Assembly (NCBI RefSeq): GCF_037975245.1 | Contig: NC_092574.1 | Location: forward strand, 884,001 to 948,000 | Reading direction: 5' to 3' | Length of the DNA: 64,000 nucleotides | From: Apostichopus japonicus | Lineage: Eukaryota > Echinodermata > Holothuroidea > Aspidochirotida > Stichopodidae | In this document: positions 1 to 64,000 of the stretch, piece after piece | Layout of the letters: each line of letters opens with the position of its first letter | How positions within the stretch are numbered: the stretch's first letter is position 1 | Made by a program: the position numbers and the translations under genes | Notes under the pieces: generated by a model | Database searches by the model: none | What the model saw: the letters and a program-made list of their open reading frames with translations, nothing else | What the model was told of the DNA's origin: nothing

Positions 1-739
1 GCCGCACGCGGTTTGGGGCGACTCTTCAATGCCTTTAAATTGACCCAATTTTGGCTCCATATGTATCTTCATTTATGCTCTTCAACATGCAAGCCACAGA
101 AAAACCCAGATCATGATTGATAACGGGTCAAAAAGAATATTCTCCTGCTGCTTTTTGGAACTTTTCCTGAGATAGAATAACAATCGGGCGGATGGATATT
201 GATTCTATTAGGAGTATGCCACCCTAAATCAAAAACTTTTGGCACCAACCTGAAGCTATCCCAGGATTCATCACAAGATTCATTCCAGTATTCAGATTCA
301 TCACAGGATTCAGATTCATCCAGGATTCACCCAGGATTCATCCCAGGATTCATAGTCAAAGTACAACCCCACAATCGAAAGTTATGACCGCCCAAAGTGC
401 TCAAACTGGCGGATATTCCAAAAAACATTAGAACGTCGTAGGAGTGGCCAAATATCATGAACTATTCAGGCATTGCCATTGGGTAAAGCTATTTCGTCAC
501 CGAATCACTTGGTAAAAATGACCGAAAAATACCAAATCGTAAAAAGTTGCAAATTTCGCTGCAAATAAACATAATACACGCCCCATTCTGCGGTCACGTG
601 AATCTGAAAAACCAAAAGGTGGCCGTCCCTAAGAAGCCGTAGGGTTACCTTAGGGTTAACATGGTTTTGTTTATTTCTACATGCCCGTGGCTACGTCTGT
701 ATCTCGCTCGGATGATAGTGGCTGGTAAGGTGCTTCGAT
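1..739. other. Non-coding start of window with small repeats
   Basis: Bases 5-40 match, in reverse orientation, 52147-52183 (GCGACTCTTCAATGCCTTT). 264-350 is an imperfect short tandem repeat of CAGGATTCAT type. No supported gene. Confidence 0.6.
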
Positions 740-960
740 CTACACCAACCAAGATGGCGTCGGTTGCTCACTTCCGGAGTGAGGGCGCTAAAACCGGGTT
801 CGCCGCCATTTTGCTTCTACCGGAAGTGACATCATTCAAAGATGGCAACCCAAGTACGGGCGAACGCAATACTTCAGCAACCTGTATTTTATTGTATTTC
901 ACTTGCATAATGACAGGTACTATGTCTCCACCGATAGGGGACCATAGCGTGACGTCATAC
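740..960. promoter_or_regulatory. Promoter-like cluster of YY1, ETS and CRE words
   Basis: Direct words: AAGATGGCG (751-759, YY1 type), CACTTCCGGAGTGAG (ETS type on the reverse strand, about 769-782), GCCGCCATTTT (802-812, YY1 type reversed), ACCGGAAGTGAC (819-830, ETS type), and TGACGTCA (950-957, a perfect CRE). Base composition is richer in GC than the surroundings. Such clusters are typical of TATA-less promoters. The nearest candidate gene is the THAP frame starting at 1302. Function is inferred. Confidence 0.4.
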
Positions 961-1301
961 AAAAAATGCTAAAAAATCATTAAAGTGACGCATTAAAGAC
1001 CAACTAACTGTATGGAGACTTTTCGAGGAACATAAAATCCCACCATTTTTCATGTATGTAATCCTTAACTGACTCCAATTACATTGCTGTAATTAACTTT
1101 ACCAATTTCGGACGTTAAATAAGTGAAAAATGGGACGAAAAGTCGGCTTCTATTTCAGACATTCCAGAAACATTCCTAAGACATCAGGTGACCATGTGAC
1201 GTCTAGGTTTGTATACCTCACTTACAACTATACTTTTAGTGTGTAAAGTCGTATACTTGAGCTGCCAAAAACATCAACGATATTACTCCTTTTTCCTCAA
1301 A

Positions 1302-1547
1302 ATGTCACAATTCTGTGTTGTTGGAGGTTGCAGTTATACCTCATCCAACAAAAGCATCAGCTTTTTTAGATTTCCGAGTATAAGAACCGACGTAAAACGC
1401 CGAAGACTTTGGATCAATTTTTTGAGATCCACGCGGAAAGATTTTTCAGCACCCGGAGTATCTCATGCCCATGAGTCCACATGCATGACCCTGCTTCTGT
1501 GTATGCTGCAAATGTCTCATTCTGTGAAAATTATATACTGTCGATAG
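1302..1547 (+). CDS. Partial THAP-type zinc finger protein
   Basis: The frame opens MSQFCVVGGCSYTSS and continues with SISFFRFPS and RRRLWINFLRSTRKDFSAP. This is the N-terminal half of a THAP (C2CH DNA-binding) domain: the first C-x4-C pair, the FFRFP strand and the tryptophan of the helix are present. The second half (C-x2-H and the AVPTIF tail) is missing in this frame, either because an intron begins near 1450 or because the copy is broken. THAP domains occur in host regulators and in P-type transposases, and nothing here decides which. A long palindrome follows at 1545-1576. Confidence 0.5.
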   Translation: MSQFCVVGGCSYTSSNKSISFFRFPSIRTDVKRRRLWINFLRSTRKDFSAPGVSHAHESTCMTLLLCMLQMSHSVKIIYCR

Positions 1548-1576
1548 CTGTGTCGGACCATGGTCGAACACAGCTA
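1545..1576. repeat. Near-perfect palindrome
   Basis: TAGCTGTGT (1545-1553) pairs with ACACAGCTA (1568-1576). The centre CGGACCATGGTCGA is itself almost palindromic, with one bulge. Confidence 0.75.
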
Positions 1577-1744
1577 ATGTGAAATTGACCGTAAACACGC
1601 CCTGGACGTCCTTACATGTAACATTATATCACGCAATTGACAGTAATATATTTACTGTAAGAGATGACCGTATATATATACCGTGCCAAGGGTATAGCAT
1701 TGTTAGTACATGTACGGTAGTTAGTTACAACTCTCGCCGGTGTG

Positions 1745-1925
1745 ACAGTACAGAGTGTCCCCTGTACAAAGTGTCTCCGCGGACACTTTGTACCAGCATA
1801 TTTAGTCCGGTCGGACATTATCTGCTGAAAATTGTGTCCCACCCTCACAGCAAATATAGTCCAACCGGACGAAATGTCCTGGTACAGAATGTCCGCAAAT
1901 ACTTCATAGCATATTTTGTCCCGCA
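1745..1925. repeat. Foldback-rich repeat, copy 1
   Basis: GTACAAAGTGTC (1764-1775) is a perfect inverse of GACACTTTGTAC (1782-1793) across a 6-base loop. Further GTCCGG...GGAC words follow. The end CATAGCATATTTTGTCC (about 1906-1922) matches 7987-8007, so this belongs to the same family as copy 2. Confidence 0.7.
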
Positions 1926-2858
1926 TAAAATTTAAGCATTTCGATATTCAAAAGGCAATTGAGTTCATTATATCAATAATTAGAGCAGATGCATACGTCA
2001 GAGTTAAATGTTACAGGAAATAAATGAGACGTTGTGCGTTGCTGCAAAACAAAAAATAGAACGGGAAAAAAAAAGAAGAAAAAGAAACAAGTCTTCCATC
2101 TGTAGAAGATGTTAATCATGTTTTTGTTGTGATTGCTGCTATGTTATCCTCCGTATATGTTGCATTTTGTATTCGGCAACTACATTGCGTTCATAGTCAT
2201 CTTTACAGAGGGAGAGATAGTATAAACCTAACTTCCTCCCCAACGGAGGGCGGGTACGGAATAGGGAATGCAACAGCTACAACAAAATATGATAATTGCA
2301 GAGGTAAAATATTACGAACTTTAGGAGTCCAAACTTCATTTTTTCCGTATTTCCCTAACACACAGTGGGTAAGTTTTGGCAAGTATGGTAACTGTACTTC
2401 ATGGGTCTACGAGAGTTGACTAGCCAATATGAAATTTCATCCGTGCGTAAAGCTCATTATAGGAAGGGAAGTTACCGAGAGTGTTTTCAAGTTACATCCT
2501 AAATGAAATCGACAACGCTGTATACAAAGCTCAGGCCCATACACATAATTTTGAGTGCAAGGATAAGGGGGGGGGGAGAGTTGGGATGGTAAGTTATCGA
2601 ATTTGTGTCCTGGGGAGGGGTCTTCTTAAGTCTGTGACCTATCTGTGATGAGTTACAAAATATTTTTGTTTGCTAATAACAACCGTGAATTAGCTGGAAG
2701 ATACTTCTCTGACCTTGAAAATGTCAACACTGCCCCAACCCTCCGTATGGGCTTGACACCTATTAATTGACTTTCATTACTACTTTATTGTTTACTTTTT
2801 AACCGTTCCTTATTTTTGTCACTCAATCGTCAAGTCAAGGTTTTCTCCCTCTCAACAG

Positions 2859-2971
2859 GGTGGAAGGCCATTCCCCCACCCCTGCCCCCTAAGCCCGTTG
2901 TGATGGCCATGCGAGAAGCAAATCTTCATTTGTATAGACAAATGGCATTCCAGGCAATTCCAGTGATAAAG
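2859..2971 (+). CDS. Unidentified internal exon
   Basis: 113 nt between a strong acceptor (TTTTCTCCCTCTCAACAG) and donor AAAG|GTTTGT. One frame is fully open: after two leading bases it reads WKAIPPPLPPKPVVMAMREA, then NLHLYRQMAFQAIPVIK. Composition is clearly GC-richer than both flanks. The family is not recognised. No neighbouring exon of matching phase was found with confidence, so it could be an isolated or decayed exon. Confidence 0.4.
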
Positions 2972-4311
2972 GTTTGTTGTTTCTTATTATGAAGGTTTCT
3001 TATTGGACAAAAGTGGTTCAAATTAGAAAAGATGTATTAGACAATATTCTCTTCAAAAGAGCTGCAAAACATACAGGAAACAAAACAAAGCCAAACAAGG
3101 GAAAGAATGAAGCAAATAGGACAGAGCAGGATGCAATATGCTAGATTTGTTGTCTCATCATGTTTCTCACACTTTAAATATGTCATTCTTGTAGAGAAAA
3201 GTTTGTTTAAAGAAAGTTAATATAGTAAAAATCAAAACATGAAATTGGATGATAGTCATGCACAAACACAATATTCTGAATCTATATCAGACTGGGCAAA
3301 GAGTGAAAAAATGATTATACATGGGATCAGGGAGCCAGGAGCCGGGGGGGGGGGGGGGGGCACTGTCTGTACATACTATTTTTAAAATGGCATCCCATAT
3401 CTTTTTATAGCAAGGTTAACAATAAACAATCTCAATAAATAGTATTGATAACATACTAACACATCATATATATTTAAGTGATATGGCCGGTGTGTATCGG
3501 TTTATAGCATAACGAGTGGTGGTTGTGGAATGAGAAAATGTCCCTCTGATGTTGTGTGCCCACCCCCACTTCCTACCCCCTGCATGGGGAAATTTAACTG
3601 GAATGATGACTCTCCCTTTGTAGCTCTGATGCAACTAAAGATAATCCATGCTTTCTAGAGCATCCTTCAAGCAGGGAGGTATTGCTTGGTTAGAATGATT
3701 TACTACTGTCACTCTTCTTCAAACAATATGTACTTGAAACTCTCATAATCCACATGAAGAACATCCTCTTTAGAGTTTGGTACAGACCTCAATAAAACCA
3801 TGCAGAAGTTTCCCTATTAGAATTCCCCCTTGAACTGCTTTCCACAAACAGTAGGATTACCTATAAAATGCTTTAATGTGCAACTTGATACCGTCAAAAG
3901 TTAAATCTTGATTGTAAATTACAAAATAAAATAGCTGATTCTCATGTATCCAATGGGTTTTTCGTTAAGACTTACACAGAAATCCATAACAGCAAAAGTT
4001 ACAACAGGAAGCAGAATATGGTCGGTTATATGTTTTACTATGAGAACTTATCTTGAACACAATTTCCAGAACCAAGAAACACGCCTTCGTATTTGTTATT
4101 TAATGAAGTAATGAGGTGATAAAGAATTTCGAGCGTCACAACCCTTCAACTTGAACTGCAAATATATGGATTTCCACCGAACGACTGGCAGTGAAAAGTC
4201 AATGGCCTCTCTTTGCTTAAACATATAGCATCCGACGAAGTTTCTCTCATGATATGTTAGAGTGAAAGACAAGATTATTGTCGGTAACAAGTTAACTGCT
4301 AAGAAAATCGT
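2972..4311. other. Non-coding stretch
   Basis: No supported gene. A G-run of about 18 lies at 3343-3360. The rest is AT-rich intronic or intergenic sequence. Confidence 0.5.
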
Positions 4312-6760
4312 CTAGACATGTCTTCTGTTAACTTCATACATACTCCCTCCATTGGTGGTCAGATATGAGATATCAGTACAACCAAATCTGTGCAAAATAA
4401 AAGTTGAAAGCAATATTATGAGTAGTGAATGCCACACTGTAAGTCATATATAAAATAAATTATCATCTTGAAAGGTTATGTGTAAGCTCCACTACAAAGA
4501 TAATTAACATTCACCATATTGGTTAAGTGTAGACTGTATAGTGTACAACTGAACTATGCTTAGGCATTGAGTTAATTGGATGATCTTTTTTTGTGACACT
4601 TACATGTTTATGGGAATACTGGGTCCATTTTTTTAATTGGAGATTGCATGTCATAATTTTGGCGCTATATTGTAAAGTTCACTACCAAACCTGAAAAGTT
4701 TTAACCACATGAGCCAATACAACATTTGTGACATACTGTATTAATGAAATTTAATATCAGAAATTTATCAAATTAGCTTAAGCTAGGATACAACAGAAGT
4801 GTGATGCCTTTTGGTGCTCTATTGATGTATGTGTGCATGGTATGACTGTTTAATGCCGATCAAACATTAATTGTCCTGAATCAGGATCCATGGGGGTTCA
4901 AAACACCCTCTCTATGACCCAAGTGCAAAACCAAATAATGCTAGCTAACCATTATTATGGTAAAATGTACTATTATACATCATTTTGCGTCAAGAGACCT
5001 AAACATTGCCCTATTTTGCCAAAAAAGAGGGTCCCTCTCCCAGGTTTCAGGAAATATCCCCCCACCACACACACAAACACATTTAGCAATTTTCCACAAT
5101 GGACCTAACAGAGAAATGGTACCAAAACTCAGTTGATACATTATCTCTCTTATCTTGTCGAAGTTCCTGTCAAAACAGCCAATTAGTAATAAGTTCACAC
5201 TTTCTAAACAGAAAAGTTCCCTGTGGTTACAATATCAAACTGTCCAACACCTTTTTGAAAAACAACACACAAAAGGTGGTGTCTAGCTGTCGAATGTGGT
5301 CTTAATTATTTACTCATCATTTGTTTGAACAAATAAACTGTGTCTGCTGCAGTGAAACATGTCCAGCCAAAATCACTTTTTGGGGATGTAAATTAAATGA
5401 CGACAATTGTCAGGCTATATGCTACTTAAAAACCAGAGGTGGAACCTTTGCAAGTAAATATAGGAACAAAAACTACTTACATATAAACTTGTTAATGGGG
5501 ACTTAACCTGCAAAGATTTACAGTACACTTTCTCGGTTCTCACCTACCTTTGTGACCTTTCCGTATGCTTAATACCTATTTGGAAATGAGTTATACTCAA
5601 ACACAGCATTCTGCCATGCACTACAAGTTATTTGCATGGTACAAATAACAGATATGATGCCATTCATATTGGAACTAGTTACTAACTACAGAAAATTGTT
5701 CACTTTTTAAGACATGCTTACCTCATCATCACATCAGTAATGAAATAAGAAGTTGATGCTGCAGTCTTGTCAGGCACTGCCTTAGTCTCAGGCCACTTTG
5801 AATAGAAGTCAGACAGTGTTATCATGTACAGTCGATTGGCAGCTGTCACTGGTAGAGGACCAATAAGATCAACACCAACCTGTTAAGAAAGAAGACAGCA
5901 TTTAGGTGCTAATTTAATTTTTTTTACAAGTTGCAGGCTTTGCCTTGACTGTTGTTCTATTCCATTGCTTCATGCTGTACACAGATCTAGATAAAAACAG
6001 TGGGATATCTGATCGAAACAGGGTGTTGGTGGATTTAGGCCAATTATTTTTACCTTGCAAATATGAAAATGTAACTTACACCATACTGTACCATATATTT
6101 ACAATCGCTTCAACCACTAAACCAGTAAAATGATATGCCACTTTTTGCAACTTACAATTACATGCCTATATTGATGGTTGCTCTGCAGTTAGGCCAGAGT
6201 GTGGCTTAAAGGTTTGCTGTATAGGCCCTAAATATGCCAAATTTTCACTTTGGACAAAATTCTGTAAGTATGTTTATATCCCTGAAGGAAATTTACCTCA
6301 CTGGGACATTCAATCATCTTGTGTCATCATTTAGAATGTCTGAGCACAACTTAAAGGGTTATTACCCCCAGAAAAGTACTTTTTGAAAACTTTTAGCAAC
6401 TAAAGTGGCCAAAATTTAGGGCCAATACAGACTACCGTTAAACTTGTAAATGTTTAATTTGTCCAGAAAGAATGACATTAACTAAACTAAACCTTCACTG
6501 CATACTGCAGACATCCTGTGCAATTAAAACAGATTGAATATTTACCTGTTTCCATAATCCAGTTACAGGAATGCTATGGCGACTTGTTCGTAGGTCTACA
6601 TGACAATGACGCTTTGACATCCTGTTGAACATAACTTGTTACATCAACGTTGATAGTTTTCCAATAGAATCTAGACAATAGACATAGTCTGTTGTCTGGT
6701 TTATCTATGCAAAGATGAACACCTTCAAAGAGATAAGAAAATTCATGATCAAAGGAGATC
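4312..6760 (-). pseudogene. Decayed intron-containing gypsy-type integrase gene (GIN1/KRBA2-like)
   Basis: Three minus-strand blocks lie in domain order. Block A (about 6740-6546) has DKPDNRLCLLSRFYWKT and TNKSP, the zinc-binding (H2C2) end of integrase, then after a frameshift HSIPVTGLWKQ. Block B (5879-5722) reads VGVDLIGPLPVTAANRLYMI and SDFYSKWPETKAVPDKTA, the first catalytic Asp region. Block C (from 4387) begins FGCTD and, in another frame, ISDHQWREYV, the second Asp region. The blocks are bounded by AACAG|GTAAAT, AACAG|GTT, GAG|GTAAGC and TGCACAG|A, with phases that join correctly. Frameshifts and a stop in blocks A and C make it inactive. Ty3/gypsy integrase-derived genes with introns are known (GIN1, KRBA2). 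The catalytic Glu region was not located. Confidence 0.7.
5722..5879 (-). pseudogene. Integrase core exon (first Asp region)
   Basis: 158 nt, fully open, with acceptor TTCTTAACAG and donor GATGAG|GTAAGC. VGVDLIGPLP and SDFYSKWPE are the hallmark opening of gypsy-type integrase cores. It is the best preserved block of the gene above. Confidence 0.8.
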
Positions 6761-7900
6761 ATGTTTTTTTGCCCCCCCCCCCAAAAAAATCCCCACAAAC
6801 AAACAAACAAACACACACAAATATATGGGCTGCAGGATTGGTAGTTCTAGCTGAAGTGCCTTAAAATTGAATTACAACTCTATATCAGTGTTTGAAATGG
6901 AATATTCCCATTATTGTACACATTGCTTGGCCACAATTGGGGTCTATAGATATTTAAGAAGTTTTCTTCTGCAGTGAGGTTTGGCATGTAGAGAATATGC
7001 CACACCTAAAAAAGTACTATCAGGCCTTCAATATCTGTTCTTACCAACCAAAATTAATGAACGTGAATTTATTATGTACAGTATTAGTGCCACTTTCCTC
7101 TAGAAGTAGGCTCGGCTATATGCTATAGTCCAATAATTGCATTTTATAGTGTCCCATGCATGCAAACCAGACTAGCTCTTTAAGCTTTAGTAATCTGTTG
7201 TTATCTTTTATGATAGGCAGGGCGATTAAAGGTGGAAATTTATAATAATTGTCACAAAAATTTGTTTGGGTAAATTTGTTTGGGTAAACAATTGGGTAAA
7301 CAAAACGAAAAGAAATAGGCCCTAATAACTTTGCTCAAGCATACAACTGATTATAATGTTGCACAAGCAATTGCTTGACTTTTGCGAATGAGTTTTTACA
7401 ACTAACCAAACGTGGTAAAAGAATATCATGATTTGTTCACCAAAAAGGTCCTAGAGGCCTGGTTATAGTTTAACTGTGGAATGGCCGTTCGCCATTTAAC
7501 AACCAAAGGCATATTGTGTATCCTATACTGTAAGTTACAGACATTACCTTAATTATAGATGTCACTAGTCAGTGTGAGCTGCTTCGATTTGGGCGAGTTG
7601 GGTAGCCCTAGATAGCAACACTTTCCTTCAATTTCGGTACGCAAGAGTTCCATTTTTAGCCAGTCTGACAGACTGACTTTGTCTCCGTAAGATTCTTCTC
7701 TGTTTTATTCATGTAAACCCACTTGGATAGCTCTCATCTCTTAGAATATCCGCAATTTGTCTCACGTTTTTTGCTAGCTTTTCCGTTTTTAGTTGTCGCA
7801 CGACTTTACTGCTAAATATACGGAAGCCGAAATGCGACAATTTGCTAATAATACGGATACTGCCAGAGTCCATTACTAATTAAATTTTTGCTACTCGAAC
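6761..7900. other. Non-coding stretch
   Basis: No supported gene. It contains a C-run (6771-6781) and scattered AT-rich sequence. The 7560-7860 part is somewhat richer in CpG. Confidence 0.45.
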
Positions 7901-7904
7901 GTAC

Positions 7905-8145
7905 ATGTTACGGCGGACATTGTGTTCAGGGGGACACAATTTACAACAAAATATATGACCGTCAAATAATGTCCCCCTCCGTGTAACCATAGCATATTCT
8001 GTCTGGGGAGGCAGTCTGTACCAACTGGCCTTGTACAATAGGTCCGGGGAGACCAAACGTACTGGTAAATCCAGTATAAACTGTCCTGTGGGACCGGGAC
8101 AGTTTATACTGAATATGGAATATTTGCGACAGTTTATACTGCTAC
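7905..8145. repeat. Foldback-rich repeat, copy 2
   Basis: CAGTATAAACTGTCC (8072-8086) is a perfect inverse of GGACAGTTTATACTG (8097-8111), with a 10-base loop; a third arm GACAGTTTATACTG follows at about 8130. ATTGTGT and ACACAAT around 7919-7941 form another small hairpin. It shares CATAGCATATT(C/T)TGTC with copy 1. Confidence 0.7.
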
Positions 8146-10215
8146 ACCGGCGTTGGCTCACAGCATGTGTAAATAGCCATGTTAGGATTTATCTATTTCA
8201 TTTGTTGTATTCCAGTATCGTGAGTTCGTGATACATGTGTAATATTGTCCGTTCTGTTTATTCCGACATCTGCATGGTCCAAGGAGTTGAATAAAAACGG
8301 TAGTATGTAGCGATCGGACGTTTTATTTCGTTAGTGACAGTCTTGTGATTGTGTGATGTTAGTACTGGTCAAGGCCTGTTTCAACTAGACCTAAGTCACC
8401 TAACTCTATGGAATTACACAGACTCACGGTAGTTTTTCGCCCAGGATTGAACAAGAAACGTGGATTAGGATATTCACTGCTAAATTTGTTTATTGACAGG
8501 ATACTTTTTCTGTGTTTGTATTCTTTTGGATATTAAAACGAGTAAGTACTATGTAAGTATATTGTGCCGTACGGACCTATTGACGCTACGCTATGTAAAA
8601 GATGCCTCCATTTGAGTGGAAATTTTGCTAATAAAATAAGCAATTTAACTAAAATTTCTGCTTATAATTGTCTTAAAACTTCTTGTTAACCTTCATGTGT
8701 TCTTGTTTTAAGCTAACAGCTTTTCAAACGCTCGAAATTGGAAGTCAAAAACAGTACAATTGTACAAACAGTGCCTATATCAGCGTTTGATTTTCGCGGT
8801 ATACAAACTTTGACGTCACACGGTGACCAGAGGCTCCTTTGGGTCAATCTCCCAAAATTGAATTTTCGCCAAATACGAACAAACTATATGGTCAAATAGA
8901 ACTCAACGTAGCGAATCGAATGGTGCTATTTCACAGCTCGATCGGAGTATGCGTTATGCAGTTATGTGGGAAAACGGGGCGAACATTGTGGGGAAAATGC
9001 CCTACTTTGGGGCACTCTACGCCAAAAGTACGCCCCATACATCCAAAGTGCGCACCGCTCGTGAAAATTCCCTAAAGGGGATTTCCAACTGTGGTTAGAC
9101 TACCCGTCTGGTACCTCTCTACCTCGAGGAATGGGCTCCCCAAAATAGGCCTACACAAAAACAAAACAAAACAAAGTCAAACTTAAAACCATTTACTTAC
9201 TGTGTAGTGTACAAAAATAACACTTTAAATTACGATATCTCCAAAACGGAAAATGAAATTTTACCTTGAAACAAGACTTTGCATGTGGGGGTGCGTGACT
9301 GGAACCCAAATTCCCCACAACCATCCCCCACCCTCGGGATTATGATAAAAATTTCAGCATCGTTCTAGGTCTACCAAAATAACATGTCGGGTACTTTTTG
9401 CTACGGCTAGCTCATTGGTGACTTTACCGAGTCGATTGGAGCAACGGTTCTGGAGATATGCGCCCTCAAAGTCGAAAAAGGGCGACATCTAGCGCGTACG
9501 CAACTTTCACCTATAGGAAAAATGCACTTTCCCGGCGTCGGATGGAGCAACAATTATTTGTGCGAATAGGGCAACTTGTATCTATTCCCCAAAAATATTA
9601 CCTTCCCGGATGTGGTCCCTATCAAAAGTTGAAGGGGAGGGGGGGGGGGGGGGGGTAAACGCGAGCGACGTTTCGGGCGGTTACGTGTGCAAACGAAGCG
9701 TATATCTCGAGAACGCGATAACATACGAGAGCGCAGTTTTCAGATATGAAATCAGCATCAAATTCCGAGTCGGATAGGCGTAGTTCCGACCGATTTCATT
9801 TTGCGACCAAATTCGATGAATGTTTTCGGGGATATAAGGGATAATTTTTCACAACGGGGAGACAGACCCGAATTACACCAAAGTGACCTAGTTTGGCATG
9901 TCAAACAGGGGTGTATCTACGGGGGTGTAGGGGTGTTAACCCCCTGGCGCAAAAGATCAGTCGGCAAATCAGCGAGCAGTGGGCAAATCCTTACTTTTAT
10001 CATATTATATGTATGTACCTTTCTATTTTCCTTATATACCAATTTCGTATAGATTTACCGATTTTTTCGCGCGTTTCTCTTTTGTCGTGTGACGCTCATT
10101 TTCTGGTACCCTCCCCCTCCAAAAAAAAAAACCTCCACCATAATAGTGCGGACTTATTAACTGCAAATTCAGGCGTAAAATGTAACATGTACGCGTGTTG
10201 GTGTTAAATTCATAT
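8146..10215. other. Non-coding, CpG-richer stretch
   Basis: No convincing gene. 9400-9900 is unusually CpG-rich for this window (for example CTCGAGAACGCGATAAC) and has a G-run at 9639-9656. Short open frames there show no recognisable domain. Confidence 0.45.
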
Positions 10216-10218
10216 TTT

Positions 10219-10530
10219 GAACGCTAGTGTTAAGATTCTGAACACTTTTCTCCATTTTTTAAACGCCCGGACGCTTATTCGAACACAAAGTTATTGCTTC
10301 AGTTTGGAACGCCTGGACGCTTACTTGAACACATTACCGTATTTCAACGCCTTCAACTTCGGACGCCTATAGTGTTCATTTTCCGAACGCCTAGTGTTCA
10401 AATTCTGAACGCCTAATGTTCTATTTCGGAACATCTCGTGTTTTATTCTCAGAAATAGAACATTAGACGTTTGGATATAATACACCAACGTTCAGAAGTT
10501 GAGCACTGGCGTTCAGGAGTTGAACACGGT
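10219..10530. repeat. Foldback array of degenerate GAACGCC..GTGTTC motifs
   Basis: Words such as GAACGCCTAGTGTTC and GAACGCCTAATGTTC recur every 20-25 bp on the left half, and their complements on the right half (GTTCAGGAGTTGAACAC). AACGCCTAATGTTCTATTTC (about 10409-10428) pairs with GAAATAGAACATTAGACGTT (about 10452-10471), one mismatch, so the whole stretch can fold back on itself. Confidence 0.75.
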
Positions 10531-10644
10531 GGCATCGCCAAGAGGGGACCGGGGAGGCATGTGCCCCCTAAAAAACATTGAGCCCCCCGTGTGCCCCCTC
10601 TAACATAAATAAAACAAAAAATATGAGAAATACGGGAAGAAGAG

Positions 10645-10795
10645 TGTACTGCAGCCTCACAGGGGGCCACCTTTCCACAGCGTGCTTAGGTACACCACAG
10701 TGTACTGCAGCATCACAGGGGGCCACCTGTCCACAGCGTGCACCACAGTCTACTGCAGCATCACAGGGGGCCACCTGTCCACAGCGTGCACTTGT
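10645..10795. repeat. Three-copy 48-bp tandem repeat
   Basis: TACTGCAGCATCACAGGGGG followed by CCACCTGTCCACAGCGTGC occurs at 10645, 10701 and 10749. The first copy has 8 extra bases. Overlapping open frames here are by-products of the repeat. Confidence 0.9.
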
Positions 10796-10799
10796 GCCC

Positions 10800-13700
10800 C
10801 ATTTTGCCCTGTTTCAGGAGAGAATAACCCTCATTTGTTCAAACCCATGGCAACTAACAGTCTGTGAATACATTTACTCCGAAATGGGCACATTATAGTG
10901 CACCAAGTCGGTCAAGGAATGACCCCAGGGCCTCAGATATAGGCCTATAGGAACGATGCCCTAAAATGTCCCCAGACGTAATATAGGCGAAGAAAGCTAT
11001 ATTTCTCGACTTGCCGTCCTGGGAGTCATACCACAAAATTGTGAGTTTGACACCGGCATTGACATTTTTCGACAAATCTGCAAATTGCGCGTGGAAAATA
11101 AGGAAAGATTTACTGGGCTTTCAGCCAAGTAACATATACTGAATGGCCGAACTATATGTCAAACTGAAATGATCAAAGAGTGCGTCTGAAACGTTATTAG
11201 AATGATAGACTGATTCTCAGCGATAGTATTGTCTCCTTTCTTGAAAATTTGGTTTTTTATCGGTTTTAAGAGCTTTAGGGTACGTCCCAGAAGTGAAAAC
11301 CAGGCCTATGCGCTATGTCACGTCCGGTTTTTCAGCAACTATAGCTTACTTCCGGTCCGCGGTCGAATGGTCGTTCATGAGTGGTCATCATGGAGATTCG
11401 AAACCATTCAGACCAATGATATATTTTTCGCACATGTATTTTTTTTTTTGGACACCCAAAATCCAAGTGGGGGGGAGCGACAAGCTTTCATGGGGGGGGG
11501 CTGTCACATCCAACTGCTTGCACGTAATGTAGTAGCGAAAGTAGGCACCTTATCAACGTGCTGAAGGCTATGAGACTTCGTTCGCGAAATTGTATTTGAT
11601 TCTTCGGAAGCCAAAAAGGTCATTTCCAATTGCCAACAACCTCCTATCCTTATGAGGCGTAATGCAAGTGTTATTTACTAGGCTGGTAGGTGGGAGATAC
11701 GGTAGATTATGACACAAGGTTTCCACAATTTGTCTTCTTGGGGGGGGGGGGGGTGTGATAGACTTGTGCTCTAACTTAAGCTTCAAAGATAGTGTGGTGT
11801 CACTGCAGTGCAGATAAAGTCCCAGTAATTGCTCATCTGAGACTGGTGGTGGGTGGGGAAAAAGAGGGATGTCATCAAATCTGCAGATGCATTGGAACAG
11901 GCAAACGAAATGTTCACTCTGATTTCTCTTATCGATGCTTTGATGAAAGTAATGCATAACTGTTTTGAGTTCTATTATTTATTTCATAGCAGCAAATTTG
12001 TTGCCGGGCGGGGGTCGGTGTTTGTGGAAAGATCTTCAAAGGGAATAAGTAATACAAGAAGGATGAGCAACGTTGACAAAACACATTGCAGGTGGCAAAG
12101 AACTAACAATCCTGATGATAAAGAGGCAGTATAATTTTGAGTTTTGTAAATTATGTGAATTCCAATTTGTATCATTTACTTGGGGCGCTCCTCCACTTCC
12201 ACAATGAGCCAGGTATCACTTATCTTCTTCAACTCTAGGGGGGAGGTGAACACCTCTAGCAGTGGTCTGAATCTATTACAGGTAAATGCAAATCACCCCA
12301 CTGACGTAGGTCCCCCTCCTACCCCCTTTGCACATGCCACTGGCTAATACAGAGATAACACATTAGAAACCATAACTAAAAATGATACCAGATATATATA
12401 TTCCCTAATTCATAGAAATGTTAACACATGAATTTACTGTAAAGCTGCTTTCTGTTTGGAATTTTGTAGGACAATCAAACAACTGCAATCATTATTATGA
12501 TATGATAGTTACATGTAAAATACTTCAAGTTAGTCAGTGCCATTCCTTAGGTGATAAAAGACCATCAGTTGTTAGTCTCAAATCTGCCAAAATGGCTAAT
12601 GCTATCAAAGGTCCTTTCCAGAGTACCTTCCACATTACATCCAGATAATAATAGAAGATGAGAAGATTGAATTATTAAATACCATAGCAATCAAAAATGA
12701 TTTGAAATTGCATAAGTGATAAATACTGGACTTTTAAAATATTTGTGGATAATGTTAACAAATGACATTTTACTCATTCACCTAGAGGATCATGGGATAA
12801 AGCAGTGCACATTAATGAATGATTCCTTGTAAAACGGTGGGGGGGGGGGGTGTAAGAGAGTCAATATTACAAACCAGCCTTTTATTACTAATATACAAAC
12901 TAAAGATGTCTTATCGCTGGCTTGAATCTCCTTGCATCATCCATACTCAGAAAAATTTGGCATCTAATATCTATCGTATCTATTTTTAAGTACATAAATT
13001 TATAAATTTTCATGCTGTACAGTTTAGTACACATTTTAGGCACTCACTACAGTTTCAAAATTGGTTCACATAAAATGTTACAAAATATTAGACATATTAT
13101 ATGAATAAATGTAACAGAACTTGTCTGAAACACAAGGAAAACAAAAAGAGCAAGAAGACAAAATTTCAGCCAACGTCAAAACAAAAAGAGCTCAGACAGA
13201 GAAGAGGAAGAAGAAGCATATTGTAAAAAAGATATAAATATATAAATGGAAAAATTAATTGCATTTCCAACCATGATACATTTACACAAAGAGAAACAAA
13301 ATTTCATGCAACATTATTTCAATGATAATCCTATGTTAACCCATGGATTACAGGCAATATGTGTATATATATATATATATAATATATAGACATATATATA
13401 TTATATATATAGACATATATATATATATTTAGATATGTATATATACGTATATAAATATATATATATATACAAATCTATATATATAGACAATGTTCTGCGT
13501 AGCACTGAGAATTCTAGTGGAAAAATTGCAAAGTTTGCAAATGCTAATAAAGAAAAGAAACATGACGGTTCGGGTATAAAACCTTTAACAAAGTGAGGAA
13601 AAACACTACTGAAACTGTAAACAGGGATAGATAAAATGGTCCAATGCACACACATGAAAGAAGCGAAAAGTAGCAGAGTAAAAGGACTTACAACAAATCG

Positions 13701-14486
13701 AATTTGGAGTTTAAACCAAAAGGGGATAAGGTGCCAAGTCCGAAAATAAGTCTATTTTCGGATCTTAGCCGATCGATACCAGTGCCTCTTGGGGGACAGA
13801 GCACATGTAACTGAAAAGTCAGTGATCTTACAGGGGGAGGGTGAATTGAAGTGAGAGGCAACAGGGTAACCAGAAAACTTGGATTTGATGGAGCGTAAAT
13901 GTTCGGTAATTCGATCTGCCAGTCTTCTAAATATATATATATGTATATACATATCAACATATATAAAAAACATTACAAAAACTAACAATTGTTATCATTT
14001 AACTTGCTTTTAATATTTGAGCATTTACATTTGAAAGACTTGATACACAAAACTGTGTGAAGCTTTTAAACAATTAATGATAACTGACTATGTTATATTA
14101 CCCTTTTTCCTTTTTGTTCAAGAAAGTTGTCCATTGTATTAAATGCACTTCGATACTCACTTTCAGATATTGAAAGTTTGAAAGAGAGCCTGAGCAAGTA
14201 TGTATCTTAAGAAATAAACAGATTTCAACCATTCCTTCTGTTAGCCCCTTTAACTTCATATATAATACATGTTTCTTATCCAATACAACTACTTTGCAAC
14301 AACAATAACACTAATACAAATAAGCATACTGGTAACATGCCAACAATTGTGATGGCACTCTCTCCCCATCCCTGATAAGGAAACAAAAACTTTACAAGAA
14401 GGTCAACAGGTCTTAGATGTTGCAAACAATTTCTCCATTCCTGTTGAAGAAACAGAGAGTTCAATGACGACAGGGTGACCACCACC
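10800..14486. other. Mostly non-coding region downstream of IDS, including its 3' UTR
   Basis: No supported gene. It contains G-runs (about 11471-11510, 11741-11752, 12838-12850), AT microsatellites and the IDS 3' untranslated sequence adjoining 14487. Short open frames (for example 11853-12134) show no domain. Confidence 0.5.
13361..13488. repeat. AT microsatellite
   Basis: Long TATATA tracts interrupted by GACATATATA; a smaller one lies at 13928-13970. Confidence 0.9.
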
Positions 14487-15229
14487 TTAGAGGATGCAAT
14501 CTCTCCATCCCTGATGAAGTTTGCTGCTCATCTCCTGAACAATATCAATATATGTCGGATCCTGAGCGACGTTGTTATCCTCACTGGGATCGTTTGCCAG
14601 AATGTAGAGCTCACTGGCATGGAGGTCTTCCCAGTCCATTTGGAAGGTAGTGTGATTAAAACCAACCCACTCCGAGTAACGGTAATCGCTGGTCCTCATG
14701 GAGTACCCCATTATGATGATGGTAGCTAGCTTTGGCAGTATGGATCCCTTCTCCGGTTGATCCGATGGTCTGGGGTACTGTGAAATGGTGCAAGTTTTCA
14801 CGTTGGAAATATTCTGTTCTCCGCCCCCAAAGTGAGACTTGATCAACGGGGCCAAGCTTACACCCTCTCTGCAAAGGGTCTCGTTCAAGGAGTCCTCGGG
14901 ACAGAGACTGGGGACCTGTAGACCGGCAAGATCAGACACTGTTGGGAAAAGGTCTACCAATTCTGCAAAGGCATTGCTGGTGGGACCTTGGTCCCTGGGA
15001 CGATACATGTGCTTCTCAGTAGATTCACTGGCAGACATTAATATACCGGATGGCTTCATGGATGTACGAGGTTTGGGTTTGAACTTCAAGGGATGGATGA
15101 GAGGAAACTTCCTTTTGGATCTTACTCCTCGGTCGGTCACTCCAGGGACATGGAAAAGGAGTGGTACGTTGGTGGCATACAGGTAATTTGTGAACTTGGA
15201 AAACTCTGAATGTTCACCAAGCTGCCAAC
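14487..15229 (-). CDS. IDS: IDS terminal coding exon 7 (human exons 8 and 9 fused)
   Basis: 743 coding nt from acceptor TTTTGATAG to stop TAA. It encodes residues 341-587: GWQLGEH, the K352 region, [26 protein letters not shown], and the C-terminal [20 protein letters not shown] block that builds the substrate pocket. In human this stretch is interrupted by an intron; here it is continuous. The protein ends slightly differently from human after [16 protein letters not shown]. No canonical AATAAA was seen close by; an ATTAAA-like word lies at 14008-14013 on this strand. Confidence 0.96.
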
Positions 15230-18200
15230 CTATCAAAAAAAGACAAGGAAAAATAGTTGTTCATAAGAATTCTCCTACGAAGAGCTCCTAACAAGAACAA
15301 AAAATGCAGAACTTATTAGAGTTCGATATCTGTTGAAGTCTTCTTGTTTTGTTGTGTTCCTTCTTTTGTCTCTGAGTATGAAGTTGATCCCCAACAACTG
15401 TCTTTCTGACTGACAACAATTGGACATTTTGATTATTTGTTTCAAGAAAGATACTTGTGTAAACATTCAGAGTAGGATCCCTCTAATGACGTTTTTCAGA
15501 ATTATGAGCGGAAATAGTCAGCCATTTGCTCAATTTGACAGTGGGGTTGACAGACTATACTGAACTTATTCTCATATATTTAAATCATATATATTCTTCA
15601 TGGTTTTGACCAAAGCGTATGCACTGAATCTCACTTAGCTTCATTGACAAGGCAATGAAAGTAAAAACGCTGACGTGGTCAAAAAGAAAAACCCAGCATG
15701 AGTTTAAGGACTTACCATGATCTCCAACAAAGGATATAATTGTGTTATCAGAGAAGCCATACTTGTCTAAGGCAGAAAGGACGCGACCAAGCTGGTAGTC
15801 TGTATACGATACGGAGGAATAGTAGTTCTGGCGAATCAAATACTGTAGAATTAAAAAAGAAAGAAAAATTCTCTTTTTATTTGGGCATTCTTAAACAAAA
15901 TAAAACCAATAGACCAACTGACAACAGCAAAACACAGACAAAACCTAAAAGGCTTCTTATTTCTATCTACAAGGGAAGATATGAGTAGTATTCCAGATTT
16001 TCAGGAGGGCAGTGATAGGCCTAAACTGGATACGGTCTTATTTTCGGATGAGGTTGTCTCAAAGGAGCTGCTTCGTCTAAATGTTTCTAAGGTTCTGGAC
16101 CGGATGCAATCCATCGGTATTCAGTGAAGACTTTTGCACACCATTTCTGCGTTCCACTCTCATTGGTTTTTAGTAAATTTAGGAATGAAGGTTATGTTCC
16201 TAAGGACTGGAGATGTGCTAATATTACCCCAATTTTCAAGAAGGGTGATAAGTCTAAGCCCTGTAATTAAAGCCCTGTTAGTTTCACTAGTGTTGTTTGT
16301 AAGGTCATGGAGTCAATATTGTTAAAAAGTCTACGGTCTGTCACTTCAGTAGTCAGTCTTTGATCAGGGAGTCTCAACATGGCTTTTGTCAAAAAAGGTC
16401 TTGTTTCACTAATATCCTTGAGTTTATGGAAGATGTAACAAGCTCACTAAATAGGCAGAAGTCTGTAGATGTTGTGTTCCTGGATTTCCAGAAGGCCTTC
16501 GATAAAGTTCCCCACCAGCGTCTTTTACTTAGGCTGAAGAGTATGGGTGTCAATGGGAAATTACTGTCTTGGATCGAGAATTGGCTTGGTAATAGGAAAC
16601 AGAGGGTGGTAATCAAAGGCTGTGCTTCTTCTTGGCAGGATGTTACTAGTGGGGTTCCACAAGGGGGTCTGTATTGGGTTCCTTGTTGTTTGTTGTCTAT
16701 ATAAATGATATCCACAGAGATATTTTGTGTACAGCTAAGAAGTTTGCTGATGATACCAAATTGTATTCTGAGGTCTCTTCCAAAGCGATTCTGAGAAGTT
16801 TCAAATGGATTTGGATAAGATTTTTACCTGGTCTCAGAGGTGGCAAATGCTTTTTAATATTGATAAATGCAAGCTAATGCACATTGGTAGTAGTAACCAA
16901 AAGTTTACATACAATCTTAATGGTGTGGAGTTACAGGAGGTCTCTGTTGAAAGAGACCTAGGTATCTACATTGACTCATCTCTGCAACCTTCTAAACGTT
17001 GTGAAGCTGCTAAAAGAGGTAATAGGGTTTTGGGCAGGGGGGGCGATCTGTTTCAAAAATTGGGGGGGGGGGACATTTGCTTGGGTGCAGCTGATAGCAA
17101 CTACATCCCCAAACACGCTTCATAATATTTTGTTTATACACTTATTTCATTAAGGATGCAGTCCGTCTTGTGGGCGCAGATGAGTCTTGGATATAGTGGA
17201 GATGCCTATCTGTTCTCTGATACTATCTAAGGGGAGCGCGACCATTGGTTAGCGCGTAGCGTACAAGAATTTTTTGGGCAAATATACCTCCCAGATCGCC
17301 GGAAATAACACTTCCCAGATCCAATAATGCTCCAAAACCTCCCTAAATTTGAGATCTCATGGCTTAGAAATTTAAGTTGGGGGAAACACATGGGCATCTG
17401 CAGAAAAAAATCAGGGAACAAATAATCCAAGTAAGCTTATGTATAAGATGGGTCTGGATCCTCTCCCAGAAAACAATTATAGACTGCTGCAAATGCGATT
17501 TCCTTCCAAAATTTAACAACTGTGGATAAATGTAATAAAGTGAGAACTGCTGCATGTCATTTGCACAATGCTGGATCAAACTGCGCCAAAGTTCAATACA
17601 GGGGAATCTGCAATGCAGCTATTGGTCAAGACAAATTAGTGGGGACACGGTATATCATGTCCCCACCACTGAAAAAGTTGGTGGGGGTCCCCACCAGGAT
17701 CTGCGCCCATGGTCAGTCTAGCTAATTCATTTCAAAAATAAGTAAGAACTTCTCTTGGTGAAAGTCTGTGTCATTTTTTGGTGATATTTAGTAACAGATT
17801 GTGACTCAGTTAGACATGCGCGTAGCAAGGAATTTGCCAAGGGAGGGGCGAAGCTTGTAGGCAAACTATCTAAGCTTGGCGCCACCATGAGTTGGCACAA
17901 AGCGTAAAAGAAAATTTTGGCCGAAAATGCCTTCCAGATCGCTGGAAATGGCACTTCCCAGGCCATGTAAGTTGCATCTAAGCATTATCTATTTTGAAAT
18001 TACTAGCGATATCATAAAAGGAATATGCTCTTATAGCCACAAAAAAAAACTATGACACCAAATATTGGGGGGATATTAGATACTGTATACCCCCACCTAA
18101 AATATTGGGGGGACATGTCCCCCCAACCCCCCCCCCATGATCCCCGTACATGGTTTTAGGTATAACTTCAGTTTTCTGAAAGAGGACATCATAGTTAGGC

Positions 18201-21200
18201 TTTATAAGCAGTTGGTTAGGCCTCATATGGAGTATGCTGTGCAGGCTTGGAACCCATATTTTGCTAAGGATAAAGAAGTACTTGAAAAGGTCCAGAGGAG
18301 GGCTACTAGGATGATTAGTTCCTTAAAGAGGGTTCCTTATTATAGGCGGTTACAACTGTTGAATCTAACCACACTGGAACTTGGGAAGTTACGTGGGGAT
18401 TTGATCCAGGTTTTCAAGATTGTGTATGGTTTCGAAAAATTATCCTTTACCGACTTTTTCATGTTTGCTAACAGTAGTTGTACCAAAGGTCATTGTCTTA
18501 AACTCCAAAAGTGACATAGTAGGATTAATATTCGGCATTACTTTTCTTCTAATAGGGTTGTGAATGAGTGGAATGGTTTGCCTGAGAATGTTGTACTTGC
18601 AAGTACTGTACGTGTGAATGGGTTTAAGAATGCTTTGGACCAGCACTTTAAGCATTGTAATCGGGTCTGGGTGTTTGTGTCTTCAGTTTTTTTCTCTCTC
18701 TATAGGGTCCTTGATGGGGACTTAAGTGTCCCTCCTGATCCTTTTTTCTACTTAACTAAACTAATCTCCATAGGATTTTCATGAACGTTTTACTCATATC
18801 TCTGCATGTAAATCTTCTATAGTATTTTATCAGGATGCTAATCTATATAAAGATTGCTTGCACTTATTACACACAGATGTTTACCTGATTTATATATTCA
18901 TCTATTATTGGTCTACCGAACACAGTCTATCCCAATAGAGCAACAAAGGAAACATTACCTGGGGAAGGTTAACTATGAATTAATATTTTCATAAACCTAC
19001 TGATTCCATTCTACAGGTTCAAGAGTGTATCATTTCTTTGAAAACTTAGTTGCATTTTCAGAAGGATATAGAAAATGCCAGCTGAATAAGACCAGGGCGA
19101 TGATGAACCATAGGTTAAATAAAAACCGACTTTGAACTTTCCAGGGGGATCCAACACCCCAAATATGAGATTCTTTCAATATTTTATGACTTTTCCCTTT
19201 AGTTGTCAAAAATGACCACTGAACACACACACACTCCCAAGCCCTCTCCATTCAGCTATAGCTATTTTTTACCAAACACTGCCCATGGTAAGTATTAGTA
19301 TTCATGTCTCTTATACTGACATACTATGTAGACTGTTCAAGCTTGGCTTCTTTAGAGGAGCTTGGTATTGAATTACACACCCATGTGAGTTTTTCTGAGT
19401 TACCAACAAACAGTACAGTTTGTCCAGTTTAGTGCTCTATAATTAATATTGTTACTATCAAGTTACTATTAAGTTTTGTATTTTTGGGGTTAAAAAAACA
19501 AGTTAAATGCCTGCCTTAAAATCACACAATATAGAATGACACATATCATTATATAATATTATACGGTTATCACTACACAGAATTGACTCTGAGAACAAAG
19601 CACAACCAAGGCAGCTTAGGCATAGATTAACACAGTGGCGTAGGAGGGGTGGGGTCTAAGGGGAGGGGGTGTCCCCTAACCTTTGGAATTTTTTTTGCAT
19701 TTCCAGGTGGCCTCAGATGCAATTTGGTGCAATATAGCACACTTCAACACCCACTCCATTTTGTTAACTTAATTTTGTATTTTCACCTGGCCTTAGATGC
19801 AATTTGGTGCTCCAAATGAGTTTTCTCATTCGGAAATGAAAAAGGGGTTTTCTGACTTGCGAAGCAGGGGGGCGGAATGATACTTCCGCCCTCCACATTT
19901 TTCACTGGGGGGCTGGTGCCCCCCTGCCCTCTGGTTCCTACGCCCTTGGATTAACAGCAGTCCCATTACAGTATCAAGTACTCTGATGCAGCTTAACAAT
20001 ATAAACAAGAAACATTTAGTACTGTAATACATTCTGAATGAAGCAAAACAAATGTTAATACATGTATCTAAGTTTGTACACTAACATTAAACTAGGTATG
20101 TCCTGGTTCAGTTTACTACAGTCCTCCTCCTGAATAAACTACTTACATGGTAATCTATTGGCATAGGTCCTACTTACATGGTAACCTATTGGCATAGGTC
20201 CTACTTACATGGTAATCTATTGGCATAGGTCCTACTTACATGGTAATCTATTGGCATAGGTTCTACTTACATGGTAATCGATTGGCATAGGTCCTACTTA
20301 CATGGTAATCTATTGGCATAGATTCTACTTACATGGTAATCGATTGGCATAGGTCCTACTTACATGGTAATCTATTGGCATAGGTCCTACCTACATGGTA
20401 ATCTATTGGCATAGGTCTTACTTACATGGTAATCTATTGGCATAGGTCCTACTTACATGGTAATCTATTGGCATAGGTCCTACTTACATGGTAATCTATT
20501 GGCATAGGTCTTACTTACATGGTAATCTATTGGCATAGGTCCTACTTACATGGTAATCTATTGGCATAGGTCCTACTTACATGGTAATCTATTGGCATAG
20601 GTCCTACTTACATGGTAATCTATTGGCATAGGTCCTACTTACATGGTAATCTATTGGCATAGGTTCTACTTACATGGTAATCTATTGGCATAGGTTCTAC
20701 TTACATGGTAATCTATTGGCATAGGTCTTACTTACATGGTAATCTATTGGCATAGGTCCTACTTACATGGTAATCTATTGGCATAGGTTCTACTTACATG
20801 GTAATCTATTGGCATAGGTCCTACTTACATGGTAATCTATTGGCATAGGTCTTACTTACATGGTAATCTATTGGCATAGGTTCTACTTACATGGTAATCT
20901 ATTGGCATAGGTCCTACTTACATGGTAATCTATTGGCATAGGTTCTACTTACATGGTAATCTATTGGCATAGGTTCTACTTACATGGTAATCTATTGGCA
21001 TAGGTCTTACTTACATGGTAATCTATTGGCATAGGTCCTACTTACATGGTAATCTATTGGCATAGGTCCTACTTACATGGTAATCTATTGGCATAGGTCC
21101 TACTTACATGGTAATCTATTGGCATAGGTTCTACTTACATGGTAATCGATTGGCATAGGTCCTACTTACATGGTAATCTATTGGCATAGGTCCTACTTAC

Positions 21201-24200
21201 ATGGTAATCGATTGGCATAGGTCTTACTTACATGGTAATCTATTGGCATAGGTCTTACTTACATGGTAATCTATTGGCATAGGTTCTACTTACATGGTAA
21301 TCTATTGGCATAGGTCCTACTTACATGGTAATCTATTGGCATAGGTCCTACCTACATGGTAATCTATTGGCATAGGTCTTACTTACATGGTAATCTATTG
21401 GCATAGGTCCTACCTACATGGTAATCTATTGGCATAGGTCTTACTTACATGGTAATCTATTGGCATAGGTTCTACTTACATGGTAATCTATTGGCATAGG
21501 TCTTACTTACATGGTAATCTATTGGCATAGGTCCTACTTACATGGTAATCTATTGGCATAGGTCCTACTTACATGGTAATCTATTGGCATAGGTTCTACT
21601 TACATGGTAATCTATTGGCATAGGTTCTACTTACATGGTAATCTATTGGCATAGGTCTTACTTACATGGTAATCTATTGGCATAGGTCCTACTTACATGG
21701 TAATCTATTGGCATAGGTCTTACTTACATGGTAATCTATTGGCATAGGTCCTACTTACATGGTAATCTATTGGCATAGGTCCTACTTACATGGTAATCTA
21801 TTGGCATAGGTCCTACTTACATGGTAATCTATTGGCATAGGTCCTACTTACATGGTAATCTATTGGCATAGGTTCTACTTACATGGTAATCGATTGGCAT
21901 AGGTCCTACTTACATGGTAATCTATTGGCATAGGTCCTACCTACATGGTAATCTATTGGCATAGGTCTTACTTACATGGTAATCTATTGGCATAGGTCTT
22001 ACTTACATGGTAATCTATTGGCATAGGTTCTACTTACATGGTAATCTATTGGCATAGGTCCTACTTACATGGTAATCTATTGGCATAGGTCTTACTTACA
22101 TGGTAATCTATTGGCATAGGTCTTACTTACATGGTAATCTATTGGCATAGGTTCTACTTACATGGTAATCTATTGGCATAGGTCCTACTTACATGGTAAT
22201 CTATTGGCATAGGTCCTACTTACATGGTAATCTATTGGCATAGGTCCTACCTACATGGTAATCTATTGGCATAGGTCTTACTTACATGGTAATCTATTGG
22301 CATAGGTCCTACCTACATGGTAATCTATTGGCATAGGTCTTACTTACATGGTAATCTATTGGCATAGGTCCTACTTACATGGTAATCTATTGGCATAGGT
22401 TCTACTTACATGGTAATCTATTGGCATAGGTTCTACTTACATGGTAATCTATTGGCATAGGTCTTACTTACATGGTAATCTATTGGCATAGGTCCTACTT
22501 ACATGGTAATCTATTGGCATAGGTTCTACTTACATGGTAATCTATTGGCATAGGTTCTACTTACATGGTAATCTATTGGCATAGGTCTTACTTACATGGT
22601 AATCTATTGGCATAGGTTCTACTTACATGGTAATCTATTGGCATAGGTCTTACTTACATGGTAATCTATTGGCATAGGTCTTACTTACATGGTAATCTAT
22701 TGGCATAGGTCTTACTTACATGGTAATCTATTGGCATAGGTTCTACTTACATGGTAATCTATTGGCATAGGTCCTACTTACATGGTAATCTATTGGCATA
22801 GGTCTTACTTACATGGTAATCTATTGGCATAGGTCTTACTTACATGGTAATCTATTGGCATAGGTTCTACTTACATGGTAATCTATTGGCATAGGTCCTA
22901 CTTACATGGTAATCTATTGGCATAGGTCCTACTTACATGGTAATCTATTGGCATAGGTCCTACCTACATGGTAATCTATTGGCATAGGTCTTACTTACAT
23001 GGTAATCTATTGGCATAGGTCCTACCTACATGGTAATCTATTGGCATAGGTCTTACTTACATGGTAATCTATTGGCATAGGTCCTACTTACATGGTAATC
23101 TATTGGCATAGGTCCTACTTACATGGTAATCTATTGGCATAGGTTCTACTTACATGGTAATCTATTGGCATAGGTTCTACTTACATGGTAATCTATTGGC
23201 ATAGGTTTTACTTACATGGTAATCTATTGGCATAGGTCCTACTTACATGGTAATCTATTGGCATAGGTCTTACTTACATGGTAATCTATTGGCATAGGTC
23301 CTACTTACATGGTAATCTATTGGCATAGGTCCTACTTACATGGTAATCTATTGGCATAGGTCCTACTTACATGGTAATCTATTGGCATAGGTCCTACTTA
23401 CATGGTAATCTATTGGCATAGGTTCTACTTACATGGTAATTGATTGGCATAGGTCCTACTTACATGGTAATCTATTGGCATAGGTCCTACCTACATGGTA
23501 ATCTATTGGCATAGGTCTTACTTACATGGTAATCTATTGGCATAGGTCTTACTTACATGGTAATCTATTGGCATAGGTTCTACTTACATGGTAATCTATT
23601 GGCATAGGTCTTACTTACATGGTAATCTATTGGCATAGGTCTTACTTACATGGTAATCTATTGGCATAGGTCCTACCTACATGGTAATCTATTGGCATAG
23701 GTCTTACTTACATGGTAATCTATTGGCATAGGTCCTACTTACATGGTAATCTATTGGCATAGGTCCTACTTACATGGTAATCTATTGGCATAGGTCTTAC
23801 TTACATGGTAATTGATTGGCATAGGTCTTACTTACATGGTAATCTATTGGCATAGGTTCTACTTACATGGTAATCTATTGGCATAGGTCTTACTTACATG
23901 GTAATCTATTGGCATAGGTCTTACTTACATGGTAATCTATTGGCATAGGTCCTACTTACATGGTAATCTATTGGCATAGGTCCTACCTACATGGTAATCT
24001 ATTGGCATAGGTCTTACTTACATGGTAATCTATTGGCATAGGTCCTACCTACATGGTAATCTATTGGCATAGGTCTTACTTACATGGTAATCTATTGGCA
24101 TAGGTCCTACTTACATGGTAATCTATTGGCATAGGTTCTACTTACATGGTAATCTATTGGCATAGGTTCTACTTACATGGTAATCTATTGGCATAGGTCT

Positions 24201-27200
24201 TACTTACATGGTAATCTATTGGCATAGGTCCTACTTACATGGTAATCTATTGGCATAGGTCCTACTTACATGGTAATCTATTGGCATAGGTTCTACTTAC
24301 ATGGTAATCTATTGGCATAGGTTCTACTTACATGGTAATCTATTGGCATAGGTCCTACTTACATGGTAATCTATTGGCATAAGTCCTACTTACATGGTAA
24401 TCTATTGGCATAGGTCTTACTTACATGGTAATCTATTGGCATAGGTCTTACTTACATGGTAATCTATTGGCATAGGTCCTACTTACATGGTAATCTATTG
24501 GCATAGGTTCTACTTACATGGTAATCGATTGGCATAGGTCCTACTTACATGGTAATCGATTGGCATAGGTCCTACCTACATGGTAATCTATTGGCATAGG
24601 TCTTACTTACATGGTAATCTATTGGCATAGGTTCTACTTACATGGTAATCTATTGGCATAGGTCCTACTTACATGGTAATCTATTGGCATAGGTCTTACT
24701 TACATGGTAATCTATTGGCATAGGTCTTACTTACATGGTAATCTATTGGCATAGGTTCTACTTACATGGTAATCTATTGGCATAGGTCCTACTTACATGG
24801 TAATCTATTGGATAGGTTCTACTTACATGGTAATCTATTGGCATAGGTCCTACTTACATGGTAATCTATTGGCATAGGTCCTACTTACATGGTAATCTAT
24901 TGGCATAGGTTCTACTTACATGGTAATCTATTGGCATAGGTTCTACTTACATGGTAATCTATTGGAATAGGTCCTACTTACATGGTAATCTATTGGCATA
25001 GGTCTTACTTACATGGTAATCTATTGGCATAGGTCCTACTTACATGGTAATCTATTGGCATAGGTCCTACTTACATGGTAATCTATTGGAATAGGTTCTA
25101 CTTACATGGTAATCTATTGGAATAGGTCCTACTTACATGGTAATCTATTGGAATAGGTTCTACTTACATGGTAATCTATTGGCATAGGTCCTACTTACAT
25201 GGTAATCTATTGGCATAGGTCCTACTTACATGGTAATCTATTGGCATAGGTCCTACTTACATGGTAATCTATTGGCATAGGTCCTACTTACATGGTAATC
25301 TATTGGCATAGGTCTTACTTACATGGTAATCTATTGGCATAGGTCTTACTTACATGGTAATCTATTGGCATAGGTCTTACTTACATGGTAATCTATTGGC
25401 ATAGGTCCTACTTACATGGTAATCTATTGGCATAGGTCCTACTTACATGGTAATCTATTGGCATAGGTCCTACTTACATGGTAATCTATTGGCATAGGTC
25501 CTACTTACATGGTAATCTATTGGCATAGGTCCTACTTACATGGTAATCTATTGGCATAGGTCCTACTTACATGGTAATCTATTGGCATAGGTCCTACTTA
25601 CATGGTAATCTATTGGCATAGGTCCTACTTACATGGTAATCTATTGGCATAGGTCCTACTTACATGGTAATCTATTGGCATAGGTCCTACTTACATGGTA
25701 ATCTATTGGCATAGGTCCTACTTACATGGTAATCTATTGGCATAGGTCCTACTTACATGGTAATCTATTGGCATAGGTCCTACTTACATGGTAATCTATT
25801 GGCATAGGTCCTACTTACATGGTAATCTATTGGCATAGGTCCTACTTACATGGTAATCTATTGGCATAGGTTCTACTTACATGGTAATCTATTGGCATAG
25901 GTCCATACGGGAAGCTAAGATTAAGCCCAGCAATGTCCTCATAGTTATCCAGGGTTGATAGATAAGGTGCATAAGCCACTGAGGGTAATTCAGAGGGTAA
26001 ATCTTTGTCCTTTGCAATTTGAATAGAATCAAGTGGGTACAAAGTCTTAAACTCCTCTGGGTATTTGTAAGGAACGTGAGGTTTACGAAAACCAAGGCCG
26101 ACGAAGAATGGTTCCTGCATGGTTTGGTTTTCTCCAAAGAAGTCCACATAGGGGGCTCCGTCATAGATGTTCTTTAGTAAATTCACGGCATAGTCTGCAT
26201 TTTGGATGTCTGGTAAAGTCCCTTCTGGTTGTGTCTTAAGGTCAACAGGGCACAGCAAATTATGTTTCTTACCCTCTGGAGTTATGCAGACCTAAACAAG
26301 AACAGACCCATTGGATTAGAGAAACAAACATGTGATAATACCATCCTGGGTTGAATGCCTGTGGTTAGGTTAGTGTTATAATACACACCAAAGCCAATGG
26401 TATTCAGTGTAAAACTAAATCTTCCAACACTGTATGCAACATTACCATTTACATAATAACGTTATACAGAACTTCAATGTGTATGTGCCATAGTACATTT
26501 ACTATGTCATAATACCATTCTGGGTAACATGGCCTTCTTCAAGTTAGCATAATTATGATATGCATCAGTGCCGATATCATTCACTGTATAACTATAGCTA
26601 ATTCTTCTAATACATGCAATATTGATATTTACAGAAATAACATTAAAAACCTCCATGTTTATGTGCCATAGTAAAGTTACTATGTCATAATACCATTCTG
26701 GGTAACATGGCCTTCTTCAAGTTAGCATAATTATGATATGCATCAGTGCCGATATCATTCACTGTATAACTATAGCTAATTCTTCTAATACATGCAATAT
26801 TGATATTTACAGAAATAACATTAAAAACCTCCATGTTATGTGCCATAGTACATTTACTATGTCATAATACCATTCTGGGTAACATGGCCTTCTTTAAGTC
26901 AGCATAATTATGATATGCATCACTGCCGATATTATTCACTATATAACTGTAGCTAATTCTTTAAATACATGCAATATTGATATTTACAGAAATAACATCT
27001 TTCATGTTTATGTGCCATAGTTAAATTTACTATGTCATAATGCCCTTCCCGGTTTGCATGGCTGTTAATTTAATTAGCATTACACTACCAAGCAGTGCCT
27101 TACATTACTCAGTGTACGACTGTATCTATTAATTCTTCCACTGGTAATTTTTGTCAACAGTACACACAATATCCATTTATTCTGCCTAAATATTAACTTT

Positions 27201-30200
27201 AGGCAGAAGTTTCATGCTTATGTGCCATAGTACAAGTGTTCAGTTTCATACAATGAAGGGTAACACTGAGCTGTATAGTATGTATGTACATACAAACTAT
27301 GTATACAAACTATGTACACAAACTATGTATCCAAACTACATGCAAACTATGTAAACAAATTATGTAAACAAACTATGTATGCAAACTATGTATGCAAACT
27401 ATGTATGCAAACTATGTATACAAATTATGTATGCAAATTATGTCTACAAATTTTGTATACAAACTATGTTTACAAACTATGTATGCAAACTATATACTAT
27501 GTATGCAAGCTATGTATACAAACTATGTATGCAAACTGTATTTGCAAACTATGCATACAAACTATGTACACAAACATGTGAAAACTAAAACCCTGTGTAA
27601 AGACGAAAATACCTTTGAAGTAATATACTGCTCTGTGGATGGCCAGTAGTTTGGTATGGACCAACTGTAAGGGTAATCAAATGAACCATTGGATGATATA
27701 CCTGCAACAGGAAAAGTCATATATACCTTAAAAAGATTGATAGGTGACACATGTCTTATAAGCATTACAGCACTGGAAAGTAGCATCAATTTACTAAAGT
27801 GTATGAAGGTAACACCTGCTCATTACACAGCAATTCTTGTTTTAAATCATTTTGACAAAAGTTTCTCATCAAATGTTTCACCAACTGGTTGCATTGTTTC
27901 AAAACCAAGTATTAATTTGTAAGAAATATCAGTTAATGTGTGACTGGCAAATCAAGTGTATATTATAACAGATCATAGTTTTTTTCCCTTTCAAATTCTG
28001 TAATGCTGCACAAAGCTTGCCTTAACTACTTAAGTTAAGATGTATGTGTAAGTGTACTTAATACCAAGCAATATCATATTATGTTTCATAATTTTATCCT
28101 AACAGGTGTTGAATATATTCATGAAGTTTAGCTTATCATTTCTTGGCTAAGAGAAAAAATAACAATTTGTGTTCATAAATCAATATACATATTTATAACA
28201 ATTTACTTTTGTCATCTTTCTGGCTCTTCGGTTAGCAACATTTTTGTGTGTGTATATTTACCCATATGAAAGACTTTACCGACTCCAGCAGAGAAATAAC
28301 CTTGTTCCTTGAAATATTGAGGGAGGGTGGTATAATTTCCGGCAGCCTTTCTCCAGTAAGAACCAAAATCATAAAGTCGAGTGGTGTCCGGGCGACGTCC
28401 TGTCAGGAAAGACACCCTGCTAGGAGCACACACTGCTTGCTGTAAGAAGAATGAACATATTGACTTGTTGTGTTCCTATACACTCTTGACTGTCTCCAGG
28501 AGAATTCCATCCATTTACTTTGCAAACATTTGGGACTTATTATTACATTATCATGGTAACATTATTTTATTATGACTAAAGTTTTCCTTCACAGTACACT
28601 CCCTTGTATCAAACTTTTTGTAACCTTTTTTTGAGAAACTAAATTATTTCTATATAAGAATACCTCACTATCTTGTTTCAAGTGATTAATTTTGGCAAAA
28701 AGGAAGAAACTTGTTAAGCACTAGCATCCATGTAAACACAGACCCTTCTTCGCACAATCACCACTGATAATGTAGATACAGAGCTCAGATCTGCAATGTA
28801 TGTACAAATCATTTGTCACTTTAAGGTTTACATGTCACTACTAGGACAGACATCTTCCTACAGAGGTTGCCGGAATGAAACAACAAAACAGGCCAAGTGG
28901 CTGCGCCAACAAGTTTAATCAAGTTGTAATTTCCTTGAAGGATAACCTGATTGAGAAAGTATTTGCCACCTCAGCTAAGACCTTCCTATTACAAAAGTCA
29001 TCATAACCTCAGTCCTCAGCAGAATGATGATCAGCAACATTGTAAAGTACTGAAGGATACAAACAAAAGCCTAGACTAGAAACAGATTAATGGGATCTGA
29101 ATGGAAACGACAGACCTAGGGCAAACATGATACATTAAGGCCAATGGCTATTCTACTGCCATGGTGAACGGAGGAGATATTACCTATAGGGATGCTATTT
29201 TTTAAATAATCATGTAGAAGCCATCATAATGATCTTCTCTCATGATTCAGTTTGTAATACAAGTCTCTCTACATGATAAACATCTGATCAATGAAATCTA
29301 AGGAAGAAAAAAAACCACATATACACTGTTACATTACATTATACGTCACATTGCGTAACACTTGTAAACAAGGAATCCATTTAACGCTTTATTTACCAAA
29401 ATAAACTGCGCAGGAGGTTTTCACAAAGTATCAAATGACTGTGGTGGCATTATTTGATAATGGGGTCGGGAAAACAGTGACATAGATGAGCAGACAAATA
29501 CCAAACAGGGTATTAATATATGTGCTTAATTTTCATATGCCAAAGAGTTGTGACAATCTGGAGTATGGTCTAAGGAATTAAGCATTAATTAACCCACATT
29601 TCAAATTGTTGTCCAGGGATGAGACTGAGCCGAGAAAAAAAAATCTGAAATTTATCGATCGCCGTCCTGGGGGAGGGGTTTAAGGAGAGGGGGTTCCCCC
29701 TCCCCTTTAGAAATTTTTTGTAAGGTAAGGAGGGCTTAGATGCAAAATGGTGGACTCTAGATGGAATCTATCACATCACGTAACTCGCCAAAAAAGTGTG
29801 GAATTTCTGCTTGTATAATTTATCCATTAGCTTTTTTGAACCAAAAAAAGGCTTTTTTGCTTGCTTTGTGCTACTTGATTCCACCACTGGTCAAATTCGG
29901 TGTTCCTTCCCTTCACAGTCCAGCATGTTCGGCAAAAAAAATAAAAAAATAAAAAAAATAAAATAAAAATAAATAAATAATTATAATAAAAAACGCGAAT
30001 TACGAGAAAAAACGCGAAAATGAAAAAAAAAAATCGGAAATCCGCGTTTCCGCGGAAGAGTCTCATGCCTGGTTGTCATGTTGGGCTTCAGCATCACTGA
30101 AGTTGTTTAAATCTAAGAATTCAGGCCTAAAATCAATTGTAGTAGGTTTGTTGAAACAGTGTAACAGATGCAGTGTTGGTTGATTCTGTACAGTGTACGG

Positions 30201-32121
30201 TGTGGAGACCTGTATTATATGATGTTCGCTAAGCCAGTTTTTAATGCTATGTTATATTTGATCTCACTGCAACACTAACATTGGTTTACCGGGTGTTTTT
30301 TGTTTTGGTGAACCATACATGCAATAATACCATCAAACATAATTACACCAGGCATCATCGGAAAAATAAAAGTAGCATGAGTTCACAAAGCCAACTTTGT
30401 GTCTGTGTTGACTTCATGTCTAAAGTGACTGCCTAAATTGACTCACCTGAACATGAGCATTGGTAAATCTCATAGACTTGCTGGCTAACTGGTCAATATT
30501 TGGAGACACAATATCCTCCCCATAGCAACCAAGCTTTGGCCTCAAGTCATCAATAACAATGAACAGGACATTTGGTCTACCACCTGACAAAAAAGGGCAT
30601 TTCAAAAACCATGTGTTAATTTTCAAACAAAATACTACTTGGAATATAATGACTTTGAGAAGCTACGTGAACATTTAGAAAGAAAAATATGTAACCGTAC
30701 AGAATGCAGAGAATAATTTAGTATTGAAAGTTTGTGTACAGTTTTCAAGGTTCTGGAAACTGTCTCTTATAAAATACTATGGTTTTGTGAAAGACAAACT
30801 GCTATACCACTTGGTACTTGTACAAACTTGTACAACAGTTTGCCCAGTTCTGGAATCTGTCTCTTATAAAATACTGTGGCTTTGTGAAAGACAAACTGCT
30901 ATACAACTTGGTACTTGTACAACAGTCTCTTATAAAATACTATGGTTTTGTGAAAGACAATCTGCTATACAAATTGGTACTTGTACAACAGTTTGCCCAT
31001 TTTGCATAGCATATAAAATACTATGGTTTTGTGAAAGACAAACTGCTATACAACTTGGTACTTGTACAACAGTTTGCCCATTTTGCATAGCATCTTGCAA
31101 TTCCATACCGGTAAATTGATTCCCTGCGATGCAATGACCAGTGGCTGTATATTATACAATATTACAGTACAATATTGATTCCAAATAAATATTAAACAGT
31201 AGCTCAGATCCCTGGTATTCAAACTTTTTGCTTGAAGGCCCCAATTTTCACCTTCATCATCTTGGCGACCATCCTGTGACAGATGTTGCGACCCCCAATT
31301 TAGATACCAGAGGGCTAGATGACACTGGCAACCCATTATTTATATACCAAGGGGCTAGACGACACTGGCGACCCCATATTTAGATACAAAGGGGCTAGAC
31401 GACACTGGCGACCCCCAATTTAGATACCAGAGGGCTAGACGACACTGGCAACCCATTATTTATATACCAAGGGGCTAGACGACACTGGCGACCCCCAATT
31501 GAGATACCAAGGGGCTAGACGACACTGGCGACACCCAATTTAGATACCAAGGGGCTAGACGACACTGGAGACACCCAATTAAAATACCAAGGGGCTAGAC
31601 GACACTGGCGACCCCCAATTGAGATACCAAGGGGCTAGACGACACTGGCGACCCCCAATTGAGATACCAAGGGGCTAGACGACACTGGCGACCCCCAATT
31701 GAGATACCAAGGGGCTAGACGACACTGGCGACCCCATATTTAGATACAAAGGGGCTAGATGACACTGGCAACCCCCAATTTAGATACCGAGGGGCTAGAA
31801 GACGCTGGCGACCCCCAATTTAGATACCAAGGGGCTAGACGACACTGGCAACCCCCAATTTAAAAGACCAAGGGGGGGGGGTAGATGACACTGCAAATGT
31901 AATACAATTGTGAAACTATTACCTGTTCTGCCAGTGGAATCTATTCCCTTTCTTTGCAAAATGATACTATATACATTAATGGCTATTACTGACTAAGAAC
32001 AGTTTAGGGAATTCCTTTACGGATAACTACTGAAGAAATTACCATTCTTTGCTCGTTTTGAAGATGCATGACAAAAAGTCACAACTAGAAGAGCAAAGAG
32101 TTGAAAGAGTCTGGACTTCAT
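14487..32121 (-). CDS. IDS: Iduronate-2-sulfatase, whole gene (7 coding exons)
   Basis: Lysosomal sulfatase that removes 2-O-sulfate from iduronate ends of heparan and dermatan sulfate. The CDS is the join of 32121-32043, 30583-30447, 28439-28262, 27701-27613, 26291-25881, 15842-15716 and 15229-14487: 1,764 nt, 587 residues plus stop (human about 550). Every junction is GT-AG and phases agree. Seen: an N-terminal hydrophobic leader; metal ligands D38 and D39; the CAPSR motif with C76, the residue converted to formylglycine in this family; K127 and H130 (GKVFH); H233 (KPH); D339 and H340 (GDHG); K352; and a C-terminal [11 protein letters not shown] block. Potential N-glycosylation sites include NYT, NGS and NLS. 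All key residues are intact, so the gene looks functional. Introns hold a large minisatellite, a LINE and small transposons. A residual risk is unseen 5' non-coding exons. Confidence 0.96.
15716..15842 (-). CDS. IDS: IDS coding exon 6 (human exon 7)
   Basis: 127 nt, the same length as human exon 7, with acceptor TTCTACAG and donor CATG|GTAAGT. It encodes residues 299-341, [18 protein letters not shown] and [10 protein letters not shown]339 and H340 of GDHG are the metal and active-site residues of the family. It is separated from exon 5 by a 10-kb intron. Confidence 0.96.
16360..17029 (+). pseudogene. Reverse transcriptase, N-terminal and catalytic part of the CR1-like LINE
   Basis: The first frame (16360-16704) covers RT fingers and palm with [10 protein letters not shown] and GVPQGG. 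The frame is lost just after GVPQGG. A second frame (16674) resumes with [10 protein letters not shown] and the catalytic FADDTKLY, and a third (16805) carries the thumb with [11 protein letters not shown]. At least two frameshifts separate these parts, so no active enzyme is made. It breaks at the nested insertion. Confidence 0.85.
17034..18151. mobile_element. Nested insertion inside the CR1-like LINE (hAT-like repeat sequence)
   Basis: The LINE frame stops at ...NRVLG and resumes at NFSFLKED across about 1.1 kb. The insertion is flanked by GGTTTTGG (17026-17033) and GGTTTTAG (18152-18159), a 7/8 match that fits an aged 8-bp target duplication. G/C-rich ends contain GGGGGGACAT words in inverse orientation. 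The right part (17813-18018) is a reverse-strand relative of the MITE at 51378-51660. The end (18050-18150) matches 54160-54260. Probably a composite of non-autonomous hAT-type elements. Confidence 0.6.
18160..18660 (+). pseudogene. Reverse transcriptase C-terminal part of the CR1-like LINE
   Basis: The frame continues the LINE after the nested insertion with [44 protein letters not shown] and [15 protein letters not shown] stop after LKLQK is followed, in another frame, by [14 protein letters not shown] and FKNALDQHF, the usual end of CR1-type ORF2. It is inactive because of the stop and shift. Confidence 0.85.
19633..19948. mobile_element. hAT-like MITE, 316 bp, with 8-bp target duplication
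   Basis: The ends are CAGTGGCGTAGGA and the complement of CAAGGGCGTAGGA (11 of 13 match). Perfect 8-bp direct repeats GATTAACA flank it at 19625-19632 and 19949-19956. 8-bp duplications and CAG-type ends are typical of hAT elements. It has no transposase, so it is non-autonomous. It lies in the IDS intron just 3' (in transcript sense) of the 31-bp array. Confidence 0.85.
20140..25904 (-). repeat. 31-bp minisatellite made of IDS exon-5 end plus its 5' splice site
   Basis: The array is 5,765 bp. In transcript sense each unit is GGACCTATGCCAATAGATTA-type exon sequence (24 nt, encoding GPMPIDYH) followed by GTAAGTA, the first 7 nt of the intron. The first unit (25904-25874) is the real exon end and donor. 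186 units of 31 bp would be 5,766 bp, and one unit near 24811 lacks a single base, which explains the length exactly. Variants are mostly C/T transitions at two positions before the exon part, a TCTATT/TCGATT site, and about a dozen copies with donor GTAGGT instead of GTAAGT. A run of about 15 identical units lies at 25400-25860, nearest the exon. After the last unit the native intron continues as GTTTATTCAGG. Confidence 0.97.
25881..26291 (-). CDS. IDS: IDS coding exon 5 (fusion of human exons 5 and 6)
   Basis: 411 nt, residues 162-298. It carries LLCPVD, EGTLPD, the KPH motif (H233) and [11 protein letters not shown] at its end. In human the same coding stretch is two exons (201 and 171 nt from memory); here no intron separates them. 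An extra loop of about 13 residues near 203-220 ([11 protein letters not shown]) accounts for the extra length. The donor CAT|GTAAGTA is the first unit of the 31-bp array: the last 24 nt of this exon lie inside the repeat. Confidence 0.96.
26300..27250. repeat. Degenerate tandem array, about 177-bp unit, in IDS intron 4
   Basis: The marker TGTGCCATAG recurs at about 26484, 26662, 26839, 27011 and 27221 (spacings 178, 177, 172, 210). The middle copies are nearly identical across the stretch containing ACCATTCTGGGTAACATGG and GCATAATTATGATATGC; the outer copies are diverged. Confidence 0.88.
27277..27577. repeat. 12-bp minisatellite (CAAACTATGTAT) in IDS intron 4
   Basis: About 25 imperfect copies of CAAACTATGTAT. 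It produces overlapping low-complexity frames reading [13 protein letters not shown], which are repeat artefacts rather than genes. Confidence 0.92.
27613..27701 (-). CDS. IDS: IDS coding exon 4
   Basis: 89 nt, equal to human exon 4, encoding residues 132-161 with the conserved block [13 protein letters not shown]. The acceptor is TGTTGCAG and the donor is AAAG|GTATTT. A 12-bp tandem array begins about 35 nt after the donor, in the following intron. Confidence 0.95.
28262..28439 (-). CDS. IDS: IDS coding exon 3: formylglycine cysteine motif
   Basis: 178 nt, as in human exon 3. It begins [20 protein letters not shown], and C76 of CAPSR is the sulfatase catalytic formylglycine precursor. GKVFH (K127, H130) follows. 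NYT is a likely conserved glycosylation site. The acceptor is TTACAG and the donor is ATGG|GTAAAT. Confidence 0.97.
29614..30071. mobile_element. hAT-like non-autonomous element in IDS intron 2
   Basis: 458 bp with ends CAGGGATGAGACT and the complement of CAGGCATGAGACT (one mismatch in 13). A direct repeat GTTGTC flanks it (29608-29613 and 30072-30077); six bases match, shorter than the 8 expected for hAT. The inside includes a GGGGGAGGGG block and an A-rich tract at 29932-30030. No transposase was found. Confidence 0.7.
30447..30583 (-). CDS. IDS: IDS coding exon 2: metal-binding Asp pair
   Basis: 137 nt between acceptor TTGTCAG and donor CAG|GTGAGT. It encodes residues 27-72, including [17 protein letters not shown] and SPNIDQLA. 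The DD pair binds the active-site calcium in sulfatases. Its length equals that of human IDS exon 2. Confidence 0.96.
30731..31092. repeat. Four-copy tandem repeat in IDS intron 1
   Basis: The block CTTATAAAATACTATGG, AAGACAAACTGCTATAC, TTGGTACTTGTACAACAG recurs four times with uneven spacing (about 97, 66 and 83 bp) because a spacer (TTTGCCCAG...) is present in some copies and absent in others. Confidence 0.88.
31281..31892. repeat. 40-bp minisatellite in IDS intron 1
   Basis: About 15 copies of a 40-bp unit with GACGACACTGGCGACCCCCA and ATTTAGATACCAAGGGGCTA. The spacing is exactly 40 bp over the central part (for example GAGATACCAA at 31621 and 31661). A G-run at 31872-31881 marks the decayed last copy. 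Confidence 0.92.
32043..32121 (-). CDS. IDS: IDS coding exon 1: start and signal peptide
   Basis: This exon is too short for a typical ORF search. It starts with ATG and encodes [20 protein letters not shown]..., a basic residue followed by a hydrophobic core, as expected for a lysosomal enzyme leader. It ends AATG|GTAATT after one base of codon 27, which matches the phase of exon 2. The human exon 1 also ends in phase 1. No other nearby minus-strand ATG gives both a leader and the correct phase. Confidence 0.88.
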
Positions 32122-32147
32122 ATTTGCAACTGCAACAAGTATGTAAA

Positions 32148-32254
32148 GCTTCACTTCAGAGATTGTTACTTCAGTAAGCTACGTATGGTTCAATATTGTA
32201 AGGCTTCACTTCAGAGATTGTTACTTCAGTAAGCTACGTATGGTTCAATATTGG
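32148..32254. repeat. 55-bp tandem duplication just upstream of the IDS start codon
   Basis: GCTTCACTTCAGAGATTG starts at 32148 and again at 32203, with near-perfect identity for the whole 55 bp. It lies 27-133 bp before the ATG in transcript sense, so it is probably in the 5' leader or the proximal promoter. Confidence 0.85.
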
Positions 32255-33609
32255 GATTACAGGTTGATCAGGAAGTAGTCACCAACTTTCTGCAGAGAGA
32301 AGAAAATAAACAAATCGTTGAATAATCAGAGAGAAATAAATCTGTTTATAGGAAAGGAGAGGGGAAACATATTTAATCCTAGCAGAATTTTCTTCATTGA
32401 TAGAGTGGCAAGCTACAAGAGTTACACGTACTGTAAGAAGGGGAAATGGTATACCATTAACAAGGAATAAAGAGTGTACATGGTCAACCACTGAACAATA
32501 TTGTCATATGCATTTATTAATGTCTATGTACTTATAGCATGCACTGGAGTTGGGTTACATGCATTCACTGGGCCAGGGACTTACTGTACCCTCTAGTATC
32601 ATATTTTATATGGCAATGCCAAGTTTTTATGGTGTAGAATAGACTAATGTATAATATAACACCACACTGTAACATCGCCTCTCTGATATGCAGGCAGCCA
32701 ATGTTGTTTTCAGGATATGCAGTACAGTATCTTGCCTCTTGGTATCTAACATGGGGCTGTATGTATTTAATATACATACCTTTGAGAAATCTTACAATTT
32801 TGTGGTATAGCAACAGACAGTAAGCCACACCTAAGGTAAGCCATAGAAAGTCTCTCCTTTTATTTACCACAAAAGTAATTACTCGAGTCCAATGAAGATG
32901 TCAAGTTGCTAAAGCTAGGTTCACATCATCCCTACGCACTAATGTTTTTTGTGTTGGACTTCTTTACCTATATCAGCTGAAGTGATCTTTGCATTCAATT
33001 TAAAGAATGCAGAAATGTTCCAATATAAATTTGACTAGCTCTTTTCTACTGTGTGTGTGATGTGTGTTATAAAGTTGTATTGGAAAAAAAGGTACTGAGC
33101 ACTGAGTTTGGAAACCACCCATGTGAATACTGTTAGGATATTTAAATTACCCAGAGTTCAACAATTTTGTATTGAACATTTTGTTAAATATAGATAATAA
33201 TAAACAATATCATAAAAAGAAAGGCATGAGTACCTGTAAAACTAAATCATGGGCAATGTTTGGTGTCCAGATTGAACAAAGTCTGCCTTACTAATCGGCC
33301 AGGGCAAACATGTAAATGGTACATCCATTTATTTGGCCGATTTAGTTAAGGTGGTTTTATAGCAGTTATTACTTTGTCAAATCTAACCAACAAGCGTTGA
33401 TTGCTCATGACATAATACAGTTTGAGAACTCTGCAGATACCAACTTTCCTCACTGCACAGTAAAATAAATTTCACTAGTCTAGCACTGTATTGCACAAGT
33501 GCACACAGCTCAATTAAAACTGAACATACCCCACCAACATCTGTCTTGCAAGAATCCAAGAAACTTTTTACACAATCAAAGTCAAGTTGTAATCATAGCA
33601 TATTCAGAC

Positions 33610-33793
33610 CTTCAAACAATACACCGTGGTCACCCACATTGACAACATAAGGACCTTGTGTAAAAGGTTTGATAAAACCTGAGTAGCCTATCACTCGCAT
33701 GCACAGTGCTTCTGGGGCCCTGTTGACAATAAAAGTTACAACACGCGAAAAACCCCAACCAAATGACTTCAAATATTGCATATCTTTAAATAG
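33610..33793 (-). CDS. Unidentified exon upstream of IDS
   Basis: 184 nt from acceptor AATATTCTTTGCAG to donor GAAG|GTCTGA (a weak donor). It is open in one frame: LFKDMQYLKSFGWGFSRVV, then NRAPEALCMRVIGYSG and PYVVNVGDHGVLFEG. Composition is GC-richer than the flanks. The family is not recognised. It lies 1.5 kb before the IDS start on the same strand, but the IDS leader exon already has its own ATG and signal peptide, so this is probably another gene or a decayed exon. Confidence 0.4.
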
Positions 33794-35094
33794 CTGCAAA
33801 GAATATTATGGATGCAGTTTTAAGTCCTTAAAACCCTCAATGAATGATAAAATATTGTATTAAAGTTTGCGTACATTTGTTGCTGGTTTGGTTACAAAAT
33901 ATTTCAAACAAAAAAACTTGCTACAGTATTTTGCCTAGGTACAGTAAGAGAAAACTGAAGAAAATGATTTTGTTTTGTTCTGATAAACACAAAGGTAAAT
34001 TAAAATTCTTATTTATGATATATGCTAACATATTTTCTACATGAAATCAGTTTTATTCATCACACGATGTCATCTTTTAGGATTTCTGTGAACAATGACA
34101 CAGTTTTATTAAATTTTTTGTAAGACTTGCAGCCTACAGTATGTGTTGAACGTAGTTGATCAAACAGAGTAAAAAATTAAATCACGCAACAGAAGTTACG
34201 GGAAGGATAGGCTATTTTTTTTCCATAAATTGCTGGCATACATTTCATGCATATCAATTTGGTGTGGAATTTGATTGTTGGTTTAAAATATAAGAATCCC
34301 ACTGAAAAATAATACAACGGCTTTTATCCATAATCGTCACAGGAAATTCCAAATATGTTCAATGATGTAAATTGTGATTGAAAAGGCCTTAATAACGTTA
34401 TGATGCGTGTACAGTTATGTCATGATGGGTAATAAGGATTGACACAGTTATAGTAAGGCTAGATCTGGAAGCAAATTTTGATAATGTGTTTTGTTTCTAT
34501 ATGAATAAGGAATATACGAAATGTTTACAAATTTGTTATAGGCTCTCTCAAAATGTTTTTGGGCTACTGCAATCTCTTTAAAAATTGTTGAGCACTGGTT
34601 GGCCAGAAACTCAATGGTTTTGAAATTTGTAATGTTTAGCCTACTCTTTAAAAATGATTTAGAACAAACTTCTGATGATTTTCTCGTTTTCTCGTTTTTA
34701 GATACTGTCTTGCCTGTTTTACGTATTTAATTGTGGAGGGATATGCTGTTTAAAGAACTAACAACTAACTATTCAGTCTGTTTGAACGTATTTTTCGAGG
34801 ATGAAGCTGTATCTTAACATCTACTTTTTGTGTTAACTCTATCTCAACTTTGCTATAAGCCTAACTGTTAGGCCTATGCACAGACTATACCTTTACAAGT
34901 CCATGGAGAACGGATCTAGTCCAAACCTAGTACAGTATGGAGCATGTAAGTTATACAGCATTAAAGCCCACATGACAGAATTTTTTTTGTTGGAGCCACG
35001 GGTGCTGAACAAATTGAAAGAACTATCTATTGTTCTTTAAGACAAACGAAGCCTGCTAACTTCAGCTTTCCTTATGGATTCTCCTCCTACATAA

Positions 35095-35690
35095 ATGTTC
35101 AGTAATCAGGGCAAGTTTACACACTTAGAACAGACTATCGTAAATATGCCAAACTTTTGTTTCATAGCCCTACAGGAAACAAAGATTCAAAAATACGTAT
35201 GTCAGTCATGGAACGACGAGATCCCACAACACTTGGTCACCGATGAGGCCTTACAACTGGAGAATTTCTATATGTTTCGCTATGACAGGGAGTACTCGGC
35301 AAATGGTGGAGGTCTAATAACTTATGTTTCTAAAGAATGGGCTATTTGCCGCCCCAAAGTATCTGTAACCTTATCAACGCCGGACATTGAGCTACTGGCT
35401 GTGAGTGCCCGTCCCCGTTTTTTGCCGAGTGGTGCAAGCAGTATCATCATTGTCAACATTTATACCCGTCCTACCCTGTACATCAAATTTTCCAGTTGCC
35501 GATGCAGAGATGAAGAAGGCACTAACAAAAATTTTGAAAAACAACCCACGATCTAACGTCATCATTTTAGGGGGCATCAACAGAAACAGAATTCCTCTCC
35601 TTGAGACTATGGGCTACAAAAACCTTGTCAACTTCATCACATCCAAGATCACAGGCTACTTTGGATGCTGTGTATGTCAAAGACGATAAC
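35095..35690 (+). pseudogene. LINE apurinic-type endonuclease domain
   Basis: The first frame (35095-35556) has FIALQETKI, MFRYDREYSANGGGLITYV, ELLAVSARP and IIIVNIYTRP, which are strands of the endonuclease/exonuclease/phosphatase fold of LINEs. The frame shifts near 35480 and continues as SNVIILGGINRN (usual form GDFN) at about 35555. Later catalytic motifs (SDH) are visible only in other frames near 35725. Confidence 0.8.
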
Positions 35691-36340
35691 TACTGTACCA
35701 AGCTAGGAAACTACATTCCATAGCCACATCTGACCATATCAGCATATGCGTCATACCAAAGTACACAGAGAAACATCGCCTGTTCCAAAAGAAGACGAGA
35801 ATAAGGGAGAGGGACATTAGTAAGAACAATATCAAGAACTTAAGAGAAATGTTGGACTCAACTGACTGCCAGAGTATTTTTACAGAAAACTGTAATACCT
35901 TGCATGAGCTAACTGAAGTGGTTTCATGTTACATTAACTTCACAAGTGATATGCATCCCACATAAGATTATATCTGCCTCGGAGATGATGAAGAGATTAC
36001 CAGCAGATGAGACAATAAAGAAATTAGAAAGGGAGAAGATGAAAGCAATCGAAACTGGTGATACTACAAAGAGAAACAGCTTTCAAGAAAAATCAATAAG
36101 CACGTACTGTACACAAAAATAGATCTATATATTTAGAGAAAGTTACCTCAAATTCTAATTCTCTGTGGAGCCTGCTAAACTCTATTAGCAAACCCGGTGA
36201 CCATCACAAAAACTTGATATCTAGTGAACTTGGAGTTGAATTAAATGAACATTTTGGATGTTTTAACAGTGCTGTTAATAAGGATGTTAATTTGATCTTA
36301 CCAGAAAGAACTTATGATATACCTGTAGTTTTTGTAAAGA

Positions 36341-37780
36341 ATGAAGGAAGTTAACAAATATTTTAGCCTGGTTAAAAGTGGAATTGCCTCAGGTTTCGAC
36401 AACATCTCGTGGTGGGTTTTCAAATATTGTTCTGAAGAACTGTCAAGTATTTTTGCAACTATTTTTAATAGAAGTATTAATGAGAGTCTGATTCCATCTT
36501 CGTGGAAACATGCTAAAACGTCGCCTGTTCCTAAAACAGGTAATCCCATTTCAGTTAAAGACTATAGACCAATAGATATTTCAAGTATTGGATTTAACTG
36601 CATGCAGAAAATTCTACTCTCATACATAATGCAGTCTGTCATTGAACATGGAGACAACAATCAATTTGCCTACAAAAAGGGAGTTTCATGCATTGATGCC
36701 ATACTTGCTCTTGTACATGACATTGTTTCGGGGCTAAATCAGAAAGACACAACATTGTCAAAAGTCCTTTTCTTAGATTTTTCAAGCGCATTTAATACGG
36801 TATTGCCTAATCGCCTAATTCAAGATCTATGTAGCTTTATTGAAGAACCATGGCTTATTCATTGGCTTGCAAACTTTGTACAAGGCTGGTCTAGGCAAGT
36901 GAAATTACAGAAGGGATTTTCTTCTAAATCGGATATTAAAATTGGCGTTCCTCAAGGGGGTCTCTATCGGCTCTACTTTTCACCGTTTACACGGATGAGA
37001 AACGCTCAGGTTCCAACTGCAATGTTATTAAGTATGCAGATGATACTGCTGTTTCCTGCAGAATCAGTACAAGCACACACAGTAAAGATCAAGATGATTA
37101 TCAGAACTTTATTTCTAGATTTGTTAGCTTGTGTGAGCAGAAAAATCTCATTTTGATCCAAATAAATCAAAAGAAATCTTGTTTGAAAATATAAATGTTA
37201 AGCACAAAGGTTTAATGATGTTAAAGAACAGAGAACTTTAAATCAGGGCTCGTGCGTTGAACGTTCCTCTAGCACTATGCATCTAGGAGTGTGCATTGAC
37301 GATAAGTTAACTTTTACAAATCATATCTCGAAAATGTTAGCTAAAGTGTATAAATATTGTTTCTACAAATTAGCATTCACTGTCCCATACTTTTCCAGTG
37401 ATACAATAGAAAGGGTGTTTGCGGCGTCTGTCTTGCCGATCCTAGTATATGCGGTTCCAGTGTGGTATCATTTTGTACACGTTAAAGATAAGAGAAGAAT
37501 AAGACGTTTTCTTAAATTTTGTTCAAAAATTTTCAGGCTTAATTATGAGAATCTTGTACATAGAGTCAATGAATCTGCTAGGAATGAATTTATACGAGTT
37601 GTCAAAAATATTCAAACTTCTAAAGAACATCCTCTACATTCCAAGCTCAACTCTCTGTGCACTAAAACAAATTATAATTTGAGAAATCCAAATATCACGC
37701 CATCTTTTAGAATTAAACTCTTTAAGAACTCGTTTATTTACAGAGCAGCCATTTTTGTACAAAATGGCTCCTTACAGTAG
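36341..37780 (+). pseudogene. LINE reverse transcriptase
   Basis: 36341-37156 carries KDYRPIDISS, QFAYKKG, VLFLDFSSAFNTV and GVPQGG. It then shifts frame, so the catalytic YADDT (about 37034) is in another frame, and a further shift follows near 37150. 37277-37780 carries the thumb and connection region (HLGVCIDDKLTFTNHI, RVFAASVLPILVYAVPVW) up to a natural stop. It is inactive because of at least two frameshifts. Confidence 0.85.
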
Positions 37781-38169
37781 ATCCTTTATTGTAGCTTTTT
37801 GATGTTTTAGAATTTTTACTCTTTAAGAACTTGTTTTATTTACAGAACAGCCCCATTTTGTAAACTGGTAAAGACAGCTTCCTAGATCCTTTGTTGTACT
37901 GTAGCTTCTTCATAATTTTGATAACTTTTGTAACGCTTTTTATGTTTTCACTATTAACTTAATCTCATTAACTTTTATATGTCTTAACCTGTATTTTGAT
38001 GTTCTGTATATTGTTATATTTTATCCTATATATAAATTTCTCTGTAAATTTATACTGGAATAAAGAAATGAAATAAAAAAAAATGAAAGATAAGGCAGGC
38101 ACTAAGAATGACCAGGGCAAAATAACGCAAAAAAAATGGGCAAGTTCATTTTTGCTTGAGACTGCAAGT

Positions 38170-38233
38170 CGAAACTAGGTCAGATTCCCGGCATGAGACG
38201 TTTCTTTGTGGGTGAGTCTTCACACCCTTTAAG
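38170..38233 (+). repeat. SINE-like repeat module, copy 1
   Basis: CGAAACTAGGT and GAGACGTTTCTTTGTG, then GAGTCTTCACACCCTTTAAG. This matches 52486-52549 closely. The GAGTCTTCA..CCTTTAA core also appears at 5-40 and, inverted, at 52147-52183. Confidence 0.7.
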
Positions 38234-39014
38234 TTACGAAGTTACGATCTCAGGGGCTTAGGCCTACAGATTTGTGTGTATAACATTTGTAGGTTAGCCT
38301 AAGTTAGACTTGCCTGGGTCATAAGTACAGTAATTCAGAAAACTGATTCAACGTCAGTAATACAGGTAAGCCACTTAAAAGCCAACAATCGAGATTAAAA
38401 CCAAGGTCACTTACATCAAATTACAGCTTTTGTGTGTCTGCAACGACAAATGTTTGGAGAAGTGGCGAATATCATGGTTTTGCTACGTCATACTGTACAT
38501 AGGCCTAGGTACAGCTTTTGATTTTGGTCAAAACACAGGAAGTCATATGATTTTACTTACTTTTGTTGTGTGGCGTGTCAGCTGATGTACTACAACCATA
38601 GAATCCTTATCAATTTCTATGAGTACAACCACTGATCCATGTGATCTACACTAACACCAATGAACTGTTGCCAAAAATAGATCTACAGATGAAACTTCAA
38701 TATATAGCAGGAACTTATTAGTCTGCGCAACTAACGTTGCATCTTTTGTATCAATTATATTTGAACCACAGATGCAGTTGTGTGACTTGAAACCGTGAGG
38801 TAGCAACGAACGTCAGCCTATGATAGCAAACCAAGCTATGTTTCCGTCGCAACTTCTGTTCGCTAACTTCTACAATATAAACAAAGCCAATTTAAATGCC
38901 CAACGGTCGTCAATGTATGATGCAGAAGGTGTAATATCTTTGATGTTATTACAGTAGCACACACGTCGTAAAGGACCCCTGAGTAACCTTATCGGAAGAC
39001 CGATAATATTCGAA

Positions 39015-39148
39015 ATGAAAGATACCAGAAAACATCATAAGAGTCAGTTTAATCAAAGCAGAAGTACTAATCAGAAGCTCAGATGGATTATTTCCACAGA
39101 AGCAAATGAAACCAGAAGCACAACAAAAGATTGCCAGTTCTTTTTCGG
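39015..39148 (+). CDS. Possible first coding exon of the PIP-box gene
   Basis: ATG at 39015 opens MKDTRKHHKSQFNQSRS..., about 44 codons up to TTTTTCG|GTAGGC near 39148. It ends in phase 1, which joins the exon at 42642 to make a Glu codon. Support is only the phase, the donor and the open frame. If correct, the Harbinger element lies in the intron that follows. Confidence 0.22.
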
Positions 39149-39783
39149 TAGGCTACATTTTTAAGTTCTACATACTGTATCAAACACTAGAGCCAGGCCA
39201 ACTATCACACGTAGTTAAATACTTGTTGTAGGCAGGTCTATGTGGCACACTCACTGTAGTAGCCAAATTTGCGTATTTCTTGAATTTTCTTCAATAATCA
39301 GTTTCACCATGCCAAGCCTATCTGGTTATGTCTTTGGATAGAGATTATCAGTGCTGCGAGGATTTCGGAAGGTAACTAGAGTAACCCTAGTTGAAAAGTC
39401 TGAATACCATGTTCATTAATGTTGCTGTGATAGCCAAGTACAATATCAGTTTAGCACGATTTTCTGCTTCCAATATCATTGCCAAATCAACCTAAAGGCC
39501 CTGTCACATCTCACGGGATTGCAATAACGGAGGGGGAATGAAGACAAAAAATGGCCCTCCGTTGATGTAGCATGGTGACTTCGAAGTTCGGACACTTAAG
39601 ACTTAAAACACCCCAAAACTAAATCTTCTGGTCTAAATCACCAGAAAATATACTTCATATGGTGGGAGAATTGTGTTATAGCACGATACACGGCCAAACT
39701 TTCTTTCCTGAAAACTGTTTTCACGTTGTTTTCCAAGAAGATTCTTCGTGATTGTGGAACTGGTATTTCTTTGCTAGAGTATT

Positions 39784-40031
39784 GCGAAGTTCGGACACGC
39801 AACCCACAGTGTGGCGCTGGTGATAAAATTGGTGGCGCAGTTGCTCTTTCAGTAATTATAACAGACTTCATAGATCTTCGTCATTTTATTGACAAATATG
39901 AAAGTAATTTCTTGCACACGGGTCATTTTGGAGAGAAAATAACTGTAGCTTCGTACTTTTTGGTGAAATTTGGCTCTTCCTGTAGGTTTTCATGGTGAAA
40001 TCGTGTATTTCTTAGGGTGTCCGAACTTCGC
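39784..40031. mobile_element. Nested foldback MITE within the Harbinger element
   Basis: 15-bp perfect inverted ends GCGAAGTTCGGACAC (39784-39798) and GTGTCCGAACTTCGC (40017-40031), with similar AGTAT words on each side. A third copy of the end (CGAAGTTCGGACAC) lies at 39574-39587. Confidence 0.75.
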
Positions 40032-40549
40032 AGTATGCCAAACTTCGCAATACTGACTATACTGTACGTTAGTATCCGTGTAGTCTGCAGTTCTCCTCCG
40101 TCTTTCTACGTAAACAGGAAGGTCCAGTTTGTCCGGCGTCGATTTTGAACATGCACAAAACTTGGAACGGACATCCACCGAAAAATGTCTCCGTTATTTA
40201 TTCATCACTAATCCGTTAAGCTTTGGTTTTATCAGTTTCTCATGCGTTTTGTTCGTCCTGTATGTGTTTGTCATACCGTACTTCTCCATTCGTCTCTGGT
40301 TAATATTGCTATTGCTCACCGGATCATTAACGGACAAAGAACGGATGAAACGTAGAAGTGCAGTACCTATACCGTATCTTCGACGGACTCTAACGTAGAA
40401 ATAACAGAAGTGTAAAGGAATATAACTGACAATGGACAGATAGGTAACGTACGTTACACAGGAGAAAGGGAAGAACTCAGGCCAGGAAAGTATAACAGAC
40501 GGGCATACAGTAGAACGAAGATGCAGCATACATCCATCTTGTTCACTCC

Positions 40550-40999
40550 ATGCCTCCCACGCCTCATTCTGCTCCTATAACCTCTACCGTCAACACCTAC
40601 ATCACGGACCCTTCAGAAAGATTGAAGCTTCAGACCACAGTGTCAGTATTTCAAGCACAGATGCTTATCATTGAAGCCAACATCAAGAACTATGAACAAG
40701 TCAAGAAGAGAAGGAAGAGACGTGCTCGGCGTAAATGCTAGTCTAGGGCCTGGCTTGGTCCATAGAGTAGACGGCAGTTTGGTCTTTACCACCAACTTAT
40801 GCAGGAGCTGCGATTGGAAGGCCAAAAATCTTTCATCAACTTCATGAGGATGCCCCCTGAAATGTTTGACAAGATGCTGCAGCGGGTGCGCCCACATATC
40901 ACAAAGTAGTACAAGTTCTTCAGGGCAACGATTGAACCTGGGATGAAATTAGCCAACACACTGAGACATCTGGGCAGGGACCTAACTAAGGCCTGATGA
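40550..40999 (+). pseudogene. Harbinger transposase fragment (HARBI1-like)
   Basis: The frame 40550-40740 ends in the basic KKRRKRRARRKC. Beyond a stop it continues SRAWLGP, stop, RRQFGLYHQLMQELRLEGQK, SFINFMRMPPEMFDKMLQRV, RPHITK, stop, YKFFRATIEPGMKLANTLRH. This order (R-x-WL, FG-Y-LM-EL, MRM, V-P-I-K, A-I-P-G-L-TLR) is the N-terminal part of PIF/Harbinger transposases. Three in-frame stops occur and the DDE catalytic part is absent, so it is inactive. A G-run (about 41001-41014) follows. Confidence 0.85.
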
Positions 41000-42641
41000 T
41001 TGGGGGGGGGGGGGGTGTAGTGGCTGAAAATATAACTGGATAGGTTTTGAAGCCAGAAAATTTCAACTGCTGCCTTGTACCCCCCCCAACCCCCGTGCTA
41101 CTCGTCAACAATGCGGTCAGTGTCAATCAGACACCCAATCGTTCGCGACTGCACTTTTGTTCCGAACTCTTTTCGATACATTTGTACCCACTGGCACTCA
41201 CTTCACAAACTTATTAGCCCCCCAACCCCCAACAAAATATTTTTGTAAAAATTCGGTCAATATGCTGATAACTTTTCGGGAACCTACTGAAAGAAAGATA
41301 ATTTGCAATGTAATTTTCAGTAGTTAAACTTATGTTATTATTACCATTGATATTGTAACGACTACCCGAATAATTATAACCAATATGGAAGGGTAATAAC
41401 AAGGAAACTGATTGTGTGTTATTAGCATGCGATGTAAAAACCAATGCATGCCTAAAAATTTTGTTTATATTTTTTATAAGTTGTTACAGCCCCCCCCCCC
41501 CAAAATCAAATTGGGCTCCTACGTCTATGACGGTAGTTCTATTACGCATTTTTTTGGAGTATCCAAAATCATACAAAGTTTTGTATGGTGGAGTGTAAGA
41601 ATCGCGAGATACTATTTCACATATTGGCAAGGAAAACGTGGTAAATATGACAGATTAAAGGTCAATTTTGACCAAACTTTTTCCATTTTCAGGTCATTCA
41701 CAATCATATGAATATGTCTAGATAAACTAGAGTGTGACAGTTGGAAATTCCGACTGTCGCACTCCAAATTTTCCGACTATCGTCATTTTTACCAAGTTTG
41801 GGGGGTGAGACATTCCCACACCCCCCTCTAGCGTCGTCCCTGCATCTGGGTCCCAGTACAGCAATATGTGGTTCGTTGGCGTGTACCCCACATCTCCGTC
41901 CTAGTTCGAGAGGTAAAAACATTTTGTGAGCTTGAAGGGTTCTGATTTTGAGGCACTCCGGAGGCCCAGGTTTTAGACTGTTTCTTCTCCGTTACTAGTC
42001 TGGTATGTCTGTTACTTTTCCAGTACTCCTACGTTTGGATGTTCTTTATTCGTTAATTGTCAGTTGTTATTTCCGTTACTATCCCCCGTTGGTGTTTGTT
42101 AGTTTATTTGTTGTTTCCATTGTTCGTCCGTTGCTGTCCGTCCCTTGTACGTTTGTGATCCGTTTTCACTTTTAAACTTCCGGTACGTAGCAACCCCCAG
42201 ATGCACGCGCGACACCTATTGCCAACGGAAATATCCGGATGACAGTTTTTCTCGCGTACTCTTGTCCTTTCGTGCAATCTGGTGAGATGTGACAGGGCCT
42301 TAAATGAAATGTTGATTATTTAATTGACCAACACAAGACATTTCACACAAAGCAAACTAGGTGTGCTTTTGCTTGCTTTAAGTTTGTTGGCAAATGGATT
42401 GTCAGATGAGAAGTCTAGAAAATGCCAATGGAGTTGGAATTGGGCGTGACTATAGCACCATACAATTTGTCAATATTTTGAAACGAAAAATCTCATAAAG
42501 GAACAACCCCAATGCTCATTGACAGTAGTTCTAAGCATATTTAAATGGCATTTGTATTTATGTAATACACTTATCCATTTCAATACACACATTTCAACAT
42601 TTTTCCAGTAAGATAATTTATAATGTTTGATTACTTTTCAG

Positions 42642-43623
42642 AAAGTGGCATCTCTAGAATGAATCAAAATGCAATTTCAACCAGGAAAAGAAACATGAGG
42701 CAGACCAATCTATGGAGGTATTTTAGAAGAAAACCAAGGACTAGAGGTACAGTACATGTTCCTCGTTTTCAAATTTTAAAGTCACACAAAGTTTTCAAAT
42801 ATGCGTGGATGCATACTTGGTTTCGACATTAGCTGATTGCAGCTAATTGTGTTCAAATAAGTTAGTAAAACTAAGTGCATGAAATGTTCAGTATGATCTC
42901 TCCAAGTATTTCTTCTTCCCCTAAAAATGTGTACTTAGATGTTGATTAGCCTTATCAGTGAATGATAGTAAAATATTCTATATATCTGATAGGTACTGTA
43001 CAGTATTCATCTTTGGTGAAATTATGAAACAAAGTCTTGATGTCTTTGAAAAGGAACAAAATTCAAGGTTTTCAAAACTTTTTGGACAGCAGTGCAACCA
43101 ACTAACAATATATTTACTGTGTCAAAGATTCTTTGAGGTTTGAACAGCTTTTTGTGTTTGGATATCAATTTCATTCAAACTCCACCAGAATTTCTCAAAC
43201 TTGAGTAAACTAAGATGCCCTCTGGAACTTATTCACCAAACAAAGGGTAATGCATTACAATGATGATTCCATTCAGTTTTCAGTAGATCGCCACCCAGTT
43301 AGTTACATTCAAATCTAGTTTGGAGGTTAATACCTGTGAGCTTTTGTGAAAGGCTAGCAAATTCCTTAAAAAGCCACAAATTTAGTGTAAAATGGTATAA
43401 TTTATCACTGTTGATTCCACTAGTTAACTACATACCAGGATCATTCTCCTTAAAATAACAAGTTATTGTTTCCTTACTTATAGATCAAGTCATGAGTATC
43501 AAGGAACACTGTATGCAGGAAACCACCAACCACATAGAGGGTGAAGCGACGTCCATTGGTATACCTTCTTCAGATCTTCACCAGGGGTTGCTAGCAGCAC
43601 TCCATAGCTTATGCCTGAAGTAA
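42642..43623 (+). CDS. Last two exons of an unidentified gene with a PCNA-binding-like motif
   Basis: Exon 42642-42746 (acceptor TTACTTTTCAG, donor AGAG|GTACAG) reads SGISRMNQNAISTRKRNM, then RQTNLWRYFRRKPRTR. Exon 43484-43623 (acceptor TTTCCTTACTTATAG) continues in phase with QVMSIKEHCMQETTNHIEG and ends HSLCLK, stop. Both exons are GC-richer than the flanks. QTNLWRYF fits the PIP box (Q-x-x-L-x-x-Y-F) used to bind the PCNA clamp, and the basic surroundings recall p21-type CDK inhibitors. That is inference only: no CDK-inhibitor domain was found. Confidence 0.5.
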
Positions 43624-46600
43624 TTTACAAAGTCTGTGAAGTGTGCTATTGTATCCAGGGTGTATTATACTTTAACTTCCCATATATATATATATTTTTT
43701 TTTTTGGAAGTTATCGATTCATATTCAATAGATCATGAAACAGAACTATTAATAACTTGTCCATTAATTTGCAAGGTGTCATTTGCTGCACAGTGAACTG
43801 ACCCTTCTCTTGTTGAGACACTGAATCTTTCAAATTGACTTTTGAAATGATAGCGATATGAGATCTGTAAATTGTGTAATTTGAAAGCATGAAATGTGTT
43901 TTAAAAGTCAGGAATTGGTTGTAGTTGGTGTTTAGAGGACAATTGCTATTCTTAGAGCAAAATGCAGACATCCACAAAAATATCATAAGTTGCTACGGTG
44001 GCAGAGGCATTTCCCACCCTTATTTCATTTTCAAGACAGAAAACAACGAAATTCAATCATCTTATTACTACTGTATTTGTACCGATAGAATAGATTCTTA
44101 CAATATTTTAACCACAATAAAACATGTTTTAAGAGTAGAAATTATGATACTTCTGTAGTTTTTCTGCATTGGATGTTCTTTGATTCCTTGTTAGTGATGG
44201 AAACCAATGGTTTGTGCAATAAAACATTGAGTTATTTATGTAAAACTTTTCTTATAAATTGCTTTATAAAGTAAATTAGATTAAACTGAATCTCAATTCC
44301 TAGTATCTTCATGTTAAACCAACTACTTAGGTCTATGCATTTTTAGTAATCAATGTTGCATCTAGGCCTATGTGAATGAATTAGGAAATAAAAAATATTA
44401 TTGGAGATAGGAAACTTGTACATATAACATTTTGATATTGAGGGTGGTAAGAAAAAGAACGAAGAGGTTTGATGTAAGGCTCTGTTAGTTTTAAATGTAA
44501 GTTATTGCAAAATTTTACTTCATTTAATCAATGTATTTATTAAGTGTATTTTTTTTTTATGATTTCATTTCTTAACAATTTTAGTCATAGTTTACACCAG
44601 AGAGCTTCAACAGAGAGGTCAAACATCTGCAGTTGCCTCTGACTTCGAAAGCTGTTGTTAGCATTTACTTTGATTGGACTATGGTTACACCATTTATTTA
44701 ATTTGAAGGTTTATTCCATTATTCTAAAAGCAGGATGTAAGACCATTACATTGGTCAAAAAAAAAAAAGAATTAGCAATATTTAGCAGAAGCTAATTCCA
44801 TTCTGGAATTAGTGTTGATAAATTGTTTAAGTGCTAGCGTGTGTTTAGGAGCACTTAATTTTGGAAATTCCTGGCATTGAATGCAATTTTCTTAAAGAGG
44901 GATAGTCTTTATAGTACGATGCAGTGCTTGGGAAGAATATTCACACAAGATTTATCACAAGCTAAGGCATTTGTTAAGCCCCCCCCCCCCCCCCCATTTG
45001 ACAACTTATGCACCTAGGAGATGTCACAACATTTTGCTCCTATTATGTTATTTTAAAATTACAAATTTTTAGGTGGTTTTCAGTAAACAGTTTCTGCCAT
45101 ATAATCTGCTACATAATCTGCAAAGTTGACATAAGACGGGCAAATAAATGTTCTCTTTCATTAAAACACTTGTTCTTTATTCTTTTTAACGTTGGCAATT
45201 AACATTTTGATCTAACAATTCAATGATGGAAGATAGATAGCCTTTAACTAAGCACTTTGCTCTGAAGTTATTATTTCACACTGAGAGTAGTCTTTAAAAG
45301 CATTTTATTTTCAGTTGATTTTGGATAAACTTATGAATCTCTTGATTAAAGAACAATTAAAACTCCAATGACAAAAAAAAAATGGAATTTTGAAAATTGA
45401 GAAAAAAGAAAAAATTGGAATCAAAAACAATTTTGAACAATACTCTTAACATTTTGGGTGTGTTTCACATTAAGCACAATAGCAAAATGTCCAGGGCAAA
45501 GAAATTCAGTCCAATTATTAATTTTTTTGTAACTTCTGTCAGGTTTGCAAAACAAATTGGCATACCTATAGATATTTGGATGATGTTCTAGCTATCAACC
45601 ATCGATTATGTGATTTCTACAGAATATGGATTCCTGGAGGGGCATTAGGGAAACCAACGTTAAAAAAAAAAAAAAAAATTACATATTAATTGTGACAACA
45701 GTCAATTTCCAGAACATGAGATTTCAAAATTGAAAATGTTTAGATGCAACTTGCAAGGCCTGGGAAGTGCAATTTCCAGCGATCTGGGCAGCATTTTCTG
45801 CCAAACTTTTGGTGCACCCTACGTGCCAACCTATGGTGGTGCTCCGCTTAGATAGTGGGCCTAATCGTGAAAGGGTCCCCAAAATATACTGGCCCCCAAC
45901 AAGCTAAATCCGTCCCTGATAGACTATATTGAATATGCCACCTTGAGGATCAATTCCAAAGTAATTAACACCCAACTTCACTGAATAATGGTTTCACTTC
46001 CTATTTAGAGTCTGTCCTTGCTTACCAAACATAAATACTGCCTCCTTTCCAAATTTGATACTTGCAAACTGAGGGCAGTGCCACTAATGGATTATTAAGT
46101 AGCCAATAACAGCCACTTGGTATCTCAGAGCTGTCTCTTGCATTCATGATCAACATTGCGCAAGCAGAAAATATTGTAGACCTCCCACAATGCAGGACAT
46201 TGATTGAAAATGTATGAATAAACATACAACAAATGGCCTACTCTGCACTTCCAAAATTTGAAAGTATTTTTGTTTTGCTTGAAGCAATCACCAGTTGGAT
46301 TTCATATTTACTAAATTTACATGACCACAACCAACTCTGTTCAAACGAGTCATTGGTGCAATAATCTGGGAAGGGGTAGCGGGAGGGGGACAATATGAGA
46401 TGTTGGCACTAACATAAGGCTAGGTCCAATTGCTTAGTTCAACAACTTGTTTTGAACATGTCTTGAAGTATCAAACAGGCAGCTCTTTGTCAGATGTTCT
46501 AGAGAAGTTACTATAGAAACTGCAAAAGGATGTCACACTTGTGAATGTCTAGGGAGAGATGGTTGCATGGTCAGCTATAACGGCTGCTGTTAGGTGATAT

Positions 46601-47843
46601 AGTTAAATTATCTGAGAGGAATGCATGAAGCTGTAAGGTTTACTTTCATAAAGAAGATATGGAAATAGTTCAAAGCAAAAAAGAAATGTTGTCAGACTTT
46701 GTTAATAAGGATACCATATATTTCATTTGATGGCAAATTTAATTTTTATTGATTTAACCCAAAAGTTATTTGATAGTGCATCAAAGAGAAGAGCAATTGT
46801 TTTATAAAACATGCAAACTATAGAAGGAATCTTTACACCAAAATAAATAAAGTATAACAACTAAATTTTCCAAAAAAACAAAATTCCATAAAGCAAAGCA
46901 CAAAATGTAGACATTAATCTTTCTTCCTGTATAACATCCTCTATTACACTAGAATAGGTCATAGAAAAGCAATTTTCTGATGTTCTCTTCTTACAAGGAT
47001 ATTTGGCAGTGGGTTGGGATTTTATTTCCTTCCAAGAAGTCAAAGACTGTTGAGATTGTTGAGGGAAAAAAGGACATGGGTATTTGTTTACATATATGAA
47101 AATTAAGCAGACTGATATGTCAAATACTTGACCTTGGTCATTGAACTGACAAACTCAAATACATGGAAAATGTTCTAATTTAATTTTATTGTAAATTCCC
47201 CACATATTACTTCAGTTAGAAACTAAGTACCACTTATGCAACCATTACCATGTAAAATATGCATGTTATTTCAACTTGTAGTTTACATATCTCTTCTCCT
47301 GATGGAGAAAGAGCAAAAAGTATGGATGATGATGAAACAAATAATGATGTGGCATGTTTCAGATCATTATGTGAGATTCACAAACAGTGATTTAAGCCAT
47401 TACAAATGGGGAGAAGTTGATACACCAGATTTATTTGATATCTAATCGTGCCCTCTTCGAAACACTGTAAAACAGGACCATATTCTGACAAGTCAAAACC
47501 ATCCTAAACTTACAGTATGTAAACTACAACAAAAATTTGTTGCAACAGAATCAAGATGTAAATCTCTAAGGAGTATGACAACTTGGTATTAAACAACGGT
47601 TTCAAAATAGAACAATGCCATGCACAGTGGTCAGATATATTACTAATGAAAAAAATATGAATATATAGAACTTATGCAACAGCTATCACATTAATGGTTT
47701 AATATAACTGATGACAGACAACTATATTTGACCAAACTACACAGGCATAATATTACCATAAATATGAAAGTCCTTTTAATAAGGAAACCAAGCACATTTT
47801 CCTAAATGATTATATAAATGCATGCAGAAAATTTTCTTCATAG
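43624..47843. other. Non-coding stretch with repeat fragments
   Basis: It begins with the probable 3' UTR of the gene above; AATAAA at 44218-44223 is a candidate polyadenylation signal. A C-run lies at about 44979-44994 and an A-run at 45662-45678. 45740-45925 is a fragment of the 51378-51660 MITE family. No supported gene. Confidence 0.5.
45740..45925 (+). mobile_element. Fragment of hAT-like MITE family
   Basis: GATGCAACTTGCAAGGCCTG and TTTCCAGCGATCTGGGCAGC are close to the same words at 51489-51540. The terminal repeats are not preserved. Confidence 0.7.
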
Positions 47844-48142
47844 AAAGGACCGTCGCCGCCAAATTAGGACACAAGCTGCCGGATCAGACTGACACGTATT
47901 GCAATGAATTTAGTACTGAACGGCTATTGAATATACACAGCATCCTCCCTCGTCTAGGAGTGAAAGACAGCCAGTTTCTCTGGCTGTTACATCTCATAAG
48001 GGCACAGACGTCTTGTTGCGATATTGTGAAGAAAGAACAGCCAGTGGAAGATGAGTCTAAAGCAATCTCTCAATACCTGCCCAGCATACGTAGGCAAAAT
48101 CAAAAAGAAATTTTGACATTTCCTTTCTATTTACAGCAATAA
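47844..48142 (+). CDS. Possible unidentified exon
   Basis: After a strong acceptor (AATTTTCTTCATAG at 47830-47843) a frame stays open for about 98 codons to a stop at 48140: RTVAAKLGHKLPDQTDTYCN, EFSTERLLNIHSILPRLGVK, DSQFLWLLHLIRAQTSC, then KKEQPVEDESKAISQYLPS. The first 220 nt are clearly GC-richer than the flanks, as for coding exons here. A possible donor is ATAC|GTAGGC at about 48089. No family is recognised. Confidence 0.4.
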
Positions 48143-49523
48143 CAGGGTTATAACTATGCCATGAAAAGAGTACGCTAACCAATGTTTTGCTCTTATTTCT
48201 AGAGATAACCTTCCCCAAACAATGTTTTTTAAAAAACAAAATTTTTACAAAAATCGTATTCTGAGATGGGCACAAAGTGGGACCATTCATCATGAGTAAA
48301 GGAAGGTGACTTTGTGCAATCCACTTGGAAAATTCAAAGTAATGAAGTTGATACATGAATGGCTGACATAAAGTGTGAATCCAATTAATGAGAACAAGGC
48401 CTCAATTGCTAGCCAACATGATTGCATTCATATCTGTTGATTTAACAATTCACCATTCATGAACAGCAATGGATATTACCTACAACAGTTTCAAGAACTT
48501 AAATCCTAAGGAAACAATCCAATGATCTGAAAGACACTCCATACATCAACAGATTCAACAGTGCTATAAACTAACACCATTGTAAATACTTCAAGTCTGG
48601 CACACAAAGACATCTTGAGTCAATCTACTTTGAACATTGACAAGAACATAACCTCTCTCAAAGCCCTTAATATAAACGTTATTAATTTTACCAGAGATAC
48701 CTGTCATGCTTTGATAGACAAAAGAATAATAAACCAGTGACTGTTGAAGCTGGCATTATGTTTGGGTGCATTGGTTTATTTGCAATGCGACAGATCTTAA
48801 GGGGATAGTCAGATAAGGGAACAACAAATCATGATGGCTATTTGTTTATTTACATACAGTAGGTACCATTCAACAACGTTTGTATTTAAAAATGATTTCT
48901 ATCATATTCAAGGGCACCAAAGCAATCTGCTACAACCAGGCCTGTAGTCAGGCTGAAGCATACTATATAGCAGACTTCACTGCTTGCTGAATGGTGATTC
49001 ATCATTAGGATTAGTTTAACCGCACATCTAACAGAGTAGCACACATTGTGCCCCTCCTTAAATTGCTGGTGTCCAACTCTAGGCTACAAGCCTGACCACA
49101 CCTGGTAGTAGCATCTTGTTTTATTCTTTCTTTCTCACGCACATTAAGACCTCTTTTTGGTGGAATAATCCATCTATACATGTGCAAACATTCAATGGGT
49201 TGCCACGCACACAGTCTATCATACTGTAACACAGCACATAGGGGAATGAGAATTAAAGAATAGACATGAGCATTTACTGGTTTATGAAATGAAGACAAGA
49301 AAAACAAGAAAACTTCAAATGTTTTCAGGTGACTCGGTTTGTTCAACTGAAGCTACATTACTACACTAACAGGAGGAAGACTAACCAGGTCAGACCAACA
49401 GACAAAGATACCAGATTATATCACACACAGTTTACATTTCAATTCTATCACATACTACACATACTGTATGACACCATTTTAATATGCTCGTGGAATGATG
49501 CAGTGTCCCTTTCTTTCATTTCT

Positions 49524-49714
49524 TTAAAATGTTATCTGTGACCTCCCACCGGGTGGCTGTGTTACTCTTGTCTTGCCCTCCTGTCGTACTCGAGCTCCAA
49601 CCTGGAGTTCTGGTCGATTCTGTTCTTTGGGCTTTGGAGGCTCCTTTGAGGCGGCAACTTTTCCCTGTGATGAATATTGGTACGCTGCCCCTGTCACTGG
49701 ATCGTATGTTTGAA
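49524..49714 (-). CDS. Terminal exon, probable Jupiter/HN1 (JPT) family protein
   Basis: Acceptor TTTTGTCCTTGTAG, then an open frame to TAA at 49524. It reads QTYDPVTGAAYQYSSQGK, ASKEPPKPKEQNRPELQVG and ends KTRVTQPPGGRSQITF. The closing R-x-x-x-PPGG-x-S motif is the hallmark repeat of the Jupiter microtubule-associated (JPT1/JPT2, HN1) family, whose members end in a PPGGKS-type tail. Only this exon is visible; upstream exons were not found up to 64000. The identification rests on one motif. Confidence 0.5.
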
Positions 49715-49865
49715 CTACAAGGACAAAAGTGAGAGAAAACAACTTAATTAGTCAAAGGCGATTGTAATTAATGCAGGAGCGGCTAAACCAGGTTTCTTAT
49801 GATGTCAATACTGGAAGTGTCCACTTGTGATAGATAAACTGCTGCAGCTTTTCAATTTGATTATA

Positions 49866-51377
49866 CCACATAATCTAGTGGCCATTCACGCTACAACCTT
49901 TTACGTACTGTATTAGGTATGCTGTTTAGTCCACCCAGCTACCAGGCAGAGGAGGAGCTACCACATAATCTAGTGGCCATTCACACTACAACCTTTTACA
50001 TACTGTACTAGGTATGCTGTTTAGTCCACCCAGCTACCAGGCACAGGAGGAGCTACCACATAATCTAGTGGCCATTCACGCTACAACCTTTTATGTACTG
50101 TACTTTGTATGCTGTTTAATCCACCCAGCTACCAGGCAGAGGAGGAGCTACCACATAATCTAGTGGCCATTCACACTACAACCTTTTACATACTGTACTA
50201 GGTATGCTGTTTAGTCCACCCAGCTACCAGGCACAGGAGGAGCTACCACAAAATCTAGTGGCCATTCACACTACAACCTTTTACATACTGTACTAGGTAT
50301 GCTGTTTAGTCCACCCAGCTACCAGGCAGAGGAGGAGCTACCACATAATCTAGTGGCCATTCACACTACAACCTTTTACATACTGTACTAGGTATGCTGT
50401 TTAGTCCACCCAGCTACCAGGCACAGGAGGAGCTACCACATAATCTAGTGGCCATTCACACTACAACCTTTTACGTACTGTACTTTGTATGCTGTTTAAT
50501 CCACCCAGCTACCAGGCAGAGGAGGAGCTACCACATAATCTAGTGGCCATTCACACTACAACCTTTTACGTACTGTACTAGGTATGCTGTTTAGTCCACC
50601 CAGCTACCAGGCAGAGGAGGAGCTACCACAAAATCTAGTGGCCATTCACACTACAACCTTTCACATACTGTACTAGGTATGCTGTTTAGTCCACCCAGCT
50701 ACCAGGCAGAGGAGGAGCTACCACAAAATCTAGTGGCCATTCACACTACAACCTTTTACATACTGTACTAGGTATGCTGTTTAGTCCACCCAGCTACCAG
50801 GCAGAGGAGGAGCTACCACATCATCTAGTGGCCATTCACACTACAACCTTTTACATACTGTACTAGGTACATGCTGTTTAGTCCACCCAGCTACCAGGCA
50901 GAGGAGGAGCTACCACAAAATCTAGTGGCCATTCACACTACAACCTTTTACATACTGTACTAGGTATGCTGTTTAGTCCACCCAGCTACCAGGCAGAGGA
51001 GGAGCTACCACAAAATCTAGTGGCCATTCACACTACAACCTTTTACATACTGTACTAGGTATGCTGTTTAGTCCACCCAGCTACCAGGCAGAGGAGAAGC
51101 TACCACATAATCTAGTGGCCATTCACACTACAACCTTTTACATACTGTACTAGGTATGCTGTTTAGTCCACCCAGCTACCAGGCAGAGGAGAAGCTACCA
51201 CATAATCTAGTGGCCATTCACACTACAACCTTTTACATACTGTACTAGGTATGCTGTTTAGTCCACCCAGCTACCAGGCAGAGGAGGAGCTTCCACATAA
51301 TCTAGTGGCCATTCACACTACAACCTATTACATACTGTTCTTTGCATGCTGTTTAGTCCACCCAGCTACCAGGGAGA
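49866..51377. repeat. 95-bp tandem array, 16 copies
   Basis: CCACATAATCTAGTGGCCAT recurs every 95 bp (49866, 49961, 50056, 50151 and on); one copy near 50865 has 3 extra bases. Each unit also has TACTGTACTAGGTATGCTG and CCACCCAGCTACCAGGCAGA. The last copy is split by the MITE at 51378. The array lies just upstream (in transcript sense) of the JPT-like exon. Confidence 0.95.
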
Positions 51378-51660
51378 CAGGCGCGTAGCCAAGGGGGGGG
51401 GAAGGGGGCAGCCGCCCCCCTTGAGCATAATTTTTTTTTTTTAATGTTTTTATGATATCGCTAGTATTTTCAAATGAGAAAATGCTAAGATGCAACTTAC
51501 AAGGCCTGGGAAGTGCCATTTCCAGCGATCTGGGAGGCATTCTAAGCCAAAATTTTCATGTACGCTTTGCGCCAATCATGGTGGCGCTACGCTTAGATAG
51601 TTTTCAATGCCAAGTGTACAGTTTCGCCCCTCCCTTGGCAAATTCCTGGCTACGCGCCTG
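51378..51660. mobile_element. hAT-like MITE, 283 bp, inside the 95-bp array
   Basis: Perfect 14-bp inverted ends CAGGCGCGTAGCCA, with 8-bp direct repeats CAGGGAGA (51370-51377 and 51661-51668). The duplicated bases are the repeat-unit sequence itself, so the insertion came after the array formed. It has no coding capacity. Relatives are at 45740-45925 and 17813-18018 (reverse). Confidence 0.93.
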
Positions 51661-52485
51661 CAGGGAGAGGAGCTGCCTATTACCCGTTCAAAAGGGGGGG
51701 GGTGGGATATAAAAGAATTTATTCTCAAAAGTAACCCTTGCAGTTTTATCCTACTGAAATCTAGAAAGGTTTAGGTTCCTCCTCCCTTCCCATCTTAACT
51801 TCTGTATACTCAGCCAGAGGATAAAGTGGTATATGGGATATGGGTAAAGGTAGAATCATACATCCATGGATGTATGGATAAGCTTACTATTTATGGATGT
51901 ATTTCCATGCTTAAAAATGGTCTGTAAAATTGCCACTGTTTATTGGGAAGGGAGGAGGATTTGAGGGAAGGGGAAGGAACATATGATTCATATTCACATT
52001 ACACCCAAATAATTATGTGTGAACAAAACTGTTAAGACCAAGGGAAAAAATATGCTACCTGGTTCCACTAACAATGGCTGTTCCAAGTCATTTACTAGGG
52101 AGCTAAAACAGCCAATTACAACAACTGACCAACATCCACATGGTTTAAAGGCATTGAAGACTCGCCCCAAACCGTGTGCCACCCTCTGAAAAAGTTAACT
52201 TTCTGTTGCTCGCAAGTGAAGTTTTTTGATGGTCACTACAAAATGCAGACAGTAATGAAATGTGATACCTTGCTATCTTTTATCTGGACCTGAGATCAGG
52301 GAGTTCCATAACAACTCCCTGCTGAGATGTCCATTGCTGCTATGTCCACTGTGTGGTGGGTATTGAACGTAGCTGCATGTATTGACTGTACACTAGTGTC
52401 TAATTACCAACGGTAGCAAGGGATGTGTGTATTTTCTGGGATCGATGGTGGCGTCTAACACTTCTCACACCTGCTACACCTCATT

Positions 52486-52549
52486 CGAAACTAGGTGAGA
52501 TGACCAGCATCAGACGTTTCTTTGTGCGCGAGTCTTCACTCCCTTTAAG
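52486..52549 (+). repeat. SINE-like repeat module, copy 2
   Basis: Close match to 38170-38233 (CGAAACTAGGTGAGATGACC, CAGACGTTTCTTTGTG, GAGTCTTCACTCCCTTTAAG). 52147-52183 is a related inverted copy matching window bases 5-40. Confidence 0.7.
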
Positions 52550-54130
52550 ATCACGATAATGACAACGACAGCAGTCAGTTGTTGAATGAGAACAGCACTG
52601 TGTAAGGCACCTGTAATGCACTATATATGTCTAATACACACAAATCTTCAATCTCAAAATAACACTAATAAGGCAAAATTCTTGTTTACAAAAATCCACG
52701 GAAAGAATCTGAAGAATCAATTTTCTGAAGTAGTTTCCTGTCTGTGCTGCTCAGACCGGCATCAACATCAAACTACTTCCTACTAAATATTATGTTGACT
52801 GAAAGAGGAAAAGAGTTTAAGCTGACATGTCAGCCCACTAATTGTTTATGTATTGTATTGTATGTACTGTTCAGGTAGGGTACGCTGTGCTGACAAGAGC
52901 ACTCAGTAGCACACAGTACATCTATTAACAAGATATTTGCAAAGTGGAGTAGTGCACAGTTATTACACTACAAGTATAGCAGTCTGTAAATGCATTGAAG
53001 ACAGAAATGGAATAACTTTTGGGAGGACCAGAGGAGGGATAAAAAACAAAGACAAAACCACAAAGAGAAGAAACTCAAGCTTGGTTGTAATCTTGTCATT
53101 TATAAGATAAAACAAAGGAATGGGTTGGCATGGGTTTAAGAATAGGAAGATATAATGGTTTTATTCATGGTAAGAGTCCCAAGATTAATAACTGGAGAGT
53201 CCATAATTAACATCAATGTGAAAAATATAAGAGTTGAAGAAACAGCAACTCTCTTGAATAATAAACACAATTTAGGACAACACAAAGAGAGACTTTGTAA
53301 ACACATAAAAGAGAATGGATGTATGACATGCATTACAAGATCTGTAGTAAGGATGGAGAGGGGAGTTGAATGGAGAGAGCAATTTGGTAGCCCCCAGATC
53401 ACCGGAAATGGCACTTCGCAGGCTTGAAAATGACCAACCAGATGTACTGTACATGTTGCCTGAGAACCAAGTTTTTCCCAATAGTTTTTTTTTCATCCAT
53501 AACCTTTTTCAAGATTGTCACCAGTCACACATCATGTTCGACCTCTTCGCATCTCCTGTGGATCATTGCGTTTGTAGGTAATACCACGTTACCCGTCAGC
53601 CCCACTTTTTAAGGTTTTAAGCCCATTATTTGTTCACAATTCACTTCAAAACATACCCATAATGTTGCACAAAATATCATCCATTGACAACCAATATAGA
53701 ATAAAAAAAACCTTCAACCCCTAACAGACTTGTCAAAATTGCACGAGTAGAGGGAAGTATGATGAAGAATGTTGGTCAGGGAATTCGAAAATTCAGACAC
53801 AGTTAATTTATTGGTGTACTGTACAATTATTAAAACCTCTTATGACGGCTACATTGAAACTTCGATATCATAAAAAATCTTTAAAAAATATGTTCGAGGG
53901 GGGGTGGTAGGAAACAGGCCAAATGGAAACACATTGAACCCTTATGTGGATCATATATATGATTGTATGTACTTGCACTCTGACACAAGAGATGTACAGA
54001 CATGATAATAATCATGAGTGACAACATGCTATACGGTCACAGGTTACAGAAACGACCACGAAGAGTCATTTACCTCTTGCATGTGTTGAATGAAGTTTTA
54101 GCCACCGCCATATATTATTTGGATAAATAA
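52550..54130. other. Non-coding stretch
   Basis: No supported gene. 53390-53430 contains a short piece of the CCAGATC.CCGGAAATGGCACTTC repeat also seen at 17290 and 17935. Open frames at 53136-53612 overlap one another on both strands and lack domains. Confidence 0.45.
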
Positions 54131-54139
54131 TCTCACGCA

Positions 54140-54270
54140 TTATTTTCTATTTATAGCCACACAAAAAGACTATGCCACTAAATATTGGGGGGATATTAGA
54201 TGCTATATCCCTCACCTAACATATTGGGGGGATATGTCCCCCCTCCCCCCCATGATCGCCGCCCATGGTT
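54140..54270. mobile_element. Terminal part of a GGGGGGACAT repeat family
   Basis: CTAAATATTGGGGGGATATT and a second ATATTGGGGGGATATGTCCC word, ending CCATGATCGCCGCCCATGG. It matches the right end of the nested insertion at 18050-18150. The other boundary is not visible. Confidence 0.65.
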
Positions 54271-54364
54271 GCACTGCTATCCTCTGCTATCTCCATTCCA
54301 CCCCTCTCTTCATTCCACCCCTCTCTCAATTCCACCCCTTTCTCCATTCCAACCATGTATGTTT

Positions 54365-54511
54365 GCACTAACCTGTTCCTAAGTCAAGATACTGTAGATA
54401 GTCAATACCTACTGTACGGTACATACAAGAAAACACAGTGTGTTTACAATAACCTGTTCCTCAGTCAAGATAGATAGTCAATACCTACTGTACGGTACAT
54501 ACAAGAAAAAG
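54365..54511. repeat. Two-copy direct repeat, about 75 bp
   Basis: AACCTGTTCCTAAGTCAAGA and GTCAATACCTACTGTACGGT recur about 78 bp apart, ending ACATACAAGAAAA. A short TTCCACCCCTCTC repeat precedes it (54294-54350). TGACGTCA follows at about 54525. Confidence 0.85.
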
Positions 54512-57500
54512 GGGTGGGTGGTCTGTGACGTCATCAACATGGACCTTCATGTCACATATTCTTTACAAACATTCATGTTCTTTGCTTTAATATGTTGCTT
54601 TTCACAAAATTAATAAATCTCACAACAATGTAAGGATGATCAGATGTAAGAAGATATATTTACGTACCTCCCTTTCTGGATCATTTGTGCAAAAACATTC
54701 TCCGTTTAATTGCCACAGCGATGTCATTTAGGCTGCCATCACTGCCAGATACATTACAGTACACTCAATTTATTTCACAAATCAAATTCATATCTGTGTA
54801 ATATTTTAAGAAAACTCAATTCTTTTACAAATCAACCATAAAATATTGTAACCGTTGTCCTTCATTTATAGTCCTTTACAGGACTCTGATCACAGGAGAA
54901 TAAGAAGCACATCTTCAAAACTGCACTTTACCTTGGGTTGTAGTTTAGCACCATTCAAACCAGGCTATGGGAATTCCTAATTAGCTAATTACGAATCTTT
55001 CAATTGTACACTAGAAGGACCAGCTAATACAGAACCTTTTGTGGCCCTCAAAGCTGTTTATATTGATATGTAGACCTTGGCAGATTTCCATCATCACTGC
55101 TGTGAGTCTGATAAACTGAAGTAACAGATGTTTTAGGATCAGCACATATTGTAATCTGCCCATTACCTATAGATCATGAACAGTTCAATCAGGTTGTGGC
55201 AAATTTAACACAAAGTATTAAAGACTTTCATATGTTTCACAGTGACTACAGTTTAATACCAAATTACAAACAAATATCAAACAAATATCCTAGGAAACTG
55301 TTCCAATTGAATTAAGCATATAATAAATACACAAAAGAACTTGAACAAACGAACGATTTAGACACTTTAGGGGGTAGAATGAGAAGGAAGGACATTGACT
55401 GGAGGGGTCCCGTCATAGAGGGCGCATAGTATGAACAGGTTATCAGTTCATTCTTGGTTGTGGGGAGATACGTAAGCGAGGAGCACAGTGTTCAATTCTT
55501 ACACAAGATTTGAAACAGTTCAGTTTTGATGTCAGTCCAGTTTTTGGAAAAAGAGCTCTTTGAATGTAGATAGTTGAAAGGACTTTGAATATTATATATT
55601 ATATATTGTATATTATATAAAAAAGAAAAACTCCAGTCAAGTTGTTCAACTTTCTGACAATGTGAAAAGAAAGAGCTCTTTAAGATGTCCTAAACACTAA
55701 TATGGATCCTTCCACCTTGATTATCCTATTGAACTGTGTTGAAAGACTTTATGCATACACTGGCAGTATAGCAGCAGGTGAAGGCATTTGAATTACTGAA
55801 TGTCTGTACAGGCTGTACAACATCCACAATAATTTAACTTGTCACTGCAACAAGCTATTGTATGCTATGTAACAGACACAGCCTTGACATTAAGATCCTG
55901 AACTTGAGCTGAGTTGGAAATGTACATATATACCTACAATAACAACTAATATCCTATACACATCTTCACTCTCTGATATAAACTAAGTGCACAAAAACTT
56001 AGTAATGGGGGTGCAGTGGTAATTTAACTGGCAAACCATTAATAACATATTTTTAAAGATATCAGTAGATTTGATTGAATGTGAGGAGGGGACAAACTGA
56101 CAAATGTACAGTATTAAAGAGATACAGTAAGTGCAGGAAAATAGTGAATTCTTGAAACCTGAAAAATTACGTGTAGTCTACTACTTCCGGGTGGTAGATC
56201 TACGGAAGGAGGAATTAGTGGGTGTGGCCCAGGGAGCGAGGGCGCAGTGCTAAAACGTTTCCAAATGTGTAGTTAGGTAGACAGGAAAGTGCAATTGTGG
56301 AGTGGGAGCCAGGTAAGAGAGGAGCGAAGTAAATCCTGAAAACTAATGTCAATAACAAACACCACATTTCTATTGATTCTCATCCAATCTCTTCCCTTCC
56401 CCCTTTCCCGCCCCCACCCAAACCTCCTCTTATTCCCATGGTTACCTGATGATGCAGTACACAGATTACACTGATTAATAGGGATTACTGCATTTCTATC
56501 TATGTTTTCACAAATACATTGAAACTACAGTGCTATCTGTATAATGGTTTTGCACACAAAGTAATACACAGTGAATATTGTTTTAACCATACAAAAACTT
56601 ATTTTCATTTTCATTTTTCCAGTTGTAACACTAAAGATTTGAGACTTGAAACTACTTGAACTATATAAGTGATCAATATCACCGAACAGTCTCATATGAC
56701 ATTCTTTGTACAATTTATTTTCAGCATAGTATCAAAGTTTTGCCTGCTTGATGTCAATGCCACAGCTGTACACTGAATGAAATCACTGGCAGTCTCATAA
56801 ATAAAGAGAAAGTAATATAACTCAGAAAGGTACTGTAGCCAACAAATAGCACAAAGAAGTCAATTATAGAATAATTACCAACAAGAGTGCTTTGGCTTTG
56901 CAGAGACAGGTAGTGAGGAGTAAAAAAGAAGTTTAGCATCTACCCATCAATTATAGAACCAATTATCTGTTTTGCCACAAACTGACATATTGTAGTATTT
57001 ATGTTCATATTTAATTTCTTTAACTAATTTGAACTAATGGTAGTCCACTTATGTTTTTAACACAAGTTTTTGAAACTACTTTTCTGTGGCTTATATCTCT
57101 CCACACTATGTATGTGTATACTGTACTCAGATGTCGAGAAGGCTTTGATCATTTTGAGTCGCAGTGTGGTAAAATGCTCTGAGGCGGACAATACAATAAG
57201 CATCAATTAAAGTTGATACAAACCTGGCCAGGTTAGATGTTGGTGTTTCTTAGGAGCAATACTGCACGTATTAAGACATTGATCAGCTACCTAGTTTCTT
57301 CAAAGGAGTATCAAATTAAATACCATCAATTAAATTTGGAATATATTACAATTTTACTTGGAATTATTTCAAATGGTTATTTCTGGAAACTCTACAGGAT
57401 AAACTGTTACATTATTGAAACAATGGTATAAATATGTAACTTTACTTCTACTAACCCTAATGACTATACAGAACTACAGACATTTGTGAGTGAGAATTCA

Positions 57501-58429
57501 ATCAACAGAACTGAGTAGTTGCATTGCATGACTTGTATGAAACCCTGCTGTCATTCTGCAACTTAACCTGCTGCGAGCGATCATCACTGTAATTTAATGG
57601 CAAGGAGAAAACTACTTAATCCTTCCAGGTCATACACAGGAAAGGAGCCTGTATGAGTCACTGTACTCAATGTCAACACCATTGTTTGCACTATTAGCAT
57701 ATGATTTGATGATCCAATCAGAGAGCAACGAAATATTTAGTACATGGCCAACAAAAACTACCTGTTTTGACATAAAATGTGATGACATGGCATCTTGTTC
57801 TATCTATATCTTTACTGTGAAGTACAGTATGCATGTACTGTCAAGACCATTAAATGGATGACCTTGCCAAACAATCATGTGCTTAAAATTAAAACTACTG
57901 TAACTATCTTACTAATTTAGAGCAAGTGAGTTCAATTGTCCAAGAATTAATTGACAACCAGGAAACATCAGAGATTTCAAAGTCTTCTTTGTAGCACTCC
58001 CTTGTTGTGGGCATCAACCATTTCATTCACTGATAAGGGTTTAGCAGTATAGATGAAGGAGAGTTACATGATGTTGTTATATATTGTGAAATATTTTCAC
58101 ACCTTCTGCCATCTTTAGGAAGAAAAATTTATCTAGTATACATGTAAATGACAGAGAAAATGTATCATTTGAGATAACTTGTTGATTCCTTGGAGCCAAG
58201 TTTTGCACTATTTGAGATAACCTGGTGACCCCTTAATGCTCTGATAAGAGCGGTTTGAGTGCAGTTTAAAGCAAGACCTATTACGTATCTGAAGCAGATG
58301 ACTATGTTTTGTTGAAGTCCTATAGAGCCCCTTCAAAATGCTAAACTGAACTGAATTTGAGCAAACTTTGTTCAACCAAAAGAAAATCATAACACTGGAG
58401 AATCCACAGATTAAATGTAGCTTTAATTT

Positions 58430-59570
58430 TGGAGTTTAAACTGTTGACCGTAGAGGTCACCTCTACCAATTCTAATAGGGTTCTTGCATTCACCAAGCTG
58501 GATCTAGATAAACTTAGTATAAAGTTCAATGAAGATGTACTTTACAAGATTTTCTGACTTTGACTTGAATGTTGACCGCAAATGACGTTTGGCCTTCACC
58601 AATTTTAATAGGGTTCGTGTAGTCACCAAGCTAGATCTGCATACCAACTATGAAGTTCAATAAAGATGACTTTTTGAGCTATGTTTTCAGATGCTGACCT
58701 TTGTTGACCCCAATGACCATGAATTTCACAGATAACAATAGAGTTCTTGCACTCAATAAGATGGATCCACATACTACGTTTGAAGTTAATACACCCTGAA
58801 CGTTTGAGTTTAAATGTTGTTTGCAAGCAAGTGTCACACACGCCATCACCATCGCACAGATTCCTGCAGCCTCTGGCAAGGAATCAAAAGGCACTAGCAT
58901 TATCCTGCCAGTGTACATTACGAACATACCAGGCAGTTAACAGTCAAAGAATTGGCATGATATCTGTATCTAACATAGTATTAAGTACTGCTCATTATCA
59001 ACATGTGTTACTAAACTCCTAGCAATAGCCTACACAGTAACAGATGTGTGTTGTAATTCAGCAAATTGACAGTGAGAACTTGATTTGAGCCAGCTTTTAT
59101 AGGCATTTGCAGTATTCAGCAATGGCTAACCAAAAAGCCAGTGGGCTTATTGTGATTCCTTGCCAATTGAGATTTTAATGACAAGCTTTTGTCATTGTTG
59201 ATTAAATTGATCAGCAAGATTCTATCACTGCATGTGGACTTACCTGCTATATATGTAAACTTACCATGTTTACAAGCTACTTTTAGCAAAAATCAACTCA
59301 AGCCCTGCCCCGTAACAAATGTGCATAATATCACACATTATCATGTACCCGCTATCTACCAACACCTTCACACAAAGTATGATTCATGAGATGAGCACCA
59401 AAATCAATAGGGTTCTTCTACTCAGTATGGCACATCTATGTACCAAGTATGACTTCAATACAACATGCCATTGTTGAGTTATCCTGTTTTCGAGCCAAGG
59501 ACGTCACATACACACACACCCACACGCAATCACCATCGCATAGATTCCTTTTACCTTCGGGCAAGGATTA
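58430..59570. repeat. Repeat family with ~120-bp internal modules
   Basis: Modules around 58480, 58605, 58740 and 59400 share CACCAA.TTTAATAGGGTTC, a word of CACTCAATAAGATGGATC type, then ACATAC.A.GT.TGAAGTT. Two segments end in the same tail, CACC(A/C)TCGCA(C/T)AGATTCCT (about 58847 and 59531), followed by GGCAAGGA. Such elements are widespread in marine invertebrate genomes, but I cannot name the family. Confidence 0.7.
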
Positions 59571-59587
59571 ACAAATTGTGAAATTCT

Positions 59588-59848
59588 AGGGCTAGATCAT
59601 TTATTACACTACTTACTGTACTCCTGTTAGTCCTATACTAGGGCTGGATCATTTATTACACTACTTACTGTACTCCTGTTAGTCCTATACTAGGGCTGGA
59701 TCATTTATTACACTACGTACTGTACTCCTGTTAGTCCTATTCTAGGGCTGGATCATTTATTACACTACTTACTGTACTCCTGTTAGTCCTATACTAGGGC
59801 TGGATCATTTATTACACTACTTACTGTACTCCTGTTAGTCCTAAACAC
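59588..59848. repeat. 52-bp tandem repeat, five copies
   Basis: GGGCTGGATCATTTATTACA starts at 59590, 59641, 59693, 59745 and 59797, followed each time by CTTACTGTACTCCTGTTAGT. Copies differ at only a few positions. Confidence 0.95.
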
Positions 59849-61499
59849 ATCAAACTTTGAGAATGGAAAGAACTGATCACCCATGACTTTTACAAAAGTA
59901 CCATTGACCTCCACTTACACACAATAGGTAATAAATATGTGCATGCAGCTTATAGTAATTAATGTTTTGAATTGTAAACAGAGACAGGAAACCATGCACT
60001 TTACTCAAGTCTAAATATTCCATTTTTGTGAATTCTCTATGAAGTGGCAATTTAAATTAGGAGGAAAAAGTATCTTGGCATTAATTATTTAATGATCGTT
60101 TTATAAAACAATGATTCCCGAACACTATGTAGACTATGCAGCTGTGTGTCATTTCTCTAAGTACTAATATTGACTAATAAGTAGTAAATCATTAGTAATT
60201 TGACTAAATACTTATATTGACAATCACGTCATGTTTGCTAACCATACCTGTGACAAGATGAATTGCCAGCACTGAAGAAATGAGGTGTGAGCCAATTACT
60301 TTGCGCTACATACAGTACAATACATTGTTAAGTTCTCTAGTGCTATGTAAAGTGACGATTGCTTCACATTTGCATTTAATTAGGCTTTGCCTATCAAGTT
60401 CAGTATCCTTTCATATGCTTTCCCTACAGCTGGGATATCCTATAAAGATTCCATCAACGAGAATCTACTCCTTCTAAAAAGTGACCTCATAAATGCTGTT
60501 TGCTACATCGCTTATGATTAAGTGTCTCTGGCAAGTGCAATCCGTTTATGGAATATAAAATACCCTAACGTAATAATGTGCTCTTTGACGGACTAAAGTC
60601 TTGCTGACTCATCTCTACAGAGAGATGATGGCTATAGTGCGATACATAAGAGCTGCTCCAATTCCCTTAGGTATCACTTGCAAATTTTATGGCCTCGATC
60701 TCAATCTCATCTTTCAGTTTAAGTTACTGCATTCTTACTGCACTGTTTGCACCTTGCAGACGCTGCGAGACACTATCGCTCACTTTCCCCGATAGAGACA
60801 ATTCATAAGTAAACAGTGATTCAAAATCTTGGAAAACACATCACAGAGGACGGAAAAGGTGATAAACATTTCCATACATGTAGAACGGTGAACTTACAAT
60901 GGTAAAAGTCTCATGTGTACAGCATGTGTTGGGTTAGACAATACACTGCAATATTCAGTTAACCGATGAGCATCAGAACTAACACTGTGAAAACTGTGCA
61001 CAAAGTTGGGTCTTTCTTTTGGAAAAAACCTTCAGTTAATAACTTAGAAACGTAGAAAGTAGAAACAGAAAAATGTTAGAAAGACTTTGGTTGGTACAGT
61101 AGGATGAGGCCGATCAGTAACCGGTTGCTAGAGATATATACACAGTGTACTGTAGTCCTATTAAGTAGGGTAACCAGTTCACTCCACAAATGGTTAGCAC
61201 GACAGCTTACAGTACGGTTGTGGGGAGACAGGTAAAGAAAGAAAGTAAAGTAAATCTGACAATGTCAAAATAACAGTGTAGCAGTATGAGAAAGTAGATA
61301 ACACACAGGTTAGAGAAAATCAACTGTGTAAACCAGACAAGATGCTGGTTCTTTGGATGGTAGAATGAGGAAGGGCATTGACCTGGGGAGCCAGTCATAG
61401 AGGGCCCGCAGTGTTAAGGTTACCAGTTCATTCTAGGCACAGTAGGACGAGGTGCTAAGGTTGTGGGGAGACAGGTAAGCAAGGAGCAAAGTAAATACT

Positions 61500-64000
61500 A
61501 CTATATTACTTGGAACCATTTTGCACCAATTTATGCAAATAAGTATTATCATATTTGCCTTTTCATAAGTCTAAAATGTATGTTCATGAATTTACATTAA
61601 AACAAAACCCACAATTTGTAGGACTTCATAAAGCAGGTTCTCCACACATAAAGAGTTTAAAATGCTGCACTCCTTGTATGAAATCTTTGGATAATGACAA
61701 CAACAACAAAATTACTATGGAAAGCCAATACAGACAGTGACTTCCTGCATTGGTACAGTTAGTATTACAAGTTGTTAAACGGTACATTTCTGTAACACAC
61801 ACATTGTCAGTTTATGCATTCAACCATATCCTATGAAGATTCTCTAAAACATCTTTCATATGAAGCACGCAGTCTGTGCAATCAGCATACAACACTGTAC
61901 AGTAGGTGTGATTCAGTATGAACTACAGTGTGAAGTATGAGCTTGAACGATCATTGGCGTAGCTACTGTACACGTAGTTAAACCAGTCCACAGAGGTACA
62001 GTGTACATATTACACAGCACTCAGTAAATTGCCAGTAAATAATTTAATAAAAAAAAGTAAAATTCATTGATTCCATGTTTGGATTGGCAAGCTGCACAGT
62101 ATCAAAAATGAGATTTAACTATTAATAGATCTTGTATTATTAATGGACATAACACGAGGAAATATGTTTCGGTAAATCATAATTGCACTGTCTTTGGACA
62201 CTGGAGAAAGCAGAAGCCTGGGGATAATTTAAGTGTTCAAATTTTCGTGAGGTATTTTTTTTAGTTACTGAACCATTGTCTCATACGTACAAATCCTATG
62301 GTTCCTGTGTTCAAACACTGCTACATTTGCACTTTGAAGCAATTTGTTCATGATGCATAGCACTGTGCAATGCGGTACCAGATATATACATAATTCCTTG
62401 GAAACCCATTTGAAAAATGCTATTTGTGCTTTTTTTTTTCATTTGCATTGATTATGCATTTATGTGGATTGCATGAACCCTACTGTATATACTTAGTAAC
62501 AGACAACTGTCCATAATGTCTGTTACACTGCAATACCGTGTACTGTACCTACTATCCTGGTTATGCAACAAAGACTGTTCAAAAAAGAAAACATAAACTG
62601 CACTGTTAAGTCATTAGCAAGTGACAAAATGCCTGAAAAATGTTTTATGTTGAAATATGATCCAATTCAGCAACCACTTATCAAAATGACAAAAATGTTC
62701 GGCCTTTCTCTGCCTTACTTCATTGGGAAAAGACAGGCAAGCAGTAAAACATGTTTCTATAGATGCGTCCAAAAGACTTCATGACATTCAATAATTAAAG
62801 ATAGTTATTGTAACTAATTTAAGAAATTGTAACAAAACTTTTTGAAATATTAATTTATGGTTACTAATTTTGGAAATTTCCAGTCAGTAAAATTTCATTG
62901 TCAACTCATATAAAATATTGTAAGAATATTTTTCATTTCCATTTCATTTTCCTCCAAAATGTAATGAAGTTTTGAAGATACACCAAATTCCACTGAATTA
63001 ATTCCCAAACTTCATTCCTTCCTTGGCAAATTGATTTGAGTCATTTAGAACTCTCTGGTACTCTGTCATCAATGGTATACCAATAATAATCATTATAAAA
63101 GCTGAGTTATAGTGCAGGCCAGGGTATTATATCACCCTGTCTCAGGCTGTCTGTAGGTAATAATTCCATGAAAACCAATTCTACATCAACAAGATGAAAG
63201 GTTCCACACATACCATCATTGGCGATGACCATCTCATAATTTATGAAGTACCTTAGGATAAATTACAACTTAAAGAAGCATGTTGATGAATGAAGAGAAG
63301 TCAAAACCCTGGGATGATTCCAATCCGGTTCTGCATTGCAAAATGCTTTGAAGCAAAGTCCGCAAATTGCCACATAGGCCTGTGCTAAAAGATAAAGCAT
63401 GTATTGTATGTACACAAAAACAAGTATAAAGTTGAGAGCATTACAAAACGGCTACACAAGATTTGAACTCTAAATTATTCCCTGATTCATTCACTATTTT
63501 ATTGTTAATACGTTCTTACATACTGTACACTACAGAGTACAGATCTGCACACCGGTATAATTTTACAAGCTTTATAATTTAATAATTTATGCTACTTTTC
63601 TGTTTTCTCATTGAATCATCTGAGAAAAAATTATAGGTAAGAAACAATATATATCAATGATGCTTTAAAAGATCAAAATATACCCATGTAACAAAAACAT
63701 GTATCAATAAATAAATTACACACATTATGCCTGTAATAAAATAACATTAAAGATCTCTAAATATTATAAGAAGCGCAATCACCCCAATAGTAATAAATAT
63801 AATTTAATTCTATCTAGCAAATACAGAGTTTTTGGGTGTAAACAATGGCAAAGTCTGTAAATATCGCTAAGCAGTTCAAGCTTTCATTACAAGGTAATTA
63901 AGGTCTGCAGTAACTGCCTTGGAACTCACATACATTTCTACAGATCTGGTTTTATGCATTGAGTTCCATAGTCGAATTGAAAGGTCAATATAAATCCTTC
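61500..64000. other. Non-coding end of window
   Basis: AT-rich with short scattered open frames and no recognisable domain or splice-framed exon. TACTGTA-type words are frequent. Confidence 0.45.

Follow-up and report, generated by a model that had tools for sequence, protein, structure and literature searches.

The closest described systems are the amphioxus "mirages", i.e., minisatellites spanning exon-intron boundaries, which the accessible parts of two reports place in the Adh3, troponin C, globin (BflGb6/BflGb9), and PGBD5 genes (PMC3087553, PMC3902484); in one of them, RT-PCR and the Adh3 data suggest that mirages do not interfere with regular splicing (PMC3087553). Tandem repeats have also been disclosed at the exon-intron boundaries of human duplicated genes, where the repeats of the study average four copies of 30 bp. 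Such boundary repeats are not silent in every case, since for 66% of the intron modifications there are also transcripts in which the repeat remains exonic (PMC2812944). Boundary arrays have been proposed, in the same extracts, as a route toward new introns (PMC3087553, PMC2812944). In the literature surveyed, which was judged largely in outline, no boundary repeat from an echinoderm was found, the cases in it being those of amphioxus and human; the portions available of four other papers (PMC2206037, PMC12783039, PMC4039745, and PMC8724738) contained no boundary repeats. The first-pass annotation of the DNA under investigation (64,000 nucleotides of Apostichopus japonicus, hereafter the window) had considered a donor array of this size to be undescribed; as far as the accessible parts of these papers go, the amphioxus mirages and the human boundary repeats precede it (PMC3087553, PMC3902484, PMC2812944).

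The IDS gene and its 31-bp array

The gene harboring the array encodes the lysosomal enzyme iduronate-2-sulfatase (IDS), as had been annotated, its product matching the PDB IDS chains 6ioz and 5fql in phmmer (E ~2e-28). Six exons were found on the minus strand, five of them by tblastn and reading of the borders: an upstream exon (30447..30583), an exon containing CAPSR, which we take to be the sulfatase signature (28262..28439), a further exon (27613..27701), exon 6 (15716..15842, 127 nt), and the last exon found, open to a TAA (14487..15229). Exon 5 (25881..26291), recognized from its open frame, its acceptor and donor, and phmmer, is 411 nt long (137 codons, phase 0 at the 3' end), ends with GPMPIDYH, and shares 43% identity with human IDS 170-293. 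It is followed by intron 5 (15843..25880, minus strand, ~10.0 kb), whose acceptor reads TTTCTTTCTTTTTTAATTCTACAG; exon 6 starts at 15842, which is a small correction to the earlier reading. Because the six exons have normal borders and phases that are compatible through to the stop, the gene looks functional. No first (signal-peptide) exon was found by tblastn, the Pfam scan of exon 5 alone returned no family, and the Rfam scan of the window gave nothing at gathering scores. The same contig harbors an IDS paralog, 58% identical, whose exon 5 ends CAT/GTAATT (the slash marking the border) and at whose exon 5 donor no array was seen.

The tandem array extends over positions 20139-25904 of the minus strand, i.e., at the location already annotated except for its start, which is 20139 rather than 20140, and consists of 186.0 copies of a 31-bp unit with 96% matches (TRF, score 10664). 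Each unit is composed of the terminal 24 nt of IDS exon 5 plus GTAAGTA, read on the minus strand. Unit 1 corresponds to GGACCTATGCCAATAGATTACCAT followed by GTAAGTA: its exonic part represents the eight codons (GPMPIDYH) with which the open exon (26291-25881) finishes, and its seven intron bases (25874..25880) are read as the genuine donor of intron 5, a junction between this site and exon 6 keeping the protein collinear with human IDS. Both the copy number of about 186 and the derivation of the unit from the end of the exon, as initially proposed, agree with TRF and with the unit-by-unit reading. Copies 2-186 lie within intron 5, where the array portion (20139..25880) carries 185 decoy donors. 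The exon 5 tail and unit 2 are identical at 23 of 24 nt, and the order of the unit variants along the array is irregular. When the genome itself was searched with 161 bases across the far edge of the array, the 83 matches all fell within the IDS array on contig C14 (one candidate region scored). The published A. japonicus assembly used HiFi reads with a mean length of 14.7 kb (PMC10344927), which exceeds the length of the array and was counted in favor of the explanation preferred below. An amphioxus origin of the DNA was rejected on the mitochondrial contig, in which AAA is found at positions expected to be Asn, ATA at Ile and AGA at Ser positions, and in which the protein genes from cox1 to cob, as well as nad1-nad2-16S, share one strand and nad6 is on the other; the GFP family, considered as an amphioxus marker, had no match in this genome nor any in the control genomes, and was thus uninformative.

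As for a possible polarity of the units toward the exon copy, exact copies represent 19 of the first 24 decoys, a value reached by 5 of the 185 circular shifts. Polarity is not claimed: despite this run of exact copies near the exon, the array-wide rank correlation (exon-near units being more exon-like) is nil (rho -0.08, p 0.29). In arrays on other genes, the same correlation gave rho -0.39 (p 0.049) for KRI1, -0.05 (p 0.63) for GDA1/CD39, and -0.45 (p 0.17) for YJU2.

Copy 1 is the sole donor, out of 186, giving an open mRNA. The earlier frame analysis holds in full: copy 2 adds 31 nt and meets a stop in exon 6, and all the copies 3-186 (184/184) carry a stop within the insert, the TAG occupying nt 37-39 past the true donor. 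Once copy 1 is joined to exon 6, the product is collinear with human IDS (IDYH/YLIRQ vs VDFQ/RKIRQ at the junction), and this collinearity, together with the integrity of the gene, suggests that copy 1 is the donor used. The decoys are not weaker than the real site, as had also been maintained. The GT is kept in 186/186 donors, with GTAAGT in 173 and GTAGGT in 13; accordingly read as 9-mers, the donors correspond to CATGTAAGT in 173/186 units and to CATGTAGGT in 13/186 (this reading comes from a listing of 185 entries, one of which holds two units). The predicted mean unpaired probability of the donor 9-mer is 0.41 for copy 1 and 0.33-0.53 for copies 2-9, and no structural hiding of the decoys was seen in the predicted folds of copies 1-9 and 91. 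No cue setting copy 1 apart was found besides its longer exon. When identical 5' splice sites are duplicated in vitro, the intron-proximal copy is often favored if U1 is abundant, a preference that counts against an exon-proximal choice here.

Donor arrays on other genes

The IDS array is not alone in its own genome. Among the matches listed, a Pfam-supported exon starts 11 of the 37 further donor-motif arrays, and these 11 include two paralog pairs. The genes concerned comprise KRI1 and SPT16 (both identified by Pfam and phmmer), YJU2, GDA1/CD39, an amino-acid transporter, GT21, and TIL. In each of them the exon tail is found within the repeat: 32/34 nt in KRI1, 27/27 in SPT16, 18/18 in YJU2, 32/33 in GDA1/CD39, 22/24 in the amino-acid transporter, 31/33 in GT21, and 15/16 in TIL. 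The spacing of the donor repeats ranges from ~28 to 77 bp and the copy number from ~6 (SPT16) to 186 (IDS), with 89 copies in GDA1/CD39. In other cases, the automatic comparison of the exon tails was weak or failed (L020, 4/6; L021, 2/3, with a wrong period; L024, 3/5; L025, 3/4), and the exonic overlap of L074 is only 8 nt. L025 matches serine palmitoyltransferase 1 in phmmer and was left out of the Pfam-supported count because the single sites were not assessed by phmmer; no PDB match was obtained for L026 and L028.

The sample of arrays consists of the distinct ones among the matches listed for five motif searches, contigs C1-C5 being dominant. The peptide preceding the donor was scanned in 31 of the 37 arrays, two more (L022 and L120) were included because they are nearly identical to a paralog that had been scanned, and four (L013, L027, L075, and L077) were too short for the scan; the frames of an early batch were picked and trimmed by eye, and for the later ones the longest frame was taken. 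Scanned arrays lacking Pfam support were L006-L010, L014-L017, L019, L024-L026, L028, L072, L073, L076, L078, L079, L119, L121, and L122. For the single-copy control, the first 60 plus-strand occurrences of the motif that are not in tandem were taken, all on C1; 42 of them were scanned, 4 were near-identical to scanned ones, and 14 were too short. Support was obtained for 7 of these sites at E <= 1e-3 (two of them within one Nup205-like gene) and for 5 above the curated cut-off.

Origin of the array and choice among its donors

The IDS array is probably a minisatellite born across an exon-intron boundary, whose exon-proximal donor is the one used. It probably started when a short segment lying over the exon 5/intron 5 boundary was duplicated in tandem, and slippage or unequal exchange may have brought it to 186 copies. 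The exon-proximal donor would be chosen through exon definition, i.e., by being paired over exon 5 with the acceptor upstream of it. Boundary arrays of this kind would be tolerated since splicing starts from that donor and removes the repeats together with the intron; here the whole array would go with intron 5 (10 kb), its decoys being tolerated and not used. It might instead be supposed that the decoys are used often, with most IDS transcripts mis-spliced and destroyed and the length of the array setting how much IDS is produced; the allele would then be hypomorphic, and the paralog might compensate for it. The donor 9-mer common to 173/186 units, the folded copies, none of which is predicted to be hidden, the premature stop following from every decoy, and the presence of a second IDS-like gene would agree with this; on the other hand, the exon frames are intact, and similar arrays lie on KRI1 and SPT16, which are probably essential genes and where a strong loss would be costly. 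The known systems point both ways, since human boundary repeats are often accompanied by alternative transcripts (PMC2812944), but splicing is reportedly undisturbed by the mirages of amphioxus (PMC3087553). On the whole, frequent use of the decoys appears unlikely.

A different possibility concerns the birth of the arrays, which a process linked to transcription or splicing (e.g., R-loops or U1 occupancy) might target to 5' splice sites in a non-random way. A Pfam-supported exon precedes 11/37 arrays against 7/60 single-copy motif sites at E <= 1e-3 (p 0.033) and against 5/60 at Pfam's curated cut-offs (p 0.0099), and with paralogs collapsed the figures become 9/35 against 5/55 (p 0.042) at the curated cut-offs but 9/35 against 7/55 (p 0.16) at E <= 1e-3, all four comparisons depending on a sampling that leans to the arrays, whose frames are partly by-eye and read further upstream, the single sites coming from one 1.7-Mb stretch. 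One of the seven control-motif arrays begins 7 nt past the donor of a PDZ exon (E 7e-4, just under Pfam's cut-off), which is also in line with targeting; however, tandem donor motifs were not consistently commoner than the same motif reversed in five comparisons (57 v 40, 512 v 261, 343 v 422, 286 v 447, and 522 v 269 matches), and the exonic share of the unit varies from 0.2 to 0.9 across the clear cases, as expected from random duplication. Targeted birth is regarded as improbable, although minisatellite births perhaps strike donors somewhat above chance. Far less credible is a selected role, in which the array would be a U1 platform that keeps the 10-kb intron from being cleaved prematurely or that enhances transcription. 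The many near-consensus U1 sites, with GT in all of them, might suggest it, but the GT core varies no less than most of the remaining positions of the unit, so that homogenisation explains the conservation of GT, and the IDS paralog does without an array. No AATAAA or ATTAAA occurs within the array, the single AATAAA of intron 5 being close to its 3' end; the buffering of U1 and the block of polyadenylation suggested at first found no support, even though a lack of these signals in the array is neither needed for such a role nor excludes it.

Returning to the minisatellite born at the boundary, the IDS array would belong to a class of boundary arrays that recurs in A. japonicus and resembles the amphioxus mirages. 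A wider generalization can be put forward tentatively, with some doubt prevailing, namely that donor-anchored minisatellites are widespread in A. japonicus, with up to ~90-190 intact decoys per gene, a strict exon-proximal "first donor" rule that would hold even against 185 competitors of equal or nearly equal quality, and preferential birth at donors. To our knowledge, most work on how one of several equal 5' splice sites is selected has dealt with two sites in competition. This genome offers a natural set of constructs, in which a donor is repeated ~6 to 186 times right after a real exon, in genes whose function is known, and hence a natural test of splice-site choice among identical donors across spacings and copy numbers.

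Comparison with known boundary repeats and tandem donors

The IDS array extends boundary minisatellites to an echinoderm. What it has in common with the amphioxus mirages, as these are presented in the accessible parts of the reports, is a unit containing an exon end plus a splice signal, with the real exon copy at the edge of the array. Tandem units of minisatellite size, a unit spanning the boundary, and recurrence within one genome at several genes unrelated to each other are likewise found here, and the regular splicing of mirages is indirectly backed at IDS by the collinearity with human IDS. The differences concern the host, an echinoderm rather than amphioxus, the copy number (186 vs 3 and 6 units in two BflGb6 haplotypes), and the unit length (31 bp vs 150-160 bp in BflGb6, 157 bp in BflGb9, and 10-72 bp in Adh3), the amphioxus values being those of the extracts available. 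The human boundary repeats, on the basis of the part of that study at hand, are also minisatellites at exon-intron boundaries with a unit of ~30 bp; unlike the IDS array, they comprise ~4 repeats, are often associated with alternative transcripts or new introns, and belong to recent paralogs in segmental duplications. Ordinary intronic minisatellites share with the IDS array the unit length, the homogenised copies, and the mixed unit variants, but the IDS unit holds coding sequence of the host gene and a splice donor. Lastly, closely spaced tandem alternative 5' splice sites also place several usable donors in a row, their sites being few, whereas the IDS array has 185 decoys, each of which abolishes the reading frame.

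The 31-bp array at the donor of IDS exon 5

The tandem array reported within the IDS gene by the first-pass annotation is real and striking, and had been cleanly described: TRF retrieves 186.0 copies of a 31-bp unit, with 96% matches, at 20139-25904 (minus strand, i.e., the gene strand), and the unit consists of the last 24 coding nucleotides of exon 5 (GGACCTATGCCAATAGATTACCAT) followed by GTAAGTA. Of intron 5, which measures 10.0 kb, the array takes up about 5.7 kb. According to a unit-by-unit reading, the GT is kept in 186/186 copies, with CATGTAAGT in 173 and CATGTAGGT in 13 of them; one unit is short by one base, and the variation falls mainly at positions 1 and 2, where A is found in 50 and 41, respectively, of the 183 full-length units. 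In the exon, such an A would replace a Gly by Arg or Glu; there the unit retains GGA.

The published A. japonicus assembly (671.6 Mb, 34 scaffolds) was built from PacBio HiFi reads with a mean length of 14.7 kb (PMC10344927). Since such reads are longer than the array, and since the unit variants are irregularly ordered, an assembly artefact is argued against. The assembly searched here (G000) comprises 671,581,487 bases in 35 contigs. Its mitochondrial contig has the gene order cox1-nad4L-cox2...cob...nad1-nad2-16S and an echinoderm-type genetic code; cox1 pieces also lie on the minus strand of a 31-kb contig (G000:C29:14745-31219), possibly representing misassembled or duplicated mitochondrial DNA.

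Exon 5 (26291-25881, minus strand, 411 nt) matches the iduronate-2-sulfatase chains 6ioz and 5fql (phmmer, E about 2e-28). With human IDS as query, tblastn recovers six collinear exons on the minus strand, whose borders are normal and whose phases agree as far as the TAA; this search did not recover the first exon, which encodes the signal peptide. As the protein is collinear with human IDS when the donor of copy 1, the unit touching the exon, joins exon 6, homology supports copy 1 as the true donor. A paralog at C14:12849041 (58% identical) ends its exon 5 with GPMPDEYH, reads CAT/GTAATT across the boundary and has no array at that donor.

The surrounding region is rich in minisatellites. IDS has another array at an intron start (27290-27579, 13 bp x 23), beginning about 33 nt past the donor of the exon at 27701-27613, and a 178-bp x 3.3 repeat (26470-27048) lies in the intron directly upstream of exon 5; TRF also reports repeats at 31288-31875 (40 bp x 14.7), 49864-51377 (95 bp x 15.9, 96% matches) and 59586-59843 (52 bp x 5). 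Open frames resembling reverse transcriptase, judged by eye to be LINE fragments, run antisense to the gene in intron 5 (16303-17125 and 18101-18514, plus strand), and others, by eye similar to the endonuclease and reverse transcriptase of a LINE, are located at 35095-37780 (plus strand).

Decoy donors and the probable choice of copy 1

It had been proposed that copy 2 would shift the frame and that copies 3 onward would carry a premature stop, and translation bears this out: joining via copy 2 adds 31 nt and leads to a stop in exon 6, and joining via copies 3-186 places a stop inside the insert. Copy 1 has a predicted accessibility of 0.41 at its donor 9-mer, copies 2-9 one of 0.33-0.53. Within the unit, no feature was found that singles out copy 1, save that it closes an exon of 411 nt preceded by an acceptor. 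Neither AATAAA nor ATTAAA occurs in the array. The stops and the similar accessibilities would suit a loss of many IDS transcripts, with array length tuning the gene; this reading appears unlikely. The decoys are probably tolerated: the array would have begun with a boundary-crossing duplication and expanded through unequal exchange or slippage; in every transcript, the acceptor upstream would be paired across exon 5 with the donor nearest the exon, and intron 5 would take the array out with it.

Donor-motif arrays elsewhere in the genome

Across the genome, the pattern of three tandem CAGGTAAGT motifs has 57 matches in six arrays (40 matches with the motif reversed). One, of 27 x 54 bp, begins inside an exon of KRI1 (EDKELNRWVSLRKTTQYR followed by GTAAGT), whose tail is identical to the next unit at 32/34 exonic nucleotides; the remaining five had no exon support. 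With four further sets of matches, the number of distinct arrays rises to 37 among the matches listed, IDS, whose motif differs, being left out. In 11/37 the first donor follows a Pfam-supported frame, either directly or because a nearly identical paralog has such support: KRI1, Saf4/YJU2 (30 copies x 39 bp, 12 with GGTRAGT), SPT16, M18 aminopeptidase (two copies), an amino-acid transporter (two copies), glycosyltransferase 21, TIL, a protein tyrosine phosphatase (14.5 copies x 45 bp) and GDA1/CD39 (89 copies x 47 bp, 88 with GGTRAGT). The motif is thus missing from some copies in YJU2 and GDA1/CD39. The transporter genes are about 42 kb apart and, because both carry the array, it probably predates their duplication. 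The M18 exon copies lie about 116 kb apart, each followed by the donor-anchored repeat (arrays from G000:C4:22562828 and from G000:C4:22678739); in L095 the repeat is composite and broken up across several kb.

As controls, the first 60 non-tandem AGGTRAGT places on contig C1 were used, 7/60 of which had Pfam-supported frames (11/37 vs 7/60, p 0.033; 9/35 vs 7/55, p 0.16, once paralogs and one repeated family are collapsed). Above the Pfam curated cut-offs only, the values are 11/37 vs 5/60 (p 0.0099) and, collapsed, 9/35 vs 5/55 (p 0.042). The comparison as a whole leans towards the arrays: some of their frames were chosen by eye and cover more upstream sequence than the 360 nt taken for single sites. 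As a class, tandem donor motifs show no consistent excess over reversed ones (57 v 40, 512 v 261, 343 v 422, 286 v 447 and 522 v 269, counting matches, not arrays). Among the reversed-motif matches listed, seven arrays were minisatellite-like rather than short simple repeats and, with both edges checked, 0/7 spanned a recognisable exon end. One of them, a 39-bp array (G000:C2:11682700-11683950), starts 7 nt past a PDZ exon's GTCAGT donor (Pfam E 7e-4); arrays may favour intron starts even without exon sequence in the unit. The data are consistent with minisatellite birth in a repeat-rich genome, boundary hits being tolerated; a moderate targeting of array birth to donors would be a less likely reading.

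Relation to known boundary-spanning repeats

The value of the IDS array lies in the natural experiment it offers on how donors are chosen. The first-pass annotation knew of no described donor-site satellite of this size; repeats at exon-intron boundaries have precedents. In human duplicated genes, 27 intron modifications are linked to tandem repeats where exon meets intron; the repeats of that study have on average 30-bp units in four copies, and 66% of the intron modifications also have repeat-retaining transcripts (PMC2812944). The open-access literature searched yielded no echinoderm case. In amphioxus, tandem repeats spanning the boundary were named "mirages" in Adh3 and have also been seen in the genes for globin, troponin C and PGBD5; they are reported to leave regular splicing undisturbed (PMC3087553, PMC3902484). 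The IDS array shares the structural features of the amphioxus mirage and is a variant of a known repeat type, not a separate one.
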